From Coprothermobacter platensis DSM 11748 (GTDB lineage Bacteria > Coprothermobacterota > Coprothermobacteria > Coprothermobacterales > Coprothermobacteraceae), in contig NZ_KB899040.1 of assembly GCF_000378005.1 (NCBI RefSeq), forward strand, positions 5,163-69,162: a stretch of 64,000 nt of DNA, in the 5' to 3' direction. The position numbers were made by a program, and so were the translations under genes. Below are positions 1-64,000 of the stretch, piece by piece; within the stretch, counting starts at the first letter, position 1, and each line of letters opens with the position of its first letter. The notes beneath the pieces were generated by a model. That model saw nothing but the letters and a program-made list of their open reading frames with translations, searched no databases and had not been told where the DNA came from.

Positions 1-96
1 TACATCGGAGAAACTAGCTGCATTAACAGGGGAGAACCCCACAAAGGACGAAGCTACCAGTACTAATACCAGCAGCCCCACTGCAATTTTCTTCAT
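1..96 (-). CDS. Secreted S-layer-homology-type protein, N-terminus only
   Basis: The first 32 codons of a gene that runs off the left edge. The ATG follows GGAGGTG with a 6-nt gap, a strong ribosome binding site. The peptide is a textbook signal peptide: MKK, then a hydrophobic core (AVGLLVLVLVASSFVGF) and a likely cleavage after VNA. The mature protein would begin ASFSDV, and the FSDV string is how many S-layer-homology (SLH) domains start. It lies 128 bp downstream of another secreted protein with an SLH-like tail, so a cell-surface pair is likely. The rest of the protein is not visible, so domain content beyond the signal peptide is inference. Confidence 0.7.
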   Translation of the reverse strand, partial: MKKIAVGLLVLVLVASSFVGFSPVNAASFSDV

Positions 97-133
97 GCTT
101 CACACCTCCGCATATACCGAATCCTTATGAAGC

Positions 134-139
134 ATTATA
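134..139 (-). promoter_or_regulatory. Candidate -10 box for the truncated SLH gene
   Basis: TATAAT on the minus strand, about 37 nt before the start codon, preceded by GTG. No convincing -35 hexamer is seen at 16-18 bp. Weak to moderate support; the gene might instead be read through from its upstream neighbour. Confidence 0.4.
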
Positions 140-224
140 CACCTTATAAGCATTAAGAGTAGCGATAATAATAATAAAATGGGTAATGCATAAATATAAT
201 TACAAGGCATAAAGATACTTTGTA

Positions 225-4317
<4,093 letters not shown>

Positions 4318-4797
4318 TTAATCTGCTGTTCGCAATGACAAATCTATCTGTTCGCCATTTACCATTTCTATGCCAACTTTTACAACGTCCCACGTATCGA
4401 TATGCTGTTCATCCAGTGTCCTTTTCAATCCTTGTTTCTCCAAATCCAATTTTAATAAATCTGAAGGCGTTTTGAATAGTGACAAATAATGTGGAAGTTT
4501 GTAATTCAATACAAGGACAGGTGTTTCCGCACGCAGGAAATAAGGTTTCAAGTCATTTGCCGTCAAAGAAAGGTTTTTATTCATGGGTATAAAAAACGGC
4601 TCACCCAAAGAGCTTACTCCCAAAGGTAAAGCAGGCGGTGCTTGCAAAAGTGCGCGTTCTTGGAAACCCTCTGTGTAAAGTAGTGGTAAACCGGCTCGAA
4701 CCAAGCCATAACCAATGTGCCTAACGTAGTCTTTGTAAGAAAGCCAAGCACTTTCACCCGTTTTTTCAAAAAATATGGTCAAGCCATAGTCGGCCAT
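4318..4797 (-). CDS. Radical SAM-associated protein, DUF2344 / TIGR03936-like
   Basis: 159 aa. It matches the family that accompanies or is fused to B12-binding radical SAM proteins. The N-terminus (GLTIFFEKTGESAWLSYKDYVRHIGYGLVRAGLPLLYTEGF) carries the expected pattern of a small alpha/beta domain, and PALPLGVSSLGEPF is the conserved middle. It overlaps the radical SAM gene by 19 nt, so the two are translated together and very likely work together. The biochemical role of the family is not established as far as I know. It seems short for the family, mainly at the C-terminus. Confidence 0.8.
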   Translation of the reverse strand: MADYGLTIFFEKTGESAWLSYKDYVRHIGYGLVRAGLPLLYTEGFQERALLQAPPALPLGVSSLGEPFFIPMNKNLSLTANDLKPYFLRAETPVLVLNYKLPHYLSLFKTPSDLLKLDLEKQGLKRTLDEQHIDTWDVVKVGIEMVNGEQIDLSLRTAD

Positions 4798-6536
4798 AAA
4801 TCACCTTCACATACACCACATCCCAAACATCCATAACGGCAGTCTTCTGTAAGTAAGCCTTTCTCACTCTTTTCGCGTTGTGTTTCAAGAAATGCTTTTT
4901 CAGGCCCCACTTGTATGTGATCCCAAGGCAAAGGTTCATTTGTGCTCCTGCCCTTTAGGTAATCCAAAGGATCTAGATTCAACGATTGCCATGCGTCTTC
5001 CCAAATTGCGCGTTTTTGGTCGTTTTCTGAAGTGTCAAAAATCGCCCCGCGTTTCCAAGCTTCTAACACAACTTGGCTTACTTTCTCGTCACTTCTCGAT
5101 AGAACGCCTTCCAATAATGAAAACCACGGGTCTCTAAAAGAAACATCTATTTGACGTTTTAAGCTTTTTCTAATTATTGTATATTTTTGTTCTGCTTCAT
5201 CAGGAGTAATCTGCCGTTCCCACTGGAATGGTGTGAATGGTTTTGGAACAAATGAAGCTATAGTGCCGTGTATACGACTCCTTCGGTTATTCCTAAAAGC
5301 CACACTGTCGGCTTCGTTCAATAGTTTAGCTATGCTCCTGACGTCTTCTTCTGTTTCAAACGGGAGTCCGACCATGAAATAAAACTTGAATTTCGTCCAG
5401 CCATTTTCCGAGAGCACATCCACTGCTCTTAAAATCTGTTCATTGGTAAAGCCTTTATTGAGTTTTTTTCGTAGCTCGTCAGACCCTGCTTCAGGCGCTA
5501 TGGTAAGTGTTAGGTGTGCGGTGGGATCGACTTTTTTAAGCAAGCTAAGATCCAATGAATCTAACCTCAGCGATGGCAGGCTCATATTGAGGTGTTCACC
5601 TTGCAGCCTGTCTACTACATCGTTTAATTTGGAATAATCAAAGGTAGACAAAGACAGCAAGCCTACTTCACTGAAGCCAGTGGATTTCTTGATGCTTTTA
5701 ACAAGTTCTACAACTTTGTCTGGCGGCGTTTCTCTTACAGGTCGATAGTACGAGCTGGCGTGACAGAAATGACACCCACGGGTGCATCCTCGCATGAGCT
5801 CCACGACGGCACGTTCCTGCACAGCTTCCACATTCGGTACTAAGAATCGTTCTGGGTAATAGATATCTTCTCTAAGTACGTGATGTTCTTTAACACTGTT
5901 TTTTAAAGAAGGAACATAAATGCCGTCAAATAATGTGGTTAGGCGCTGAAGTGTTTCTTCTCTGTTAGCATGCTTTTGCCGTGCTTCACTCAGGAACCTC
6001 ACTAAATCGACAATAATGTCGTCAGCCTCGCCAATAAAAATGGCATCCAGAAACGGTTCAAAAAATGCGGGGTTGCTTATGGCCGGTCCGCCAGCGATGA
6101 TATAAGGATCATCGGGCGTGCGTTCGTTGGAAAACAACTTTATCTCACCTAATGAGAGCGTTTCTAAAACGTTGGTAGCTACGAGCTCTGTAAGGAAGTG
6201 GACGGCTATTACATCGAAGGAAGACAGCGGTTTCTTGTTTTCTAAAGACCTCAACGGTATGTTCTTTTCTTTGAGCATGTTTATGGCATCAGGTGCGGGT
6301 GTAAATACACGTTCAGCCAATAAATCGGTTTCTCCATTTATCTTGTAATAAAACAGTTGCAGCCCATGATAGGACATGCCAACTTCATATAAATCGGGAT
6401 ACAATAACGCTACTTTGTAAGGGATATTCTCCCAATTTTTGACAATACTGTTATATTCACCGCCTATGTAACGCGATGGCTTTTCTACCTTGTAAAGTTC
6501 GGAAGCAGAAAACATATATGTAAAAGTATATAACAT
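4779..6536 (-). CDS. B12-binding-type radical SAM protein (TIGR03960-like)
   Basis: 585 aa. The cluster motif CTRGCHFCH (CX3CX2C) marks a radical SAM enzyme. The upstream segment (ALLYPDLYEVGMSYHGLQ...PYIIAGGPAISNPAFFEPFLDAIFIGEAD) is the cobalamin-binding-like Rossmann region. The C-terminus has extra cysteines (CRYGCLGCGVCEGDLW), probably another Fe-S site. The substrate is unknown; relatives are often linked to RNA or tRNA modification. It starts 7 nt after hydF ends. An alternative start is the in-frame ATG eight codons in (6515), which begins MFSASELYKVEKPSRYIGGE, matches the family start better, and is preceded by TATACT 9 nt away. Confidence 0.85.
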   Translation of the reverse strand: MLYTFTYMFSASELYKVEKPSRYIGGEYNSIVKNWENIPYKVALLYPDLYEVGMSYHGLQLFYYKINGETDLLAERVFTPAPDAINMLKEKNIPLRSLENKKPLSSFDVIAVHFLTELVATNVLETLSLGEIKLFSNERTPDDPYIIAGGPAISNPAFFEPFLDAIFIGEADDIIVDLVRFLSEARQKHANREETLQRLTTLFDGIYVPSLKNSVKEHHVLREDIYYPERFLVPNVEAVQERAVVELMRGCTRGCHFCHASSYYRPVRETPPDKVVELVKSIKKSTGFSEVGLLSLSTFDYSKLNDVVDRLQGEHLNMSLPSLRLDSLDLSLLKKVDPTAHLTLTIAPEAGSDELRKKLNKGFTNEQILRAVDVLSENGWTKFKFYFMVGLPFETEEDVRSIAKLLNEADSVAFRNNRRSRIHGTIASFVPKPFTPFQWERQITPDEAEQKYTIIRKSLKRQIDVSFRDPWFSLLEGVLSRSDEKVSQVVLEAWKRGAIFDTSENDQKRAIWEDAWQSLNLDPLDYLKGRSTNEPLPWDHIQVGPEKAFLETQREKSEKGLLTEDCRYGCLGCGVCEGDLWPTMA

Positions 6537-6543
6537 GTCTCTT

Positions 6544-7785
6544 TCAAAGATTGTTAATGGGAGATTTTTCTGAGGAAACTTTTTCTAATACGGGCTCTAC
6601 CGCTTTGCTTAGAGAACCATGTAAGTAAGAAATGAGTAGTCCGTAATTAACCACAGGGATATTTAAGCGCTGTGCAAGTTGCATTCTTCTCATAAACATG
6701 TTTCTTGTGAGTACGCAGCCTCCACAGTGAATGATGAGCTTGCATTTTTCCAAATCAGCTATGTCGGGAAATTCTTTGCCGGCAAAATAGGTGTAATTCA
6801 ACGTCAAATGGAGCTTCTGCTCTATCCATCGCGGTATTTTTACTCTCCCTATGTCATCACAAGTGGGTACATGTGAGCAAGCTTCAACGACTGCTACGTT
6901 ATCGCCATTTTGTAAGGATTTTAGGGCTTCAATACCATTTAAGAACATATGTATGTCGCCCTTATTTGCAGCTTCCAATATGGAAAACGTTGTCAGAGGA
7001 ATATCATATGGAACGATGGGGTCAACATCCATTATGGCTTGGGAGTCTGTTACCACTAAATCAACCTTGTAATTGAGTTTCTTTAATGTGACATCCAGCT
7101 CTGGCGGTCGAGTAACAACGGCAACCCCACCATGATCTATTACATCTCTAATAGCTTCCACCTGAGGCATTATGAGTCTGCCTTTAGGAGCAGCTTTATC
7201 TATGGGAACCACCAGCACCACTGTGTTGTATGCACCCATGAGGTGAGCCACCAATGGTTTTTCTTCCTCTTCTGGCACGAGACTGCTTATTGTTGTTATG
7301 AGCTGGTCAATATTCTTGCGCTCAATGGCGGAAACTTCAACTACAGGTGTTCCAAAAGCTTTATAGTAGTCTGCAATGTGAGAGCTGCTTATCGCATCAG
7401 CTTTATTAACGGCGATAACAAATGGTATATTCATATCCCGAAGCAACCCTATGGTAAAGTGTTCAAATTCGCCTGGCTTATCGTCTACTACCAATATGCC
7501 TACATCCGCTTTGTACATGGCTCTCTTGGCACGCTCCACACGTTTTTCTCCAAGCAGCCCTTCATCGTCCAAACCGGGTGTATCGATGAGTGTAACCGGA
7601 CCCAATGGCTTTATTTCCATGGTCTTGTAGACAGGGTCTGTAGTAGTGCCCGGCACAGAGCTGACCAAAGCTATATCCTGTCCGGCAATAGCGTTTATCA
7701 AAGAAGACTTTCCCACATTGCGCTTACCTACAATGACAATGTGTTTTCTAAATGCTGTATGTGGCGTTTCCATGCTTTCACTCAT
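6544..7785 (-). CDS. hydF: [FeFe]-hydrogenase H-cluster maturation GTPase HydF
   Basis: 413 aa from the ATG at 7785. HydF is the scaffold that carries the 2Fe subcluster precursor to the hydrogenase. An N-terminal Era-like GTPase domain is present (G1 GKRNVGKSSLINA, G3 DTPGLDDEG, G4 NKAD). The C-terminal cluster site is the HydF pattern CSH (CSHVPTC) followed by HCGGC. The start was chosen because the longer frame runs back inside hydE. The ATG at 7785 overlaps the hydE stop by 8 nt and has GGAGG 13 nt upstream, and ATG 7773 is also possible. It is cotranscribed with hydG and hydE and should mature the HydA encoded 48 kb away. Confidence 0.95.
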   Translation of the reverse strand: MSESMETPHTAFRKHIVIVGKRNVGKSSLINAIAGQDIALVSSVPGTTTDPVYKTMEIKPLGPVTLIDTPGLDDEGLLGEKRVERAKRAMYKADVGILVVDDKPGEFEHFTIGLLRDMNIPFVIAVNKADAISSSHIADYYKAFGTPVVEVSAIERKNIDQLITTISSLVPEEEEKPLVAHLMGAYNTVVLVVPIDKAAPKGRLIMPQVEAIRDVIDHGGVAVVTRPPELDVTLKKLNYKVDLVVTDSQAIMDVDPIVPYDIPLTTFSILEAANKGDIHMFLNGIEALKSLQNGDNVAVVEACSHVPTCDDIGRVKIPRWIEQKLHLTLNYTYFAGKEFPDIADLEKCKLIIHCGGCVLTRNMFMRRMQLAQRLNIPVVNYGLLISYLHGSLSKAVEPVLEKVSSEKSPINNL

Positions 7786-8824
7786 GAGCTTTGGCAATCC
7801 TCCTTCTGTAACCGTGGCTTTCGCTAACCTCATAACCCGCATTTTGAACAAGCAGTTTGGAGCACTTCCCACAGGCTTTATCGTTTTCCATGATGCAAAT
7901 CTTGTTTGGGTAAAGAGCATATTGGGCACGATAAGGCGATGGTGTAAAGTTCGGCATTATTACATTTGCTCCGCACTGTAAAGCCATTTGCCTACCTTGA
8001 GGGCTTATACTTCCAAGAGCCGTTGTAGCGGGAATGTTTGCATCTGGCAGGAATAAGCGTGTAAGCGCAACCATTTTTAGCGTTTTCTCCAGACTTCCAC
8101 CGGCACTGTCTTTCAAAGGTGTGTCAGGATGTGGTATGAATGGACCAATGCCTACCATATCTGCATCAAGCTGGTAAGTGAAAAGTATGTCTTTTGCCAA
8201 TGCTATGTCATCTTGACCAGGCAAGCCCACCATAGAACCTGCGCCGACTTCATACCATAAGCGTTTTAGTTCCAGCAAATGTGCCTTTCTTGTTTCAAAG
8301 TGGTCACCTGGATGCAACTGTGCGTAAAGAGACTCGTCAGCCGTTTCGTGCCTCATTAAGTAACGGTCGGCACCTAAATCTTTCCAATAACGGTACTCAT
8401 AAAAGTCTCTTTCTCCTATGCTCAAGGTTATTGTCATGCCTAAGTTTTTGATACGGCTTACAATTTCACCTATCATATCTGTGGTGTAGAAGGGGTCTTC
8501 GCCTGATTGGAGAACCACCGTTTTTATCCCTTCATTAAGGATGATTTCTGCGCGACTTACGATTTCATCTGGGGTCATGCGGTACCGCTGAACAACGCTG
8601 TTGCCACCCCTAATACCGCAATATAAACAATTATTGCGGCAGTAATTAGAAAATTCTATGATGCCTCTGAAATAGACATCTTTTCCTAAATACTTACGTC
8701 TTATTTCATCTGCCTTACTGAAAAGTTTGGGCGTTATTTCTTCATCGGAAAGTACTGCTGCCACTTCTTCTTGATTTACAGCATCAGGATGACTAATTAT
8801 TTTCGTCAAAATGTCTTCGCACAC
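7778..8824 (-). CDS. hydE: [FeFe]-hydrogenase maturase HydE (radical SAM)
   Basis: 348 aa. A radical SAM enzyme of the BioB/HydE type, with the cluster motif CRNNCLYCGIR (CX3CX2C) near residue 60. HydE acts after HydG in building the 2Fe subcluster of the H-cluster. Conserved strings GEDPFYTTDMIGEIV and RHETADESLYAQLHPGDHF are typical of HydE. The frame opens at GTG 8824 with AAGGTG 7 nt upstream. It overlaps the preceding small ORF by 32 nt, implying translational coupling, and its last codons overlap hydF. Confidence 0.95.
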   Translation of the reverse strand: MCEDILTKIISHPDAVNQEEVAAVLSDEEITPKLFSKADEIRRKYLGKDVYFRGIIEFSNYCRNNCLYCGIRGGNSVVQRYRMTPDEIVSRAEIILNEGIKTVVLQSGEDPFYTTDMIGEIVSRIKNLGMTITLSIGERDFYEYRYWKDLGADRYLMRHETADESLYAQLHPGDHFETRKAHLLELKRLWYEVGAGSMVGLPGQDDIALAKDILFTYQLDADMVGIGPFIPHPDTPLKDSAGGSLEKTLKMVALTRLFLPDANIPATTALGSISPQGRQMALQCGANVIMPNFTPSPYRAQYALYPNKICIMENDKACGKCSKLLVQNAGYEVSESHGYRRRIAKAHE

Positions 8825-9062
8825 ACATGATCACCTTCATACCTTGGCTACGCATTTTCTCATTTACTTCTTGGCATTCTCCTAAAAGTGCGAACTTCTC
8901 ATCTTCGCAGATTATCTGCGGTTCTATGTATTTGTCTTCGCCAGCCTTTAAAGGGGGCAGGTAAGACATACGCCTGCCCACTTTCTCACAAACCCATATC
9001 TTGCAGCCAAGCATTTGTGCCGTTTGTTTTAAGAGTGTTTCACAGTCTGACATCGTGCTCAT
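8793..9062 (-). CDS. Small six-cysteine protein between hydG and hydE
   Basis: 89 aa from the ATG at 9062 (ATG 9053 is also possible). I do not recognise a domain. It has six cysteines, in the contexts SDCE, LGCK, WVCEK, IICED, GECQ and IMCV, with a basic middle (KVGRRMSYLPP). That is a high cysteine count for its length and suggests metal or Fe-S binding, but there is no classic CX2C. It overlaps hydG by 23 nt and hydE by 32 nt, so it is locked into the maturation operon. From memory, Thermotoga maritima also has a small ORF (TM1268) between its hydG- and hydE-like genes; I could not compare sequences. GGAG lies 13 nt before the chosen start. Confidence 0.6.
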   Translation of the reverse strand: MSTMSDCETLLKQTAQMLGCKIWVCEKVGRRMSYLPPLKAGEDKYIEPQIICEDEKFALLGECQEVNEKMRSQGMKVIMCVRRHFDENN

Positions 9063-10470
9063 GATTTTTGACACGCTCCAAAAGGCCTTCCACCATATGG
9101 CGTCTGCCTTCTGGCATTTCATTCAATTCACGTTGGATTAGTGTTTCTCCTACCTCTTTTGTTTTTGGAGAAGCGTAATCCATGAGGTATTCCTGAAAAG
9201 TCAGCAAAGCATTAGGCGTGCAGAAGTTTTTCACAAAGCCCGGTATGGCGTATTCCATGAAATGTTCACCAGTTCTGCCTGCTCTGTAACAGGATGTGCA
9301 GAAAGAGGGGATGTAACCGTTTGATGCCAGTTCATATATGACATCATCAAGAGGACGTGTATCGCCCAAAATGAACTGGCTCTTTTTTACCTCTTCCGGG
9401 TCTTCTTCTGAATAAGAACCTATGCCGATGCTGGAACCTGCATCTATTTGAGAAACGCCCATGTCCAAAGCTTCGCGCCTTATCTCTGGTGCTTCACGGG
9501 CTGTGAGTATCATGCCTGTATAAGGAACAGAAAGCCTGATAATCGCTATTAGGCGCTTAAAGTCATAATCACTTACTCTGTAAGGTGGATTCTCTGCGAT
9601 GGGCGTATTCACTGCTGGTTCCATACGCGGGAAGGAGATAGTGTGTGGCCCTACGCCGAAGCGTTCTTCGAAATGTTTCGTGTGGTACATGAGCCCCATA
9701 ACTTCAAACTTCCAGTCATAAAGGCCAAAAAGGGCTCCTATGCCCACATCATCAATACCTGCCATTACGGCTCTGTCCAGCCCATAAAGTCTGTAAGTAT
9801 AAGAAGATTTGGGACCATGCGGATGGAGTTTTTTGTAAGTCGGTAAATGATAAGTTTCTTGAAATACTTGGAATGTTCCGATGCCTGCTTCCTTAATTGT
9901 TTTGTAGCCCTCCACCGTTTGTGGTGCAGCATTTACGTTGACACGTCTTATCTCTCCCGGCCCGTTCTTGAACTCATAGATTTTGTTTATCACACCAGCG
10001 ATGTATTCAGGCGAATACATGGGATGTTCCCCGAACACTACAATAAGACGCTTATGACCGCGTGACGTCAAAGCATAAAGTTCATTATTGAGTTCTTCAT
10101 CAGTGAGCGTCTTCCTTACCAGTTCTTTGTTCTCCACCCTAAAACCACAGTAGACACATCCATTTATGCATTCGTTTCCTACGTAAAGCGGTGCGAAGAG
10201 GACGATGCGGTTACCATAAACCTGCTGTTTTATCTTCTTAGCCGTTTGAAACATTTCTTCTATTAGATCTGGGTCCTCCGTGTTTAACAGAACGGCTGTT
10301 TCATAAGTACTTAGACGTTCCCGCTCCATGGTCTTCGCCAAAATGTCCCTAACTTCTCTTGGATCTGGGTTCTTAGTTTTTTCCAAAAGGTCATATATTT
10401 CCTGATGAGGGATAAACCCTTCTGTGTCATTTTTACTTAGTTCGTTTGCAATTTTTACGCCGTTGACCAT
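9040..10470 (-). CDS. hydG: [FeFe]-hydrogenase maturase HydG (tyrosine lyase)
   Basis: 476 aa, normal HydG length. It is a radical SAM enzyme that splits tyrosine to give p-cresol, CO and cyanide bound to an Fe-Cys synthon for the H-cluster. The N-terminal SAM cluster site is CINGCVYCGFR (CX3CX2C). The C-terminal auxiliary cluster site CTSC...C fits CX2CX22C exactly, which separates HydG from ThiH. GGAGG precedes the ATG by 13 nt. It follows the small regulator gene by 19 bp and overlaps the Cys-rich ORF. Confidence 0.96.
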   Translation of the reverse strand: MVNGVKIANELSKNDTEGFIPHQEIYDLLEKTKNPDPREVRDILAKTMERERLSTYETAVLLNTEDPDLIEEMFQTAKKIKQQVYGNRIVLFAPLYVGNECINGCVYCGFRVENKELVRKTLTDEELNNELYALTSRGHKRLIVVFGEHPMYSPEYIAGVINKIYEFKNGPGEIRRVNVNAAPQTVEGYKTIKEAGIGTFQVFQETYHLPTYKKLHPHGPKSSYTYRLYGLDRAVMAGIDDVGIGALFGLYDWKFEVMGLMYHTKHFEERFGVGPHTISFPRMEPAVNTPIAENPPYRVSDYDFKRLIAIIRLSVPYTGMILTAREAPEIRREALDMGVSQIDAGSSIGIGSYSEEDPEEVKKSQFILGDTRPLDDVIYELASNGYIPSFCTSCYRAGRTGEHFMEYAIPGFVKNFCTPNALLTFQEYLMDYASPKTKEVGETLIQRELNEMPEGRRHMVEGLLERVKNHEHDVRL

Positions 10471-10489
10471 AAATCTAAATCAGCCTCCT

Positions 10490-10732
10490 TTATTTGAGTG
10501 GAAGCGTTTTTACTTCCACGTCTTCTACCTGTCCAAGTTTCCCAGTGAGGCTGCCCAATACATCGTTATCAGCTTTGACAACCAAAAGTATGATGGCTGA
10601 ATTCTGTTCCGGTAGGGGATAACCTACGCGCAAGCGTATGTCTTCTGCAAAGTCGTGCAGTAACTCATTAACAGTTCTGTAGGATTTGTTTCTGTTGTTG
10701 ATAATAATGTTGACAATGTAAAATCGTTCCAT
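10490..10732 (-). CDS. Iron-only hydrogenase system regulator, TM1266-like (ACT-type fold)
   Basis: 80 aa. It begins MERFYIVNIIINNRNKSYRTVNELL and has the beta-alpha-beta-beta-alpha-beta rhythm of small ACT/ferredoxin-like domains. It matches the family named putative iron-only hydrogenase system regulator (TM1266), which sits beside hydEFG in many anaerobes. NikR-type folds suggest ligand sensing, but it has no DNA-binding domain, so the mechanism is unknown. It is first in the maturation operon, with GAGGAGG 8 nt before the ATG, downstream of a strongly structured leader that may control its translation. Confidence 0.85.
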   Translation of the reverse strand: MERFYIVNIIINNRNKSYRTVNELLHDFAEDIRLRVGYPLPEQNSAIILLVVKADNDVLGSLTGKLGQVEDVEVKTLPLK

Positions 10733-10740
10733 TTTAGAAA

Positions 10741-10841
10741 CCTCCTCTTTTCATGGCACCTGAAAAAGGAGGCGCAAGCGGAATACTTTAGGCTTTGCCT
10801 TCCTTCCTCGGTGTCAGATTTTTTAAAATCCTCCGCCTCAG
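10741..10841 (-). promoter_or_regulatory. Structured 5' leader of the hydGEF operon (riboswitch-like, class not recognised)
   Basis: Read on the minus strand. CTGAGGCGGAGG (10841-10830) can pair with GCGCCTCC plus TTCAG (10775-10760), enclosing two hairpins: GATTTT/AAAATC (10830-10817) and AGGC-AAA-GCCT (10800-10790). The CCTCC at 10772-10768 could instead pair with the ribosome binding site GAGGAGG (10747-10741). The two pairings exclude each other, so the leader could gate translation. CACC (10813-10810) can also pair with GGTG (10760-10757), a possible pseudoknot. I compared it from memory with SAM, SAH, THF, glycine, lysine, c-di-GMP and Moco riboswitches and SRP RNA and found no match. 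Structure is by eye; the ligand, if any, is unknown. Confidence 0.55.
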
Positions 10842-10846
10842 AACGG

Positions 10847-10879
10847 CTAATTTCATTTTATCACAAAAAGTGAAATTAG
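10847..10879 (-). promoter_or_regulatory. Promoter of the hydGEF operon with a 9-bp inverted repeat
   Basis: CTAATTTCA and TGAAATTAG form a perfect 9-bp inverted repeat separated by 15 bp. On the minus strand a -10-like TAAAAT (10860-10855) touches the downstream arm and a weak TTGTTC lies upstream. A repressor bound here would cover the promoter. The predicted start site near 10848 would give a leader of about 115 nt. Confidence 0.5.
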
Positions 10880-10951
10880 GAACAATAACATGACACATTG
10901 CATTTACGAAGTGCACAATATGGGGGAAGCTTTTTGGCGCCTTTTATAGCA

Positions 10952-10957
10952 TAGAAT
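10952..10957 (+). promoter_or_regulatory. -10 box for a leaderless radical SAM gene
   Basis: TAGAAT ends 8 nt before the ATG at 10966 and there is no Shine-Dalgarno sequence. Transcription would start at or next to the start codon. The same layout recurs at several single genes in this window. Confidence 0.5.
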
Positions 10958-10965
10958 TAAATACA

Positions 10966-12036
10966 ATGAGAGTGGAATATCGCTTGGATAATGCAACTAT
11001 TTTTATAAAGCCTGAACCACTTAAACGGATTTACTTAGAGCTTTCACGTGCCTGTAATTTAAGCTGCGCCATGTGTTTTAGGCATTTTTACAAAGAAGAC
11101 AGCACCAGCTTCATGGATGAAAGCACACTAAAAAACGTAATTGACCAAATTGCACATTCTTCTGTTGAAGAGGTAATCCTTGGTGGTATAGGTGAACCAT
11201 TTTTAAGCCCATATTGGAAAGACGCTATAAAATGGATAAAAGATGCGGGAAAACGTATAGCAATAACCACGAATGGCACGCTGATTGATCAAGAGACAGC
11301 GGCTTTCTTGGTGGCGAACGATGTTGACCGGCTTTACATTTCTGTAGAATCCTCCACTTTAGGCCATAACAATGTTGAAAGCACTATCCATGTTGCTGAC
11401 ATGATGAACATTATGAAGCAGTCAAGCCATACTGAAAATCCTGTCTTGTGCGCCGAAGTTGTTCTTATGAAAAGTACCTTGGAAGACAGTGTTATGCTCA
11501 TAAAAGAGCTTAGCCGCCATGGTTTTAAATACGTACTTTTAAACAACATTCTCCCCATGACTCCAAAGATGGACAATGAAGTCCTTTACGAAAAAAGTAA
11601 AGATGACAATCTATGGCATGAACTTTCTGCTCAGCTTTATAAAGATGTTGCTGTGGAATATCCGGAGTTCTCTATAAAAACAGAGCGCTTGTGCAGGTTT
11701 GTAGAGAGAAACGCCACTGTCATAGCAAGTGATGGTAGTGTGAGTCCTTGTTACCGTCTGCTTCATGATGGGGCAGAGCGCGTTCTCGGAAGAACAAAAA
11801 TGCTTAAGCGGTATTCTTTTGGCAATGTGAATAGCCAATCACTTGAAGAAATATGGGAAAGTTCGTCTTACACCATATTTAGATTCAAGGTACATCATGC
11901 TTTGTATCCATCTTGCACTGATTGTGGTTTTCATGGTGGCTGCGGTTTCTTGTTCAGCACTGATGGCGACTGCCGCAGCAATGTGCCAAGCTGTGGGGAT
12001 TGTTTGTGGTACAGGCAGATTATTTTATGCCCGTAG
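10966..12036 (+). CDS. Radical SAM/SPASM protein, tungsten-cofactor-oxidoreductase-maturase-like
   Basis: 356 aa. The radical SAM cluster site is C30, C34, C37 (SRACNLSCAMCF). The C-terminal region has many cysteines arranged as in SPASM domains (GSVSPCYR, PSCTDCGFHGGCGF, VPSCGDCLW), and the protein ends CLWYRQIILCP. That ending and the LELSRACNLSCAMCFRHF start resemble the maturases paired with tungsten aldehyde:ferredoxin oxidoreductases. No such oxidoreductase gene is in this window, so the substrate assignment is tentative. It lies 26 bp before ahcY, which recycles a product of SAM-dependent methylation rather than of radical SAM chemistry. It is probably expressed from a leaderless promoter. 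Confidence 0.7.
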   Translation: MRVEYRLDNATIFIKPEPLKRIYLELSRACNLSCAMCFRHFYKEDSTSFMDESTLKNVIDQIAHSSVEEVILGGIGEPFLSPYWKDAIKWIKDAGKRIAITTNGTLIDQETAAFLVANDVDRLYISVESSTLGHNNVESTIHVADMMNIMKQSSHTENPVLCAEVVLMKSTLEDSVMLIKELSRHGFKYVLLNNILPMTPKMDNEVLYEKSKDDNLWHELSAQLYKDVAVEYPEFSIKTERLCRFVERNATVIASDGSVSPCYRLLHDGAERVLGRTKMLKRYSFGNVNSQSLEEIWESSSYTIFRFKVHHALYPSCTDCGFHGGCGFLFSTDGDCRSNVPSCGDCLWYRQIILCP

Positions 12037-12062
12037 GATGACAGGGAAAGGAGTGAACAATT

Positions 12063-13301
12063 GTGAGTGAGGTAAGAAGACCAGAATTGTTTAACGAAGG
12101 GCTCATTAAAATTGAGTGGGTAAAGAAATTCATGCCAGTATGCGATGAATTAGAAAAAAGGTATGCCGAGTCAAAGCCATTTTCCGGCACGACTATTGCA
12201 ATGTGCATACACTTGGAAGCAAAAACGGCACGTCTTGCATTACTTCTTAAGAAGGCTGGAGCAGAGGTAATTGTAACAGGAAGCAACCCACTGTCAACGC
12301 AAGATGACGTTGCAGCGGCTTTGGCACACGAAGGTTTGCAGGTATTTGCCTGGAGGGGTGAATCACAAGAGGAATACGAACATAATTTGGAACGCCTCCT
12401 TTCTTTTAATCCGGACCTGATTTTGGATGACGGGTTTGATCTGACGACCATGTTGGTCCAACGCTTTCCTGAACAGGCAAGAAATGTTATTGGTGGCACA
12501 GAAGAGACAACCACAGGTGTAATCAGAGCGCGGAATATGGCCAAAGCTGGAGTACTGCCGTTTCCGGTGGTCGCTGTTAATGACGCACGTATAAAACATT
12601 TATTTGATAATAGATATGGTACTGGCGAATCATCTGTTTACAGCTTCATGCACAATACAAACCTCTTGGTGGGTGGAAAAACCTTTGTAGTTGCTGGTTT
12701 CGGGTTTGTTGGGCGAGGCATCGCAGAGAAACTACGTGGTTTGGGCGCTAACGTCATTGTTACTGAGGTTGATCCCATAAAAGCGTTGGAAGCTCACGCG
12801 GAGGGCTTTACTGTAATGAATATGGACAAGGCTTGTGAACGCGGAGAAGTGTTTATAACAGCTACTGGAGACATCCATGTCATACGTAAAGAGCACTTTT
12901 TAAAGATGAGAGATGGGGCCATTTTGGGGAATGCAGGGCATTTCAATGTTGAGGTGGATGTGGATGCGTTGGAGAAAATGGCTGAAGAGTCCTATGAAGC
13001 TAGACCAAACATAACAGGTTACAAACTTCCCAACGGTAAAGTTCTATTCTTGCTCGCTGAAGGCAGACTAATGAATTTAGCAGCAGGGCAGGGGCATCCT
13101 GCAGAAATCATGGATCTTTCGTTTGCTGCTCAGTTTCTTTCTTTAAAGTATCTGTTGGAACAAAAAGGGAAGTTAAACGCAGAAGTACTGATGGTACCAA
13201 CTATCATTGACGAAGACATAGCGTTTACAAAGCTTTCTTCATTGGGTATCAATATTGACACACTGACTGAAGAGCAAAAAGAATATTTGAGCCGCTGGTA
13301 A
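12063..13301 (+). CDS. ahcY: Adenosylhomocysteinase
   Basis: 412 aa from GTG 12063, with AGGAG upstream. It hydrolyses S-adenosylhomocysteine to adenosine and homocysteine and keeps SAM methylation going. Recognisable strings are CIHLEAKTARLALLLKKAGAEV near the N-terminus, the NAD-binding loop VVAGFGFVGRGIAEKLRGLGA, NVIGGTEETTTG and ILGNAGHFNVEVD. The length fits the shorter type found in thermophilic bacteria and archaea, lacking the insertion of eukaryotic enzymes. The stop codon lies in the loop of a terminator hairpin. Here the organism uses the hydrolase route; no Pfs/LuxS was seen in the window. Confidence 0.96.
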   Translation: MSEVRRPELFNEGLIKIEWVKKFMPVCDELEKRYAESKPFSGTTIAMCIHLEAKTARLALLLKKAGAEVIVTGSNPLSTQDDVAAALAHEGLQVFAWRGESQEEYEHNLERLLSFNPDLILDDGFDLTTMLVQRFPEQARNVIGGTEETTTGVIRARNMAKAGVLPFPVVAVNDARIKHLFDNRYGTGESSVYSFMHNTNLLVGGKTFVVAGFGFVGRGIAEKLRGLGANVIVTEVDPIKALEAHAEGFTVMNMDKACERGEVFITATGDIHVIRKEHFLKMRDGAILGNAGHFNVEVDVDALEKMAEESYEARPNITGYKLPNGKVLFLLAEGRLMNLAAGQGHPAEIMDLSFAAQFLSLKYLLEQKGKLNAEVLMVPTIIDEDIAFTKLSSLGINIDTLTEEQKEYLSRW

Positions 13302-13317
13302 CAGCGGCTCACCTTTT
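13289..13317. terminator. Compact terminator shared by convergent ahcY and peroxiredoxin genes
   Basis: GAGCCGCTG, loop GTAA, CAGCGGCTC, then ACCTTTTT on the plus strand. The 9-bp stem is perfect. The ahcY stop codon TAA is in the loop, and the stop TGA of the opposing peroxiredoxin gene overlaps the stem edge. Confidence 0.85.
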
Positions 13318-13764
13318 TATGTTTTCTTTGATGTAATCAAGTACTTGTTGGGCGTGCCCTTTTGCTTTTACCTTGCGCCATTCTTTGACAATTTCGTTCT
13401 CAGGGTTTATTAAGAATGTGCTGCGTTCAATACCCATCGTTTTCTTGCCGTACATGTTTTTTTCCTTCCAAACTCCAAAAGCGTCTGCCAAGATATGGTC
13501 TATATCACTGAGCAAGGGGAAAGGTATGCCCACTTTTTCCTTGAATTTTCTGAGTGTATCTGGTTTGTCTGGAGAAACGCCTATGATGTTGATGTCCATC
13601 TTCTCAAAGTCAGTGTATAACTGTGTAAATTCTGTCGCCTCCATGGTGCACCCTGATGTTAAAGCCCTTGGATAAAAATACAACACTCTCCATCCATGAA
13701 AATCGCTTAGTTTTACATGATTGTTCTCTGAGTCGACCAACGGCACAGTTAACCAGTTTTCCAT
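13309..13764 (-). CDS. bcp: Thiol peroxidase of the Bcp/PrxQ family
   Basis: 151 aa from ATG 13764, chosen because GGGGG lies 6 nt upstream; an ATG ten codons earlier has no ribosome site. It reduces peroxides using a peroxidatic cysteine. The motif YFYPRALTSGCTMEATEF holds the only cysteine in the protein, at about residue 39. The resolving cysteine five residues on (as in E. coli Bcp) is absent, so it must work as a 1-Cys enzyme with an external thiol. The conserved Arg (GIERSTFLI) is present. In an anaerobe it protects oxygen-sensitive Fe-S enzymes. Confidence 0.93.
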   Translation of the reverse strand: MENWLTVPLVDSENNHVKLSDFHGWRVLYFYPRALTSGCTMEATEFTQLYTDFEKMDINIIGVSPDKPDTLRKFKEKVGIPFPLLSDIDHILADAFGVWKEKNMYGKKTMGIERSTFLINPENEIVKEWRKVKAKGHAQQVLDYIKENIKR

Positions 13765-13798
13765 ACGTTGCCCCCTCGTGAAAGTTGTTTGCATACAT

Positions 13799-13804
13799 TA
13801 TAAT
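13799..13804 (+). promoter_or_regulatory. -10 box for a leaderless GGDEF gene
   Basis: A perfect TATAAT ends 6 nt before the ATG at 13811. There is no Shine-Dalgarno sequence and no clear -35 at 17 bp. Confidence 0.5.
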
Positions 13805-13810
13805 TCTGTT

Positions 13811-16800
13811 ATGGGAGTATGGGAATCACTTTTAACGCAAGCTAAGGGTATTGTATATTTGGATATTCCTACAGGTAAAGGGCGTACCCATACTCTGAAG
13901 GAATTGATGCAGATTGCTCCTGATAAAAGTTTATACAGTTTATATTACTCACCCTTAACAGGAATAGGTCAGCTCTTATACGATTTATTAAGTGAAGTAC
14001 GTGATGGTTTTTTTACAGATTATCCTGAACATGGCCCTGTTATAAGAAGATATTTGCATGACAGGTTTTTCCCAGCGCTGAGTTCTTTTAAACCATACAA
14101 ACCATTAGCGTTGAGCCAAGAGCAAACACTTCTATTTAACGCTTTAGTTGACTTAGTAAGAAGTACTGGAATAAAATACTGGTTTATTGATGATTGGCTT
14201 CAGGACGATTATAACTACATATTCTCCGTTGTTTTGCCTGAACTGGTCGCTGCAACGAATATTACGGTGTTTGTAGTTGGTGACGCATTTCCGAAAGAAA
14301 TTGCGGAAACCGTTGTGGATTTTGATTCATTGCAGCCTGTTTTACCACCACCCTCGTTCGCTGACTTCTGCCCATCTTTTGGTAAAGATAAGGAAACATC
14401 GTCAAAGCTTATTGAAGAAACTAAAGGAAATTGGCACGAAGTGTGGTTTTTGTGTAGAGCGCATGCTACCTCATTGGGAGATGCTGTGGAATCTGCAATA
14501 AAAGAACTACCGAAGGATGCTTTAGATTTGTTATTTGGTTTTGCCGTTATGGCAGAGCGGAACAGCGATTTTATAAAAGACATCTTATCTGAGGGTAAAG
14601 ACCCATCCATGTTGGAGCTTTTAGAAAAACTCCATTTAGTTTTTTGGGAGGCTCCTCTTTATAGATTCCCTTCTGGCAGAGTGCGAGAGCTCGTAAGAGG
14701 TCACATACCTCAGCAGAGACAAGAAGAAATCCTTGAATATGTAACAGACACCATGGCTCAGGCTGGTTACAGCGATTACTGGGGTAGGATCGCTACACGT
14801 TATCGAATGTTGGGGAAAAGGAAGAAGGAAGCATTTGCTCTTTTAATGGAGCTTAGGCAAGAAAAAGGAACTTCCGAGGCATTGAAAATCATTGAACGTT
14901 TAGATCAGCTTGGTGTCCAAAGGCCAGGTTATAAACGTTTGAAGAGTTTATGCTTATACTGGATGAACGATCTGAAAGGTGCGACAGAAACAATCCGCAC
15001 CATTGAGCATCCAAATATTGTTGATACTGCAAACTTAATAAGATTCCTCTCTTATTCAGGCGAAATAGATGAAGCTCAAAGAATGATAGATAAGTTATAT
15101 GAACATAAGAAACAAATGTTTGATTCGTTGTTTTTCCCACGTATTGCAGGTGATCTCGTTTTACCAGAACTGCTGAAAGGACATTATGAACAAGGTTTGG
15201 AACACTTAGAAACATTCTTGGATATAATCGTTGGCAGGAATGCATATTTGAGAGAACATCTGGGCTCTTTCTATAACAGTTTTGGTGTCTTATTGAGCTA
15301 TAATGGTCGTCTTTATGCTGCCTATGATGCTTTTGAGCGTGGTTTAGAGATTTTAGAACCGTTGGATGGTTCTGAGGTTTACTTGAGACTTTTAGCCAAT
15401 TTGTCCGATATCTCTTTAGAGATAGAAGGTCCGTCTTCTTCCTTCAAATATGTAAATGCTGCTTTTCGTAGCACTGCTCCTTGTACATTGGCTCTGAGGG
15501 CTGTAGCATTATCAAATTATTGTGCTACATATTTTCAGTTCATGGGAATGCCCACTGACGCACTGGAAGAACTGATTTCTCTTATAACATCTTCCGATCA
15601 TAAGACCAAGTTCGATGTGGGTGAAACTTCCAGTGTTATTTATTGGCTTAGCGGGAACATAGACAAAGCAGAGGAAACGTTGTTGCTTATGGATCCAGAA
15701 AGTGACGATGAAAAATTGCGATGGAATCTTTTTAGCAGTGTCATATGCGGACATCCTTTGCAGATGCCTCTAACAGCAGTTACTTTAAGTTCCAGCTATC
15801 CCATTTATGCTTTACTTTACCTGCTAAAAGAGGAAAAAGAACAATTGAAAAATGTAGAAGTTTTCAATAGTGATAGACCCATTGTATTGTTTTTGAGAGC
15901 TTTTAGGCAAGGCGATACAGTGGAGAATCTTATGTCCTTCGCGGTTCGGGCGGAACACGGCTGGTATTTAGCAGATGCCATGTTTATATATGAGTTCTTG
16001 GCTTCTCTTATAGATGGTAATGAGAAAGTGGCTTTTTTGGAAGAAGCTATGCGTTTAGCGATGCTTCTTGGCTTGGATGATAAAGTACGTATTATTCGCC
16101 AAAAGATACATTCTATGAACGTTCCACTGAGTCACAGTATGAACTTACAAATGCTTGAGAAAAGCCTTCTTTCATTGCCTTTGGAACAAGTTAATGTAGG
16201 CGGGTTTCTGAATTACTTAGGAAATATATTGGGGCATTTTTATGAGGAGTTTTTCCTCTCTGTAAGTCTGGGCGAGCAGAACTTTCGTATAGGTAGAGAA
16301 CGAATAAATGGGTTCACGATAAACATGTACTTACCGCCATTCTGGGGCACTTTTGTGGTAAAGAATGGCAGCATAGCGGATACATTAGCTTTGAAGGCCA
16401 TACTTCTTTCCATGGAAAAGGTTTGGAGTGCGCGTTATGGTACCAACGATGCATTGACAGGTTTGTTTAACAGAAACTTCGGGGTAGAGGTTTTGCACAG
16501 ACTTTGGGGCGGTTATGAGCGAGATGGCAGATCGTTCACCGTTGTTTTCTTCGATGTGGACGATTTAAAGACCATCAACGATACGTTGGGACATCCTGTA
16601 GGAGATGAAGCACTTAGACAGGTAAGCAAAGCATTAACGAAATACATTCGCCAAAGCGACTTCGCTGTTCGATGGGGCGGTGACGAGTTTCTCGTCATTC
16701 TTATGCAGGCTGATACTGAAGGTGCCGCCCATGTCGCCGCACGTATTGAATCAGAACTTATCAATTCACCTTTAACAATGAGTGTAAGCTTTGGCATTGT

Positions 16801-16894
16801 TGAAGCTAATGAAGTGAATTCATTAGATGATTTACTGCGTGAAGCAGACAAACGTATGTACGCCCAAAAAAGAACGAAAAAATTCAGAAGATAG
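13811..16894 (+). CDS. MalT-like ATPase/TPR protein with C-terminal diguanylate cyclase (GGDEF)
   Basis: 1027 aa from ATG 13811. Residues 10-230 look like the NTPase domain of MalT-type STAND regulators: a P-loop-like stretch IPTGKGRT (19-26) and Walker B-like FIDD (125-128). The catalytic P-loop lysine is replaced by Arg25, so hydrolysis is doubtful. A helical middle of about 600 residues has TPR character (LLSYNGRLYAAYDAFERGLE). The C-terminus from about 877 is a complete GGDEF domain: DALTGLFNR, signature GGDEF at 956-960 and an inhibitory RxxD site at 947-950. The place of the usual LuxR-type DNA-binding domain is thus taken by c-di-GMP synthesis. It is apparently leaderless. The signal is unknown. 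Confidence 0.85.
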   Translation: MGVWESLLTQAKGIVYLDIPTGKGRTHTLKELMQIAPDKSLYSLYYSPLTGIGQLLYDLLSEVRDGFFTDYPEHGPVIRRYLHDRFFPALSSFKPYKPLALSQEQTLLFNALVDLVRSTGIKYWFIDDWLQDDYNYIFSVVLPELVAATNITVFVVGDAFPKEIAETVVDFDSLQPVLPPPSFADFCPSFGKDKETSSKLIEETKGNWHEVWFLCRAHATSLGDAVESAIKELPKDALDLLFGFAVMAERNSDFIKDILSEGKDPSMLELLEKLHLVFWEAPLYRFPSGRVRELVRGHIPQQRQEEILEYVTDTMAQAGYSDYWGRIATRYRMLGKRKKEAFALLMELRQEKGTSEALKIIERLDQLGVQRPGYKRLKSLCLYWMNDLKGATETIRTIEHPNIVDTANLIRFLSYSGEIDEAQRMIDKLYEHKKQMFDSLFFPRIAGDLVLPELLKGHYEQGLEHLETFLDIIVGRNAYLREHLGSFYNSFGVLLSYNGRLYAAYDAFERGLEILEPLDGSEVYLRLLANLSDISLEIEGPSSSFKYVNAAFRSTAPCTLALRAVALSNYCATYFQFMGMPTDALEELISLITSSDHKTKFDVGETSSVIYWLSGNIDKAEETLLLMDPESDDEKLRWNLFSSVICGHPLQMPLTAVTLSSSYPIYALLYLLKEEKEQLKNVEVFNSDRPIVLFLRAFRQGDTVENLMSFAVRAEHGWYLADAMFIYEFLASLIDGNEKVAFLEEAMRLAMLLGLDDKVRIIRQKIHSMNVPLSHSMNLQMLEKSLLSLPLEQVNVGGFLNYLGNILGHFYEEFFLSVSLGEQNFRIGRERINGFTINMYLPPFWGTFVVKNGSIADTLALKAILLSMEKVWSARYGTNDALTGLFNRNFGVEVLHRLWGGYERDGRSFTVVFFDVDDLKTINDTLGHPVGDEALRQVSKALTKYIRQSDFAVRWGGDEFLVILMQADTEGAAHVAARIESELINSPLTMSVSFGIVEANEVNSLDDLLREADKRMYAQKRTKKFRR

Positions 16895-16921
16895 AAAGAG
16901 AAGAGCAGTTCTAAAAAGAAT

Positions 16922-18220
16922 TTATTTGCCAATACAAAAGTTGGAAAAAACAGTGGACAAGAGATCTTCCTCTACATCTCCATCAGTGATTGTGGTTATG
17001 TTTCTCAGAGCGGAAAAAAGGTCATCAGCGGCTACTTCGGCATATATGTTCAGATGTTCCAAAGCGTCCGAAATATCTCTTTGCGTTTTCTCAAGGAGCT
17101 GCAACTGTCTCTGACTTACCAGCAACTTCGGTGGTCTGTTCACATTCATGAAACGATTTATGCTATCCACCAAATCCTTTATGCCAGTTTTGTCTTTTGC
17201 ACTGACGAATGATGCATCTTTGTGTTGGAGAGGGCTTTTCCCTGCATCGACCTTGTTGCCTACCACTAAAACTCTGTCATTCTTGATAAGGTGAAATACA
17301 TGCTCATCTGCTTCGGTCCACCCTTCGCACGCATCATATAAGAAGACCACCAAATCAGCTTCGTTTATCTTGTTTAACGCCAGCTTGACACCCTCCTGTT
17401 CCACTGGATCATCGCTTTGGCGCAGCCCCGCTGTATCAACGACGTTCACTGGTATTTTTCCCAGAACGGTGTACTGTTCTACATAATCACGTGTTGTCCC
17501 TGGTATGTGTGAAACGATAGAGCGTTCTTGCCCGACCAAGGCATTCATGAGAGATGATTTTCCCACATTGGGCCGTCCAGCTATGACTACATTGATGCCT
17601 TTTCGCAAAACCTGAGCTGTTCTCGCATTTTCTATGAGTTCGCTGCACACCTGAAGGAGGTCTTTGAGTTCATTTTCTACACTGCTTTCTTCTACATCTT
17701 CTGGAAAATCCATGGCGGCTTGAAGCTTAGATAGCACATTAAGCACATGTTCTCTTAAATTACCTATGGCTTTACTTAGTCCACCATTGAGTGTCGTTTC
17801 CCCAGCCTGTAAAAGTTCTGTGCTTCTCGCCAATATGAGGTCGTTAACAGCTTCCGCTTGCGTTAAATCCATCTTACCGTTCATGAATGCTCTAAAAGTG
17901 AATTCTCCCGGTGCTGCAGGCTGCATACCGCTATCCAAGAGCGTCTCCATAAGGAGTTGCGCAATGAGTGGATTGCCATGACAGCTTATTTCGACCATTT
18001 CTTCGCCTGTATAGGAAAAAGGCTCCGGATACCATGTGACTACTATTTGATCTTCCACCTTATCAGAGTGAAATCGTCTTAGATGGGCATAACGCGGCTT
18101 AGTAAGTTTTTTATCTAAGAATGTTTCCACAATGGACTTACAGCCACTTCCTGAAATGCGTATGGTATGAAGTGCTCCGACACCCCAGGGAGTGGCTAAA
18201 GCAATAATAATCTGGTCCAA
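16922..18220 (-). CDS. mnmE: tRNA modification GTPase MnmE
   Basis: 432 aa from TTG 18220. With MnmG it installs the carboxymethylaminomethyl group on wobble uridine 34 of certain tRNAs. The N-terminal tetrahydrofolate-binding-like domain starts MDQIIIALATPWGVGALHTIRISG. The inserted G domain has GRPNVGKSSLMNALVG (G1), DTAGLRQS (G3) and NKVD (G4). The invariant C-terminal CIGK ends the protein. AGGTAG sits 8 nt before the TTG start, which is the only start that keeps the family N-terminus. It starts 8 bp after a membrane-protein gene of unknown function. Confidence 0.97.
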   Translation of the reverse strand: MDQIIIALATPWGVGALHTIRISGSGCKSIVETFLDKKLTKPRYAHLRRFHSDKVEDQIVVTWYPEPFSYTGEEMVEISCHGNPLIAQLLMETLLDSGMQPAAPGEFTFRAFMNGKMDLTQAEAVNDLILARSTELLQAGETTLNGGLSKAIGNLREHVLNVLSKLQAAMDFPEDVEESSVENELKDLLQVCSELIENARTAQVLRKGINVVIAGRPNVGKSSLMNALVGQERSIVSHIPGTTRDYVEQYTVLGKIPVNVVDTAGLRQSDDPVEQEGVKLALNKINEADLVVFLYDACEGWTEADEHVFHLIKNDRVLVVGNKVDAGKSPLQHKDASFVSAKDKTGIKDLVDSINRFMNVNRPPKLLVSQRQLQLLEKTQRDISDALEHLNIYAEVAADDLFSALRNITTITDGDVEEDLLSTVFSNFCIGK

Positions 18221-18228
18221 CTTATGAA

Positions 18229-19134
18229 CTACCTGCCAAAGGATACTTGGCTTTCCAAGAAATTAGAAAGCCATTGTGAACTACCCAAGGACGCAAGTAC
18301 GATAAGGACTGACGCTGCTGCGAAGTAGTTCATATATACCACAATGCCTCCGATGACCCATAACCATGGACTTTTTACGGCTTTTCTGACGGAACTAATA
18401 CCGTATCCTACCATGCGTATTATGAGGACCCAAAAGGCTATCCAAGAGAAAGCCCATATGATGGTAAAGATCACACTGGAATAGGATGGTATGGCATTCA
18501 CTGCCGCGTCCAAGAAAAGCTGACCCACCAGATCTATGAAAAAGTAAGCTGCGCCTAAGAAAACTGCTCCTACTGCAGAAGATAGTATGCTTCCCCAACT
18601 AATTGCAAAACCAGGAACGCTATCAGTTAAGAACCCCCAAATAACGCCTAATACTAAGAAACCGAGAACGCCGTATTTTGCTACGCTAGAGAAAGGTTTG
18701 AGCAAATAGTAGAATAAATCATTTCCAGGCATGGCCATGGTATTTACTGTTGCATTTGATTGATTTACCACATGTGAACCAATTAAAATAATGGGAATAA
18801 TGCCTTCGCTGCCAGGTGCTATGTAAACATCTGAACCCGCAGCTGTAATGCCATACCATGTTTTTCCAGAAAGCGTCAGATCTCCGAATTGTACAGAACC
18901 ATTGGATAGCGTTGTGATAACGGTGCTCTGACCACCATACTGGCTGTAATCCATTAAATAACCGTTAGGAGAAACTGTGTCCGGCTCGCTTCTCCAGTAA
19001 CCGGCGTAATTAGCAAACCCAAACTCATTTCCTACTACCAGTGATGCATGTGTGGAAGAAGGTACAACAACACATGCTAAAAGGGTTAGCAGGATGAAAA
19101 TGCCAAATAGATGCTTCTTTTTACGGGAACTCAT
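18229..19134 (-). CDS. Secreted/membrane protein of unknown function
   Basis: 301 aa, not recognised. It has a signal peptide (MSSRKKKHLFGIFILLTLLACVVV, cleavage near THA), an exported segment of about 110 residues rich in G, S, T and Y, then about four or five membrane helices from residue 150 to the end (VLGFLVLGVIWGFL, VFLGAAYFFIDL, FTIIWAFSWIAFWVLII, WVIGGIVVYMNYFAAASVLIVLA). The ATG has GGAGGTGG upstream. It lies between a beta-CASP nuclease and mnmE in one co-directional group. Nothing links it functionally to either. Confidence 0.75.
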   Translation of the reverse strand: MSSRKKKHLFGIFILLTLLACVVVPSSTHASLVVGNEFGFANYAGYWRSEPDTVSPNGYLMDYSQYGGQSTVITTLSNGSVQFGDLTLSGKTWYGITAAGSDVYIAPGSEGIIPIILIGSHVVNQSNATVNTMAMPGNDLFYYLLKPFSSVAKYGVLGFLVLGVIWGFLTDSVPGFAISWGSILSSAVGAVFLGAAYFFIDLVGQLFLDAAVNAIPSYSSVIFTIIWAFSWIAFWVLIIRMVGYGISSVRKAVKSPWLWVIGGIVVYMNYFAAASVLIVLASLGSSQWLSNFLESQVSFGR

Positions 19135-19156
19135 AAACTCCCACCTCCTGAAGAGG

Positions 19157-20668
19157 TCATGCTTCTTGCTCTAAGCTCTCTAACAAAGCAGAAAGCACTT
19201 GCTCCACGAGTTTTCTTTTCTGTGGATATTTTGCCACAAAATCGTCAATTTTTTGCCCTATAGACTGCGTTTCTGGAGCAGGTATCGCTGCCCTTTCTTT
19301 TCTGCCTTTTAGTGCTAAGGTCTGACGCCGAGATGGGACTACACTGTTATAACCCAAAGTATTGAGCGAAAGAGCTAAAGATTTCGCAGGTTGGGGTTCA
19401 CCGTGTGTTACCACAAAAGAGGTAGTAGAAGGAAAGTTTTTCGCCCAAGTAATGAGATCGTTTGCGTCAGCGTGGGATGAAAAGCCGTTTATTGTATGCA
19501 GTTGGGCCCTTACCGCTATGTCTTCACCCATAATCTTCACATTTTTTGCTCCGTCTATGATAGATCTGCCCAGTGTTCCTATGGCTTGATAACCTACAAA
19601 TATGACATGGTTTTTAGGATTCCATAAGCCGTGTTTGAGATGATGGAGTATGCGTCCGCCTGTGCACATGCCTGAACCAGCCATAATGAGGGCGTGTGTT
19701 AGCTCGTTAAGTTCCTTGCTCTCTTGTGCCGTATCAACATAGTGCAAATCAAGTTTCTGCTGGTCCATACCCTTGAAGAAATCAGCTAAATGGGGCAGCA
19801 AGTAATCTGGATAGCTGCTGTAAACAGAAGTAATTCTTCCTCCCAAGGGCGAGTCAAAGTACATTGGCATTCCAGAAAGCTCATGCATGCTATCGCGGAG
19901 CAAATACAATTCATAAATAATACGCTGAGCTCTGTCCACCACGAATGTTGGGATGAGTACTTTTGATTTATCTCTCAATGCCGCGCTCAATGCATCTCTG
20001 AATTCATCCCTGGTTTCTTTCACATTCTTATGATTTCTATCTCCGTAGGTGGACTCAATTACAACATAGTCTGCATCATCGAATGCGTAAGGAGGAGGTT
20101 CCAATACGGTTTCTTGCGGTCCCAAATCACCTGAGAAAACAACGCGTATTCCCTGTGAGTAAACATCTATGCTACTTGCACCCAGTATGTGGCCTGAAGA
20201 ACGAAATGTGAAATTAAAATTGTCGAACTTCTCGCTATTGTTCCATTCTACAGGTACAAAGAGTTTGCTCGCTTTATCTGCATCGTCATCGTTAAAAAGG
20301 AGTTCTACAGGAGGTTTATCTTGCCTGCGCCTTTTTCTGTCTGTACGTTCTTTGTCTTCTTTCATGAGCTTTAATGTGTCTTCCCAAAGAAGCTTAGTAA
20401 GCTCAATAGTGGGAGGGGTTGCAAAAATTGGACCACGAAAACCGTTTTTTACCAATACAGGGATTCTACCTGAATGGTCTAAATGGGCGTGGGTGAGCAA
20501 AAGTGCACTGACATCTTGAGGGTTCAGTCCCAGGGGTTGGTAGTTCCAATCTTCTTCTTGCCCTTGGAACATCCCGAAATCTATTAGAATTTTCTTATCT
20601 TCGTTTTGTAATAGATAACTGGAGCCCGTGACTTCCTGGGCTGCACCTAAAACTGTTAGTTCCAACAT
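19157..20668 (-). CDS. Metallo-beta-lactamase/beta-CASP RNA-processing exonuclease
   Basis: 503 aa. It belongs to the CPSF/Ysh1-like group. The zinc motif is HAHLDHSG (HxHxDH); later ligand motifs are GLSGH-like (RSSGHILGA), FSGDLG and FSSHAD. The beta-CASP region includes VIESTYGDRNHK, TFVVDRAQRI and GMCTGGRILHHL. The C-terminal tail of about 50 residues is basic. Relatives cleave or trim RNA; the substrate here is unknown. GAGGTGG lies before the ATG. Confidence 0.9.
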   Translation of the reverse strand: MLELTVLGAAQEVTGSSYLLQNEDKKILIDFGMFQGQEEDWNYQPLGLNPQDVSALLLTHAHLDHSGRIPVLVKNGFRGPIFATPPTIELTKLLWEDTLKLMKEDKERTDRKRRRQDKPPVELLFNDDDADKASKLFVPVEWNNSEKFDNFNFTFRSSGHILGASSIDVYSQGIRVVFSGDLGPQETVLEPPPYAFDDADYVVIESTYGDRNHKNVKETRDEFRDALSAALRDKSKVLIPTFVVDRAQRIIYELYLLRDSMHELSGMPMYFDSPLGGRITSVYSSYPDYLLPHLADFFKGMDQQKLDLHYVDTAQESKELNELTHALIMAGSGMCTGGRILHHLKHGLWNPKNHVIFVGYQAIGTLGRSIIDGAKNVKIMGEDIAVRAQLHTINGFSSHADANDLITWAKNFPSTTSFVVTHGEPQPAKSLALSLNTLGYNSVVPSRRQTLALKGRKERAAIPAPETQSIGQKIDDFVAKYPQKRKLVEQVLSALLESLEQEA

Positions 20669-20774
20669 AAATAACCACCTCGCTTTAGAAAATGATAATT
20701 CAAAAAGGTGAAATTTCGGTAAAGGATAACTTTATTGATAACCCTTTTTCAGGCATAATACATCGTAAGGTGTG

Positions 20775-20780
20775 TATAAT
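20775..20780 (+). promoter_or_regulatory. -10 box of the secreted nuclease gene
   Basis: TATAAT preceded by TGTG, ending 12 nt before the ATG at 20793. There is no Shine-Dalgarno sequence before the ATG, so the leader would be about six nt or absent. Confidence 0.5.
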
Positions 20781-20792
20781 CCAAATTAGATC

Positions 20793-21713
20793 ATGATTAG
20801 AGCAGTATTAAAAAAGAAATATTTTTCTTTCATATTGGTCTTATGCTTTTTGTTTCTTGCCGGATGCACGAGCACTGTTCAGATTCCCAATAATGTGCAA
20901 GACAATATGCAAGAAGAGGCTTCAACGGCAGAAAACAGTATTGAGACAGCATCGGTAGATATCTCTAATGGCTCTAATGCCAATGCATGTTCATATGAAG
21001 CGCTGCGTGTTGTTGATGGCGACACATTGGAACTGTCAGTACTCGGAACGGTTAGATTAATTGGCATTAATGCCCCAGAACTCAGCCATCCTTCTTTAAG
21101 AATAAAAGAAGAGCCTTATGGCATGGAAGCAAAAGCATATTTGGAAAAGCTCGTTAGTGGAAAGAACCTGTGTGTAACGTTTGACGTTCAGGAAAAAGAT
21201 ACTTACAACAGGTTTTTGGTTTATTTATGGTTGGGTGACCCCCATAGCAGTGAACCCCAAAAGTATATGGTTAATGCACTTATGGTGGAAAATGGTTTCG
21301 CTTTGGTAGACACTATGCCACCAAATGTAGCATATGCTGAACTATTCACGCAACTTCAAACAAAGGCACGTACACAAGGGAATGGCTTGTGGGCGCATTC
21401 AAAAATGAACTTGAAGATCACATCGTTGGACCTTTCAGCAGAAGAGGTGACCATAAGAAACAATATGAGCACTTCTGTAAACTTGAAAGGTTTTACTATA
21501 GTAAGCACAAAAGGTGTAGAAAGTTTTTCTTTACCTGACTATGTACTAAAACCCAATGCCTACGTTGTTCTTAAGACAGGGCCAAAATCTTGTAATGTTA
21601 CAAACTGCTTAAAACTTGGTTCTTCCTATGTTTGGAATAATGATGGCGATGGCGTAATTCTTTACGACGCTAACGATCTTCTGGTTGACCAGCTTTTCGT
21701 AAAATCGAAATAA
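20793..21713 (+). CDS. Lipoprotein nuclease: SNase domain plus lamin-tail domain
   Basis: 306 aa. The N-terminus is a lipoprotein signal (LCFLFLAGC, lipidated Cys25). Residues about 65-205 are a staphylococcal-nuclease-like (thermonuclease) fold: VDGDTLEL, then RLIGINAPE with the catalytic Arg and Glu, and DTYNRFLVYLWLG with the second catalytic Arg. Residues 208-306 look like a lamin-tail domain (ITSLDLSAEEVTIRNNMSTS, WNNDGDGVILYD), often found in exported nucleases. It probably degrades extracellular DNA/RNA at the cell surface for nucleotide uptake. It is monocistronic and probably nearly leaderless. Confidence 0.9.
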   Translation: MIRAVLKKKYFSFILVLCFLFLAGCTSTVQIPNNVQDNMQEEASTAENSIETASVDISNGSNANACSYEALRVVDGDTLELSVLGTVRLIGINAPELSHPSLRIKEEPYGMEAKAYLEKLVSGKNLCVTFDVQEKDTYNRFLVYLWLGDPHSSEPQKYMVNALMVENGFALVDTMPPNVAYAELFTQLQTKARTQGNGLWAHSKMNLKITSLDLSAEEVTIRNNMSTSVNLKGFTIVSTKGVESFSLPDYVLKPNAYVVLKTGPKSCNVTNCLKLGSSYVWNNDGDGVILYDANDLLVDQLFVKSK

Positions 21714-21714
21714 A

Positions 21715-21756
21715 GAAGGCTTCGCCCAACAAACACTATGTCAAGGCGAAGCCTTC
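21715..21756 (-). terminator. Terminator between convergent nuclease and MMPL-operon genes
   Basis: GAAGGCTTCGCC and GGCGAAGCCTTC form a perfect 12-bp stem with an 18-nt loop. The minus-strand exit TTTATTTC is the more T-rich, so it mainly serves the 559-aa gene, and it probably also blocks plus-strand read-through. Confidence 0.7.
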
Positions 21757-21781
21757 AACCATGATACTTTATATGCTCTTG

Positions 21782-23461
21782 TTAATCTTCGACTTTTATA
21801 ACAAACATAACTTTGCCGTCGGCACCCGATGGCAAACCGCTGAATGTTTTGTAGTTATCTGCTAATGTTTTGGCTTTTTCAAGATTTTGCGTTTGGCTGT
21901 AGAAGGATTCATAAGCTTGATTTGCCCCTTGGGACATTTGCCTTAGACCATTAGATAGCTCATTCATGGGCGGTATTGTCTGACCGTTTAACGTGCCACC
22001 TTTTACCAATGTTGTCAAAGCTGTTTTTAGGTCAAGCATGCCTGTACTCAATTGTTTTTGCATGGTGGCAATGCCTGTTTTTAATTGGCTGCTAACATCA
22101 GCCATGGCAGGAAGTGTTTTGCCCTGTAGGGTTCCGCCGTTAACCACCACGCCTAAGGTGTTTCGCATGGTGAGCAAGCCGCTACTTAAACTATTGAGTG
22201 TGTTCATTTGGCTCGCTGTTTGGTCTATAGCCTGAGCCATTTGAGTAATACCTAAGTTTAATTGCTGCAGAGAGGTCTGAAGAGTGGACATGGGTGGTAC
22301 GAAACCTGAAGGTAAAGTTGCGCCTTTTGTCATAGCCTGTAAAAGTAGTTGTTGCTGACCCATAAGCTGAAGGATTTGATCTTTTCCCTGAAGTTGTGGT
22401 TGTAACGATAACGCATTGGTTACCTGCTGATTTATAGCTAAGCTTTGAGATGCTAACCCCATATAGGCATTTACTAAGGTTTCAAGACCGCTTATGGCTG
22501 ATGCTGTCTGCTCCAGTGGTTGCTTTAGTGTCTTTATACCATCTACTGCTTTTGGCAGCATGGCAATTTGCGTCGGATCCAGCGCTTGATACATCTGTCC
22601 CAAAATTTGCCTGTAAGCATCCAGCAAAACAGTAACGTTTTCTAAACTACTCAAGTCCACATTGGTTTGAATAGCGCTTGACATTTTTGTCAATGCTTGA
22701 CTGTAGCCATCGATTCCCTTTGCCATGGCGTTTAATGCTGTAGCCATATCCTTAAGGTTTGACATGTTAGGGAGCTCAACACTCATTAAGGTAGGAACCA
22801 CACTTAGAGAGATGGTAGGATTGTTTTTCTTTATGGCAACATAGCTGATCGTAGCGGTTCCCTTATCGTTCAATACTTGGAGCATCAACGTTGCCATTGC
22901 TTTAGAACCTACATAGCTAACGTTTCCGCTACTTACAGTTACGTCTTTTACCGATGGACCATCTAAGGTAAGACTCATGTTGACAAGCCATGGAAGATAA
23001 ATGTTATTCTGCTTGTAGTAATTCGTGAAATCCACGCCAATTGTAACTGTTCCCGTGGCTTCGTTGAGATTACTAAGTGAAGCACTCTTACCATTTACTA
23101 AGATATTCAATTTCACCTTAAACGGTAAGTCTTTATTGACATTGCTTCTGTAGAAAATATCCGCTAAGCCATCGGATGTTCCTTTAATCGTAAGACCTGA
23201 ATCACTCTTAGTAATAGTTGCATCGCCTATAAGAATTTCAGGCGATTGAGCATTCTGTACGGGATCAACTACCTCAAAATTACCTTCACCTTGTACTCTG
23301 AGCCAATCTACAGAAATGACATTCTTTATTTCGCCATCTGTTTTTTGTATGACGTAGACGTTTTCATAATCGGAGAGCTTAGGAGAAGCATTGGCAGAAG
23401 TTATGGGTAAGAACGAAAGAGCCAACGCAGCCAAAAGGGCTATAAGTTTTTTGCTTTTCAT
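21782..23461 (-). CDS. Secreted coiled-coil protein paired with an MMPL transporter
   Basis: 559 aa. Signal peptide MKSKKLIALLAALALSFLPI, cleavage near ANA. Residues 25-230 are beta-rich; from 235 on the protein is a long Gln/Leu/Met/Ser-rich helical region. In it a unit like GGTLQGKTLPAM or GGTLNGQTIPPM, followed by about 12 helical residues, occurs three times. The start codon overlaps the end of the MMPL gene by 4 nt (ATGA), so the two are coupled. By position it may be a periplasm-side or surface adaptor for the transporter, or its cargo. I do not recognise a named family. Confidence 0.8.
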   Translation of the reverse strand: MKSKKLIALLAALALSFLPITSANASPKLSDYENVYVIQKTDGEIKNVISVDWLRVQGEGNFEVVDPVQNAQSPEILIGDATITKSDSGLTIKGTSDGLADIFYRSNVNKDLPFKVKLNILVNGKSASLSNLNEATGTVTIGVDFTNYYKQNNIYLPWLVNMSLTLDGPSVKDVTVSSGNVSYVGSKAMATLMLQVLNDKGTATISYVAIKKNNPTISLSVVPTLMSVELPNMSNLKDMATALNAMAKGIDGYSQALTKMSSAIQTNVDLSSLENVTVLLDAYRQILGQMYQALDPTQIAMLPKAVDGIKTLKQPLEQTASAISGLETLVNAYMGLASQSLAINQQVTNALSLQPQLQGKDQILQLMGQQQLLLQAMTKGATLPSGFVPPMSTLQTSLQQLNLGITQMAQAIDQTASQMNTLNSLSSGLLTMRNTLGVVVNGGTLQGKTLPAMADVSSQLKTGIATMQKQLSTGMLDLKTALTTLVKGGTLNGQTIPPMNELSNGLRQMSQGANQAYESFYSQTQNLEKAKTLADNYKTFSGLPSGADGKVMFVIKVED

Positions 23462-25482
23462 GCTTTCACGCTCCTTCCAAAAAGGAATTTCTGAAATATC
23501 TTAAATGCTGTAGGAAGTAAGAAAATAACGACCAAACCAGATATGATGGCACCACGAGCTAAGCCCCCCATTATCTGACTAAGTCCAGATATGTCTGTCA
23601 GCACTGCTGAAGGCAAACTCATCAGGAAGAAGGTGCTAGCGCTTACAAATATAGAAGGTGCTGCACCTCTTATGGCTACGTCCAATGGGTTTTCTTCGCC
23701 TTGCTCAACTGCTTCCTCGAAGCGTGTTGCAGAGAGAACAGCATAATCTATGGTTGAGCCTAATTGAACCGTGGAAAGGGTGATTGGAACCATGAATGTG
23801 ACAGCTTGGAACCATCCAGCGCTCCAGAGGTTGAACTGTACAGCAGCTTCTATGACGCCCATAAGTAAAAGCGAAAGCCACACATTTCTGAAACCCGCCA
23901 GAAGTATCAAGAAGATGAGCAGCAGTGTAATCCAACCGGTCTTGGTATTATCTTGCATACTTATTTGCTTGATATCATCTATGGCAATAGACATGCCTGT
24001 AACGTAGTTTTTGCCAGGCAAACCATTGATGATATTCTCTATTTGAGCTCGGAGTTCCTCCGCCTGAGGTGTGTCAGGTTTGACTTTTGTGTTTACAATG
24101 GCGTATACATACTGATCACTGCTGAAGGAATTGAGCACAGAAGAAGGAAGCATTTCTTGTGGTATGGCCTGGTCAAGCATGGTTGCCGGATTTAGGACGC
24201 TCTGCACCAGTGGTAGATTCTTAATTGATTTGAGCGCTGCGGTGTAATTGCTATTCTTATCTAAGAGAACCATCCATGTATCGTAGTTTTGGAATTCCTT
24301 CTGATATTCCTGCTGCAGTTTCATGGAACTAAGTTGGCTGGGTATGAATACATCGTTTGAGTAAGTGATTTTTGTTCTTGTGCCTCCCCAAAAAGCAACC
24401 GTGACAAACACAAGAAGCACAATAAAAAGTGGAACCAATACTTTTTCAACAGTAGCGGCGATGTTACCGAAGATATTTTCAAGATTGAGCGTCTTCCAGA
24501 CAAATTTTCCTTCAAAGGAAAGAAGAAGAGCAGGAAGAAGCGTAATGCTGGACAAGAAGGACAGCGCAACACCCCTGAGCAGTAGCCAACCTATGTCCTG
24601 ACTTATAGTGAGTGTGGCAAAGGTGAGAGCAAAGAACCCTGCTATAGTGGTGAGTGCAGAAAGAGATATGGCCTTAATGGTAGTGATCAACGCTGATTCC
24701 ATGGCTTCATCGTCATTGCGGGTTTTTCGTTCTTCTTCATAACGGTGGTACAAGAACAATGCATAATCGTAGGAGACAGCTAATTGTAAAACCTCTACAA
24801 TAACATCCACGAGATAGAATGTGCTTTGTTTAAGTATTCCTGAAATACCCAGGTTTATCAATACTCCAGCAGCCATGGACACTACTATGAGTATGGGGGT
24901 AAGGGGTTTATCAAAATAGAACAGGAGGAACAAGAACACCAAAAGCAGACCTAAACCAAAATAAAGCATGGGCTTGCCTGCGAAGTAGTTCTTTACCTCC
25001 TCCATTTGCGTGTCTGTGGAGATAATTTTTGCATTTGCTGGCAAAAAGCTCTTCAGCTGACTTGTAATATTACCGATTTCTCCAGTTGTAGCAGTGGTTT
25101 GTACGACCACGTTATAGTCGTTACCTTTAACCCACGTGCTTGCATCTTCTGGATATAGTTCTCTTGGTGTTGCCGGATCAATAGTGGTTCCAAGCCACGA
25201 AACGTTGATTACTTTCGGAATTTGCTTGATTCTGTCAACGGCTGCGCTAACTTCTGAAAGGCTGCCATTTTTCCAATAAATAGTAATGGATTCGCCGACC
25301 TGCATTTCGTCATTTAGTATTCGCATAGCTTCGATAGATGGTACGTTTTTTGGTAGTGCGCTTGTGATATCGTAGTTCATCGTCTTGCTCTGCATAGCAA
25401 AGAATGACAAAACAGCTAAAATCAAATACAGAGCAATAATAAATTTCCTGTACTTCACGACAAAATGTGCAAAGCCTTGCAA
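23458..25482 (-). CDS. RND/MMPL-family membrane transporter
   Basis: 674 aa from TTG 25482. The start is decided by GGAGGTG 5 nt upstream; the open frame extends further but those codons are unlike the family. Two repeats of one helix, a large extracellular loop and five more helices give about 12 membrane spans. The internal DYALFLYHRYEEER and DYAVLSATRFEEAVE are the paired MMPL signatures at the start of each half's TM4 region. It probably exports lipids or hydrophobic compounds; many Firmicutes homologues have no known substrate. It works with the coiled-coil protein downstream. Confidence 0.88.
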   Translation of the reverse strand: MQGFAHFVVKYRKFIIALYLILAVLSFFAMQSKTMNYDITSALPKNVPSIEAMRILNDEMQVGESITIYWKNGSLSEVSAAVDRIKQIPKVINVSWLGTTIDPATPRELYPEDASTWVKGNDYNVVVQTTATTGEIGNITSQLKSFLPANAKIISTDTQMEEVKNYFAGKPMLYFGLGLLLVFLFLLFYFDKPLTPILIVVSMAAGVLINLGISGILKQSTFYLVDVIVEVLQLAVSYDYALFLYHRYEEERKTRNDDEAMESALITTIKAISLSALTTIAGFFALTFATLTISQDIGWLLLRGVALSFLSSITLLPALLLSFEGKFVWKTLNLENIFGNIAATVEKVLVPLFIVLLVFVTVAFWGGTRTKITYSNDVFIPSQLSSMKLQQEYQKEFQNYDTWMVLLDKNSNYTAALKSIKNLPLVQSVLNPATMLDQAIPQEMLPSSVLNSFSSDQYVYAIVNTKVKPDTPQAEELRAQIENIINGLPGKNYVTGMSIAIDDIKQISMQDNTKTGWITLLLIFLILLAGFRNVWLSLLLMGVIEAAVQFNLWSAGWFQAVTFMVPITLSTVQLGSTIDYAVLSATRFEEAVEQGEENPLDVAIRGAAPSIFVSASTFFLMSLPSAVLTDISGLSQIMGGLARGAIISGLVVIFLLPTAFKIFQKFLFGRSVKA

Positions 25483-25579
25483 TGTATCACCTCCACCATA
25501 GCATTTATAGTGACGCGTGATAGAATTAGCCAGCGTCAAGGTAAGATATACCCGTATTATGACAGTGTTAAGCTAATGG

Positions 25580-26941
25580 TCAATCAAAAAAGTGATTGTC
25601 TACAAGTTTTTTGTGCGCATTCCAGTAGTACCAGTGCAATACAAGTGCCAGCAAACTGTTCAGTGTTGTAAGCCAAAAGGCCGTTGTAGGTGTCATCTTT
25701 AACACGACCAAAAGTAGGTAAAGCATGGGAGCATAAAAAAGCCATTGGCATATGCTGTTAAGTATGAAGGGCAACTTGGTGTTGTTATAAGCCTGAAAAT
25801 AACTGATAAAAATAGACGTGCCATAAGTAAGCAAAGGTACAGCCGCCATTATTCTTAATGCAGCCACAGATAGCGGCATCAAGGTTGGATCTTTTACTTG
25901 AAAGAGTGCCAGTATGGGAGAGGGAGCAGCCAAACAGATAATTGCAAAAATACCCAGCATCCACATGCCTATACGTATGCAGTAGTGAACAAATGTGCGA
26001 ACCCTGTCATGCAAGTTTGCCCCAACGTTTTGCGCCATTATGGGTGTGGATATGAGTGCTATGGAGGAAAGTACTGTATTGGGTATCTGCACAATGCGGT
26101 TAAACACTTGAAGGGCAGCAAAGACGGGTATGGATACGGCATTGATAATACGCTGTGTTAAGACGCTTACTACGACAGAGGAAAGGTTGCTTAAACCCGC
26201 GTAGAATCCTACTTTAAAAACCTCAATACCTACTTGGGTGAACTTAATACCTTGAAGGATGTTTGTTGGTAACTCATATGCTGGCGATGCAATGAAGATG
26301 AATGCGCCTATGTCCCCTATGATCCAGCTGATAAGATAAGCCCATCCAGCACCTGCCAACCCGAATGCGGGAAATATCCATAGTCCCTTGATAAGGAAAA
26401 TATCTAAGAGCATATTGGCGGCTGTTTGCAAAAGCATGAACCACATAGCCCATACAGTTTGCCCAGTTGCCCGAAAAAACGTATAGGTAGAATAACCTGC
26501 CATGGCGAAAGGCACACCAAGAAGGAATGGAAGAGCATACGAATAAGCTATGGGGAGGATGTCGGAGCGTGCACCTAACAAAGAAAGCAGTGTTTCCAAG
26601 AAAGGAAAGCACAAGAGCACAAGAACTAATGCGCCAAAGAACTTGCCGTAAGTAGTTTCTTTAAGAGCCAGTTTTGCTTTTTCATAATCTTTGCGCCCAA
26701 TGTAGTTTGCCATTACAATAACTGAGCCAGTCCCCCATGCCTCGTTGTATATGAAGATGAGGCTAACCAACATGTTTACGATGCCAGCCGCTGCAATAGC
26801 ATTTGTGCCTAAAGCAGCAATGAGGGCTAATTCTATGGCTGGAAGCGCATTTGAAAACAGTGACCCTATCATGTTCGGAAGAGCCATGGACCACAAAACA
26901 CGCTTTGGTTCACCTTGCGTCATCTGTTCTTGGGCATTCAT
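25580..26941 (-). CDS. MATE-family multidrug/cation efflux transporter
   Basis: 453 aa, about 12 membrane helices in two related halves (MALPNMIGSLFSNALPAIELALIAALG and VGFYAGLSNLSSVVVSVLTQRIINAV). Typical of the DinF/NorM group exporting organic cations or peptides in exchange for Na+ or H+. No upstream Shine-Dalgarno is seen; a weak TAGACT lies 6 nt before the ATG, so it may be leaderless. It is divergent from yigZ. Confidence 0.9.
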   Translation of the reverse strand: MNAQEQMTQGEPKRVLWSMALPNMIGSLFSNALPAIELALIAALGTNAIAAAGIVNMLVSLIFIYNEAWGTGSVIVMANYIGRKDYEKAKLALKETTYGKFFGALVLVLLCFPFLETLLSLLGARSDILPIAYSYALPFLLGVPFAMAGYSTYTFFRATGQTVWAMWFMLLQTAANMLLDIFLIKGLWIFPAFGLAGAGWAYLISWIIGDIGAFIFIASPAYELPTNILQGIKFTQVGIEVFKVGFYAGLSNLSSVVVSVLTQRIINAVSIPVFAALQVFNRIVQIPNTVLSSIALISTPIMAQNVGANLHDRVRTFVHYCIRIGMWMLGIFAIICLAAPSPILALFQVKDPTLMPLSVAALRIMAAVPLLTYGTSIFISYFQAYNNTKLPFILNSICQWLFYAPMLYLLLVVLKMTPTTAFWLTTLNSLLALVLHWYYWNAHKKLVDNHFFD

Positions 26942-27044
26942 AAGTGAAGTCTATCATGCAGAATGCGTTTATGAAATAGGGAGCAAAGAGATTTTTTCAA
27001 AAAGACAAGGTGATAATTTCATTAGAGAAAGGAGAAGAAAACGT

Positions 27045-27647
27045 TTGGAGACATGGTCTGTTAAAGGCTTGTCATCATTTCGACAAGTGGTAAAGCGTTC
27101 TGAATTTATCAGCTATGCGAAGGCCGTATTCACTGAAGAAGATGTGAAACTGTTTCTCCAAGATGTTAGAGACATGCACCCAAAAGCTAACCATTGGGTA
27201 TGGGCTTACAGAATAGGGGAAACACTATTCTCCAGTGATGCCGGAGAACCTCCAGGCAGTGCTGGAGCGCCTGTGCTTAATGCCATAAAGAGTTCAAAAC
27301 TGGATGACGTTATGGTCGTTGTAGTGAGGTATTTCGGCGGAATTCTCTTGGGTGTCAAGGGTCTCATAAGTGCTTATCATTCCACAGCCAAAGGTGTTTT
27401 AGATGCGGCGCCAAAAGGTAGAGTTACGCGTTTGCGTGAAGCAAAGCTGACAATGGATTACCAAGTTTATGCTAAGCATTATGATTTACTAAAAAAGCTA
27501 ACAAATGATGTGCAGTCAACGTTTGAACAGGAAGCGACATTGTTGTGTTGGATAGAAGCGGAACGCGTTACTGAGCTGCTGGATGTGGCAGCACAAAACA
27601 GTATAGAAGTAAACTGGACAGGTAAGGAACGCATATCAGTAACATGA
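27045..27647 (+). CDS. yigZ: YigZ/IMPACT-family protein
   Basis: 200 aa from TTG 27045 with GGAG 10 nt before it. The open frame extends 100 codons upstream, but that stretch is antisense to the MATE gene and not family-like. Conserved strings HPKANHWVWAYRIG, FSSDAGEPPGSAGAP and VVVVRYFGGILLGVKGLISAYH define UPF0029 (YigZ/IMPACT). The C-terminal part has the ferredoxin-like DUF1949 pattern. Function is not settled; eukaryotic IMPACT regulates translation. Confidence 0.9.
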   Translation: METWSVKGLSSFRQVVKRSEFISYAKAVFTEEDVKLFLQDVRDMHPKANHWVWAYRIGETLFSSDAGEPPGSAGAPVLNAIKSSKLDDVMVVVVRYFGGILLGVKGLISAYHSTAKGVLDAAPKGRVTRLREAKLTMDYQVYAKHYDLLKKLTNDVQSTFEQEATLLCWIEAERVTELLDVAAQNSIEVNWTGKERISVT

Positions 27648-27655
27648 GACGCACA

Positions 27656-28186
27656 TTAATGAACAAAGAAATAAATTAGTTCCCCTATTAAACCGCATAT
27701 GAGCAAGATAGCGGCACTATTTAATTTCGTAGTTTGCTTCAAAATTAAAGCAAAGATGAAAATTCCAACAGCGTAAAAATCGGTTATGGAAGACTGCAAA
27801 ATGCTGAGGGTGGCAGCGGTAACTAATCCGAAAGTGAGCGGTGTTATGTTATCAAAGAACATGTCCAGATAGACAGGGTTAACCTTGCTGAGCAGACTGG
27901 ACATGGAATAAACCAGAATAAACGGTATGGCGATGGAAGAAAAGGTGGATACGATACTTCCCCATACGCCACCCATGAGATAGCCTACAAATGTTGCTGT
28001 ATTTATGGCTAAAGGTCCGGGAGTAACCTGAGATATGGCGAGTACATCTAAGAACTCTGTCTCCGTAAGCCATGCATACTGATTTACCACCATATAACGT
28101 ATAAGAGCTACGATGGCGTAGCCACCGCCAAAAGAAAACAGGCCTATTTGTAAGAATGCTTTTGCGAGTTCAAGTAGAACATCCAT
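27656..28186 (-). CDS. Chromate transporter ChrA family, second half-size subunit
   Basis: 176 aa from ATG 28186, chosen for GGAGG 9 nt upstream; an earlier in-frame start is not supported. It has the ChrA signature FSFGGGYAIVALIRY and AISQVTPGPLAINTATFVGY, with about five or six helices. It overlaps the other half by 43 nt. Short ChrA proteins work as heterodimer pairs with inverted topology. In anaerobes the real substrate (chromate, sulfate or other) is unproven. Confidence 0.88.
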   Translation of the reverse strand: MDVLLELAKAFLQIGLFSFGGGYAIVALIRYMVVNQYAWLTETEFLDVLAISQVTPGPLAINTATFVGYLMGGVWGSIVSTFSSIAIPFILVYSMSSLLSKVNPVYLDMFFDNITPLTFGLVTAATLSILQSSITDFYAVGIFIFALILKQTTKLNSAAILLICGLIGELIYFFVH

Positions 28187-28701
28187 ACGAAAAGACCTCC
28201 TAAGTAGCCAAGGATTACCCAAGCTGGATTGATCTTAAAAGCGAAAATGATTACGGTTATAATTGCGACTAAAATAAGTGGACTTACCTTCCAGTGGCGT
28301 TTTGTAAACAATTGCCAAACGGCGGCAACCATAAGTGCGCCTACGGCTGGCCTGAGGCCAAAGAACAAACCCTGCACCCACCAAATGGTGTATGCCTGTC
28401 TAAAAAATATGGCTATCAGTAAAATGATTACAAGCGAAGGCAGTGTAGCACCTAAAGCAGCTATCAGCGAGCCTAAAAAACCTGCCAAGTTGTAACCGGA
28501 AGCCACAGCGAGGTTCACTGCAATGGGCCCCGGAAACACCTGAGCTATGGAAAGAAGTTTGAAAAAATCATCCTCGCTTATCCAGTGGCGTTTGCTGACT
28601 ATCTCTTCAAGAAAAATGGGAACCATAACATATCCGCCACCTATGGTTAGCGCTCCCACTTTTAGAAAGACGAGAAAAAGATTTAGTAAACTAAAATTCA
28701 T
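28144..28701 (-). CDS. Chromate transporter ChrA family, first half-size subunit
   Basis: 185 aa. The N-terminus LKVGALTIGGGYVMVPIFLEEIV and IAQVFPGPIAVNLAVASGY are the ChrA motifs. A perfect TATAAT 6 nt before the ATG with TTTACA 17 bp upstream indicates a leaderless transcript. Forms an operon with the overlapping second half. Confidence 0.88.
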   Translation of the reverse strand: MNFSLLNLFLVFLKVGALTIGGGYVMVPIFLEEIVSKRHWISEDDFFKLLSIAQVFPGPIAVNLAVASGYNLAGFLGSLIAALGATLPSLVIILLIAIFFRQAYTIWWVQGLFFGLRPAVGALMVAAVWQLFTKRHWKVSPLILVAIITVIIFAFKINPAWVILGYLGGLFVWMFYLNSQKHSYK

Positions 28702-28707
28702 ATTTCT

Positions 28708-28738
28708 ATTATAAGTGCATATACGCTTACTGTAAAAT
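28708..28738. promoter_or_regulatory. Overlapping divergent leaderless promoters
   Basis: The two genes' start codons are 44 bp apart. Minus strand: TTTACA (28736-28731), 17-bp spacer, TATAAT (28713-28708), 6 nt to the ATG at 28701. Plus strand: TAAAAT (28733-28738), 7 nt to the ATG at 28746. The minus -35 shares bases with the plus -10, so the promoters cannot be occupied together. Confidence 0.6.
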
Positions 28739-28745
28739 AACTCCT

Positions 28746-29408
28746 ATGGATACGCTTTCTTTTTGGGTCGTTCTTAGCGCTGCTTTGGCTGACAGCGTCA
28801 ATCCTTGCGAAATTGGTATTCTTACCATGGCACTATTGCACATTATTTTTGCTTATGGCAAAGAAAAAGTATTGAGCGTAGGGCTAATGTTTTCTCTTGG
28901 TGTTGCCGTAAGCTATTATTTTTATGGTGTTTTTATCGCTTATGTATTTAGGTTTGTGCCATGGATAAGGATTATCGTCGGTATAGCAGCTATTGCCTTG
29001 GCTATTCCCCGGCTCATCTATGCGCTTAGAAACGAAGAATTGAAGCTTTCTCCTGCACCATTAAGACCGATGGTAAGTGGGCTTCTTCAAAAGGGTAATG
29101 TTTGGTTTGCTCTCCTCGCAGGATTGGTTGCTGGTTTCATTTTAATGCCCTGCAGTAGCGGACCTTACTATGTGATTTTGACTATGCTCAGCCATGATAT
29201 TGTGGCTGTGCGATTGAAGGCTTATCTATGGCTTGCCTTATACAATTTGATTGTTATCCTTCCTCTGCTTGCTATTACCTTAGCAGCACACTTCTTTATT
29301 GATGTCACAAAAATACGTGAGTACAAAGACAGACTTGTTCCTATTATGGAGTTTGGCTCTTCCCTTATCTTGCTTGCTTTGGGTCTATATGTCTTGACCC
29401 AGATGTAG
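28746..29408 (+). CDS. CcdA/DsbD-like thiol-disulfide membrane protein
   Basis: 220 aa, about six helices. Two cysteines sit in the positions expected for CcdA-type electron carriers: DSVNPCEIG near residue 18 and LMPCSSGPYYV near 134, with a symmetrical NPC/PCSSGP arrangement. Such proteins pass electrons from cytoplasmic thioredoxin to exported thiol proteins. No c-type cytochrome genes are in the window, so protection or maturation of another exported protein is more likely. Leaderless. Confidence 0.82.
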   Translation: MDTLSFWVVLSAALADSVNPCEIGILTMALLHIIFAYGKEKVLSVGLMFSLGVAVSYYFYGVFIAYVFRFVPWIRIIVGIAAIALAIPRLIYALRNEELKLSPAPLRPMVSGLLQKGNVWFALLAGLVAGFILMPCSSGPYYVILTMLSHDIVAVRLKAYLWLALYNLIVILPLLAITLAAHFFIDVTKIREYKDRLVPIMEFGSSLILLALGLYVLTQM

Positions 29409-29436
29409 GAGCCTCAGCGGTCTTAAACTGATAACC

Positions 29437-30285
29437 ATGGAAATGCACTGGATAGCGCTCTTTTTAGGTGTGCTTTTTTACTCTTCTTCGTCGCTTCTTA
29501 TAAAGGCTACTTCAACGCTGCCCGTCACATTAGCTTTCTGGCGCGTTTTTTTAGCTACTTTAGTGGTCACACCGTTCTGGTTAAGAGATTCTATCGCATG
29601 GTGGCGAACCCACTTTTCATTGCCCATCATTGTAGCCAGTTTAGGTTTGACATTGGATTTTGTTTTGTGGTTTTTATCGTTGCGGTTTACGTCGGTGGCT
29701 CATGCAACATTCATTGTTAATATGGCTCCATTGTGGGTTGGGCTCATGAGCGGTGTTCTGCTCAGAGAGAAGATGTCCACCGCAGATTGGTTAGGGGTGT
29801 TTTTGGGTGTGTGTGGTGCTGGTATTATGAGCATTGGTAACGGTGTCCAAGGATTCAATAAGGGAGATTTTTTGGCTTTGGGTGCCAGCGGCGGTTTGGC
29901 TTTGTATTTGATAATGACGCGTATGGGAAATCGCAACATAAAGAGCAGCGTTTTCACATACAGTTTGTTTTTCTTGACTAGCACATTTCTCGGCTTTATC
30001 GATATCCTGTTAAAACAAGGTTTTGCCCTACATGGCCATGATTTTCCATTTGTCTTTGCCATGGCATTATTCCCTCAACTGGGCGGTAACACACTTGTAA
30101 ATTATTCTTTGAGGTACTTGCCCGCATCTGTGGTATCTATCGGTCTGCTTGGAGAACCTATTATAGCTACCATAGCGTCTTTCCTCCTTTTTGGTGAGCC
30201 CATAACGTGGCAAGTTGTGGCGGGAGGGTTACTTATTTTTGGGGGTCTGTATGCAACAAATTATTACAAACAGATTAAGGCATAA
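29437..30285 (+). CDS. DMT-superfamily EamA-type transporter
   Basis: 282 aa, ten predicted helices as two EamA repeats (ALFLGVLFYSSSSLLIKATST and DFLALGASGGLALYLIMTRMG). The end of the second repeat has the common SVVSIGLLGEPIIATIASFLLFGEP motif. Exports small metabolites, often amino acids or nucleosides; substrate unknown. It follows the CcdA-like gene by 28 bp. No ribosome site is clear and TAAACT lies 7 nt before the ATG, so it may have its own leaderless start. Confidence 0.88.
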   Translation: MEMHWIALFLGVLFYSSSSLLIKATSTLPVTLAFWRVFLATLVVTPFWLRDSIAWWRTHFSLPIIVASLGLTLDFVLWFLSLRFTSVAHATFIVNMAPLWVGLMSGVLLREKMSTADWLGVFLGVCGAGIMSIGNGVQGFNKGDFLALGASGGLALYLIMTRMGNRNIKSSVFTYSLFFLTSTFLGFIDILLKQGFALHGHDFPFVFAMALFPQLGGNTLVNYSLRYLPASVVSIGLLGEPIIATIASFLLFGEPITWQVVAGGLLIFGGLYATNYYKQIKA

Positions 30286-30358
30286 GCACGCCTTTATCGG
30301 TTTATGCACGTAAGTAAAGAAGACATCTACTTTATGTCAGTTTTATGTTAAAATTAAC

Positions 30359-30387
30359 TTGGTTTTAGAAGTGCATTTGTGTAAAAT
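30359..30387 (+). promoter_or_regulatory. Promoter of gdhA
   Basis: TTGGTT (30359-30364), 17-bp spacer, TAAAAT (30382-30387), preceded by TTGTG. The leader is about 16 nt and contains the GGAGGTG ribosome site. Confidence 0.65.
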
Positions 30388-30409
30388 GTAACTGCTTGGA
30401 GGTGAACAT

Positions 30410-31660
30410 ATGGCAACAGAATCTCTGAACCCGCTGGTCAATGCACAAAAGCAGATCAAGAATGCATGTGACCTTCTTGGGCTAGATCCGTCAGTGTATG
30501 AAATGTTAAAAGAACCTGTGCGTGTTTTGGAAGTTTCCATTCCTGTTAAGATGGACGACGGTAGTCTTAAAGTTTTCAAGGGATGGAGATCTCAACACAA
30601 CAACGCAGTAGGGCCGACAAAAGGCGGTATACGTTTCCACCAGAATGTTACATTGGATGAAGTAAAAGCTTTATCCATGTGGATGACATTTAAGTGCGGC
30701 GTAATCGGTTTGCCTTACGGTGGTGGCAAAGGTGGAGTCGTAGTCGATCCAACCAAGCTTTCTAAGAGAGAGCTTGAAGAACTTAGCCGCGGCTACATAA
30801 GGGCCATTGCAGATTTTGTGGGTCCTGAAGTAGATATTCCTGCCCCCGATGTGAACACTAACGCGGAAATTATGGCGTGGATGGTTGACGAATACAGCAA
30901 ATTACAAGGTCATAACAGCTTCGGGGTTATCACCGGTAAGCCTCTTATTCTCGGTGGGTCAAAGGGCCGTACTGATGCAACTGGATACGGTGTGGCATTG
31001 ACTGCAAGAGAAAGTGCTAAACGTCTTGGTATGGATTTTAATAAGTGCACTGTTGCCCTACAGGGCTTCGGTAACGTTGGAAGTTACAGTGGTCTATATC
31101 TTCACCGTTTAGGTGGTAAGGTAGTAGCTGTCACCGACGTGTTTGGAGGCATTTATAACAAGGAAGGCATAGACATTGACAGCTTGATGGACTATGTGAA
31201 AAAGACCGGCTCAGTAGTCAACTTCCCTGGGACTACGCCTATTACCAATGAGCAGCTCCTCACGTTGGATGTTGATATATTGGCTTTGTGCGCTTTGGAA
31301 AACCAGATTACTGCAGAAAATGCAGGAAGCATAAAAGCCAAGATGATTGTTGAAGGCGCAAACGGTCCAGTAACGCCTGAAGCAGATAAGATCCTTGATA
31401 GCAAGGGCATATTCTTAGCTCCAGACATTTTGGCGAACTCTGGTGGTGTTATGGTTTCTTACTTCGAGTGGGTACAGAACACATCAAATCTGTATTGGAC
31501 CGAAGAAGAAGTAAAACAGCGTCAGGAGGCAGGCATGGTTGATGCCTTTAGGGCTGTTTATGACCTTTCGCAGCAGTATAAAGTGGATATGCGCACGGCA
31601 GCTTACATGATTTCTATTAAGCGCGTTTATGAAGCTATGAAAGCCAGAGGTTGGGTATAA
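30410..31660 (+). CDS. gdhA: Glutamate dehydrogenase
   Basis: 416 aa, hexameric type. Interconverts glutamate and 2-oxoglutarate plus ammonia with NAD(P). Active-site strings are FKGWRSQHNNAVGPTKGGIR, MTFKCGVIGLPYGGGKGGV and PAPDVNTNAEIM; the dinucleotide-binding loop is LQGFGNVGS. GGAGGTG precedes the ATG. With strong promoter and terminator signals it is likely an abundant enzyme, in line with amino-acid fermentation feeding electrons to the hydrogenases. NADH versus NADPH preference cannot be read with confidence. Confidence 0.97.
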   Translation: MATESLNPLVNAQKQIKNACDLLGLDPSVYEMLKEPVRVLEVSIPVKMDDGSLKVFKGWRSQHNNAVGPTKGGIRFHQNVTLDEVKALSMWMTFKCGVIGLPYGGGKGGVVVDPTKLSKRELEELSRGYIRAIADFVGPEVDIPAPDVNTNAEIMAWMVDEYSKLQGHNSFGVITGKPLILGGSKGRTDATGYGVALTARESAKRLGMDFNKCTVALQGFGNVGSYSGLYLHRLGGKVVAVTDVFGGIYNKEGIDIDSLMDYVKKTGSVVNFPGTTPITNEQLLTLDVDILALCALENQITAENAGSIKAKMIVEGANGPVTPEADKILDSKGIFLAPDILANSGGVMVSYFEWVQNTSNLYWTEEEVKQRQEAGMVDAFRAVYDLSQQYKVDMRTAAYMISIKRVYEAMKARGWV

Positions 31661-31700
31661 CTGGTTAAGTTAAGCTTCAGTCAATTAAATTGACCATTGA

Positions 31701-31733
31701 AGGGTGGCTTTAGTAAGCCACCCTATTTTTTTA
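31701..31733 (+). terminator. Intrinsic terminator of gdhA
   Basis: AGGGTGGCTT, 4-nt loop, AAGCCACCCT, followed by ATTTTTTTATTC. A perfect 10-bp stem and U-run. Confidence 0.93.
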
Positions 31734-31810
31734 TTCTTATGCTGTTTCTAAAACGGGCATTTTTCAGGTTTAGAATTGGAGAAGAATAGTTTATAAGGAG
31801 GATGAGGAGT

Positions 31811-32842
31811 GTGGCATTTATCGATTTAAGGTCTGATACCGTTACATTACCCACAGAAGAAATGCGTAAAGCTATGGCAAATGCTGAAGTTGGTGATGAT
31901 GTTTACGGAGAGGATCCCACAATTAATCGTTTAGAGAGTTTAGCCGCAGAAATCATGGGTAAAGAAGCTGCCATGTTTGTTCCTTCAGGAACTATGGGAA
32001 ATCAAGTAAGCGTTATGACTCATACGAGACGCGGTGACGAAGTTATCATGGAAGCGGAGAGTCATGTTTATTATTACGAAGTGGGTGCTATGGCAGCTTT
32101 AAGCGGTGTTCAAGCTCGTCCTGTTCCTGGTGTGCGTGGCGTTATGAATCCGGAAGATGTAAAGAGGGCCATACGCGAACCCAACATACATTATCCAAAA
32201 ACCACGCTTGTGGTTTTAGAGAATACCCATAATCGTGGCGGTGGGAAAGTACTTCCTTTAGAAAACGTTAAAACCATTTCTGAGATTGCTCACAGTAATG
32301 GAATAAATGTTCACATGGATGGAGCACGCATCTTCAACGCTCAAGTTGCCAGCGGTATTCCCGCAAAAGAATATGCACAGTATGCTGATTCCATTATGTT
32401 CTGCCTCTCTAAAGGTTTGTCCGCTCCCGTAGGTTCCATGGTTGCGGGCAGTAAAGACTTTATTGAAAGGGCAAGAAAAAATAGAAAAATGCTCGGTGGT
32501 GGCATGAGACAAGCAGGTATTTTGGCTGCGGCAGGGATAATAGCGCTTACAAAAATGGTGGATCGTTTGCAAGAGGATCATGACCACGCAAAACTGTTGG
32601 GCGAGAAGCTCCATGAAATGGGATACGGGGTGAATCCAGAAGATGTGGAAACCAATATGGTAGTGGTGGATGTAACCGTTGTAGGAAAAGATGTCCATGC
32701 TATGGAAAAAGAGCTGAAAGACAGGGGCATTCTTGCAAATGCAAACAGTAACAAAACGCTGCGTTTAGTCACTCACTATGGGATAACAGCAGAGGACATT
32801 ACAAAAACTATCGATGCTTTTAACGATATCTTGAGGCAGTAG
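31811..32842 (+). CDS. ltaE: Low-specificity L-threonine aldolase
   Basis: 343 aa from GTG 31811. AGGAGG directly abuts an ATG at 31802, too close to use, but stands 9 nt from the GTG, so GTG is preferred. PLP enzyme cleaving L-threonine to glycine and acetaldehyde. Family strings: [44 protein letters not shown], and [16 protein letters not shown] with the PLP lysine. It fits amino-acid fermentation beside gdhA. Confidence 0.95.
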
Positions 32843-33183
32843 GTTCTCACCTACCTAATAGCGCTTTGATGTGAGCAAGAAACTTTTCTGCGGGCATGCC
32901 AATAATTACATTCTGCTGAAGTACAGACTGTCATAGCAGCAATAATGTGTGGAGTACTTAATGGCCTATGAGTTCCATTTTGCGGTGATACGTTGTAGTG
33001 GGTGCACAAAACAGATGAAAGGCCTCTTTGCAAAAGGGCAAGTTGTTTGCTCGCTACACAAAGAGGCTTACGCGTTTTATAGTACCATCCCAGTTAAATG
33101 TATCTAATAGTTTTATATGGAAATCAGCACGGCAGCATCTTTTTAGAATGCGTCCGTAAAACTTGTTCCGTAACGATGTTGGA
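32843..33183. other. Gap of 341 bp without a supported gene
   Basis: Short open frames on both strands lack ribosome sites and recognisable proteins. The one clear element is an imperfect long hairpin at 33022-33067: GCCTCTTTG pairs with CAAAGAGGC across a 28-nt loop. It could be a late terminator for ltaE, though no U-run follows. Decayed gene remains are possible but not shown. Confidence 0.5.
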
Positions 33184-34101
33184 TCAGCGTCCTTTTATCA
33201 TGCGTAGCCATTTGGGCTCGAAATACAGTGGAAAATATGGTACAGCTTTTCCTCCAAAAGATAACTTGAAATTGGCAAGACGAGGCAAGTTTATGGCACA
33301 CCAGTCAAAATAATGATAACCTTCGCTTCTTAACTGTTCCAAGATAGAATACATCAACAATGGTGATGCACCTAAAGAAAGCCCTTCTGATGTGTTGCCT
33401 GATACGTAATAATAGGCGCCCTTTCCTTGTAAAAGGATGGCAGCAAAGCTAAGCAGACGGTCATCTTTTTTAGCTGTGTAAATTCTTATCATTTTCCCAA
33501 GTTTTGGCAGAGCCATAAAAAATGTTTTTGGATAAGGTACCTCTATGGATTTACGATTAAATGTGCTCAAATAAACATCCCAAAGTGGTTCCATATCGTC
33601 AGTTTGCTCAACAGTAATTTGTTCTTTTTGTGCTTTATAAATGATATTTCGCTGTTTTTGATCTACTTTCATGATATTGAAGTCTGCCAGTTCATTAATG
33701 GCTGTATATAACACCTGAGCTCCGAAGTTTTCACGCTGGAACCCTCTTATATCTTGAAAGAAATTAGTTGCCGTTATGTAATGGATTACGGAGAAGTTCT
33801 TTTTTAGGTATTGTGCTAAAGCAATTTCAGATTCCAAGAGCTTTCTGTAGTTCATCTGGGTATATACAAGGGGCATATAGGTCATAGGAGGAGCAGGCCT
33901 AACTTGTTTGCCGACTTTTCTTAGCGCTGCGCCCATGAATATGTTACCTGAAGAAACCACAGATAACGTAAAGGTTTCTCCTTCATAACATTCGTCAATT
34001 AATCTCAAAAAAGCATTCGTTGCGAAAGGTGATGGGCATTCCAATTTGTCAATGAAAGTCTCCCAATTTTGGTGGTTCTCAACTATTTCAAAAGTAGCCA
34101 T
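33184..34101 (-). CDS. FemAB-like GNAT acyltransferase (peptidoglycan bridge type)
   Basis: 305 aa. The shape is that of the FemX/FemAB and BioF2-like GNAT superfamily: an N-terminal half ending in TYMPLVYTQ, then a second GNAT half with FNRKSIEVPYPKTFF, GAYYYVSGNTSEGLSLGASPLLMYSILEQLRSEG in two linked stretches, and the ending HYFDWCAINLPRLANFKLSFGG. FemAB proteins add amino acids from aminoacyl-tRNA to lipid II; related proteins have other substrates, so this is a family-level call. TATAAC lies 8 nt before the ATG and no ribosome site is visible, consistent with a leaderless transcript. Confidence 0.8.
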   Translation of the reverse strand: MATFEIVENHQNWETFIDKLECPSPFATNAFLRLIDECYEGETFTLSVVSSGNIFMGAALRKVGKQVRPAPPMTYMPLVYTQMNYRKLLESEIALAQYLKKNFSVIHYITATNFFQDIRGFQRENFGAQVLYTAINELADFNIMKVDQKQRNIIYKAQKEQITVEQTDDMEPLWDVYLSTFNRKSIEVPYPKTFFMALPKLGKMIRIYTAKKDDRLLSFAAILLQGKGAYYYVSGNTSEGLSLGASPLLMYSILEQLRSEGYHYFDWCAINLPRLANFKLSFGGKAVPYFPLYFEPKWLRMIKGR

Positions 34102-34316
34102 AATCTACGGTTATAAGTTTAGCAAAGAAGTGTTTACTCATGAAGAACCTTTATGGCTCGGATACAAAACAAGGTAGATTCTTGCATGTGATAATGGTTC
34201 AGTTATGGATGCTGGAACAGTTTTTCCTGGCAGGAAAGGGAATCCATGGCTGTGGAACCGTTCATCGAATAACGAAGAACTTTTTTGACCGCCGCTTTTT
34301 GGGGAACCTAATCATT

Positions 34317-34967
34317 TTATAGGTTCAGCAGAACTACTGCTTTGTGAAGAGGTAATGCCACATTGTAAATAAACATATTATCTTGATGAAAAATCCATTG
34401 GGGTGCGTAATGGCAATGTCCATGAATTATGGTCACTGTAGAAGTCCTTAATCTTTGGAATAACTTATCCGATGTAAGTTGCAACGGATAACTTACAGGG
34501 TCTATGGTATATGTGCCTACGGCGTAATGAGAAAGCACAATGCTGTGGGGGTGTGTCTGAACGAACCCATCAATGTTTTCTATGCGCTTCTCATAGATTT
34601 TTTCTATACCGGGGATAGATTTTGACTGCCACGGTGTAGGTTCATCCAATACACCCGTAGTTCCATAAATGTCAATGCCCTTTACTTGCACCGCTTCATC
34701 ATCGAGCCACATAACATCGTTGTACTCACGTCTTAGCTTCCTCTTCGCGTTTTCAAATTCTTCGTTTCCAAAAACGCCTATTAGTGGGACTTCGGGCCAG
34801 TTTTTTCTTATTTCATCATGTACCAGATCAAAGGCACCTACGGCGCCACGTAAAATAAGGTCACCTGCGAGCAAAAATAAATCGGGTTCAGGCATTTTTC
34901 TTACACTGTCTATAAAAAACCCGATATATTTTGGGCTATGAATATCAGAACTCGCCGCTATAAGCAT
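34317..34967 (-). CDS. Calcineurin-like metallophosphoesterase
   Basis: 216 aa. Motifs in order: SSDIHSP (DxH), LLAGDLILRG (GDxx), GVFGNEEF (GNxx, His/Asp changed to Glu), VLSHYAVG and HGHCHYAP (GHxH). A small cytoplasmic phosphoesterase of unknown substrate. The GNEE variant replaces the usual GNHD/GNCD, which could weaken catalysis. TATAAT 9 nt before the ATG suggests a leaderless message. The 215 bp downstream hold no supported gene. Confidence 0.9.
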   Translation of the reverse strand: MLIAASSDIHSPKYIGFFIDSVRKMPEPDLFLLAGDLILRGAVGAFDLVHDEIRKNWPEVPLIGVFGNEEFENAKRKLRREYNDVMWLDDEAVQVKGIDIYGTTGVLDEPTPWQSKSIPGIEKIYEKRIENIDGFVQTHPHSIVLSHYAVGTYTIDPVSYPLQLTSDKLFQRLRTSTVTIIHGHCHYAPQWIFHQDNMFIYNVALPLHKAVVLLNL

Positions 34968-35079
34968 GATGTTCTTATTATAGAATCTTGAGCATTTAAT
35001 ACGATGCGCATCAGCTTTGTTTTAGAATTAAAAATATTCGCTTTTATTTATTCTGTTCTAAGCAAGGTGATGTGAGTTT

Positions 35080-36321
35080 ATGGGGAATAGCTGGACAGAT
35101 CGTCTTTACAAAACGTTTCCTGCCTTAAAATACAGGAATTTTAGACTTTTCTGGTTTGGACAAGCCATATCATTGGTGGGCACGTGGACGCAAAACGTTG
35201 GCCAAGGTTGGCTCGTTTTGGAACTTACAAATAACTCTGCTTACAAGTTGGGCATTGTAACAATGCTTCAAACACTTCCCATACTGCTTTTTTCACTGTT
35301 CGCTGGGGCATTTGTTGAGCGGTTTCCAAAGCGCAATGTGTTATTGGTGACGCAGACCTGTTTCGGCATCTTGGCTGCCATACTGGCAACGCTCACCATA
35401 ACAGGTGTTGTTCAGTACTGGCATGTTTTGTTGCTGGCGACATTGCTGGGTGTTACCAATACCTTCGACGTTCCTGCGCGTCAGTCTCTTTATGCGGAAA
35501 TAGTAGAAAAGGAAGACTTGACCGCAGCTATAGCAATGAATTCCATGGTGTTTAATCTGGCACGTATAATCGGACCGACTGTGGCGGCTTTCCTAATAGC
35601 TACTTTGGGTATAGCACTCTGTTTTTATCTTAATGCGCTAAGTTTCGTTGCTGTTATCGTGGGCCTTTACATGATGGACATATCTCATATACATCTACAA
35701 CGCAGCAACAGGAAAGCTTTGGAAGATATTGTAGAAGGATTAAAGTATGTTCAAACCAGACCGTCCATCGTATTTCCTCTTATCATGATGGGTATGCTTA
35801 GTATGTTGGCTATGAATTTCAACATACTGGTTCCCACTCTGGCAAAAGTGCAACTCAACATCGGGGTAACAGGGTACGGTACGCTTATGAGTTTCATGGG
35901 TGTAGGCGCTTTTCTTATATCCATCTACTTGTCGTCAAGAGCATCCAGCCGAAAGACATCCCAGCTTTATTGGTTTGGTGCTTATGGACTTAGTTCTACG
36001 TTAATTGCTTTAGGTCTTAGTAAGAGTGTCTTATTGGCTGAGTTGTTCTTACTCCTTGCTGGCGCTTGCATGCAGTCATTTAATACCATGTCCAATACCA
36101 CTATTCAGGTGAACAGTGAAGATCAGTTCAGAGGTAGGGTGATGAGTCTCTATTCGTTAATGTTCAATGGTGTTACTCCCTTTGGTAGTTACATTTCTGG
36201 CTGGCTTGCTCAAAACCTTGGCGTAAACTGGGCTTTTACCATAAGTGGTATGCTTAGCTTAGTATTTGTTGTGATCATATCGCTTTTGTGGTCGGCTTCT
36301 TTAAGGAGACAGCCGACTTAA
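35080..36321 (+). CDS. Major facilitator superfamily exporter (MFS_3 / EntS-like)
   Basis: 413 aa, twelve helices. Starts FPALKYRNFRLFWFGQAISLVGTW, the typical opening of the EntS-like MFS_3 group, with GAFVERFPKRNVLL as the loop 2-3 motif and DVPARQSLYAEIVEKEDL. Substrate unknown; relatives export siderophores, macrolides or other drugs. GGTGATGTGAG precedes the ATG. Confidence 0.9.
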   Translation: MGNSWTDRLYKTFPALKYRNFRLFWFGQAISLVGTWTQNVGQGWLVLELTNNSAYKLGIVTMLQTLPILLFSLFAGAFVERFPKRNVLLVTQTCFGILAAILATLTITGVVQYWHVLLLATLLGVTNTFDVPARQSLYAEIVEKEDLTAAIAMNSMVFNLARIIGPTVAAFLIATLGIALCFYLNALSFVAVIVGLYMMDISHIHLQRSNRKALEDIVEGLKYVQTRPSIVFPLIMMGMLSMLAMNFNILVPTLAKVQLNIGVTGYGTLMSFMGVGAFLISIYLSSRASSRKTSQLYWFGAYGLSSTLIALGLSKSVLLAELFLLLAGACMQSFNTMSNTTIQVNSEDQFRGRVMSLYSLMFNGVTPFGSYISGWLAQNLGVNWAFTISGMLSLVFVVIISLLWSASLRRQPT

Positions 36322-36361
36322 TGTGCTAATATGAAGAATCATTTTGAAAGGAGGCACTTTA

Positions 36362-36802
36362 ATGGCTGAATTTGATGTTATCGAAATGGGCGAAATGAAA
36401 CGTATAGCTTTAATTGCGCACGACAATAGGAAGCAAGATCTATTGGATTGGGCGTCTTACAACGTGGAAACGCTTAAAGAACACCAACTTTACGCAACGT
36501 GGGGCACGGGGACGCTCTTGGAAGATGAACTTGGTTTGAAAGTCACTAAATTCAAACCCGGACCACTCGGTGGAGACCAGGAAGTGGGTTCGCTTATAGC
36601 AAACAATGGTGTGGACATATTAGTTTTCTTTTGGGATCCCCTGGAACCTATGCCACATGATCCGGATGTGAAAGCTTTACTTCGAATAGCTACCGTTTGG
36701 AACGTAGTAGTGGTATCCGATAAAGCCACGGCAGACTTCGTCGTGTCTTCACCATTTTTCCAAAAGAAATATCCTCGTTTGATAAGACAATACGAGTATT
36801 AG
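36362..36802 (+). CDS. mgsA: Methylglyoxal synthase
   Basis: 146 aa from ATG 36362. The ATG at 36344 is rejected because it forms part of the AAAGGAGG ribosome site. Converts dihydroxyacetone phosphate to methylglyoxal and phosphate, a bypass that relieves sugar-phosphate stress. Motifs: IALIAHDNRKQDLLDW, TWGTGTLLE, GPLGGDQEVG and FFWDPLEPMPHDPDV with the catalytic Asp. The stop codon is inside a terminator stem. Confidence 0.96.
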   Translation: MAEFDVIEMGEMKRIALIAHDNRKQDLLDWASYNVETLKEHQLYATWGTGTLLEDELGLKVTKFKPGPLGGDQEVGSLIANNGVDILVFFWDPLEPMPHDPDVKALLRIATVWNVVVVSDKATADFVVSSPFFQKKYPRLIRQYEY

Positions 36803-36830
36803 GGCAGAAGCCCTAATACTCTGTGTTTAT
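36795..36830. terminator. Compact shared terminator of convergent mgsA and fprA-type genes
   Basis: AGTATTAGGGC, loop AGAA, GCCCTAATACT: a perfect 11-bp stem with a T-rich exit on the plus strand. Both opposing stop codons (TAG for mgsA, TAA for the flavoprotein) are inside the first arm and overlap by 3 nt. Confidence 0.8.
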
Positions 36831-37980
36831 TTGTGATTTCCTCAGCAAGTTTATCTAACGCTTTATAATCTTCTGCTGTGGGAAGTCCTTTAACCAAAAC
36901 TGGTTCCAATAGATCACCTTTCACATTGCTAAAAAGTGCTTTGACCGTATCTAAGGTCTTTCCGCCCCAACCATAAGACCCTATAAAACCATAGATTTTA
37001 GCTTTTGGCCTGAGTATGCTTACCCAATAAGCTACGAGCTGCGCCATGGGATGCATGTTTGTGAGAATAGTAGGGGCAGCCAATACTATGGTGGCAGCAT
37101 CGACCGTTGCCATGGTTAACTCTCCTATGTCCGCTGTGGATATATCATAAGGCTCTACTTCTATGCCATTTTGTACCAGTTTATCGCTAAGGTAATCTAC
37201 CATTTCTTTTGTACTTCCGTGCATGCTTATCCAAGGCAATAGAACAATGTTCTTGGGGGTGTCAGATATCCAGTCTTCATATGCATTGATGATGAAGTCA
37301 GGATTCTGATAGATAGGTCCGTGACTGGGCGCAATCAACTGTATTTCTAACTTCTTAATTTTTTCTATATGGCCTTTTATGATTGTTCTGAAGGGAGACA
37401 TGATTTCTGCATAATAACGTTTTGCACCCATATAGACCAGTCGCTCATCTTCAATAAACAAGCTTGATGTGGCTAAGTGTGAACCTAAAAAGTCACATGT
37501 GAAAAGGACTTTTCTTTCTGGTACATAAGTGAACATGGTTTCTGGCCAGTGCACCCAAGGAGCAAAGATAAACTTAAATGTTAACCCACCTAAATTCAAT
37601 GTACTACCGTCTTCAATGACATCTATTTTATTTTCGGCTATGTGAAGATGGGTTATGAGCAGTTCTTTTGCTTTGCTGTTAGTAACTACTCTCGCTTCGG
37701 GGTACATGCTTAAAACCATGGGCAATGAACCGCTGTGGTCTTGCTCTACATGTTGAACAACTATATAGTCAATCTTCTCCACGTGTTCCAAGTAAGACTT
37801 TAAAACATTCCATTTCATGGGGTCTACCGTATCTATGAGGGCTGTTTTTTCTTGCCCCTTTATCACATATGCGTTATAACTTGTTCCTTGGGGTAGTGGT
37901 ATTAAGGAGTCGAATAACCTTCTATCCCAGTCAGGTGCTCCTACGTAGTAAATGTCATCCGTGACCTTTCTTGGATCCAT
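36799..37980 (-). CDS. fprA: A-type flavodiiron protein (FprA-like)
   Basis: 393 aa. Metallo-beta-lactamase-like diiron domain followed by a flavodoxin domain. Iron ligands are all visible: HVEQDH (His, Glu, Asp), APWVHWPE (His), FTCDFLGSH (Asp) and APSHGPIY (His). The FMN-binding phosphate loop is ISMHGSTKEM, starting near residue 255. It reduces O2 to water or NO to N2O, protecting the hydrogenases; Moorella FprA has this role. No rubredoxin gene is next to it. Good ribosome site GGAGGTG. Confidence 0.95.
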   Translation of the reverse strand: MDPRKVTDDIYYVGAPDWDRRLFDSLIPLPQGTSYNAYVIKGQEKTALIDTVDPMKWNVLKSYLEHVEKIDYIVVQHVEQDHSGSLPMVLSMYPEARVVTNSKAKELLITHLHIAENKIDVIEDGSTLNLGGLTFKFIFAPWVHWPETMFTYVPERKVLFTCDFLGSHLATSSLFIEDERLVYMGAKRYYAEIMSPFRTIIKGHIEKIKKLEIQLIAPSHGPIYQNPDFIINAYEDWISDTPKNIVLLPWISMHGSTKEMVDYLSDKLVQNGIEVEPYDISTADIGELTMATVDAATIVLAAPTILTNMHPMAQLVAYWVSILRPKAKIYGFIGSYGWGGKTLDTVKALFSNVKGDLLEPVLVKGLPTAEDYKALDKLAEEITNKHRVLGLLP

Positions 37981-38088
37981 TCAAATATCACCTCCTTCGT
38001 CATTATACAATGCAAATGTGGGAAAATATCCTGTAGCATTGGGATAATGCAGTAATTTTTAAGTGCTCAAAAAGGGAGGTATGCGTAT

Positions 38089-39465
38089 ATGCACATTAAT
38101 AGAGATATGTTTAGGGAGTACGACATAAGGGGCATTGCCGATGATGATTTAACGGAAGAAGCTGCTTACGCTATAGCCAGGGCTTTTGCAAAATATGCTA
38201 CTCAGGAAGGCCAGCGTAATATGTTTGTGGGGGCGGACAATAGAAAAAGTTCACCGAAACTTAGAGAAGCGGTTATTAAGGGTTTAACCGATTCTGGCAT
38301 ACATGTATTTGATTTGGGAACGGTTATTACACCTCTTTTTTACCATGCTTGTGTGACAAAAAATGTTCCTGCTGGTATCATGGTTACCGCAAGCCACAAC
38401 CCACCTCAATACAACGGTTTCAAGTTATTTTTAGGCGAAGGCACGTTATATGGTGATCAAATTCAACACATAGCTGATATGGTGGAACATGATGAATTTG
38501 TAAATAGCAAGGGAGATGTAGAGCCTTATGACCACAGGGAGGAGTACATAACTGACCTGCTGGAACGAATTGGTACCACAATTCCTCTTCATATTGGCAT
38601 CGATTGCGGAAATGGAACTGCTTCGTTGTTTGCTCCAGAGCTTTTTAATCGTGCAGGAGTACAAGTGGAGCCTTTGTATTGCGACTCTGACCCTAACTTT
38701 CCTCATCACCAACCTGATCCAGTAAAAGCGGAGAATATGCAAGATTTACGTAAATTAGTTCTGGATAAACACTTGGATTTTGGTCTGGGCTTCGATGGAG
38801 ATGGCGACCGTATAGGTGTTGTAGATGATAAGGGAAACATACTATTCGGGGATGTGCTCATGGTTTTGTTTTGGCGTGAAGTGTTGAGCAAACGTGATCC
38901 TAAAACGGTGAAAGCCATTGTCGAGGTGAAATGTTCAGAGGCTTTGGTAGAAGAACTGAAGCGGATGGGTGCGGATGTGGTTATGTACAAAACAGGCCAT
39001 AGTTTGATAAAGGCAAAAATGCGAGAGCTGAAGAGTCCATTTGCAGGTGAGATGTCGGGGCACATGTTCTTTGCCGATGAATACTATGGCTTTGATGATG
39101 CTCTGTATTCTGGATTAAGACTTTTGCGACTGGTTAAACAATCTGGTCAGAAACTTTCAGATTTGGTTAGCACTATACCTGTATACCATGCCAGTCCGGA
39201 AATACGTTTAGAGTACAATGACGAGAAGAAATTTCAGCTTGTGGAGTTTGTAAAGAACTACTTCAAAGAAAAAGGATATAAGCTTATCGATGTCGATGGG
39301 GTGCGTGTCTACATAAAGAGTGGCTGGGGATTAGTACGTGCATCAAACACAGGCCCTGAAATTATCGTTCGTTATGAGGCCAAGAATGAAAATGATCTTC
39401 CAGAAATAAGACAAGAGTTGGTAGATGCTTTAGCCGCGGGAGGGTTTTCAGCGAACCTACCATAA
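38089..39465 (+). CDS. Phosphomannomutase/phosphoglucomutase
   Basis: 458 aa, alpha-D-phosphohexomutase family. The phosphoserine loop is VTASHNPPQYNG, the Mg loop GFDGDGDRIG, the sugar loop GEMSGHMFF and the C-terminal phosphate loop ASNTGPEIIVRYEAK. It opens FREYDIRGIADDDL. Interconverts 1- and 6-phosphates of mannose or glucose for cell-wall and exopolysaccharide precursors. GGGAGG site upstream. Confidence 0.95.
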   Translation: MHINRDMFREYDIRGIADDDLTEEAAYAIARAFAKYATQEGQRNMFVGADNRKSSPKLREAVIKGLTDSGIHVFDLGTVITPLFYHACVTKNVPAGIMVTASHNPPQYNGFKLFLGEGTLYGDQIQHIADMVEHDEFVNSKGDVEPYDHREEYITDLLERIGTTIPLHIGIDCGNGTASLFAPELFNRAGVQVEPLYCDSDPNFPHHQPDPVKAENMQDLRKLVLDKHLDFGLGFDGDGDRIGVVDDKGNILFGDVLMVLFWREVLSKRDPKTVKAIVEVKCSEALVEELKRMGADVVMYKTGHSLIKAKMRELKSPFAGEMSGHMFFADEYYGFDDALYSGLRLLRLVKQSGQKLSDLVSTIPVYHASPEIRLEYNDEKKFQLVEFVKNYFKEKGYKLIDVDGVRVYIKSGWGLVRASNTGPEIIVRYEAKNENDLPEIRQELVDALAAGGFSANLP

Positions 39466-39487
39466 AAGTAACCTGCTATGCAACTTT

Positions 39488-39531
39488 GCTCTCTCTTTTT
39501 ATGTATATAAAACAAGAGAGCCATGGGCTCT
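39488..39531 (+). promoter_or_regulatory. Alternative hairpins between the hexomutase and the repeat protein gene
   Basis: GCTCTCT (39488-39494) can pair with AGAGAGC (39515-39521); AGAGCC (39517-39522) can pair with GGCTCT (39526-39531). The two overlap and exclude each other. The second is followed by TTTATAAAAG and may be a weak terminator for the upstream gene, while the first would disrupt it. Confidence 0.4.
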
Positions 39532-39560
39532 TTATAAAAGAAAGGAGGGAGCAAAGGATT

Positions 39561-40475
39561 ATGAAAAAAACCATAGCGTTAGTAGCAGTTATAGCGTTAG
39601 TGGCAATGGCATTACCCGCTGTCACGTTGGCTGCTCAAGGCGGTGAGCCAGCTTGGAGGTTTTGGAACCACACAAAAACCCCTACAGGAGCTTTGACTGC
39701 TACAGCCGTAGCTTCGCCGCAGTTAAACGCCACTGTAAACAAGGCTGTCGCGAATGCGCTCGGTACCAGCACGCAGAACATAGCTAACTTAGAGAAAACT
39801 TATAACGTAAAGTTAGGGCAAATCGTCATTGCTCAGGCCATAGTGAACGCCACTACAAATGTCACATTAAACCAAGCGATTCAGTATATTTCTAATCATA
39901 ATATCGAGCAAACGCTGAACAATTATGGTATTGATAAGGATAAGTTTAGAGATTCTGTCAAATCACTCAGTGAGAAGATCTCTTCAGAGCTTAAGAATCT
40001 TGGTGTGAGTATACCGTGGGCTGGTAATCTGGACAAAATGTTAGGTTTGGGAAAAGATATTGGTAAATTCATGGGAGCAGCTCCTGGCATGCTTACTTCG
40101 ACTAAAGGGTTGGGGCAATTTTCAGCTACGGTCAATAAGGTTGTAGCTGGTGTCATCGGTACGACCACGCAAGCACTGAGCGATTTCGAAAAAGCTTATA
40201 ATGTCGGTCTTGGTGAAATTGTTAGGGCCCAAGCTATTGTGACATCCACAACGGGCGTTACCTTGGATAGCGTGCTCAATTACATGACGAACCATACACT
40301 TATGCAAACATTGAACAACTATGGCGTCACACCTGACAAATTCAATGCTTCATTGCAAACGTTGTCAAATAAGATTATCTCGCAACTTAAAAGTCAGGGT
40401 ATAAATGTTCCAGGTTGGTTGTCGCAAGGACTTCATAACGGTTTAGGAAGACACAGAGGATGCGGTAATTGGTAA
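39561..40475 (+). CDS. Exported protein with two 98-residue repeats, unknown function
   Basis: 304 aa from ATG 39561 with GGAGG upstream; a start 25 codons earlier has no ribosome site and would spoil the signal peptide. Signal peptide MKKTIALVAVIALVAMALPAVTLA. Residues 55-152 and 187-284 are repeats aligned without a gap (offset 132): TVNKAVANALGTSTQNIANL versus TVNKVVAGVIGTTTQALSDF, both with AQAIV and QTLNNYG. Each unit looks all-helical. The linker is Gly/Met-rich, and the tail GLGRHRGCGNW has the only cysteine. No family recognised. A surface or spore-coat-like structural role is possible but unproven. Confidence 0.8.
   Translation: MKKTIALVAVIALVAMALPAVTLAAQGGEPAWRFWNHTKTPTGALTATAVASPQLNATVNKAVANALGTSTQNIANLEKTYNVKLGQIVIAQAIVNATTNVTLNQAIQYISNHNIEQTLNNYGIDKDKFRDSVKSLSEKISSELKNLGVSIPWAGNLDKMLGLGKDIGKFMGAAPGMLTSTKGLGQFSATVNKVVAGVIGTTTQALSDFEKAYNVGLGEIVRAQAIVTSTTGVTLDSVLNYMTNHTLMQTLNNYGVTPDKFNASLQTLSNKIISQLKSQGINVPGWLSQGLHNGLGRHRGCGNW
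39723..40016 (+). repeat. Repeat unit 1 of the exported protein
   Basis: Encodes residues 55-152 (LNATVNK to SIP). About half of its positions are identical or similar to unit 2. Confidence 0.8.
40119..40412 (+). repeat. Repeat unit 2 of the exported protein
   Basis: Encodes residues 187-284 (FSATVNK to NVP), same length as unit 1, with no insertions. Confidence 0.8.
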
Positions 40476-40485
40476 GAGTATAGTG

Positions 40486-40544
40486 AAAGAGTGGAACCGG
40501 AATACATGTCTTGTTAAACGTATTGCGGTTCCACTCTTTTCTTT
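40486..40544. terminator. Bidirectional terminator after the repeat protein and the metal ATPase
   Basis: AAAGAGTGGAACCG (40486-40499) pairs with CGGTTCCACTCTTT (40526-40539), a 14-bp stem, followed by TCTTT. It separates convergent genes. Confidence 0.85.
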
Positions 40545-40551
40545 AAGGTTT

Positions 40552-42504
40552 TTATGCTTTCTTTGTCAGTCTAAAGCTGTTCAAAAGTACTAATAGCGCT
40601 GTGCCTTCATCGGCAACCACGGCCAGCGATAAAGCTACGTAGCCGAGCAAACTTAAGGCAAATACAGCAATCTTTATTCCCAGAGAAAGAACAACATTTG
40701 TTTTCACTGTGCTGTTATAGGCTGTGGAATAAGGACGAAGCATCGTTATGGGCGATAAATTTCCCATCAGCACAAAATCCGATGTCTCCACGACAGTTTT
40801 AATTTGTCTGTCCGGCAAGGCGGCTGATACATATGCTTTAGACAAGGCCACAGCATCGTTCAAGCCATCTCCTACCATGAGGCAATGAGAGTGTTTCTCC
40901 ATATTGTTTATGAAGGATGCTTTTCCTTCAGGAGTCATTTCAGCATAAAACGTGTCTATGCCAACTCTCTGCGCCAGTGATTTTACTTTTTCCTCTCTGT
41001 CTCCACTGAGAATAATTAGGTTGTAACCTTGTTTTTTGAGCGATGTTATCACATTTTTTGCTTCAGGTCTTATCTCTTCTTCTAATTTCAAGTAACCTGC
41101 GTTTTTGCCGTCAATTTTCACATTCAGCACATCTTCCATGACCATTTCTACTTGGTGCCCATCTACTACGCCGGATAACATGTTGCCATTTTGTTTGGTA
41201 ACCGCTTCATGTAAGGTTATACCTTTGTCAGCGGCGTGTCGAACGATCGCTTCTGCCACAGGATGCTTAAAATACGACTCTACAGATGCGACTAAGCTAA
41301 ATTGATAGTCGTCTAAGTTTGAATCAATAATGTTCATGCGCCCTGTGGTTATAGTGCCTGTTTTATCAAACACAATTGTTTCGACTTTTGGCATTTTTTC
41401 CAGTGCGCTTGTATTTCTAACTAATAGGCCGCTGTTTGCCAATGTAGCCACAGCAGCTGATACAGCAGAAGGGGAGGCGAGCAATAAGGAACAAGGACAG
41501 GATATAAGTAATAAAACGGATGTTCGATATATTGCTGTGGAAAACGTATCCCCGATTGCCAGGCCGTAGATAAGAACGGCCACAGCACTTGCAAGAACCA
41601 AAGGAGAATATACAGAAGTAAAACGTTCCATCCATGTTCTAAAGCTGCTTTTTTGACCCAACGTTTGAGCTATTGTTTTTTGCACTTGCGAAAGATTGCT
41701 TTCTTCTACGGGTCTTACGACACGCGCATCGGAAGGCGTTAGCAGCTTAGAACCGGATAAAATGAGCGTTCCTGCAACGCAGTTTATTGGCTCGCTTTCT
41801 CCACTTATAACACTTTCATCGACCACAGCGTCAGAAAGCAGTATGGCATCTACAGGCAATGTATCGCCTGCAGACAGTCTTATTTGGTCTCCTACTTTTA
41901 GTGCTTGCACGCTAACGGTGGCAATAGCATTATCTTTTACTAAAATGGCACTATCAGGAATATCACTCAATAATGTTCTGAGACCTTTTTGCGCATTTTC
42001 CTTTACTGCTTCTTCCAGTAGCTCAGCGATGGCATAAAGATTAAAAACCATGGCAGCTTCCACGTAGGCTCCAGCCACAAAACCACCTATGCTTCCTAAA
42101 AGCATGAGGAGGTTTTCATCGAACACATCTAAGCTCTTTGTGGATATGTTGCCCCAGAGTTCGCGCAGTCGAGGATAGCCATTGATAGCTGAACTTATTA
42201 CCAGTAATGTAAAACCCACAGGAGCGTTGAACTCAAAGGTGATCCAACCAAAAATGAATACTCCAAGCCCTATGAATGTTAATATGCGTTCTTGACGTTC
42301 TTCATGTTCCTCATGGTATATGCCAATCTGCGATAGCAAACGTTTTATTTCCAATAACTTATCTTCTTCTGTATCTACACTGATGATTCCTGATGGGACA
42401 TCGATAACAATTTCTTTAGCCAAATCTTTCTTCTTTATTTCATTCTCTATGTGGACAGCACACCTACTGCATTTAAGCTCATTTGCACGGAGTGTTGCTC
42501 TCAC
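40552..42504 (-). CDS. P1B-type heavy-metal exporting ATPase, probably Zn/Cd
   Basis: 650 aa. An N-terminal HMA domain with CSRC (residues 12-15), actuator loop SGESEP, membrane metal site SCPCSLLLASP (CPC), phosphorylation site DKTGTITTG, and hinge MVGDGLNDAVAL. Pumps metal out at the cost of ATP. Zn/Cd/Pb is favoured over Cu because the gene overlaps, by 4 nt, a repressor with SmtB-type zinc ligands. The HMA domain is compact (about 80 residues), with one CxxC. Confidence 0.92.
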   Translation of the reverse strand: MRATLRANELKCSRCAVHIENEIKKKDLAKEIVIDVPSGIISVDTEEDKLLEIKRLLSQIGIYHEEHEERQERILTFIGLGVFIFGWITFEFNAPVGFTLLVISSAINGYPRLRELWGNISTKSLDVFDENLLMLLGSIGGFVAGAYVEAAMVFNLYAIAELLEEAVKENAQKGLRTLLSDIPDSAILVKDNAIATVSVQALKVGDQIRLSAGDTLPVDAILLSDAVVDESVISGESEPINCVAGTLILSGSKLLTPSDARVVRPVEESNLSQVQKTIAQTLGQKSSFRTWMERFTSVYSPLVLASAVAVLIYGLAIGDTFSTAIYRTSVLLLISCPCSLLLASPSAVSAAVATLANSGLLVRNTSALEKMPKVETIVFDKTGTITTGRMNIIDSNLDDYQFSLVASVESYFKHPVAEAIVRHAADKGITLHEAVTKQNGNMLSGVVDGHQVEMVMEDVLNVKIDGKNAGYLKLEEEIRPEAKNVITSLKKQGYNLIILSGDREEKVKSLAQRVGIDTFYAEMTPEGKASFINNMEKHSHCLMVGDGLNDAVALSKAYVSAALPDRQIKTVVETSDFVLMGNLSPITMLRPYSTAYNSTVKTNVVLSLGIKIAVFALSLLGYVALSLAVVADEGTALLVLLNSFRLTKKA

Positions 42505-42821
42505 GATTCGACCTCCCTTAAGTGACTTATGGCGAGCTCTAAAACAGAGCTAACATGCTCATCATCGAGCTCATATACCCTGTACTTACCGCGACGTTCA
42601 ACTCTTACCACACGACGGCTTCTTAGCAAAGAGAGATGATGAGAGACAGCAGAGGAAGAAAGGCCTGTAACTTTTGCTATATCTGAAACGGGCAGCGATT
42701 CTTTCTGGAGTGCCAGTAGTATCTTGATACGTGACGTGTCACCAAAAATGTCGAAAAAATCTGCCAGGTTGCAAACCAGCAGTTCATCTTTTAATAATTG
42801 CTCATTTGAACGATTGTTCAT
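42501..42821 (-). CDS. ArsR/SmtB-family metal-sensing repressor
   Basis: 106 aa, winged-helix fold: DIAKVTGLSSSAVSHHLSLLRSRRVV is the recognition region, followed by the wing VERRGKYRVYEL. The last helix reads DDEHVSSVLELAISHLRE, giving Asp-x-His, then His eleven residues on, then Glu three further. That matches the alpha-5 zinc ligands of SmtB (D104, H106, H117, E120, recalled from the literature). A Cys near the N-terminus (LLVCNLADFF) may add a second site. It should repress itself and the ATPase when metal is low. Confidence 0.92.
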   Translation of the reverse strand: MNNRSNEQLLKDELLVCNLADFFDIFGDTSRIKILLALQKESLPVSDIAKVTGLSSSAVSHHLSLLRSRRVVRVERRGKYRVYELDDEHVSSVLELAISHLREVES

Positions 42822-42845
42822 ATGTTCATCACCACACTTATTATA
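42807..42845 (-). promoter_or_regulatory. Promoter and SmtB-type operator of the metal-efflux operon
   Basis: The -10 TATAAT is at 42845-42840. TGAA-N6-TTCA (42807-42820; TGAACGATTGTTCA) has perfect 5-bp arms and the spacing of SmtB/ArsR-family operators. It overlaps codons 1-5 of the repressor gene, that is, downstream of the transcription start, so repression would be by blocking elongation. An extra half-site TGAAC lies 2 bp beyond. Confidence 0.7.
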
Positions 42846-42871
42846 CCAGTATGTAGATAGATTATTTCACA

Positions 42872-42906
42872 CAAAACAAAAACGCTGCAAGTTTAAACTT
42901 GCAGCG
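42872..42906 (-). terminator. Intrinsic terminator of the ech-hyp operon
   Basis: Minus strand: CGCTGCAAG, loop TTTAAA, CTTGCAGCG, then TTTTTGTTTTG. A perfect 9-bp stem 24 bp after the hypB stop. Confidence 0.93.
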
Positions 42907-42929
42907 TAAAAACGGTTGCGCTTGTTTAC

Positions 42930-43571
42930 CTAAGGTCTTATTTGGCGAAGCCAATCAATCCATTCCTGCATGCCTTCACCTGTTTTCGCACTGAGCACAA
43001 ACACGCGGCAATCTTGGTTCAGAGAAGCCAAGCCTGACCTGAAGGCATTCATATCAAAATCGATATATGGCAATAGATCAGACTTTGTTACCACTACTGC
43101 TTTTGCTTTGGAAAAAATGAGAGGGTACTTGTACGGTTTGTCGTGCCCTTCGGGAATGCTCAGCACTGCCACTTTGAAATCTTCTCCAATTTCAAATTCT
43201 GCCGGACAAACGAGATTTCCCACATTTTCCACAAATAATAAACCGGGCTTAAGGTCTAAGTTTTTTAAAGCCTGTTTTATCATGTTGGCATCAAGGTGGC
43301 ATTCGCCTTCTGTGTTAATCTGAACGACTTCTACATCTTTCTTCGAAATAGTCTCTGCATCAATGGAAGATGCTATGTCTCCTTCAATTACCTGTATGTT
43401 CAGTTCATCTTTAAGTGCTTCTATGGTCTTGAGTAGAAGTGTGGTTTTGCCACTTCCCGGTGAACCGATTATGTTTATGGCAGTCACTTTGTTCTCTCTG
43501 AACAGCGTTTTGTTTTCTTCTGCTAGTTTGTCGTTTACATCAAGTATGTTCTTTACCAACTTTATTTCCAT
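42930..43571 (-). CDS. hypB: Hydrogenase nickel-incorporation GTPase HypB
   Basis: 213 aa from ATG 43571 with GAGGTG 8 nt upstream. P-loop GSPGSGKTTLL, DxxG-type and NKxD-like (TKSD) elements, and the metal-binding Cys/His of the G domain (EGECHLDAN). It lacks the N-terminal high-affinity nickel motif and the His-rich stretch seen in some HypB proteins. With HypA it loads nickel into the Ech large subunit. It overlaps hypA by 32 nt. hypC, D, E and F are not in the window. Confidence 0.95.
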   Translation of the reverse strand: MEIKLVKNILDVNDKLAEENKTLFRENKVTAINIIGSPGSGKTTLLLKTIEALKDELNIQVIEGDIASSIDAETISKKDVEVVQINTEGECHLDANMIKQALKNLDLKPGLLFVENVGNLVCPAEFEIGEDFKVAVLSIPEGHDKPYKYPLIFSKAKAVVVTKSDLLPYIDFDMNAFRSGLASLNQDCRVFVLSAKTGEGMQEWIDWLRQIRP

Positions 43572-43914
43572 CAAAACTCACCTCAATATGGTCTATATAT
43601 AGTTCTTTCCCTTTGTCTATGAGAACGCCAGGGCTTCCACATTTAGGGCATGTAAATGAGAATGTTTGGCGTTCGAACTCGTACCCACATTTCTTGCACT
43701 TTAGCACAGCGGGTACGTGTGAAAAGGAAAGCTGAGCATTTTCTGCCAACGTATCTTTCTTTATGATATCGAAATAGAAGCGGACACAATCCTCTGCTAT
43801 ACCTGTGAGCTCACCGAGGACAATACTTATCTTATCAACAGAGGATGCGCCAGCTTTTTTTGCTTCTTCTACAGCCATGTCAAGTATGGACTGTGTTACA
43901 GAAAGTTCGTGCAT
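43540..43914 (-). CDS. hypA: Hydrogenase nickel metallochaperone HypA
   Basis: 124 aa. The nickel site is the N-terminal MHEL. A zinc finger is formed by CKKC and CPKC. Acts with HypB in nickel delivery. It starts immediately after the echF stop codon. Confidence 0.96.
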   Translation of the reverse strand: MHELSVTQSILDMAVEEAKKAGASSVDKISIVLGELTGIAEDCVRFYFDIIKKDTLAENAQLSFSHVPAVLKCKKCGYEFERQTFSFTCPKCGSPGVLIDKGKELYIDHIEVSFDGNKVGKEHT

Positions 43915-44343
43915 TTACGCCTCCGCTGATGGGGTACCAGCCTCTGATTCCTTCTTCTCGTTTTCAGGCGCTTTATGATCTGCCTCAGATGGGGCCTTCG
44001 CTTTTGCAACTCTCACAGGTGGTGTCCCTCTATAAGTGCTTATGTCCTTATGATAGGCAGGCTTACGAGGTGTTTCATTCATAGTAATAGCGTGCTTAGC
44101 GCACACACTTACGCAGACACCGCATGCGATGCATTCAAACTGATTTATGTTCCACGTGCCATCGCTGGGGTTCACCGTAAGACAACCTGATGGGCATTCT
44201 CTCATACACCTCATGCAAAAAATGCACTTGTCGATATCGATTTCCACATGCCCTCTGGCACCCTCAAATGGTTCTCTGGGTTTTAGCCTTGTCACAGGGC
44301 CGTGGACCAAGTTTTCCAGAAGCCTTTTACTCATTTTAAGCAT
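43915..44343 (-). CDS. echF: Ech hydrogenase polyferredoxin subunit EchF
   Basis: 142 aa. Two [4Fe-4S] motifs: CIFCMRCMRECP and CIACGVCVSVCA. It corresponds to NuoI and takes electrons from soluble ferredoxin to the EchC cluster. After residue 115 there is a charged Ala/Glu/Lys-rich tail (SEADHKAPENEKKESEAG) of about 25 residues, which I take to be disordered and not part of the core fold. Confidence 0.92.
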   Translation of the reverse strand: MLKMSKRLLENLVHGPVTRLKPREPFEGARGHVEIDIDKCIFCMRCMRECPSGCLTVNPSDGTWNINQFECIACGVCVSVCAKHAITMNETPRKPAYHKDISTYRGTPPVRVAKAKAPSEADHKAPENEKKESEAGTPSAEA

Positions 44344-44355
44344 ATTTGCATAACA

Positions 44356-45441
44356 CTACCTTTCTGTACAACTAATGCATGGGTCAATGGTAAGAACCAA
44401 AACGGGCACGTCAGAAAGCGAACAGCCGGGCAGTATTTTGAACAGGGCTGCTATATTCGCAAACGTGGGAGTCCTAACACGCAGCCTGCTCAGATTTTTC
44501 GTGCCATCAGCTTTTATGTAATAGAGTACTTCTCCACGAGACTGCTCTACTCTGGATATGACTTCTCCCGTAGGGTTGCCTCTCACTTTAACAGCGATGT
44601 CTCCTTCAGGCATTCGTGCAAAGGCTTTTCTTATGAGGTCAATAGATTGGAATAATTCTTTCATACGTACAATCATCCGTGCATAACTGTCCCCAGCGGT
44701 TTCTACTACGGGTTCAAAATCTAAATCTTTGTAAGCTGCGTAACCGGTCATTCTGTGGTCGGAAGCAACCCCGCTAGCTCTTAACATGGGTCCTACCAAG
44801 CCCAACTCACGGGCGTCATCAGCAGAAAGAACACCTACACCTACTGTTCTTTGCTTGACTGTGTAGTCATCCTTCATAACATTATAGATTTCTCTTAGAT
44901 CTTTTTCTATGGCGTCAAGGGACTGCAGAACCCATTTTTGCATTTCTGTGTCAATGTCCCTTCGTACTCCTCCGATGACATTTACAGAAATGATGACTCT
45001 GTTTCCAGCGGTCTTGTCCAGTATATCCATGACTCTTTCTCTGATACGCCATGTTTGCATAAACAGACTTTCATAACCGAAAGAATCCGCTAACAGGCCA
45101 AGCCACAAAAGATGACTGTGCATTCTGTGGAGTTCTGCCCATATCACGCGCAAATACTTTGCACGTTCTGGTATTTCTACGTTCATTAGTTCTTCAATGC
45201 CTTGGCAGTAAGCCATGGCATGCATGCAACTACAAATGCCGCATATACGTTCTACGACGTAGATCATTTGGTTTACATCTTTTGCTTCCACCATTTTTTC
45301 TAAGCCTCTATGAACATACCCTACTGTGGGCAATGCTTCCACAACTTTTTCGTTTTCCACAACGAGTCTAAGATGGATGGGTTCTGGTAATACAGGATGT
45401 TGAGGTCCGAAAGGAATGAAACTTATATTGCTATCAGGCAT
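44356..45441 (-). CDS. echE: Ech [NiFe]-hydrogenase large subunit EchE
   Basis: 361 aa from ATG 45441 (AAGGTGG 5 nt upstream); it overlaps echD by 8 nt. Catalytic subunit. Nickel is bound by two CxxC motifs: RICGICSCMHA near residue 65 and DPCISCTER at the very end. The protein stops three residues after the last cysteine, just where a maturation protease would cut other hydrogenases, so no cleavable tail is encoded. It is homologous to NuoD. Confidence 0.96.
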   Translation of the reverse strand: MPDSNISFIPFGPQHPVLPEPIHLRLVVENEKVVEALPTVGYVHRGLEKMVEAKDVNQMIYVVERICGICSCMHAMAYCQGIEELMNVEIPERAKYLRVIWAELHRMHSHLLWLGLLADSFGYESLFMQTWRIRERVMDILDKTAGNRVIISVNVIGGVRRDIDTEMQKWVLQSLDAIEKDLREIYNVMKDDYTVKQRTVGVGVLSADDARELGLVGPMLRASGVASDHRMTGYAAYKDLDFEPVVETAGDSYARMIVRMKELFQSIDLIRKAFARMPEGDIAVKVRGNPTGEVISRVEQSRGEVLYYIKADGTKNLSRLRVRTPTFANIAALFKILPGCSLSDVPVLVLTIDPCISCTER

Positions 45442-45829
45442 TGTTTCCACCTTCTTTGTTTTCTCCTTGTTCCTTAGCTACGATTTGAATGTGTGCCATA
45501 GGGGAAAGTGGCGAATCTTCTCCAAGAAGAAACTTTCCACCGTAATCTACGACCATACCATCAATTTTTAGACCGAACATGTCTTGCATTTCATTTTCGG
45601 AAAGTACAGCGCAGAAATAAATGGAAGATATGCTTGGAATGGTCTGATTTTTGTCAACTGTTAATCTCAAATTCTCCAACTTAAAGTCTTTGTCGAAATG
45701 GTATAGGATTTCTAACTTATCATCATCTACTTCCATGCAGGTGGTTGTTACCAGCCTATAGCCATTATCATGGTAATTTTTGACTTCGGACAAAAGATTG
45801 TCTAATGTAATTTCTTTTGCTTCGATCAA
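45434..45829 (-). CDS. echD: Ech hydrogenase subunit EchD (NuoC-like)
   Basis: 131 aa. The 30-kDa-subunit-like motif is EMQDMFGLKIDG with preceding TIPSISSIYFCAVLSENE. It is a structural subunit of the hydrophilic arm. Position between echC and echE supports the call. Confidence 0.88.
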   Translation of the reverse strand: MIEAKEITLDNLLSEVKNYHDNGYRLVTTTCMEVDDDKLEILYHFDKDFKLENLRLTVDKNQTIPSISSIYFCAVLSENEMQDMFGLKIDGMVVDYGGKFLLGEDSPLSPMAHIQIVAKEQGENKEGGNNA

Positions 45830-45830
45830 T

Positions 45831-46274
45831 TTATCCCTCCTCTTTAACTACATCTTTTTGGGCAAGCTTATCAATAGCAAGCTTTATTCCATCAATGATT
45901 TGTTCAGGTCTGGCAGGGCAACCCGGTACGTAAACATCTACGGGAAGTACCTTGTCGATGCCTCCAACTACGTTATAGCAGTCTCTGAATATGCCACCTG
46001 TACAGGCACACACGCCCACAGCCACTACAACTTTTGGTTCTGGCATTTGATCATAGATATTCTTTAGAACACTTTTATTTTGCTGATTTACACTACCTGT
46101 CACCACGAGGATGTCTGCTTGCTTCGGATCTCCGACATTAACGATGCCGAATCGTTCTACATCGTACAGTGGAGTAAGGCAGCTTAGCAGCTCAATATCA
46201 CACCCATTACAACTCCCGCAATCATAATGAATGAGCCAAGGCGAACGTTGTCTCGCTTTATCTAGTAAACCCAT
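45831..46274 (-). CDS. echC: Ech hydrogenase small subunit EchC (NuoB-like)
   Basis: 147 aa. Binds the proximal [4Fe-4S] cluster: CGSCNGCDIE, GVCACTGGIF and VPGCPARPE. It passes electrons from EchF to EchE. It is short, as in other group 4 hydrogenases, and has no twin-arginine signal. AAAGGAG site upstream. Confidence 0.95.
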   Translation of the reverse strand: MGLLDKARQRSPWLIHYDCGSCNGCDIELLSCLTPLYDVERFGIVNVGDPKQADILVVTGSVNQQNKSVLKNIYDQMPEPKVVVAVGVCACTGGIFRDCYNVVGGIDKVLPVDVYVPGCPARPEQIIDGIKLAIDKLAQKDVVKEEG

Positions 46275-46328
46275 TGCTTTTTGTCTCCTTTCGGGCTACA
46301 ACAAAACAGCTTACACATTATATATCTG

Positions 46329-47189
46329 CTATCGCAAAATGTACACAACTGCTATGTTAATTGCAGCCAATACTAATCCCAAGCCATAGGAATAGGTAAG
46401 CATCCATTTTACCGTGAGCCGTGCAGTGACATTGTCTATAACAATTTCTAAAATAACTAAAAATAACGATGCAATTATGCCTAATACGATGTGTGGATAA
46501 AAGAAAAGCGTCGATATGCCCAGCAGTAGCATCAAGTCAAACCAGTGGGCGATATCTATAAGTCCAAGATATAAGCCAGAATAGTCTGTAAGCAACCCTC
46601 TAACGAGTTCTTGGTGTGCATGCTCTGAAGCGGAAAGGTCAAAGGGTGATTTTCTCATCTTTATACCCAGTACGATTACCATAACTAAAAAGAGTAGGGG
46701 AAGTTCTTCTATGAGAGGCCTGCCTTGGCTCATGATGACCGCTATGTTGAAACTGCCTCTCATAAGATACATGCCTACGATGATCAAAATCAGCAACGGT
46801 TCGTACGATAGCATCTGCATCAGCTCCCGTTGAGCTCCTACTTGGCTATAAGCTGATTTTACAGAGAGTGCTCCCACGACCAAAAAAACTGCACCGATGG
46901 ACATAACAAAAATGATCATGAGAAGGTCACTTTGGAAGGTGAACAAGACCAAGCTAAGTACAGATGAAGCCAGATAGATGAATACACTTATAACTTGGAA
47001 TTCATTTACGATAATGCGCTGTTTAGAAAAAAGCTTAAGCACATCATAAAAAGGTTGTAATATGGGTGGACCATATCTACCCTGCAAGCGGGCAGTAAGT
47101 TTTCTATCCAATCCAACTATTAGACCTCCAATAATGGGAAAAACGACCAAAGCCAGCAGTAAACGAAATACGATATTCAAAACGTTCAC
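46329..47189 (-). CDS. echB: Ech hydrogenase membrane subunit EchB (NuoH-like)
   Basis: 286 aa, about eight helices. Motifs shared with NuoH: DRKLTARLQGRYGPPILQPFYDVLKL and KMRKSPFDLSASEHAHQELVRG. Connects the hydrogenase module to the ion pump EchA. It overlaps echA by 4 nt. Confidence 0.95.
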   Translation of the reverse strand: MNVLNIVFRLLLALVVFPIIGGLIVGLDRKLTARLQGRYGPPILQPFYDVLKLFSKQRIIVNEFQVISVFIYLASSVLSLVLFTFQSDLLMIIFVMSIGAVFLVVGALSVKSAYSQVGAQRELMQMLSYEPLLILIIVGMYLMRGSFNIAVIMSQGRPLIEELPLLFLVMVIVLGIKMRKSPFDLSASEHAHQELVRGLLTDYSGLYLGLIDIAHWFDLMLLLGISTLFFYPHIVLGIIASLFLVILEIVIDNVTARLTVKWMLTYSYGLGLVLAAINIAVVYILR

Positions 47190-49099
47190 AGTATCACCAC
47201 CCCGAACATGGCAACAATAAGTACCGCAGCTGCTACGTCAAGCCACGGTGTCAATCTATTCTCTGAAATTACATCACTGAAATAGTAATTAGACACTTTT
47301 GCCTTTGGCATTTTAGTTTCTTTGCCCGCTACCTTTATCACCTTGTACTCCTGTGCAGATTCTCCAGGTGCATAGGGCATAGCATACTGATTTGACCCCT
47401 TTAAAACAACATAGCCGCCAAGAAGCGCCAAAGCCAAGGCTAAAAAAACAGGCCATAAGCTAAAACCACCGTAACTCGTTCCAATACTTCCTTCTTGAGC
47501 TATGACCCCCAAACGATGGAAGTATTCTACTACCTGAGGTGCAATAAGGCCATTAAAAATGCTTGTTACGGTAACACTTATGACGATGGAAAGCATGGCC
47601 AAAACACTTAAAGGTATTCTTACAAATGGATCACGTTTCTCATGTTGAACCACGTCTTTACTGGATGTCCTCGACAATAAGATTCCTATCCAGCGAGCGT
47701 AATAAACCACAGTAAGCGCACTCCCTATGGCAATCATGAAAACCAATAAAGGATTCTTAGCGGCTGTTTCTATCACAAGCCATTTACTCAGAAGCACACC
47801 GAAAGGCGGTAATAGCATTGTCACTAATCCAATAACGGTTATCAATGTAGTAAAGGGCATCTTGTTTATGAGACCTCTCATGTCTTCTATGTCTCTGCTT
47901 CCAATGCCGTGTTCAATGGTTCCCACACAAAGGAATAAAAGTGCTTTGGATATGGCGTGGAATATGAGTAACATAATTGCAGCAGCTACCGCTACTGGAC
48001 TGTTTATAGCTGCAGCCGATATGATAAGACCTAAATTGGCGATTGTGGAATAAGCGAGAATTTTTTTACCGTTGGACTGGCTTATGGCCATAAGAGAAGC
48101 TGTTATGAATGTGAACGCTCCAAAAATGGCGATAACGCCTGCTAACCATGATCCGTAGAAGGCTGGAACCAATCTGAGTATAAGATATACACCTGCCTTA
48201 ACCATGGTGCTGGAATGAAGCAGCGCTGACACAGGTGTAGGTGCAACCATGGCTCCCAAGAGCCAACTTTGGAATGGTATCTGTGCTGATTTAGTAAAAG
48301 CAGCTAAACACAAGAAAGCAAAAGGTAACAACAGCATGCCGCTTGCTCGATGGGAAATAAGTGTTTGTATGTCCACAGTGTTGAAAAAGTGGTAGCCCAA
48401 AATGATGCCTATAACAAACATAACGCCGCCGATGCTGTTTAACAGCAAGGCTCTCGTTGAGGACTGTTTTGCTTCCGCTGTCCTGTCATGTCCGATAAGC
48501 AAGAAAGAGCTGATGGTGGTTATTTCCCAGAAGAAATAAACCCAAATCAAGTCGTTTGAAAAAATGAGCGCATTCATAGCTCCTATAAACAGAAGCAAAA
48601 TAAAGAAAAAGCGATTCTGACGCGAAGGTCTTATCCCCTTGTGTTCTTCATCTTCTCTCATATAACTTATGGCGTAAATCCAAATCAATGTACCTACAAA
48701 AGATACGATCAAGTTCATGATTACTGATAAATGATCAGCGTATATGGGGTGCAGAACATCCAAATTTGCTCCAGAAAAATTCTCGAAAACAAACATGGGG
48801 ATAAGTTGCAAAAGTGTTAGCAAAATCAGCATAGCATTTTTCAGGGAAACCGATATGTATAGGATATAAAGGCTTAGTAGTAGGTCTCCTATAGCTATCC
48901 ATCGATCCAAATTAATGTTTCCTAAAGGATGGCCAGCAAATGTGTTGTAACCATAAACAGCGATTACGACTGAGGATGCCATCACTACGAGGGCGGTGGC
49001 AATAATTACTATGTTTCTCATCCTTTCGTTCTTCAGAAAATACACAATTACCGCTGAAATGAACGGCAATAAAACATTCAACAACAAACTAATCTGCAT
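47186..49099 (-). CDS. echA: Ech hydrogenase antiporter-like membrane subunit EchA (NuoL-like)
   Basis: 637 aa, about 16 helices. Proton-antiporter family: FFWEITTISSFLLIGHDR, FTKSAQIPFQSWLLGAMVAPTPVSALLHSSTMVKAG in two linked pieces, and HAISKALLFLCVGTIEH. It translocates H+ or Na+ as ferredoxin is oxidised. GGAGG precedes the ATG. First gene of echABCDEF-hypAB. Confidence 0.95.
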   Translation of the reverse strand: MQISLLLNVLLPFISAVIVYFLKNERMRNIVIIATALVVMASSVVIAVYGYNTFAGHPLGNINLDRWIAIGDLLLSLYILYISVSLKNAMLILLTLLQLIPMFVFENFSGANLDVLHPIYADHLSVIMNLIVSFVGTLIWIYAISYMREDEEHKGIRPSRQNRFFFILLLFIGAMNALIFSNDLIWVYFFWEITTISSFLLIGHDRTAEAKQSSTRALLLNSIGGVMFVIGIILGYHFFNTVDIQTLISHRASGMLLLPFAFLCLAAFTKSAQIPFQSWLLGAMVAPTPVSALLHSSTMVKAGVYLILRLVPAFYGSWLAGVIAIFGAFTFITASLMAISQSNGKKILAYSTIANLGLIISAAAINSPVAVAAAIMLLIFHAISKALLFLCVGTIEHGIGSRDIEDMRGLINKMPFTTLITVIGLVTMLLPPFGVLLSKWLVIETAAKNPLLVFMIAIGSALTVVYYARWIGILLSRTSSKDVVQHEKRDPFVRIPLSVLAMLSIVISVTVTSIFNGLIAPQVVEYFHRLGVIAQEGSIGTSYGGFSLWPVFLALALALLGGYVVLKGSNQYAMPYAPGESAQEYKVIKVAGKETKMPKAKVSNYYFSDVISENRLTPWLDVAAAVLIVAMFGVVIL

Positions 49100-49430
49100 A
49101 ATTTATCCTCCATAATGTTCAGGGTTTTGTTTTTAAGAAGCAAAAAAGGATTGTATGCGGAACGCTAAATGGTCACTGCCTTTATCAGCTATATGTAACA
49201 TATTCCATAAGGGAAACGTCGCATGCAACTGTTCGCAACCGACATTGTCCAAATTAAAACAATATGCATTCTGTACTTTCCAGTTCATATTATAATTCTT
49301 TATTGCTTCTTGCATATTCATCTCGCTTATCATATTTTATTAGCGGCTTTATTATATCAGGGGAAAAGAAACTTTTCCACTGGTTTTTACATGATAAACT
49401 TAATGTCTATAAACAAGGAGGTGGGCAGGC
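49100..49430. other. Divergent intergenic region of 331 bp between ech and a phosphatase gene
   Basis: Short open frames on both strands lack ribosome sites. Only the two outward promoter regions are expected here. On the plus side a promoter is seen (49386-49413); on the ech side no clear -35/-10 pair was found, so its start may lie further inside this gap. Confidence 0.5.
49386..49413 (+). promoter_or_regulatory. Promoter of the membrane phosphatase gene
   Basis: TTTACA (49386-49391), 16-bp spacer, TATAAA (49408-49413), followed by GGAGGTGG before the ATG. Confidence 0.55.
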
Positions 49431-50846
49431 ATGAGGAACAAGATTGGCAGGGGAAATTTGCTTATCACACTTATGAGTTTCCTCTTCATTTCTGTTCTGG
49501 AATGGTGGGCGTTTTCTCAACATGGAACATGGGGTTTATATAACTGGAACTATGACTACAGATATTTGCTAAACATAATCATTGGCTTGGGTTTTTTGAT
49601 GCCCGCAATCGTATTGGTTTTATGGTTGTTACGCAACCGGTTAAATAGCAAATGGTTTCGCGCAGGTAAAGTGTTCCTTATGGTGGTTTCTATAGCGGTT
49701 TTTGTTGCAAGTTTGGCTGTTACGTTTTTTGTTGTGGTTCCAGCTTACTCTTTAGTTGATTCCACTGAACCTGTGTTAACAGTGGAACCCCACAGTGGCT
49801 CTTTTGGTATACCCAACGCTTACATATATTTCAGAACAAAAACCGCGACTGTGGTAAGTGTTCAATGGGGAAGTAACACTGGCATACACACGTTTTCTGA
49901 TAGTGCTCCTACCAAAGAACATTTTGTACGTCTTTCGGACCTTCGTCCCGGAACGCAGTACTTTTATCAGGTTGGCAACACAGATCGGAAAACGTTTACA
50001 ACACCGTTGCTTAGCAGTACAAACACAGGTACACTGGTAACTTTTGCTGTGGGTTCTGATTTTCATTACGGTGGAGCAGATGAGGACTCTAAAGAACGAA
50101 CGCAAGGACTCAAAACTATTAGTAATGATTCAAATATCAATATGTTCTTCATGAATGGGGATATAGTGGACCTTGGTATGACAAACAAGTACTGGACACG
50201 GTTTTTTAACGATGTAAATGCAAACATGACAACACCCATAGTTCCAGTGCTTGGGAACCACGATACGCTAATAGGTGGGCTTTATCATTTTGAGCACTAT
50301 TTTTATCCGAAGCAGGTTTCAATAGAAGATGGGAATCCACTTTATCATCGTATCGATGTGGGGAACGTTCATTTCTTGGTTTTAGAAGTTCTTTGGGGAA
50401 CCGAAGAGTTCACACCGTCACAAAAACAATGGCTTGAAAGCGAACTTAAGTCTATACCCCAACAAGATTGGGTTATTGTTATTTCACATTGCTTTTACTA
50501 CTCTTCAGGTGATGTGGAAACGGGCCGTGAATGGTCTGATCACGTAGACACAACGAAACAGATTTCACCGCTCTTTGAAAAGTACCACGTGGATTTGGTT
50601 ATTTCTGGACATAACCATCATATGGAATTACTAAGCAAAGACGGTGTCACCTATGCACTGGACGGTGTGATGGGTGGTGGTTTACCTGCTCCTCGTACCA
50701 TCATTTCTCGTTATTCAAAATGGCTTTATGCTGACAGTCGTGGATTTCTTGAGGTTGTTGTGAAACCTAATCAAGCTGAGCTCATTTTCAAGAAAGATGA
50801 TGGGCAGGTCATACAGCATTTCGTTATCAGTCAAAACCAACAATGA
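49431..50846 (+). CDS. Membrane-anchored purple-acid-phosphatase-like phosphoesterase
   Basis: 471 aa. Three N-terminal helices (LITLMSFLFISVLEWWAF, LNIIIGLGFLMPAIVLVLWL, VFLMVVSIAVFVASLAVTFF), then an Fn3-like domain (about 120-215, LSDLRPGTQYFYQVGNTD) as in plant purple acid phosphatases, then the metallophosphoesterase domain: GSDFHYGG, MNGDIVDL, VLGNHDT, ISHCFYY and SGHNHHME. The catalytic domain should face outward. Substrate unknown. It sits between the two hydrogenase loci but has no evident link to either. Confidence 0.9.
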   Translation: MRNKIGRGNLLITLMSFLFISVLEWWAFSQHGTWGLYNWNYDYRYLLNIIIGLGFLMPAIVLVLWLLRNRLNSKWFRAGKVFLMVVSIAVFVASLAVTFFVVVPAYSLVDSTEPVLTVEPHSGSFGIPNAYIYFRTKTATVVSVQWGSNTGIHTFSDSAPTKEHFVRLSDLRPGTQYFYQVGNTDRKTFTTPLLSSTNTGTLVTFAVGSDFHYGGADEDSKERTQGLKTISNDSNINMFFMNGDIVDLGMTNKYWTRFFNDVNANMTTPIVPVLGNHDTLIGGLYHFEHYFYPKQVSIEDGNPLYHRIDVGNVHFLVLEVLWGTEEFTPSQKQWLESELKSIPQQDWVIVISHCFYYSSGDVETGREWSDHVDTTKQISPLFEKYHVDLVISGHNHHMELLSKDGVTYALDGVMGGGLPAPRTIISRYSKWLYADSRGFLEVVVKPNQAELIFKKDDGQVIQHFVISQNQQ

Positions 50847-50862
50847 TCGCTTGTCAAGGTTT

Positions 50863-50891
50863 TTGTGAAGGAATAGCGGCTGTGCTAAAAT
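50863..50891 (+). promoter_or_regulatory. Promoter of the sensory hydrogenase operon
   Basis: TTGTGA (50863-50868), 17-bp spacer, TAAAAT (50886-50891). CTGTGC directly before the -10 recurs before the -10 of the HydABC operon at 54680, a shared TRTGn-type extended -10. Confidence 0.65.
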
Positions 50892-50940
50892 AAAAAAGGA
50901 AAAATATCACATATTATTCTCAAGGGAGGTGAAACATTTT

Positions 50941-51417
50941 ATGACAGTACGCTTTATTACGAGGACGGCTGTCCTTTTGGCTCTTACCGTTATATTTCAG
51001 GCTTTTCATGCTCCTCAGCTTATTACAGGTACTTTAGTAAATGCCATGCTGCTCATATCTGCCGGATTTGTCGGCACATGGTCTGGTGTTATCATTGGTC
51101 TTTTCACACCAGTATTGGCGTTCCTTTTTGGAATTATGAAGTTTCCGCCTATGATCCCATTTATCATGATAGGAAACGCTGTTTATGTTTTAGTATTTTC
51201 CAGTTTGAAGAACAAACCGGTTAGCATGGTGTTGGGCTCTGTGGTGAAGTTCTTATGGCTAAGCGCAACGGTCTACTTCATGCTTCCACTCTTCGGGGTT
51301 AAGGTTCCGGCGCTTATGGTTCAGATGTTCACATTCCCACAATTAGCGACAGCCATTATGGGCGGTGTTTTAGCGTTGATTGTGCTTGTTTTCTTGAGAA
51401 AGAATTTAGTGGAGTAG
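50941..51417 (+). CDS. ECF-transporter S-component-like membrane protein
   Basis: 158 aa from ATG 50941. The GTG at 50929 is part of the GGAGGTG site. About five or six helices; FITRTAVLLALTVIFQAF and GTWSGVIIGLFTPVLAFLFG resemble substrate-binding S components of energy-coupling-factor transporters. No EcfA or EcfT is nearby. It heads the operon containing the sensory-type hydrogenase, an association I recall from other clostridial hydrogenase clusters. Ligand unknown. Confidence 0.75.
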   Translation: MTVRFITRTAVLLALTVIFQAFHAPQLITGTLVNAMLLISAGFVGTWSGVIIGLFTPVLAFLFGIMKFPPMIPFIMIGNAVYVLVFSSLKNKPVSMVLGSVVKFLWLSATVYFMLPLFGVKVPALMVQMFTFPQLATAIMGGVLALIVLVFLRKNLVE

Positions 51418-51429
51418 GGGAAGCCTTTG

Positions 51430-51801
51430 ATGAAGTTGCGAGAAGTTCGAGACATATTGAACGCCGAAGTGATCACAGGTGAAGACGCATTGGACCAAGA
51501 GGTTTGTGGAGCATGCGGAGCAGATCTCATGAGCGATGTACTCGCCTGGTCTGGTGATAAAGGTGTTCTGCTCACCGGTTTGACAAACCCTCAGGTGGTT
51601 CGGACTGCAGAAGTAGTAGGTGACGTGAAATGTATTATTTTTGTTCGCGGGAAAACACCGAGTACAGAGACTGTGGAATTAGCGAAAAAATCTGGATTCG
51701 TGCTTATGAAATGCAAATATCCCATGTTTGTCGCTTGCGGATTGCTTTTTTCGAAAGGTCTGGTGCCACGAGATTATGGAGAGATTAGCCGCATCTTATA
51801 G
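51430..51801 (+). CDS. DRTGG-domain-like protein (first copy)
   Basis: 123 aa from ATG 51430. Small alpha/beta protein: KLREVRDILNAEVITGEDALD, then ADLMSDVLAWSGDKGVLLTGLTNPQVVRTAEVVG with SDVLAW in the place of the usual DVLA core. DRTGG domains occur in regulatory proteins and bind unknown ligands. Unlike the second copy it has four Cys (VCGACG, DVKC, MKCKY), plus one more near the end. Overlaps the next gene by 26 nt. Confidence 0.75.
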   Translation: MKLREVRDILNAEVITGEDALDQEVCGACGADLMSDVLAWSGDKGVLLTGLTNPQVVRTAEVVGDVKCIIFVRGKTPSTETVELAKKSGFVLMKCKYPMFVACGLLFSKGLVPRDYGEISRIL

Positions 51802-52222
51802 ATTGGATTACGACGTCAGAGCAAGAGACTACGTTAGTGGGGGCGAAGTATCTAGTGCTTTGCGGGCCATATTAAAACAGTTGTCGCTACCTCCAGATCT
51901 TGTCAGACGTTGTTGCGTTGCTTGCTACGAAGCCGAGATGAATATCATCATCCATTCTTTTGGCGGCCATATGTCCATTGAAATATTTCCTGATAGATTG
52001 GAGATGATTGCTCAAGACAGCGGACCTGGCATAGAAGACTTGCAGAAAGCCATGCAAGAAGGCTATAGCACGGCTTCTGAGGAAGCACGCGAAATGGGCT
52101 TCGGAGCAGGAATGGGCTTGCCAAATATCAAAGCTAACACAGACTATTTTGACATTCAAACAGGTAAAGAAGGGACGACCCTCACTATGAAAGTTCTTTT
52201 TCTTAAGAAAGAGGGTGAGTAG
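51776..52222 (+). CDS. SpoIIAB/RsbW-like ATP-binding (GHKL) protein
   Basis: 148 aa from ATG 51776. N-box EAEMNIIIHS, G1 box DSGPGI and G2 box GAGMGLPNI make a complete GHKL nucleotide site, with the compact size of anti-sigma-factor serine kinases. It is embedded in the sensory hydrogenase operon, so it may be the output partner. No sigma factor or STAS antagonist is next to it. Confidence 0.82.
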   Translation: MERLAASYRLDYDVRARDYVSGGEVSSALRAILKQLSLPPDLVRRCCVACYEAEMNIIIHSFGGHMSIEIFPDRLEMIAQDSGPGIEDLQKAMQEGYSTASEEAREMGFGAGMGLPNIKANTDYFDIQTGKEGTTLTMKVLFLKKEGE

Positions 52223-53564
52223 ATACTTGTATTACCATTCTGTAACATTAGATGAAGAAAAATGCAGAGGATGTACAAATTGTATAAAAAGATGCCCTGC
52301 TGAAGCTATAAGAGTTAGAGGCGGAAAGGCGCGCATCATTGATGAACTTTGCATAGATTGTGGAGAATGCATAAGAGCATGCCCTAATCATGCAAAGATT
52401 GCTATCACAGACAGCTGGGATCTGATGGATCGTTTCCAGTACCGTATTGCTCTTCCTGCGCCTTCTTTGTATGGGCAATTCAAGAATCCTGATATAAACA
52501 GAATCCTCACCGCACTGTTGCAGATAGGTTTTGATGATGTATTTGAAGTTGCTTTAGGTGCCGACATCATTTCTCATCTGACGCGTGAAGAGATAAATCG
52601 TGGCGATCTAAAGAAACCTGTTATAAGTTCTTCTTGCCCTGCTGTGGTGCGTTTGGTTGAAATACGTTTTCCGTCTCTCCTGGGAAACGTTTTGGATTTG
52701 TGTACACCTATGGAAGCTTCTGCCATGTTGGCCAAAGATGCGGCGCAAAAGAAAACAGGTCTCAAGCGTGAAGACATCGGAGTCTTTTTTATATCGCCAT
52801 GTGGTGCAAAAGTCACCAGTGTAAGAAGGCCTATCGGCGTGGAAAATAGTGAAGTAGATGGTGTGTTTTCTCTTACCAGTGTTTATGAAAAGATAGCCAG
52901 CAAAGTAAATCATATAGAGCATCCTCTACCTTTGAGTAAGGCGTCCATGGTGGGGGTGGCGTGGGCACGCTCTGGTGGAGAAGCGGCTGGCACCATGCTG
53001 GAGAATTCCATCTATGTGGATGGCATACAAAATGTCATAAAGGTACTTGAAGAAATAGAACTGGGCAAGATGGAGGATTTGGATTTTCTCGAAGCCATGG
53101 CGTGTGTCGGTGGCTGCGTAGGGGGGCCACTTACCGTTGAAAACAATTTTGTAGCACAGCAACGTATAAAAAGGCTTAGTGAACGCATGCAGCGAGAAAG
53201 CTTTGTAGATAAGATGACAGAACAAGAGTTGGTTGATGAAGATAAGCCTGATTTAGAAAGACTTCGCTGGAGTAGGAGTTTGGAAAGAAGTAATGCCATG
53301 GAGCTGAGTGATGACATTGGGAAAGCATTAAGTATGATGCAACAGATTGATGAAGTGCTCAAGACATTGCCCGGCTTAGATTGTGGTTCATGCGGTGCAC
53401 CCACGTGTAAGACGTTGGCGGAGGATATCGTGAAGGGGCTGGCAACGGAATATGATTGTGTTTTCATATTGAAGAATAAAATCAATGATTTGGCACAGGA
53501 ACTTAACAATCTTGCCGGAAAAACACCTCCAGTTATGGGGCAGGAAAGGAGAAAGGAGCTTTGA
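52215..53564 (+). CDS. Sensory-type [FeFe]-hydrogenase homologue (HydS-like)
   Basis: 449 aa from GTG 52215. Two [4Fe-4S] sites (C17/20/23/27 and C46/49/52/56), an H-cluster domain, and a C-terminal four-Cys Fe-S motif (C390, C393, C398, C415: LDCGSCGAPTCK). H-cluster cysteines are C141 (SSSCPA), C196 (SPCGAK) and C297/C301 (MACVGGC). The proton-relay cysteine before C141 is Ser140, and the CxGGG of catalytic enzymes is reduced to CVGGP. These traits fit sensory-type group C/D enzymes rather than a catalyst. Neighbours are signalling-type proteins. No PAS domain. Confidence 0.9.
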   Translation: MSRYLYYHSVTLDEEKCRGCTNCIKRCPAEAIRVRGGKARIIDELCIDCGECIRACPNHAKIAITDSWDLMDRFQYRIALPAPSLYGQFKNPDINRILTALLQIGFDDVFEVALGADIISHLTREEINRGDLKKPVISSSCPAVVRLVEIRFPSLLGNVLDLCTPMEASAMLAKDAAQKKTGLKREDIGVFFISPCGAKVTSVRRPIGVENSEVDGVFSLTSVYEKIASKVNHIEHPLPLSKASMVGVAWARSGGEAAGTMLENSIYVDGIQNVIKVLEEIELGKMEDLDFLEAMACVGGCVGGPLTVENNFVAQQRIKRLSERMQRESFVDKMTEQELVDEDKPDLERLRWSRSLERSNAMELSDDIGKALSMMQQIDEVLKTLPGLDCGSCGAPTCKTLAEDIVKGLATEYDCVFILKNKINDLAQELNNLAGKTPPVMGQERRKEL

Positions 53565-53909
53565 ATGGCTATGAGTATAAAAGTGAGTGATCTGCTAAAG
53601 CATAATTTCACATTAATTGCCGGGGAAGGCGGCTTGAACAAAGATGTTGACGATGTTTATATTTGTGATTTGCTAAGCTGGGTTATGGCAAAGGCGAAAC
53701 AAAAAAGTGCTTGGATCACCATTCAAAGCCATGTGAACATTGTCGCTGTTGCGTTGATGGCTGATTTAAGTTGCATCATCATAGCAGAAGGCGTAGAAGC
53801 AGAAAAAGAAACTATTGATCATGCCAATGAAGAAGGCTTGCCTGTCTTGAATTATGCGGGCAGTTCTTATGAGGCAGCCATAGAACTTTATCATCTTCTC
53901 ACAACGTGA
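53565..53909 (+). CDS. DRTGG-domain-like protein (second copy)
   Basis: 114 aa. MSIKVSDLLKHNFTLIAGEGG, then DVYICDLLSWVMAKAKQKSAWITIQSHVNIVAVALMADLSCIIIAEG in pieces matches the small DRTGG-like proteins that accompany HydS genes. The first copy shares the DLLSW/DVLAW core, so the pair probably arose by duplication. GGAG precedes the ATG. Confidence 0.78.
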   Translation: MAMSIKVSDLLKHNFTLIAGEGGLNKDVDDVYICDLLSWVMAKAKQKSAWITIQSHVNIVAVALMADLSCIIIAEGVEAEKETIDHANEEGLPVLNYAGSSYEAAIELYHLLTT

Positions 53910-54628
53910 AGGTTTACTACGATCTTCATATACACAGTGCTCTCTCTCCATGCGCATCTGATGATATGACTCCTAATAACGTCATCAATATGAGTTTGTT
54001 GAAAGGGTTGAACGTAATTGCCATAACAGACCATAATTGCGCTAAAAACGTGGAAGTGTTCATGATGTTGGGCGAACGTAAGGGATTAACAATTATTCCG
54101 GGCATGGAAGTCCAAACGAAAGAAGAAGTTCACATGCTCTGCTACTTTTATACCTTGGATGCCTGCCTTGCTTTCCAAGATATGTGGGAACGCTCGCTAA
54201 CAAGGATTCCGAACCGTCCTGACTATTTTGGCAATCAACTGATTTTGGATGAAAACGATGATGTAGTCGGTGAATATCCCCTATTACTACTTACATCTTC
54301 AGCATACAGTGTGAAAGATGTTTTCCAGCTTATAAATGGCATAGGTGTAGCAGTTTTCGCTCACGTCGATAGGTCATCCTACAGCGTACTCTCTAATTTG
54401 GGATTCATACCAAGCGATGTTCCTATAAGCAGTTTAGAAGTTTCTAAATATATTTCGCCTAAAGACTTTTTAACAAAATACCCAAATTATTCTAAATACC
54501 GCATTCTCCAATCTTCTGATGCGCATTACCTGGGAGACATTATGGAGAGAGAGAACTACTTGGAATTAGAGAACGCAGTGACAATAAGCATTAAAGACAT
54601 TTTGGATGTTTTAAAAAACGTTGCGTGA
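53906..54628 (+). CDS. PHP-domain metal-dependent phosphoesterase
   Basis: 240 aa from GTG 53906, overlapping the previous gene by 4 nt. Complete PHP metal set: DLHIHS, AITDHN, PGMEVQTKEEVH, FAHVDR and SSDAHY. Related PHP proteins hydrolyse phosphate esters or cyclic dinucleotide products. It is a constant neighbour of HydS/HydABC clusters, as I recall, but its substrate is unknown. Last gene of the operon. Confidence 0.9.
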   Translation: MKVYYDLHIHSALSPCASDDMTPNNVINMSLLKGLNVIAITDHNCAKNVEVFMMLGERKGLTIIPGMEVQTKEEVHMLCYFYTLDACLAFQDMWERSLTRIPNRPDYFGNQLILDENDDVVGEYPLLLLTSSAYSVKDVFQLINGIGVAVFAHVDRSSYSVLSNLGFIPSDVPISSLEVSKYISPKDFLTKYPNYSKYRILQSSDAHYLGDIMERENYLELENAVTISIKDILDVLKNVA

Positions 54629-54656
54629 AAATTGTATAAATCGTTGTTTAGACTCG

Positions 54657-54685
54657 TTACATAATTCACAGTACTGTGCTATAAT
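54657..54685 (+). promoter_or_regulatory. Promoter of the HydABC operon with palindromic operator candidate
   Basis: TTACAT (54657-54662), 17-bp spacer, TATAAT (54680-54685). The spacer holds a perfect 12-bp palindrome CACAGTACTGTG (54667-54678) touching the -10, well placed for a repressor dimer. The start site near 54692 gives a leader of about 78 nt with AGGAGGG. Confidence 0.65.
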
Positions 54686-54769
54686 GTTTTAGGAAAAGAT
54701 GATTAGCCGTTTAGACTATGTAATGTGTAAAGACTTTAAACAAAAACAACTCTTTTAGGAGGGAAGCAA

Positions 54770-55288
54770 ATGGAACAGCTTTATGAGCTTTTTGGCACCG
54801 ATAGAGTTGAAGAATTTAGAGCCAAGCTCGATGAGCTTAAAAATGTGCCTGGCTCAATGATCTCCATCCTGAATGAGGCTCAAGAGATTTTTGGTTATGT
54901 TCCTTTTGAAGTTCAAGAGCTCATTTCCCGGGAAACCGGCGTGCCTTTAACAGAAATCTTTGGAATCGTGACGTTTTACTCGCGTTTCAGCATTATTCCT
55001 GCGGGTAAATACAAAATTAGTTTGTGCTTAGGAACTGCCTGCTACGTAAAAGGCAGCGGACAAATTTTAGAAAAACTTGAAGAAAAATTGGGCATTAAAG
55101 AGGGCAATACTACCTCAGATGGGATGTTCTCTTTAAGTGCTGCTCGCTGCTTGGGAGCCTGCGCTTTAGCTCCAGTAATGATGATAAACGGTGAAGTGTA
55201 TGGACGATTGACGCCAGATTCAGCCGTAAAGGTGATCGAGAAGATAAAACAGCAGGATTTGTCTCAAGCTGCTTCAGAGGTTGAGTAG
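54770..55288 (+). CDS. hydC: NADH/ferredoxin-type [FeFe]-hydrogenase subunit HydC (NuoE-like)
   Basis: 172 aa. The [2Fe-2S] thioredoxin-like domain has its cysteines at LCLGTACYV and ARCLGACALAP. The helical N-terminus (GSMISILNEAQEIFGYVP) is the NuoE type. Works with HydB and HydA. Strong AGGAGGG site. Confidence 0.95.
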   Translation: MEQLYELFGTDRVEEFRAKLDELKNVPGSMISILNEAQEIFGYVPFEVQELISRETGVPLTEIFGIVTFYSRFSIIPAGKYKISLCLGTACYVKGSGQILEKLEEKLGIKEGNTTSDGMFSLSAARCLGACALAPVMMINGEVYGRLTPDSAVKVIEKIKQQDLSQAASEVE

Positions 55289-55310
55289 ACCCTCTTCGGG
55301 GAAGAAAAAG

Positions 55311-55901
55311 GTGAAAGAGCTGGCTTTATATATTCTCGATTTAGCGGAAAACAGCATCGCTGCGGGAGCCAAAAATATTACCATTGACGTACATGTAAAT
55401 TCCGCCAGAGATGAGTTATTCATCCGCATATCTGATGATGGCAAGGGAATGGATCCAGACTTTGTCAGAAGCGTTACAAATCCCTTCGTTACCACCAGAA
55501 CTCAACGTCGTTTGGGATTGGGTTTGCCGCTCTTTCAAGATTTGGTACGGCAGTGTGAAGGAACACTGAACATTGTTTCCGAGAAGGGAAAAGGAACTAT
55601 CATCGAAGCAAAAATGAAGCGTTCAAGCGTAGATATGGTCCCCATAGGGGACATGGGAGCCAGCATTGTTTCCATGATCATTTCCAATCCAGCATTAGAC
55701 ATTGTTTACTCTTTTGTTCTCGACGATTATTCTTTCGTGTTCGACACAAAATTGATACGCGAAACGCTTAAAGATGTAAGCATCACAGAACCTGCTGTTT
55801 TGAGCTGGATTGCTGGTTATGTAAATGAAGGAACCAAAGAGATTATCTTTGATGTAACAAAGAACATTAATAAAAACAGAGGGGGCATACAAGCATTATG
55901 A
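55311..55901 (+). CDS. GHKL-family ATP-binding protein of the hydrogenase operon
   Basis: 196 aa from GTG 55311, chosen because family members begin with KELALxILDxAxNS; GGGG lies 9 nt upstream. N-box LDLAENSIAAGA, G1 DDGKGMDPDF and G2 LGLGLPLF are intact, as in histidine kinase ATPase domains. There is no His-phosphotransfer domain, so it is not a normal sensor kinase. C-terminal half unknown. Found in many hydC-hydB intervals. Confidence 0.85.
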   Translation: MKELALYILDLAENSIAAGAKNITIDVHVNSARDELFIRISDDGKGMDPDFVRSVTNPFVTTRTQRRLGLGLPLFQDLVRQCEGTLNIVSEKGKGTIIEAKMKRSSVDMVPIGDMGASIVSMIISNPALDIVYSFVLDDYSFVFDTKLIRETLKDVSITEPAVLSWIAGYVNEGTKEIIFDVTKNINKNRGGIQAL

Positions 55902-56278
55902 GACCCGTTAAGACGTTAGAAGATCTTCAGAAAATCAGAGAAGAAGCTTCCAGAAAAGTAAATGTGAGAAGTGACAGAACGGGTATTAGGATAACGGTGG
56001 GCATGGCTACTTGCGGCATAGCGGCTGGCGCCAGACCCGTCATGATGGCCATATTAGACGAATTAGAAAAACGCAACGTTAAGGGCGTTACAGTCGTTGA
56101 GACTGGTTGCATAGGATTGTGCAAGTACGAACCCATCGTTGAGGTTTATGAGCCTGATCAAGACAAAGTTACATACATAAAAATGGACCCAGAAAAAGCC
56201 AGGCAAGTGGTCGTAGAACACGTTATCAACGGACACCCCATAAAAGAATGGACGCTTGAAAGCGCCGACATTCAGTAG
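55898..56278 (+). CDS. Thioredoxin-fold [2Fe-2S] ferredoxin
   Basis: 126 aa. Four cluster cysteines in two pairs with one odd member: MATCGIAAGARPV and TGCIGLCKYEP. The spacing between the first two Cys is altered: only one Cys is seen in the first loop, so cluster binding may be incomplete. Such ferredoxins are related to HydC and to the HydB N-terminus. Overlaps the previous gene by 4 nt. Confidence 0.85.
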   Translation: MRPVKTLEDLQKIREEASRKVNVRSDRTGIRITVGMATCGIAAGARPVMMAILDELEKRNVKGVTVVETGCIGLCKYEPIVEVYEPDQDKVTYIKMDPEKARQVVVEHVINGHPIKEWTLESADIQ

Positions 56279-56309
56279 CTAATGCTTAACTGCACGGAGG
56301 TGAAAAAGG

Positions 56310-58100
56310 ATGCTGTATAGGTCACATGTCATGGTTTGCGGTGGGACAGGCTGCACATCGTCAGGGTCTGATTCAGTCGCAGACGCATTTGTTAATGAAC
56401 TCAAGAAAAACGGTCTGGATCAAGAAGTTGCGGTTATCAGGACGGGATGTTTCGGACTCTGTGAATTGGGCCCTGTGGTTGTTGTGTACCCGGAAGGCGT
56501 TTTCTATAGTAAGATGAAACCCGAGTACGTGCCTGAAATCGTGGAAGAACATTTGCTCAAAGGCAGACCGGTTAAAAAATATCTCTTTGGTGAGACGGTT
56601 ACCGAAGAGAAAATAAAACCTTTGGAAGAAACCACATTTTATAGGAAACAAGAGCGTATTGTTTTAAGAAATTGCGGTATTATCGACCCTGAAGATATTG
56701 AAGAAGCTATTGCCATGGGTGCTTATGAGGCTTTAGGCAAAGTGCTTACCACCATGACTCCAGAACAAGTCATCCATGAGATAAAGAAATCCGGTTTAAG
56801 AGGAAGAGGCGGTGGCGGTTTTCCAACGGGGCAAAAATGGGATTTTGCCTATAGGCAGAAAGAAACGCCTAAGTACGTTGTATGCAACGCTGACGAAGGA
56901 GACCCAGGAGCCTTCATGGATAGAAGTGTCATGGAAGGTGACCCCCATGCCGTGCTTGAAGGTATGGCCATAGCTGGTTATGCCATAGGGGCCGAACATG
57001 GTGTTATATATGTGAGAGCTGAATACCCGTTGGCAGTAAAACGTCTACAGATTGCTATAAAGCAGGCTAAAGAATATGGACTGCTGGGTGAAAACATTTT
57101 TGGTACGGGATTCAATTTTGATGTGGAAATACGTTTCGGTGCTGGAGCATTTGTGTGCGGAGAAGAGACTGCTTTGTTGAATTCTGTAATGGGACGCAGA
57201 GGTGAACCTCGTCCTCGCCCACCATATCCGGCTGTCAAGGGCTTATGGGAAAAACCTACGATTATCAATAATGTCGAAACTTTAGCTAATGTCCCTGCCA
57301 TTATTAACAACGGTAGTGAGTGGTTTGCCAACATTGGCACGGAAAAATCTAAAGGAACAAAAGTTTTTGCTCTGACAGGAAAGGTTAATCGCACGGGACT
57401 CATAGAAGTTCCTATGGGCACTACCTTGAGAGAAATCATTTTTGACATCGGTGGTGGTATCCCTGATGGAAAGAAATTCAAAGCTGTTCAGATAGGTGGA
57501 CCATCAGGTGGATGCATACCTGAACAACATCTGGACACGAAAATTGACTACGATTCCCTCATCAGTTTAGGGGCCATGATGGGCTCTGGAGGTCTCGTGG
57601 TCATGGATGAAGATACATGCATGGTGAACGTAGCAAAGTTTTTCTTAGAGTTCTTGGTAGACGAATCTTGCGGGAAATGTGCGCCATGCCGCATTGGTAC
57701 AAAGAGAATGCTGGAAATTCTCGACAAGATTACTTCTGGTAAGGGCGAACCTGAAGACATCGATAGGTTGGAAGAACTGGCGACTACCATAAAAGACACA
57801 GCATTGTGCGGCTTGGGGCAAACAGCACCTAATGCTGTATTGTCTACGCTACGTTATTTCCGTGATGAGTATGATGCCCACATAAACCAGAAGAAATGTC
57901 CAGCAGGTGTATGCCAAGCGTTACTTTCTTATACCATCGTTGCCGATAAATGCCGAGGCTGCGGGCTGTGCGCACGAAATTGTCCTGTAAATGCTATCTC
58001 TGGCCAGTTGAAGCAGCCTTACACCATAGATCAAGAAGCCTGCATAAAGTGTGGCACATGCTTCGAAAAGTGCCCCTTTGACGCTGTTGTAAAAGCGTAG
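56310..58100 (+). CDS. hydB: [FeFe]-hydrogenase flavoprotein subunit HydB (NuoF-like)
   Basis: 596 aa. N-terminal [2Fe-2S] thioredoxin-like domain (CGGTGCTSSGS, TGCFGLCELGP), NuoF core with FMN/NADH site (RGRGGGGFPTGQKWDFA, CNADEGDPGAF), [4Fe-4S] motif ESCGKCAPCRIGTKRM, and a C-terminal two-cluster ferredoxin (CRGCGLCARNCP, CIKCGTCFEKCP). Complete and like the bifurcating enzymes of Thermotoga and acetogens. NADH oxidation/ferredoxin handling site. Confidence 0.97.
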   Translation: MLYRSHVMVCGGTGCTSSGSDSVADAFVNELKKNGLDQEVAVIRTGCFGLCELGPVVVVYPEGVFYSKMKPEYVPEIVEEHLLKGRPVKKYLFGETVTEEKIKPLEETTFYRKQERIVLRNCGIIDPEDIEEAIAMGAYEALGKVLTTMTPEQVIHEIKKSGLRGRGGGGFPTGQKWDFAYRQKETPKYVVCNADEGDPGAFMDRSVMEGDPHAVLEGMAIAGYAIGAEHGVIYVRAEYPLAVKRLQIAIKQAKEYGLLGENIFGTGFNFDVEIRFGAGAFVCGEETALLNSVMGRRGEPRPRPPYPAVKGLWEKPTIINNVETLANVPAIINNGSEWFANIGTEKSKGTKVFALTGKVNRTGLIEVPMGTTLREIIFDIGGGIPDGKKFKAVQIGGPSGGCIPEQHLDTKIDYDSLISLGAMMGSGGLVVMDEDTCMVNVAKFFLEFLVDESCGKCAPCRIGTKRMLEILDKITSGKGEPEDIDRLEELATTIKDTALCGLGQTAPNAVLSTLRYFRDEYDAHINQKKCPAGVCQALLSYTIVADKCRGCGLCARNCPVNAISGQLKQPYTIDQEACIKCGTCFEKCPFDAVVKA

Positions 58101-58134
58101 TGCTCACTAAGGGAAAAGGAGGATTGAAAACGAG

Positions 58135-59886
58135 ATGGACAAAGTTACCGTAACCATCGACGGTGTTACCGTAGAAGTCCCGGCTAACTACACCGTACTG
58201 CAGGCTTGCAGGGAAGCCGGCATTGATATACCGACACTTTGCTATGCTGAAGGGCTGAACGAAATTGGTTCTTGTAGGCTCTGCGTAGTAGAGATAGAAG
58301 GAGCAAAAGCGCTGGCGGCATCATGCATTTATCCTGTTGCTAACGGCATGAAAATACATACTAATACCCCAAGAGTCAGACAAGCTCGAAAAGTTAACTT
58401 GGAGCTCATACTTTCGAACCATGATAGAAGCTGTTTGACCTGTGTAAGAAACACTAACTGCGAACTTCAAAATCTGGCAAATAGGTTTGGAGTAAGTGAA
58501 ATAGAGTTCCAAGGAGAAAACATTGATTATCCTTTAGACAACGTTTCTCCAGCCATTGTAAGGAATCCCAACAAATGCGTGTTGTGCCGCCGTTGCATCT
58601 CTGAATGCCAAAACGTGCAGAACGTGTTTGCCATAGGCGCAGTGAACAGAGGCATAAAAACCCTGGTCTCTTCGCCTTTTTATCTCAGCTTAAACGATTC
58701 ACCTTGCATAAGCTGCGGGCAATGCATAACTGTATGCCCCACCGGTGCGTTATATGAAAAGGATCACATTAGCAGGGTCTACGATGCCATAGCTGACAAG
58801 AAGAAACATGTTGTGGTTCAAACAGCCCCAGCTGTAAGGGTTGCCTTGGGTGAAGAATTCGGCATGCCCGTGGGCACTATTGTGACGGGCAAAATGGCAG
58901 CAGCTCTTCGACGCTTGGGTTTCGATGTGGTATTTGATACAGATTTTGGTGCTGATTTGACCATAATGGAAGAAGGTTCTGAACTTATCGAACGGTTGAA
59001 ATATGGCGGCAAACTACCCATGATAACTTCTTGCAGCCCAGGATGGATAAACTTCTGTGAGAAATATTATCCTGATTTCTTAGAAAATCTTTCTTCTTGC
59101 AAATCTCCGCATATGATGTTGGGTGCTGTTATAAAGAGCTACTATGCGCAAAAGATGGGTTGGAATCCCGAAGATGTGTTTGTAGTTTCAGTGATGCCTT
59201 GCACGGCTAAGAAAGTAGAAATCGAACGCCCAGAAAACATGCATGATGGTTTGCAAGACGTAGACGCTGTTTTGACTACGCGGGAACTGGCACGTATGAT
59301 AAAAGAAGCCGGCATCGACTTTGTTAATCTGCCTGATGAAGATTTTGATCAGCCACTGGGTATGTCTACTGGTGCTGCTGTCATATTTGGTGCTACCGGT
59401 GGAGTCATGGAAGCTGCGCTGCGAACGGTAAGTGAACTGGTAGAAGGTAGGCCCTTGGATAAAATCAATTTCGAAGAAGTCAGAGGCTTAGAAGGTGTGC
59501 GCGAGGCTTCCGTTACATTGGATGGCATGGAACTAAAACTGGCCATCGTTAATGGAACAGGTAACGCTCGGAAACTCCTTGATAAAATAAGAAGTGGTGA
59601 AGCAGAATACCATTTCATTGAAGTGATGGGGTGCCCTGGTGGATGTATTACAGGTGGCGGACAACCCATTCATCATCCCAATGAGATGCAGGAAGTGAGG
59701 AAACTAAGAGCTTCCGCCATTTATAAAGCAGATGAGAATTTACCGCTCAGGAAGTCACACGAGAACCCTGCCATAAAACAGATTTATGCGGAGTATTTAG
59801 GACATCCTTTGAGTGAACAGTCTCATCATCTTTTACATACCCACTATGATCAACGGCCACTTTATCGCTTTACCCATAAGGTGTAA
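58135..59886 (+). CDS. hydA: [FeFe]-hydrogenase catalytic subunit HydA
   Basis: 583 aa. N-terminal [2Fe-2S] (C36, C47, C50, C64), HX3CX2CX5C cluster (H96, C100, C103, C109), two [4Fe-4S] (C148/151/154/158; C191/194/197/201) and the H-cluster domain: TSCSPGW at 298-304, VMPCTAKK (C356), and EVMGCPGGCITGGGQP (C500, C504). A short C-terminal small-subunit segment ends at YRFTHKV. The L1 motif has Ser where most have CC. Matured by HydEFG. Makes H2 from NADH plus reduced ferredoxin in partnership with HydBC. Confidence 0.97.
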   Translation: MDKVTVTIDGVTVEVPANYTVLQACREAGIDIPTLCYAEGLNEIGSCRLCVVEIEGAKALAASCIYPVANGMKIHTNTPRVRQARKVNLELILSNHDRSCLTCVRNTNCELQNLANRFGVSEIEFQGENIDYPLDNVSPAIVRNPNKCVLCRRCISECQNVQNVFAIGAVNRGIKTLVSSPFYLSLNDSPCISCGQCITVCPTGALYEKDHISRVYDAIADKKKHVVVQTAPAVRVALGEEFGMPVGTIVTGKMAAALRRLGFDVVFDTDFGADLTIMEEGSELIERLKYGGKLPMITSCSPGWINFCEKYYPDFLENLSSCKSPHMMLGAVIKSYYAQKMGWNPEDVFVVSVMPCTAKKVEIERPENMHDGLQDVDAVLTTRELARMIKEAGIDFVNLPDEDFDQPLGMSTGAAVIFGATGGVMEAALRTVSELVEGRPLDKINFEEVRGLEGVREASVTLDGMELKLAIVNGTGNARKLLDKIRSGEAEYHFIEVMGCPGGCITGGGQPIHHPNEMQEVRKLRASAIYKADENLPLRKSHENPAIKQIYAEYLGHPLSEQSHHLLHTHYDQRPLYRFTHKV

Positions 59887-59911
59887 ATGTAAATAGTTCT
59901 GTTTTCAAAAG

Positions 59912-59950
59912 AAAAGGGCGCATAAAAAGGCGCCCTTTTCTTTTTATTCT
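59912..59950 (+). terminator. Intrinsic terminator of the HydABC operon
   Basis: AAAAGGGCGC (59912-59921), 8-nt loop, GCGCCCTTTT (59930-59939), then CTTTTTATTC. Confidence 0.92.
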
Positions 59951-59994
59951 CATGTTTGCGTTAGAATTTATCCATCAGGAGGTGGGCGCGGCGT

Positions 59995-61257
59995 ATGTGT
60001 GACACCTTTTATGTAAAATCGTCTAAGAACTCTGGCGGGACAGCGTTTTTCGCTAAAAACAGTGACCGAGATCCTAATGAACCGCAATGCATGGTTTACA
60101 TTCCTGCGGGCTCTTTAAGTAAGCCGGGCACGTATGTCACACTTCCACCTTATACCGTGAAAAACAACGTGTGGCTCTCCAAACCGAGCTGGATATGGGG
60201 CGCTGAGATGGGTGTGAATAGTAAAGAAGTTTGTATTGGCAATGAAGCCACTTTTAATAAGGTCAGCGCTCAAAAAACAGGTGTGCTTGGCATGGATCAC
60301 CTTAGAATAGCGCTGGAACAAGCCTCTTCAGCGCGAGAAGCATTGGAGATTATTATCCAGAATACGCTTCACTATGGTCAAGGCGGCAATGGCGGCTTCG
60401 AACACCCTCTCTATTACGCTAATAGTTATCTGATAGCTGACCGCAACGAAGGTTATGTTTTAGATACGGTTGGTAAGTACTACGCATTTAAGAGACTTGA
60501 TAGTAGTTACAATGTAAGTAACAAACTCTCCATAGATGCGGATTTTACAGAGATTTCTCCTGAATTGAAAGGAAAGGTAGACAATTTTCAGAAACACTTT
60601 ATTAACCCATTAGTAACGCACTTTTCGGGCGCTTATAACCGCGAAAAGCACGGCCGTATCCTTTTAAAGGACTTGGTTCCCAACATCGTAAACGTTATGG
60701 CAGTGCTACAAAACAGAACAATGGGGAAAGTATCTTCTATGTCAAATATCAACCTCATAGCAGGAGGTTTGATCAGCTCTCAAACAACGGCTTCGCTTGT
60801 TTATGATTATGAGAGAAAAGTCATTTGGTGTACAGAAGGCCCTGATCCGGAAATTCAACTGTTCAAACCGCTCACTTTTAACGTAACGTGCGGTGAGGAA
60901 GAAGATAAACAGCTTCAAAAAGGTATAAGCAGATGGAAACATAACAATTTACTGTTCCGTACTGCGCTTAGCGACTATATGGCTAATATTACTAAACTTT
61001 ATCCTCTGATCGTAGAAAATCAAAAGATGCTCCTCAAACTCAGTGTGGAAAAGCGAGAATCAAAAGAGCTTTTTGAAGAAGCTTACAGGATAAACCACAC
61101 CTATATAGAGGAAGCTCTTCGCGTGATAAAGAAGGGCCCTATCAGGGGTAGCTTACAATTCAGGCGTTATTGGAACGGTGAAAACAAGCGACTAATAGTT
61201 TCTGAAACAGATACTGCCCTAAAAGAACAACTGCTGACGTATCTCGCACAATCATGA
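59995..61257 (+). CDS. C69-family dipeptidase (Ntn hydrolase)
   Basis: 420 aa. Begins MCDTFYVKSSKNSGGTAF with the nucleophile Cys2 exposed when Met is removed; the next conserved motif is FFAKNSDRDPNEPQ. No signal peptide, so it acts in the cytoplasm on dipeptides. It fits a peptide-fermenting lifestyle. GGAGGTGG lies upstream. Confidence 0.9.
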   Translation: MCDTFYVKSSKNSGGTAFFAKNSDRDPNEPQCMVYIPAGSLSKPGTYVTLPPYTVKNNVWLSKPSWIWGAEMGVNSKEVCIGNEATFNKVSAQKTGVLGMDHLRIALEQASSAREALEIIIQNTLHYGQGGNGGFEHPLYYANSYLIADRNEGYVLDTVGKYYAFKRLDSSYNVSNKLSIDADFTEISPELKGKVDNFQKHFINPLVTHFSGAYNREKHGRILLKDLVPNIVNVMAVLQNRTMGKVSSMSNINLIAGGLISSQTTASLVYDYERKVIWCTEGPDPEIQLFKPLTFNVTCGEEEDKQLQKGISRWKHNNLLFRTALSDYMANITKLYPLIVENQKMLLKLSVEKRESKELFEEAYRINHTYIEEALRVIKKGPIRGSLQFRRYWNGENKRLIVSETDTALKEQLLTYLAQS

Positions 61258-61310
61258 TCTCGTGTTGCAATATGTATTGCTTGCAGGTATCATTTTACTA
61301 AGGTATTCTC

Positions 61311-62561
61311 ATGATGGACAGCAAATCTGATAGACAGCACCATCCTCGGCTTAGCGCTCTGGACATACTGAAATATATTGGCCCGGGTTTTTTAGTTACT
61401 GTGGGTTTTATCGATCCGGGTAACTGGGCTTCTAACATAGCCGCTGGCTCAACTTACGGCTATTCCTTGCTGTGGATGGTAACACTTTCAACATTTATGC
61501 TCATCGTACTCCAACACAATGCAGCTCACTTAGGCATTGTGACGGGGCAATGCCTTTCAGAGGCAGCCACGGCTTATATGAATCCTTTACTCAAGAATAT
61601 TATCTTGCTTTCTGCCGTAGCCGCGTCCATTTCTACTGCTATGGCTGAAATACTTGGTGGCGCCATCGCTTTAAACATGCTCTTCCACATTCCGCTAAAG
61701 ATAAGCGCATTGCTGATTCTGGTAGTAGTGGTTTTCTTGGTTTTAACGAATTCTTACAAGCGCATTGAACGTATCATCATAGGTTTTGTTTCACTCATCG
61801 GCCTTTCTTTCATTTTTGAAATTGCTTTAGTGCATATTAACTGGCCTATAGCTGCTATTAGTTGGTTCAAGCCATCATTTCCTTCTAATGCTATGCCTAT
61901 CATAATGAGTGTGCTTGGCGCCGTTGTCATGCCTCATAATCTGTTCTTACATTCTGAAATCATTCAAAGCCGTCAATGGAATTTAGAAGATGATGAAGTT
62001 ATAAAAAAGCAGCTGAACTATGAGTTTCTGGATACGTTGTTTTCCATGAGCGTTGGTTGGGCCATAAACAGCGCCATGATTCTCTTAGCTGCCGCTACAT
62101 TCTACATGAACGGTCAAGTAGTAACCGATCTGTCGCAAGCTCAGACAATGCTTAAGCCACTTTTGGGCAACGCAGCTTCAGTTGTTTTCGCACTAGCGTT
62201 ACTGTTTGCAGGTCTATCCTCGAGCGTTACAGCCGGGATGGCAAGTGGAAGCATATTCGCTGGCATCTTCGCAGAACCTTATGATGTAGCTGATAGCCAT
62301 AGCCGAATGGGGGTTCTAATAGCTTTAATACCCGCTACCGTAATCATATTGTTTATAACGTCTCCATTCCAAGGGCTTATCTATTCTCAAATGCTGCTGA
62401 GCATCCAACTTCCTATTACCATCTTTACACTGATTTACCTAACGTCATCTAAGAAGGTCATGGGCAAATACGCCAACTCACCGAGAGAAAAGGCTTTGCT
62501 GTGGGCAATAGGCCTTACGGTAACGGTGTTAGATGTAGCACTTTTTATAACGTCATTGTAA
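61311..62561 (+). CDS. Nramp-family divalent metal transporter
   Basis: 416 aa, eleven helices. Metal site: DPGNW in TM1 and VVMPHNLFLHS in TM6. Imports Mn2+ or Fe2+ with H+. The start could be either of two adjacent ATGs; AAGGTATT is a weak site. It could feed iron or manganese to the Fe-S-rich metabolism nearby. Confidence 0.93.
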   Translation: MMDSKSDRQHHPRLSALDILKYIGPGFLVTVGFIDPGNWASNIAAGSTYGYSLLWMVTLSTFMLIVLQHNAAHLGIVTGQCLSEAATAYMNPLLKNIILLSAVAASISTAMAEILGGAIALNMLFHIPLKISALLILVVVVFLVLTNSYKRIERIIIGFVSLIGLSFIFEIALVHINWPIAAISWFKPSFPSNAMPIIMSVLGAVVMPHNLFLHSEIIQSRQWNLEDDEVIKKQLNYEFLDTLFSMSVGWAINSAMILLAAATFYMNGQVVTDLSQAQTMLKPLLGNAASVVFALALLFAGLSSSVTAGMASGSIFAGIFAEPYDVADSHSRMGVLIALIPATVIILFITSPFQGLIYSQMLLSIQLPITIFTLIYLTSSKKVMGKYANSPREKALLWAIGLTVTVLDVALFITSL

Positions 62562-62684
62562 GTTAAAAAATACCTCCGGAAAAAGTGCACTCCTCAACTT
62601 TTTCTTGTGTACAATGGGTTTAAAGAACGAAATTCATATCGTATGTGCTGCTTTTTTGCTCATGCGGTCAGAGGAGGTGTTGCC

Positions 62685-64000
62685 ATGCGTAGCAAGCGTT
62701 TTTTTAAGCTTGTTAACGTGTTACTTGTGTTCGGTTTATTGGTTTCCATGACTTTGCCACCGGCAGCTTTTGGTAAGAGCGGCGGTAACAAAGAAGTGGC
62801 TATCTACGTTGGTGGACAAAAGGTTGCATTAGACAGCCCACCGCTAAACAAAGCTGGCCGTATTTATGTTCCTATCCGTTACGTTGCAGAATATCTTGGA
62901 GCCCAAGTTGATTGGGATGAGGCAAACCAGATTGTTAACATTAAAAACGGATCTGCATTAATTAGCTTAAAGATTGGGTTTAACTATGCTGGCGTAAATG
63001 GTCAAGCTCAACAACTGGATGTACCGCCATTTATTTACAACAATCGAACATATGTTCCACTCCGTTTCGTCAGTGAAGGTTTGGGTAAGCAGGTGCAGTG
63101 GGATGGAAATAATAACTCAGTCTACATCATAAGCGGTGTGCAAACATCTACCGTCATTATGCAAGTCAGTACGGGAACAGCTACAGTCAACGTGGTCAAG
63201 GTGTCTCTTAACGATCCCTCTATAAAATTGCAGATCGTCAATGGTCAAGATCAAATAGGCTTACTGGAACCTTTCGACAGCATGGTAAAGCGAATGAATC
63301 CTTTGGCAGCCATTAATGCTACGTTTTTCCAGGTATCGGACATAACTTTGCCTATGGAACCCGCTGCTGATTTAGTAATAAACGGTAGAATCGAACATTT
63401 GGGCACTCCGGAGAAATATGCCACGACCTTTGCTTTTACTGAAGACAATAAAGTTGATATTGCAAACGTAAAAATGTCTTTGCATGGAGAATACACGTAC
63501 ATTCCTAACCCTGAGTTGGAACGCCTTTACACACAGGGTTGGTACATCGGTACCATAAACAGAGCCCTATGGGGTGTCAACTCCATAAGAGTATTCACTC
63601 CTCTGAGAGGAGCTACAACACGCCTTGGCGTAGATGGCATTAATGTTGTTGTTCAAAATGGTGTTGTGACGCAGCAACTTACAGGAACAAACGTTCCTAT
63701 CCCTCCCGATGGTTACATTATTCATCTAGGCGGTACGGAAGTAAAATACCAGGACCGTTTTGTCGTTGGCACGAAGCTGTATTACAGAGATATCTATGAT
63801 GTACAGAACAGCTCTCAACCCGACATCTGGAAACAAGGAACCATATGGGGTGCCTTAAGTGCAGGTCCACGTCTTTTAACTAACGGCCAAATAACGCTTA
63901 ACCCTGCTGCTGAACTGTTAGATATTCCTAAAATCACAGGTCAGCCTTTGCCCAGAAGCGGATTAGGTATTACCCAGGATAATGAACTCTTACTGGTCAC
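62685..64000 (+). CDS. Exported copper-amine-oxidase-N / phosphodiester-glycosidase protein, C-terminus cut off
   Basis: At least 438 codons, open to the right edge of the window. Strong GAGGAGGTG site 6 nt before the ATG. Signal peptide RSKRFFKLVNVLLVFGLLVS. Two copies of the Copper-amine-oxidase-N-like unit (GRIYVPIRYVAEYLGAQVDW, RTYVPLRFVSEGLGKQVQW). From about residue 165 the pattern KLQIVNGQ, NPLAAINATFF, TRLGVDGI and GPRLLTNGQI indicates a NAGPA/phosphodiester-glycosidase domain, which acts on cell-wall or surface sugar phosphodiesters. Its catalytic end is missing from the window. Confidence 0.88.
   Translation, partial: MRSKRFFKLVNVLLVFGLLVSMTLPPAAFGKSGGNKEVAIYVGGQKVALDSPPLNKAGRIYVPIRYVAEYLGAQVDWDEANQIVNIKNGSALISLKIGFNYAGVNGQAQQLDVPPFIYNNRTYVPLRFVSEGLGKQVQWDGNNNSVYIISGVQTSTVIMQVSTGTATVNVVKVSLNDPSIKLQIVNGQDQIGLLEPFDSMVKRMNPLAAINATFFQVSDITLPMEPAADLVINGRIEHLGTPEKYATTFAFTEDNKVDIANVKMSLHGEYTYIPNPELERLYTQGWYIGTINRALWGVNSIRVFTPLRGATTRLGVDGINVVVQNGVVTQQLTGTNVPIPPDGYIIHLGGTEVKYQDRFVVGTKLYYRDIYDVQNSSQPDIWKQGTIWGALSAGPRLLTNGQITLNPAAELLDIPKITGQPLPRSGLGITQDNELLLV

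Follow-up and report, generated by a model that had tools for sequence, protein, structure and literature searches.

A conserved symmetric hairpin in the leader of the TM1266-hydG-hydE-hydF operon as a candidate site of TM1266 action

The leader of the TM1266-hydG-hydE-hydF operon of Coprothermobacter platensis contains a conserved hairpin which, with all three of its stems backed by covariation, is on comparative evidence a structured cis-regulatory RNA. Comparison among genomes brings out the hairpin and its covariation together with mutually exclusive pairings, an apparently shared regulatory polarity, and co-occurrence with TM1266. We describe it as an RNA control element with expression platforms of known types that is absent from Rfam 15, and consider it somewhat probable that this cis-acting element is held folded by TM1266, which would serve as an RNA-binding repressor. 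TM1266 has so far been termed a 'putative regulator', without a mechanism, and the hairpin provides a concrete candidate site for its action. In the sources searched, we found no earlier description of RNA control of H-cluster assembly genes. Nor was the RNA element itself described in the literature searched, in which a survey of 224 candidate RNAs (doi 10.1093/nar/gkx699) was represented by its Rfam entries.

The hyd operon and its leader hairpin

The window, that is, the whole stretch of 64,000 nt that was analysed, carries the operon on its minus strand, with a leader of about 115 nt on the 5' side of tm1266; all features of operon and leader given below lie on this strand. The tm1266 gene (10490..10732) starts with an ATG at 10732 behind the Shine-Dalgarno sequence GAGGAGG (10741..10747). 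It encodes a TM1266-family protein of 80 aa, the proposed partner of the hairpin, which exceeds the cut-offs of both TIGR03959 (93.2 bits against 60.8) and PF21699 (91.5 bits against 27) and has a solved relative, 2nzc. The other named genes are hydG (9040..10470; TIGR03955, 527 bits), hydE (7778..8824; TIGR03956, 366 bits), and hydF (6544..7800; TIGR03918, 513 bits). A conserved protein of about 99 aa in the hydG/hydE interval (8793..9092) had no Pfam or NCBIfam match; a relative (27% identity, E 2e-11) is encoded in the Athalassotoga operon, and the protein may be an unnamed maturation factor. Similar small proteins recur in many Thermotogota operons (e.g. L122:2845-3096). Divergent from the hyd operon, the region 10966-13301 encodes a radical SAM protein and an adenosylhomocysteinase, the former resembling tungsten-cofactor oxidoreductase maturases (343 bits, under the cut-off of 380).

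The leader core is almost unchanged among three Coprothermobacter genomes, and their alignment revealed a -10-like promoter box, GATAAAAT, at 10855..10862. The box reads CTATAAT in the two related Coprothermobacter, and Thermotogota leaders have TATAAT-like boxes at a similar distance. The transcript is predicted to start at about 10850-10846. A promoter scan of the leader did not include the 10855..10862 box among its listed sites. A start downstream of 10790, which would remove the fold and which the earlier note had named as an objection, is disfavoured by the conserved box just upstream of 10844 and by the predicted start.

The hairpin spans 10803..10844 and reads G-UUCU-GA-GGCG-GA-GGAU...AUCU-GA-CACC-GA-GGAA-G. 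With our model R1, it scored 46.9 bits (E 6.6e-8 genome-wide) and was the sole match in the genome. Stem P1 pairs UUCU (10840..10843) with GGAA (10807-10804) and includes a conserved U·G wobble (10840/10807). In tandem G·A internal loop 1, GA (10838..10839) faces GA (10809-10808), and almost every sequence has GA/GA, GA/AA, or AA/AA here. Stem P2 pairs GGCG (10834..10837) with CACC (10813-10810); in Coprothermobacter, it contains one C·A mismatch. Internal loop 2, also a tandem G·A loop, sets GA (10832..10833) against GA (10815-10814), and stem P3 pairs GGAU (10828..10831) with AUCU (10819-10816), its consensus in an alignment of 32 leaders being GGR/YCU. Where two small hairpins had been proposed in the earlier note, the conserved element is this single hairpin (10844-10803) of three short stems split by two internal loops.

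Both strands of the hairpin read UCU-GA-N4-GA-GGA, giving it two-fold symmetry. The two half-site strands, 5' and 3', were 80% identical over 61 sequences, compared with a mean of 29% and a maximum of 66% in ten-column permutations, and the element can therefore be read as two inverted copies of one half-site (UCUGA/GAGGA). Gaps in the 32-leader alignment were confined to the apical loop, and the loop between the repeats varies from about 0 to 10 nt. By eye, the TM1266 leaders of the class of G025 and of a few other genomes have an apparent single half-site and an ordinary closing stem; in other lineages, the TM1266 leaders L178-L182 and L214-L216 carry a single half-site UCUGA...RAGGA (or CUGA...RAAG) with a normal closing stem. 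Tandem G·A pairs beside CUGA also recall kink-turns of the box C/D-like type, but this assignment was rejected, since there is no three-nucleotide bulge and the internal loops are symmetric 2x2 loops in almost all sequences.

The single-sequence folding energy of the window leader is unremarkable (z -1.6) and uninformative, so evidence for the fold must come from comparison. Leaders were read from TM1266 genes of related as well as distant genomes, and a motif was visible by eye in those of Coprothermobacter, of Thermotogota, and of the class with KSB1 as its named members. In the 32-leader alignment, 92.8% of the cells form a standard pair, compared with at most 62.5% when the 3' strand is slid by 1 to 3 columns. 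Double-sided changes occur in 7 of the 13 pairs, and RNAalifold, unaided, gave the same three stems.

Covariation was then assessed against an R-scape-like null that takes the tree into account, with a FastTree tree, Fitch states, replay of substitutions at random columns, and an APC-corrected G statistic. For 66 distinct sequences, a set chosen in part by pairing, structure pairs filled the top eight of 561 column pairs, with one pair per stem at E about 0.001-0.002 (3-40 in P1, 0.002; 9-34 in P2, 0.001; 16-27 in P3, 0.002) and pair 17-26 at E 0.06. For 28 distinct seeds selected by sequence pattern alone, with no pairing criterion, the values were 0.001 for 17-26, 0.015 for 16-27, and 0.3 for 9-34. 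Each of the four P2 pairs shows changes at both positions in alignment A5 (61 sequences), where its forms include UCGC/GCGA, CCGC/GCGG, GAUC/GAUC, and GGUC/GACC; the U·G adjoining loop 1 is kept in 59/61 sequences and the G·U adjoining loop 2 in 52/61. Covariation among orthologous leaders, on which the earlier note had staked its proposal, is thus present under a tree-aware null.

These changes also bear on whether the element acts as DNA. The direct repeat TCTGAnnnnGAGGA is present on both strands just downstream of the promoter-like box, as an operator for a transcription factor might be, and the RNA fold would then be incidental. We consider such an operator very improbable, considering the compensatory changes in all three stems, the variable loop length between the repeats, the overlap with the Shine-Dalgarno sequence just before the start codon in KSB1, and the mutually exclusive terminator and antiterminator pairings.

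Searches of Rfam 15 with the window gave no match at gathering scores and, at a relaxed threshold, only a 12.6-bit chance match to sR4; in 19 homologous loci, no family exceeded its gathering score at the motif. Together with the covariation, these searches bear out the earlier proposal of a structured, Shine-Dalgarno-controlling leader, unmatched in Rfam, before the whole [FeFe]-maturation operon.

Mutually exclusive pairings and expression platforms

The 3' strand of the motif with its extension, CACCGAGGAAGGAAGGC (10797..10813), can form an alternative, anti-sequestor helix with a downstream switching strand, GCCTCCTTTTTCAGGTG (10757..10773). The switching strand has two possible partners, 10813-10797 in the predicted ON state and the Shine-Dalgarno region (10753-10741) in the predicted OFF state. 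For the window sequence, the hairpin plus the Shine-Dalgarno helix was computed at -37.5 kcal/mol and the alternative at -35.9 kcal/mol; for a transcript ending at 10757, the alternative was favoured (-30.7 versus -24.2 kcal/mol). The predicted probability that the Shine-Dalgarno sequence is unpaired rises from about 0.0-0.16 in OFF to 0.44-0.83 in ON.

The letters and coordinates from which the earlier note had drawn its switch are correct (CTGAGGCGGAGG, 10841-10830; CCTCC, 10772-10768; GAGGAGG, 10747-10741), and pairing of CCTCC with the Shine-Dalgarno sequence was seen in the minimum-energy fold. The competitor of that helix had been placed in CTGAGGCGGAGG, but the real one is CACCGAGGAAGGAAGGC (10813-10797) pairing with GCCTCCTTTTTCAGGTG (10773-10757). 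A pairing of CTGAGGCGGAGG with CCTCC is possible in Coprothermobacter and is not a conserved competitor, the competitor in Thermotogota being the 3' strand. As for a suggested CACC/GGTG pseudoknot, the complementarity (10813-10810 with 10760-10757) holds, and it forms the outer end of the long anti-sequestor helix instead of a pseudoknot.

Thermotogota leaders have, immediately downstream of the hairpin, an intrinsic terminator whose 5' arm is complementary to the hairpin's 3' strand; the antiterminator duplexes of six clear cases were computed at about -27 to -33 kcal/mol. The hydF leaders show a shorter form of the same terminator/antiterminator design. In KSB1 and some Thermotogota, the Shine-Dalgarno sequence lies inside the closing stem P1 of the hairpin. 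In Mesoaciditogales-type leaders (L122, L125, L127, L129, and L133), the Shine-Dalgarno sequence of the motif drives a short reading frame into a terminator-like hairpin; ahead of hydG in the first four of these, this arrangement suggests translation-coupled attenuation. By pairing and energy computation, the platform and the conserved fold are mutually exclusive. To judge from base pairing, formation of the hairpin would turn expression OFF in every platform.

This design resembles that of TRAP, PyrR, and LicT, in which a protein-stabilised RNA structure excludes an antiterminator and termination and Shine-Dalgarno versions occur in one family. It differs in its RNA motif, a pair of inverted tandem-G·A half-sites, and in a protein family not known to bind RNA; the Rfam PyrR model scored no higher than 28 bits (cut-off 54), and did so at an unrelated place. 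Autogenous ribosomal protein leaders of the L20/S15 type are also structured, precede the gene of a small protein, and give feedback repression by translation or termination. TM1266, by contrast, is no ribosomal protein and no RNA mimic of it is known, and the element also occurs before unlinked operons (hydF-aspA, hydG, and TonB receptors).

Co-occurrence with TM1266 and the genes behind the motif

Across genomes, it is the TM1266 protein, rather than H-cluster assembly, that the motif follows. TM1266 is encoded by all 77 genomes with the motif in Thermotogota and the KSB1 class. R1 matched 61 of 103 Thermotogota genomes, and three more had variants recognised by eye or at low score; the model had first missed G078, G160, and G094, whose variants were found by reading the leaders. 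In Thermotogota, the motif was present in 64 of the 67 genomes with TM1266, which Thermotoga maritima, the control genome, also encodes, and in 0 of the 36 without. The corresponding counts in the KSB1 class were 13 of 15 (no motif was found in G177 and G185) and 0 of the 48 others. The genomes are not independent, so that Fisher p-values overstate the support given by such counts. Among 386 diverse genomes, every match below E 1e-6 was in a genome with TM1266, and no confident match occurred without it. The TM1266 leaders L189, L190, L191, L198, L203, and L207 had no recognisable motif.

Part of this co-occurrence is simple linkage, the commonest motif site being the front of TM1266 itself. 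In ten genomes (G067-G070, G078-G080, G160, G178, and G186), the motif was found only away from TM1266, which is still encoded. The motif was absent from all five Thermotogota genomes, members of one genus, that have hydG and lack TM1266, whereas 11 of the 13 KSB1-class genomes with TM1266 and without detected hydG have it. The motif is not tied simply to hydrogenase assembly.

The local history of the five-genome genus can be seen beside a tmRNA gene, directly behind which the hyd operon lies in this Thermotogota family (L223-L227 compared with L228, L231, and L232): one genus has lost tm1266 and the motif there. In its relatives G110, G094, and G104, hydG, TM1266, and the motif stand together behind the tmRNA gene. 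A single deletion may have removed tm1266 and the motif.

The same fold was found ahead of TM1266/hyd genes in Thermotogota, KSB1, Neomarinimicrobiota, and others, and TM1266 leaders in further lineages have recognisable variants or single half-sites. Second motif sites precede hydF-aspA (families confirmed for L123), hydG-hydE-hydF, hydE, and an NMT1/SsuA-like ABC transporter. The site before hydF-aspA links hydF with aspA. AspA belongs functionally to the pathway, since ammonia-lyases can provide the H-cluster with its bridging nitrogen in vitro (PMC11736057). In the KSB1 class, the motif is followed by tm1266 and then by hydG-aspA-hydF-hydE (L173 and L174) or a TonB receptor; in L162 and L171, a TonB receptor lies directly behind it. 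The predicted regulon comprises TM1266, hydG/E/F, aspartate ammonia-lyase, TonB receptors, and an NMT1-type transporter.

Several single loci were also noted. In a Thermotogota genome (G076, L133:4433-6274), the motif is followed by a short reading frame, a terminator-like hairpin, and then an NMT1/SsuA-type ABC transporter. TonB receptors coupled to TM1266 or to the motif (L163:5711-8341, L162:1609-4050, and L171:974-3412) come mostly without detectable hydG, and one such locus of the KSB1 class adjoins an ECF substrate component. A pattern match in Parahaliea (L064), beside which no TM1266 or hyd gene was recognised, was rejected as chance. A match in G546 (E 3e-5), the one stronger outlier checked, falls within an amidase-like coding region and was also rejected. 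A weak third site in Athalassotoga (L124, E 0.035) was left out of the counts.

Considering these genes, the main rival explanation is a riboswitch, in which the hairpin itself would bind a metal ion or a small molecule (possibly two, one at each half-site) and shut off TM1266, hyd, and importer genes; TM1266 would then be no more than the gene most often regulated. Classical riboswitches use terminator and Shine-Dalgarno platforms of this kind. Importer genes such as those behind some motifs (TonB receptors with an ECF component nearby, and an NMT1/SsuA-type ABC transporter) are common for riboswitches, and small riboswitches such as guanidine-II share compact, conserved, symmetric sites, OFF platforms, and some downstream importers. 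We nevertheless regard a riboswitch as rather unlikely. Its distribution should be independent of any single protein gene, but no confident motif was found without TM1266, the ten unlinked genomes included. The element would be small for a selective aptamer, having about 40 nt and a single stem stack with a variable loop at its apex, no single metabolite is common to the regulated genes, and a dimeric protein fits the dyad symmetry at least as well. Unlike guanidine-II-type riboswitches, it has no Rfam match, and its presence follows a protein gene, not a pathway.

The hairpin could instead be the site of a protein other than TM1266, or of a ribosome-associated factor, which would be conserved among these genomes and would control TM1266 operons. 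A conserved U·G wobble flanking tandem G·A pairs is typical of sites recognised by proteins, and no computation singles out TM1266 by contact. Such a factor would, however, have to follow TM1266 across phyla, in genomes with and without hydG, and we consider it improbable. A CsrA site was rejected as a poor fit, the GGA elements sitting in stems.

TM1266 as a candidate RNA-binding repressor

That TM1266 binds this RNA, and represses by doing so, is our inference, as is a co-ligand. Of the models consistent with the symmetry, the polarity, and the co-occurrence, TM1266 as a repressor is the simplest. In this model, the hairpin, when held folded, would leave its 3' strand unable to pair with the downstream switching strand. 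The freed switching strand would then enter an intrinsic terminator (Thermotogota) or a Shine-Dalgarno-hiding helix (Coprothermobacter), and the genes would be OFF. Opening of the hairpin would allow the alternative helix to form and expression to turn ON. The folding factor would most likely be TM1266, a protein of 80 aa with no added DNA-binding domain. Besides its own operon, it would repress hydF-aspA, hydG-hydE, and some importer genes in trans. TM1266 may act when loaded with a signal molecule, a plausible co-ligand.

The earlier guess that the signal lies in H-cluster chemistry (SAM-cycle compounds or tyrosine) fits poorly with the KSB1 class, where the motif precedes TM1266 and TonB receptors in genomes in which no hydG was found. 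It is more likely that the signal is the TM1266 protein itself or something that TM1266 senses, with Fe as a remaining candidate. The compound imported by the KSB1-class TonB receptors could point to it.

We know of no RNA-binding homologue of TM1266. Its profile is marginally similar to ACT/NikR ligand-binding domains (E about 0.25), with weak matches to those of NikR and of RelA-type ACT proteins; unlike NikR, it lacks the DNA-binding domain and has only about 80 aa. There is, in our view, an even chance that TM1266 founds a new class of RNA-binding regulators, in which an ACT/NikR-like dimer would recognise two inverted tandem-G·A half-sites and control, in several phyla, [FeFe]-hydrogenase maturation and, in genomes without hydG, certain importers. 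If TM1266 does bind the hairpin, this would represent a new class of protein-RNA recognition. Within TM1266, R35 is invariant, and K65 and K75 are nearly so.

Follow-up and report, generated by a model that had tools for sequence, protein, structure and literature searches.

A conserved gene module around a sensory-type [FeFe]-hydrogenase in Coprothermobacter platensis: a candidate redox-signalling system

Six genes occupy positions 50941 to 54628 on the forward strand of the window, the 64,000-nucleotide stretch of Coprothermobacter platensis DSM 11748 DNA analysed here, as located by open reading frame calls and profile matches (Table 1). A sequence-only reading had taken them for one tight operon that holds no ordinary transcription factor. 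Both points hold: neighbouring genes abut or overlap (few to 26 bp), and no transcription factor lies within the set. The same reading ran the operon directly up to hydC. However, a gap of 141 bp separates the PHP gene from hydC-HAT2-fdx-hydB-hydA, and hydC has its own extended -10 promoter-like site, which is kept in the sister species (G001). On these grounds, the hydC-to-hydA genes probably form a separate transcription unit. The promoter-like site of the six-gene operon is near-identical in G001 over its -10 region and the next 30 bases. The hydC promoter contains a perfect palindrome, CACAGTACTGTG, in the spacer of its -35 and -10 elements; an operator role was considered for it and dropped, because it is missing in G001. 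The maturase genes hydE, hydF and hydG lie in the same window as hydS.

Table 1. Positions of the hydS locus features and of the maturase genes in the window
Feature	Coordinates	Strand	Evidence
Promoter-like site 5' of ECF/module operon	50863..50891	+	TTGTGA-17-TAAAAT, TG before -10; consensus match only
ECF-S-like membrane protein	50941 (or GTG 50929)-51417	+	PF12822, E 4e-13
DR1, DRTGG-type	51430-51801	+	DRTGG 0.0016, under Pfam cut-off; model vs DRTGG structure Z 17.1
HAT1, SpoIIAB/RsbW-like GHKL ATPase	51776-52222	+	HATPase_c_2 9e-11, spIIAB 5e-12
HydS, group D (M2e) [FeFe]-hydrogenase (by sequence)	52215-53564	+	Fe_hyd_lg_C 2e-36; FeS PF04060 3e-11
DR2, second DRTGG-type protein	53565-53909	+	DRTGG 8e-7
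PHP-family phosphoesterase	53906-54628	+	PHP 1.5e-8
Promoter-like site 5' of hydC	54656-54685	+	GTTACA-18-TATAAT, TG before -10 (extended -10)
HydC (NuoE-like) of bifurcating hydrogenase	54770-55288	+	Profile match
HAT2, second GHKL ATPase	55311-55901	+	Profile match
2Fe-2S ferredoxin-like subunit (fdx)	55898-56278	+	Profile match
HydB (NuoF-like)	56310-58100	+	Profile match
HydA, NADH-dependent [FeFe] hydrogenase group A6	58135-59886	+	NF040763, 933 bits, cut-off 765
hydF, H-cluster maturase	6544-7929	-	Above NCBIfam cut-off
hydE, H-cluster maturase	7778-8824	-	Above NCBIfam cut-off
hydG, H-cluster maturase	9040-10470	-	Above NCBIfam cut-off

HydS comprises two N-terminal [4Fe-4S] motifs, an H-cluster domain (PF02906, 2e-36) that keeps every H-cluster cysteine, and a C-terminal FeS motif with four cysteines, C379/C382/C387/C404 (PF04060 match at 380-412). 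The four ligand cysteines of the H-cluster are invariant among 169 sequences. The proton path of group D is complete (E252, E289, S249 and D265), and K196 is also present. Serine replaces the relay cysteine (CpI C299 position), as had been pointed out, and another serine occupies the M353 position, where group D expects Ser/Thr, besides having no relay cysteine at C299. Since alanine takes the relay position in 77/84 relatives and serine in 4/84, the relay serine is not the hallmark. A Pfam scan found no PAS domain in HydS. By these sequence features we assign HydS to the group D (M2e) [FeFe]-hydrogenases and not to the PAS-bearing group C (M2f) type, which supports the sensory type first proposed. 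With the maturases present, HydS appears to keep everything known as needed for H2 activation. The closest relative found outside the genus, that of T. wiegelii, is 65% identical, and no relatives were found on viral contigs.

The group D protein TamHydS from Thermoanaerobacter mathranii (PMC8163306, PMC10407848, PMC13104023), which supplied the reference residues for the proton path, K196, the H-cluster cysteines and the C-terminal motif, matches our HydS in domain order, in E252/E289/S249/D265 and in the C-terminal four-cysteine cluster. It likewise lies 5' of a bifurcating hydrogenase and adjoins a HATPase. In contrast, the Coprothermobacter HydS has serine instead of the usual alanine at the relay position and an ECF-S gene in front, and its DRTGG and PHP partners are not described in the sections of the TamHydS literature examined. 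The group C proteins TmHydS and HfsB (PMC10055695, PMC11837493) also have two N-terminal [4Fe-4S] motifs, an H-domain and a C-terminal FeS motif, adjoin other hydrogenase genes and have been given a proposed sensory role; the hfs operon of this type encodes a Ser phosphatase-like HfsC. They differ from the window HydS in their PAS domain and in their partners, which here are DRTGG proteins, a SpoIIAB-like ATPase and PHP.

The ECF-S gene had been counted as a member of the set. It is present in the two Coprothermobacter genomes (the window host and G001), and the only ECF-S at any other module locus is a distant one of riboflavin type, in a spirochaete. It is best regarded as a local addition outside the conserved module. 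For the other genes, HydS and HAT1 were counted in 293 Clostridia-class genomes, and gene neighbours at 74 loci. HydS occurs in 142/293 genomes, HAT1 in 142/293 and both in 139/293 (table 139/3/3/148, Fisher p 4e-76); in each of the three genomes with HydS and no HAT1, HydS sits at a contig end. HAT1 accompanies HydS at 73 of the 74 loci, DR2 at 72, and DR1 and PHP at 71 each. On gene content and order, DR1-HAT1-HydS-DR2-PHP can be described as a widespread conserved module, its genes mostly overlapping or abutting. The remark that similar sets stand beside clostridial hydrogenases proved sound, as they are nearly universal among HydS carriers. SPOR, CheW and other 5' genes recurred too rarely to be taken as module parts.

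A tie of the module to hydABC, as originally drawn, could not be upheld. The module lies mostly 5' of HydABC, but also 5' of Rnf (G007, G246, G291, G196 and L220; the phylum Coprothermobacterota included) or of HydBC plus Rnf at further loci, near other redox genes, or near none, and relocated hydS genes adjoin Nqr. HAT2 accompanies the module at Rnf loci too. These arrangements show the module to be portable between HydABC and Rnf. At 17/74 loci HydB and HydA are both missing from the vicinity, although one of these loci carries Rnf; the target may therefore lie elsewhere. Genes resembling NqrF after PHP (L167, L169, L173, L177, L183, L188) were not counted as NqrF, because the two inspected (L167, L188) precede PyrD/PyrE-like genes and resemble the PyrK subunit.

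In HAT1, the N-box E..N, D81 and GFGAGMG, which mark a GHKL ATP site, are nearly invariant over 170 sequences. HAT1 lies immediately 5' of HydS in 73/74 loci; HAT1-HydS pairs occur without DR1, DR2 and PHP (L067, L090, L100, L105), and DR1-HAT1 occurs without HydS in G185. HAT1 is the most constant partner in the module and, on this evidence, its hub. The nearest solved proteins by sequence are RsbW and SpoIIAB. HAT1 shares the family and the ATP-site motifs of these anti-sigma kinases, including the N-box Glu and Asn, and matches the HATPase_c_2 and spIIAB profiles, as expected of a canonical partner-switching kinase, for which a STAS protein and a PP2C phosphatase mediate the control of a sigma factor. 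However, its spIIAB score is 46 bits against a cut-off of 135. Unlike SpoIIAB and RsbW, it lacks a STAS or PP2C partner, both within the set and elsewhere in the host genome: STAS (PF01740) and SpoIIE (PF07228) gave zero matches in four Coprothermobacter-genus genomes in which control profiles did match. Furthermore, genes for sigma factors or STAS proteins were not seen to recur among the neighbours of the module. Partner switching of this kind is therefore very improbable, and any phospho-relay must draw on the module's own parts, since the genus has no STAS or SpoIIE.

DR1 scores 18.7 bits against the Pfam DRTGG cut-off of 25.2, whereas DR2 exceeds it (29.3 bits). The AlphaFold2 model of DR1 (pLDDT 92) best matches the DRTGG domain of AF1212 (2ioj, Z 17.1), with further matches to those of CBS-pyrophosphatase (3l2b/3l31, Z 13.3) and to the HPr kinase N-terminus (1ko7, Z 10.2). 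Both proteins thus have the DRTGG fold, DR1 by model and DR2 by sequence score. Conserved residues are C30, D33, S36, T50, N54, R59, R74, K76 and C104 in DR1; in DR2, D35, S38 and N58 are invariant, and W50 and T52 nearly so. By secondary structure and conservation, the conserved polar residues lie near strand ends and suggest a putative ligand pocket. In contrast to the known DRTGG domains, DR1 and DR2 stand alone, with no pyrophosphatase or HPrK domain, DR1 conserves C30/C104, and CBS domains enter the module only as a pair fused to HAT1 in G007. This fusion and the DRTGG fold point to nucleotide sensing.

The PHP protein has the complete metal-ligand set (H8, H10, D42, H43, E68, H76, H153, D205 and H207), which is nearly invariant. 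Its model (pLDDT 97) best matches the PHP domain of EndoQ, a DNA endonuclease (Z 21.7), followed by RNase AM (Z 15.8) and the AMP-bound PHP-family phosphatase 2yb1 (Z 15.1); the protein phosphatases CpsB/YwqE reach Z 8-9, and fold does not prove substrate. By this model, PHP resembles phosphoesterases of nucleotides or nucleic acids more than protein phosphatases. The earlier view that all parts look like sensing, nucleotide handling or phosphotransfer thus stands as regards nucleotide, ATP and phosphate handling, which are suggested; phosphotransfer is conjectural, and PHP is more EndoQ-like. A redox-responsive nucleotide (e.g., Ap4A or a 3'-phospho nucleotide), bound by the DRTGG proteins and degraded by PHP with no protein phosphorylation, would suit the fold shared with Ap4A-regulated CBS-pyrophosphatase, the likeness of PHP to EndoQ, RNase AM and 2yb1, and the CBS fusion. 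Yet the module holds no synthase for such a nucleotide, and this account, which overlaps our main explanation, is in itself unlikely.

At most Rnf- and Nqr-linked loci, HydS carries K196R and E252Q around the diiron site. Where K196/E252 are lost, HAT1, DR2 and PHP retain their conserved residues and DR1 retains most of its own, which favours, at the level of sequence, a regulatory rather than a catalytic role for the HydS module. Since HydS in several lineages is without residues needed for H2 oxidation, "H2 signalling", as first worded, is too narrow. DR1 C30 is a cysteine in 0/15 loci that lost K196 and in 126/141 others; this covariation was not established, as the tree gives only 2 supported independent pairs. 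HydG is absent from about 31 HydS-bearing class genomes. We rejected this as general evidence for H-cluster-free HydS, because HydA is encoded in most such genomes, and matches to HydF or HydF-like proteins occur in some; missed HydG is a recognised annotation problem (PMC9431212). For the draft genomes G007 and G008, in which no HydG, HydF or catalytic HydA was found, the gene content is suggestive of an H-cluster-free HydS.

HydS could instead have an ordinary metabolic role, as a hydrogenase or as a subunit that feeds electrons to HydABC or Rnf, and be assembled or stabilised by the small proteins. Its place beside electron-bifurcating or Rnf complexes and certain loci with HydBC and HydS yet without adjacent HydA would fit. 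However, the module is still kept where the H2-oxidation residues are lost, and a GHKL ATPase, two DRTGG proteins and a PHP protein form no known assembly set. Furthermore, TamHydS has a low activity of about 0.1 umol H2 per mg per min (PMC10407848). We consider a metabolic HydS improbable.

Our main explanation is that HydS passes the redox state of H2/ferredoxin on to HAT1, that DRTGG nucleotide receptors and PHP take part, and that ferredoxin:NAD(H) enzymes are tuned in this way; we would put its being right and its being wrong on a par. In its favour, TamHydS has low activity and its secondary structure shifts with H2 (PMC13104023, PMC10407848). H2 or reduced ferredoxin would alter both the redox state of HydS and its shape, and HydS would bind HAT1 and gate the ATP binding or the ATPase/kinase activity of HAT1. 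DR1 and DR2 may bind an adenine-nucleotide-type ligand, be phosphorylation targets of HAT1, or both, so that HAT1 would integrate redox and energy state. PHP, as a metal phosphoesterase, could reset the signal by hydrolysing a nucleotide or phosphoryl group. In the least certain step, the output would set how much of the neighbouring ferredoxin:NAD(H) machine (HydABC in the window host) is present or how active it is, probably by way of HAT2 or the DRTGG proteins. Against this explanation stand the closeness of PHP to a DNA endonuclease domain and the loci with neither HydB nor HydA nearby; linkage of genes alone is also no proof of signalling.

The association with several redox complexes and not one, the PF04060 motif of HydS and the two GHKL ATPases would also be compatible with HAT1 hydrolysing ATP to reactivate flavin or FeS sites in HydABC or Rnf, through a change in conformation or redox state, with HydS as electron donor. 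This leaves the DRTGG and PHP proteins unexplained, and we know of no earlier case in which a GHKL ATPase serves reductive activation; such repair is quite unlikely. The regulatory [NiFe]-hydrogenase HoxBC is a low-activity H2 sensor whose partner HoxJ has a GHKL ATPase domain. The signalling that we favour resembles it in sensing H2 with a low-activity hydrogenase through such a partner, but the module is built on [FeFe], not [NiFe], and lacks both a response regulator and the dimerisation/phosphoacceptor domain of a histidine kinase. More tentatively, and with the chances somewhat against it, the module may represent an undescribed class of redox signalling, in which an Fe-S protein of hydrogenase origin drives a SpoIIAB-like ATPase together with two DRTGG receptors and PHP, and tunes the ferredoxin:NAD(H) node with no PAS, STAS, histidine kinase or response regulator parts. 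It would be H2-responsive at HydABC loci and H2-blind (K196R/E252Q) at Rnf/Nqr loci, reading FeS redox state alone.

A sensory hydrogenase with a kinase neighbour was already known; the literature searched contained no description of the DRTGG/PHP module, of its portability or of variants that are apparently H2-blind. Being carried by about half of the sampled Clostridia-class genomes, the module may control the choice of fermenters among H2, NADH and reduced products. A 2026 study of TamHydS names missing interaction partners as the key gap (PMC13104023). Signalling partners of the sensor are best sought among its module neighbours, HAT1 first, then DR1, DR2 and PHP. Loci with HAT1-HydS only or DR1-HAT1 only, and those where an apparently H2-blind HydS is linked to Rnf or Nqr, offer natural controls.

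Judged by its residues, HydS of Coprothermobacter platensis is a group D (M2e) [FeFe]-hydrogenase. It combines two N-terminal [4Fe-4S] motifs, an H-domain and a C-terminal PF04060 motif; a domain scan of the window protein found no PAS domain. Residue numbers are those of TamHydS, the Thermoanaerobacter mathranii enzyme, applied via the T. wiegelii protein (L033), where the published TamHydS residues occupy identical numbers. HydS carries K196, E252, E289, S249, D265 and a C-terminal four-Cys motif, with Ser at the M353 position. The assignment follows from the proton-path residues (E252 and E289 were tested by experiment in group D, according to PMC10407848), K196, this Ser and the four-Cys motif, and the protein is expected to react with H2. 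Ser at the relay-Cys position holds for this protein, whereas 77 of 84 relatives have Ala. The Coprothermobacter HydS clusters with that of Thermoanaerobacter (L033; 65% identity, SH-aLRT 100); the protein of G007, a genome of the same phylum, is 33% identical and groups elsewhere. This grouping suggests lateral transfer of HydS between thermophiles.

The six genes of the sequence-only reading were confirmed: an ECF transporter S-component-like gene (ECF-S), the DRTGG-type DR1 and DR2, the SpoIIAB-like GHKL ATPase HAT1, HydS and the PHP-family phosphoesterase PHP. They overlap or abut. HydC of the bifurcating hydrogenase HydABC is the next gene after PHP, but a 141-bp gap with its own promoter-like site, kept in the sister species G001, intervenes. 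A second promoter-like site, likewise conserved, precedes the ECF gene; the ECF-to-PHP genes and HydC onward are likely two transcription units. HydA and HydS are the only PF02906 proteins in the genome (1.42 Mb, 91% complete; its phylum, Coprothermobacterota, is represented by 9 genomes). About 2 kb from the module lies a Complex-I-related membrane operon (NuoB-, NuoD-, NuoH-, NuoL-like and ferredoxin-like subunits), identified as a group 4 membrane-bound [NiFe] hydrogenase because its large subunit retains RICGIC and DPCISC motifs.

Coordinates of the features discussed
Feature	Location	Position	Strand
ECF-S, DR1, HAT1, HydS, DR2, PHP	window	50941-54628	+
HydS	window	52215-53564	+
DR1 C30 codon	window	51514-51516	
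DR1 C104 codon	window	about 51736-51738	
Maturases HydF, HydE, HydG	window	6.5-10.5 kb	-
[NiFe] hydrogenase operon	window	42930-49099	-
CBS-HAT1 fusion	G007, L006	2760-3671	-
Riboflavin-type ECF-S gene	L090	1256-1804	
CheW-domain gene	L100	9050-9517	

The sequence-only reading placed similar sets near clostridial hydrogenases, and DR1-HAT1-HydS-DR2-PHP, mostly abutting or overlapping, indeed recurs in nearly all neighbourhoods of 80 HydS relatives (46-65% identity) found by searching genome contigs. The ECF gene, counted as a member in that reading, does not belong to this conserved module. A survey of 293 genomes covered the class to which Acetivibrio mesophilus belongs, presumably Clostridia: 142 of them encode HydS, 142 HAT1 and 145 DR1, with HydS and HAT1 together in 139 (Fisher p 4e-76). 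All three genomes with HydS and no HAT1 have HydS at a contig end; one of the three with the reverse pattern is cut by a contig end. Across 74 sampled loci with sufficient flank, HAT1 is immediately upstream of HydS in 73; DR1 is found in 71, DR2 in 72 and PHP in 71. Since HAT1-HydS (L067, L090, L100, L105) and DR1-HAT1 (G185) each exist alone, HAT1 is the hub. L090 (Spirochaetaceae) provides another, independent case of ECF-S next to HydS, with 10 bp separating the ECF-S gene from the HAT1-HydS pair that follows it; in L100, the pair begins 11 bp downstream of a CheW-domain gene. PMC8163306, PMC3561251 and PMC3608648 already describe group D HydS, its kinase-like neighbour and its position ahead of bifurcating hydrogenases, and PMC13104023 calls its interaction partners still to be identified. 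In full-text literature, with most subscription papers outside coverage, no report connecting these hydrogenases with DRTGG or PHP proteins was found.

The module is not tied to hydABC: HydABC is near 49 of the 74 loci. At another eight, HydB(C) occurs without HydA, six times together with Rnf; HydB and HydA are both missing near the other 17, one of which has Rnf. G007 reads DR1-HAT1-HydS-DR2-PHP-RnfCDGEAB. In G246, G291 and G196, DR1-HAT1-DR2-PHP-HAT2 (HAT2, a second GHKL ATPase) stands upstream of RnfCDGEAB and HydS is relocated, in two cases to a place immediately before an NqrB-F-like operon. L207 and L211 have a Mo-hydroxylase gene downstream of HAT2. Given such varied neighbours, the module therefore follows ferredoxin/NAD(H) machines in general. 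Downstream of the module at L199, L208, L210, L213, L215, L218, L125 and L135 lies HydC-HAT2-Fdx-HydB with no adjacent HydA, then RnfC (RnfCD or more), possibly an NADH module common to a hydrogenase and Rnf.

The GHKL ATP site of HAT1 is intact, and its N-box has Glu/Asn as in SpoIIAB-type kinases. Classical partner switching is unlikely in Coprothermobacter, because its genomes contain no STAS or SpoIIE domains. The favoured reading is that HydS signals H2/ferredoxin redox state to HAT1; for all steps after HydS, we infer that the DRTGG proteins would be nucleotide sensors or HAT1 targets, that PHP would reset the signal, and that HAT2 or the DRTGG proteins would convey output to HydABC or Rnf. 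A natural fusion of HAT1 with an N-terminal CBS pair in G007 is a Rosetta-stone hint of adenine-nucleotide control over the ATPase. The DR1 model (pLDDT 92) is a DRTGG domain nearest AF1212 and CBS-pyrophosphatase, then HPr kinase. Its conserved D33, S36, T50, N54, R74 and K76 sit close to where one strand after another ends and, from secondary structure and conservation, look like a ligand pocket; in DR2, the D/S, T and N positions are retained. The full set of metal ligands is present in PHP (model pLDDT 97), whose fold is closest to EndoQ (Z 21.7) and RNase AM, with the CpsB/YwqE protein phosphatases far below (Z 8-9).

K196 corresponds to CpI K358, a residue in contact with one of the cyanide ligands at the diiron site. 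It is retained in 95 of 95 HydABC-linked HydS, and of the 74 other HydS proteins 14 have Arg and one has Gln at this position (Fisher p 2e-6, uncorrected for kinship). The HydS tree needs four changes for this loss, two forced by starred branches. All K196R proteins also carry E252Q, a different substitution from E252V and E252D, which abolished H2 oxidation in TamHydS (PMC10407848). H-cluster cysteines are present in 169 of 169 HydS, and where K196 is lost, HAT1, DR2 and PHP still have their conserved residues, as does DR1 for the most part. Because K196/E252 are lost while partner residues are unchanged, we read these proteins as putative H2-blind variants, in which the signalling set would outlive its sensor's H2 reactivity. 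HydG and HydF are absent from two draft genomes, G007 and G008, and catalytic HydA was not found in either. DR1 C30 and C104 are both conserved in H2-competent loci; at K196-less loci, with too few independent changes for a test, C30 is Phe or Trp in all, and 12 of 15 have Ser in place of C104. On G007 contig C200 (L014), a gene for a Rex-like redox repressor and a second sensory-type hydrogenase fragment, which has no relay Cys, are about 0.3 kb apart.
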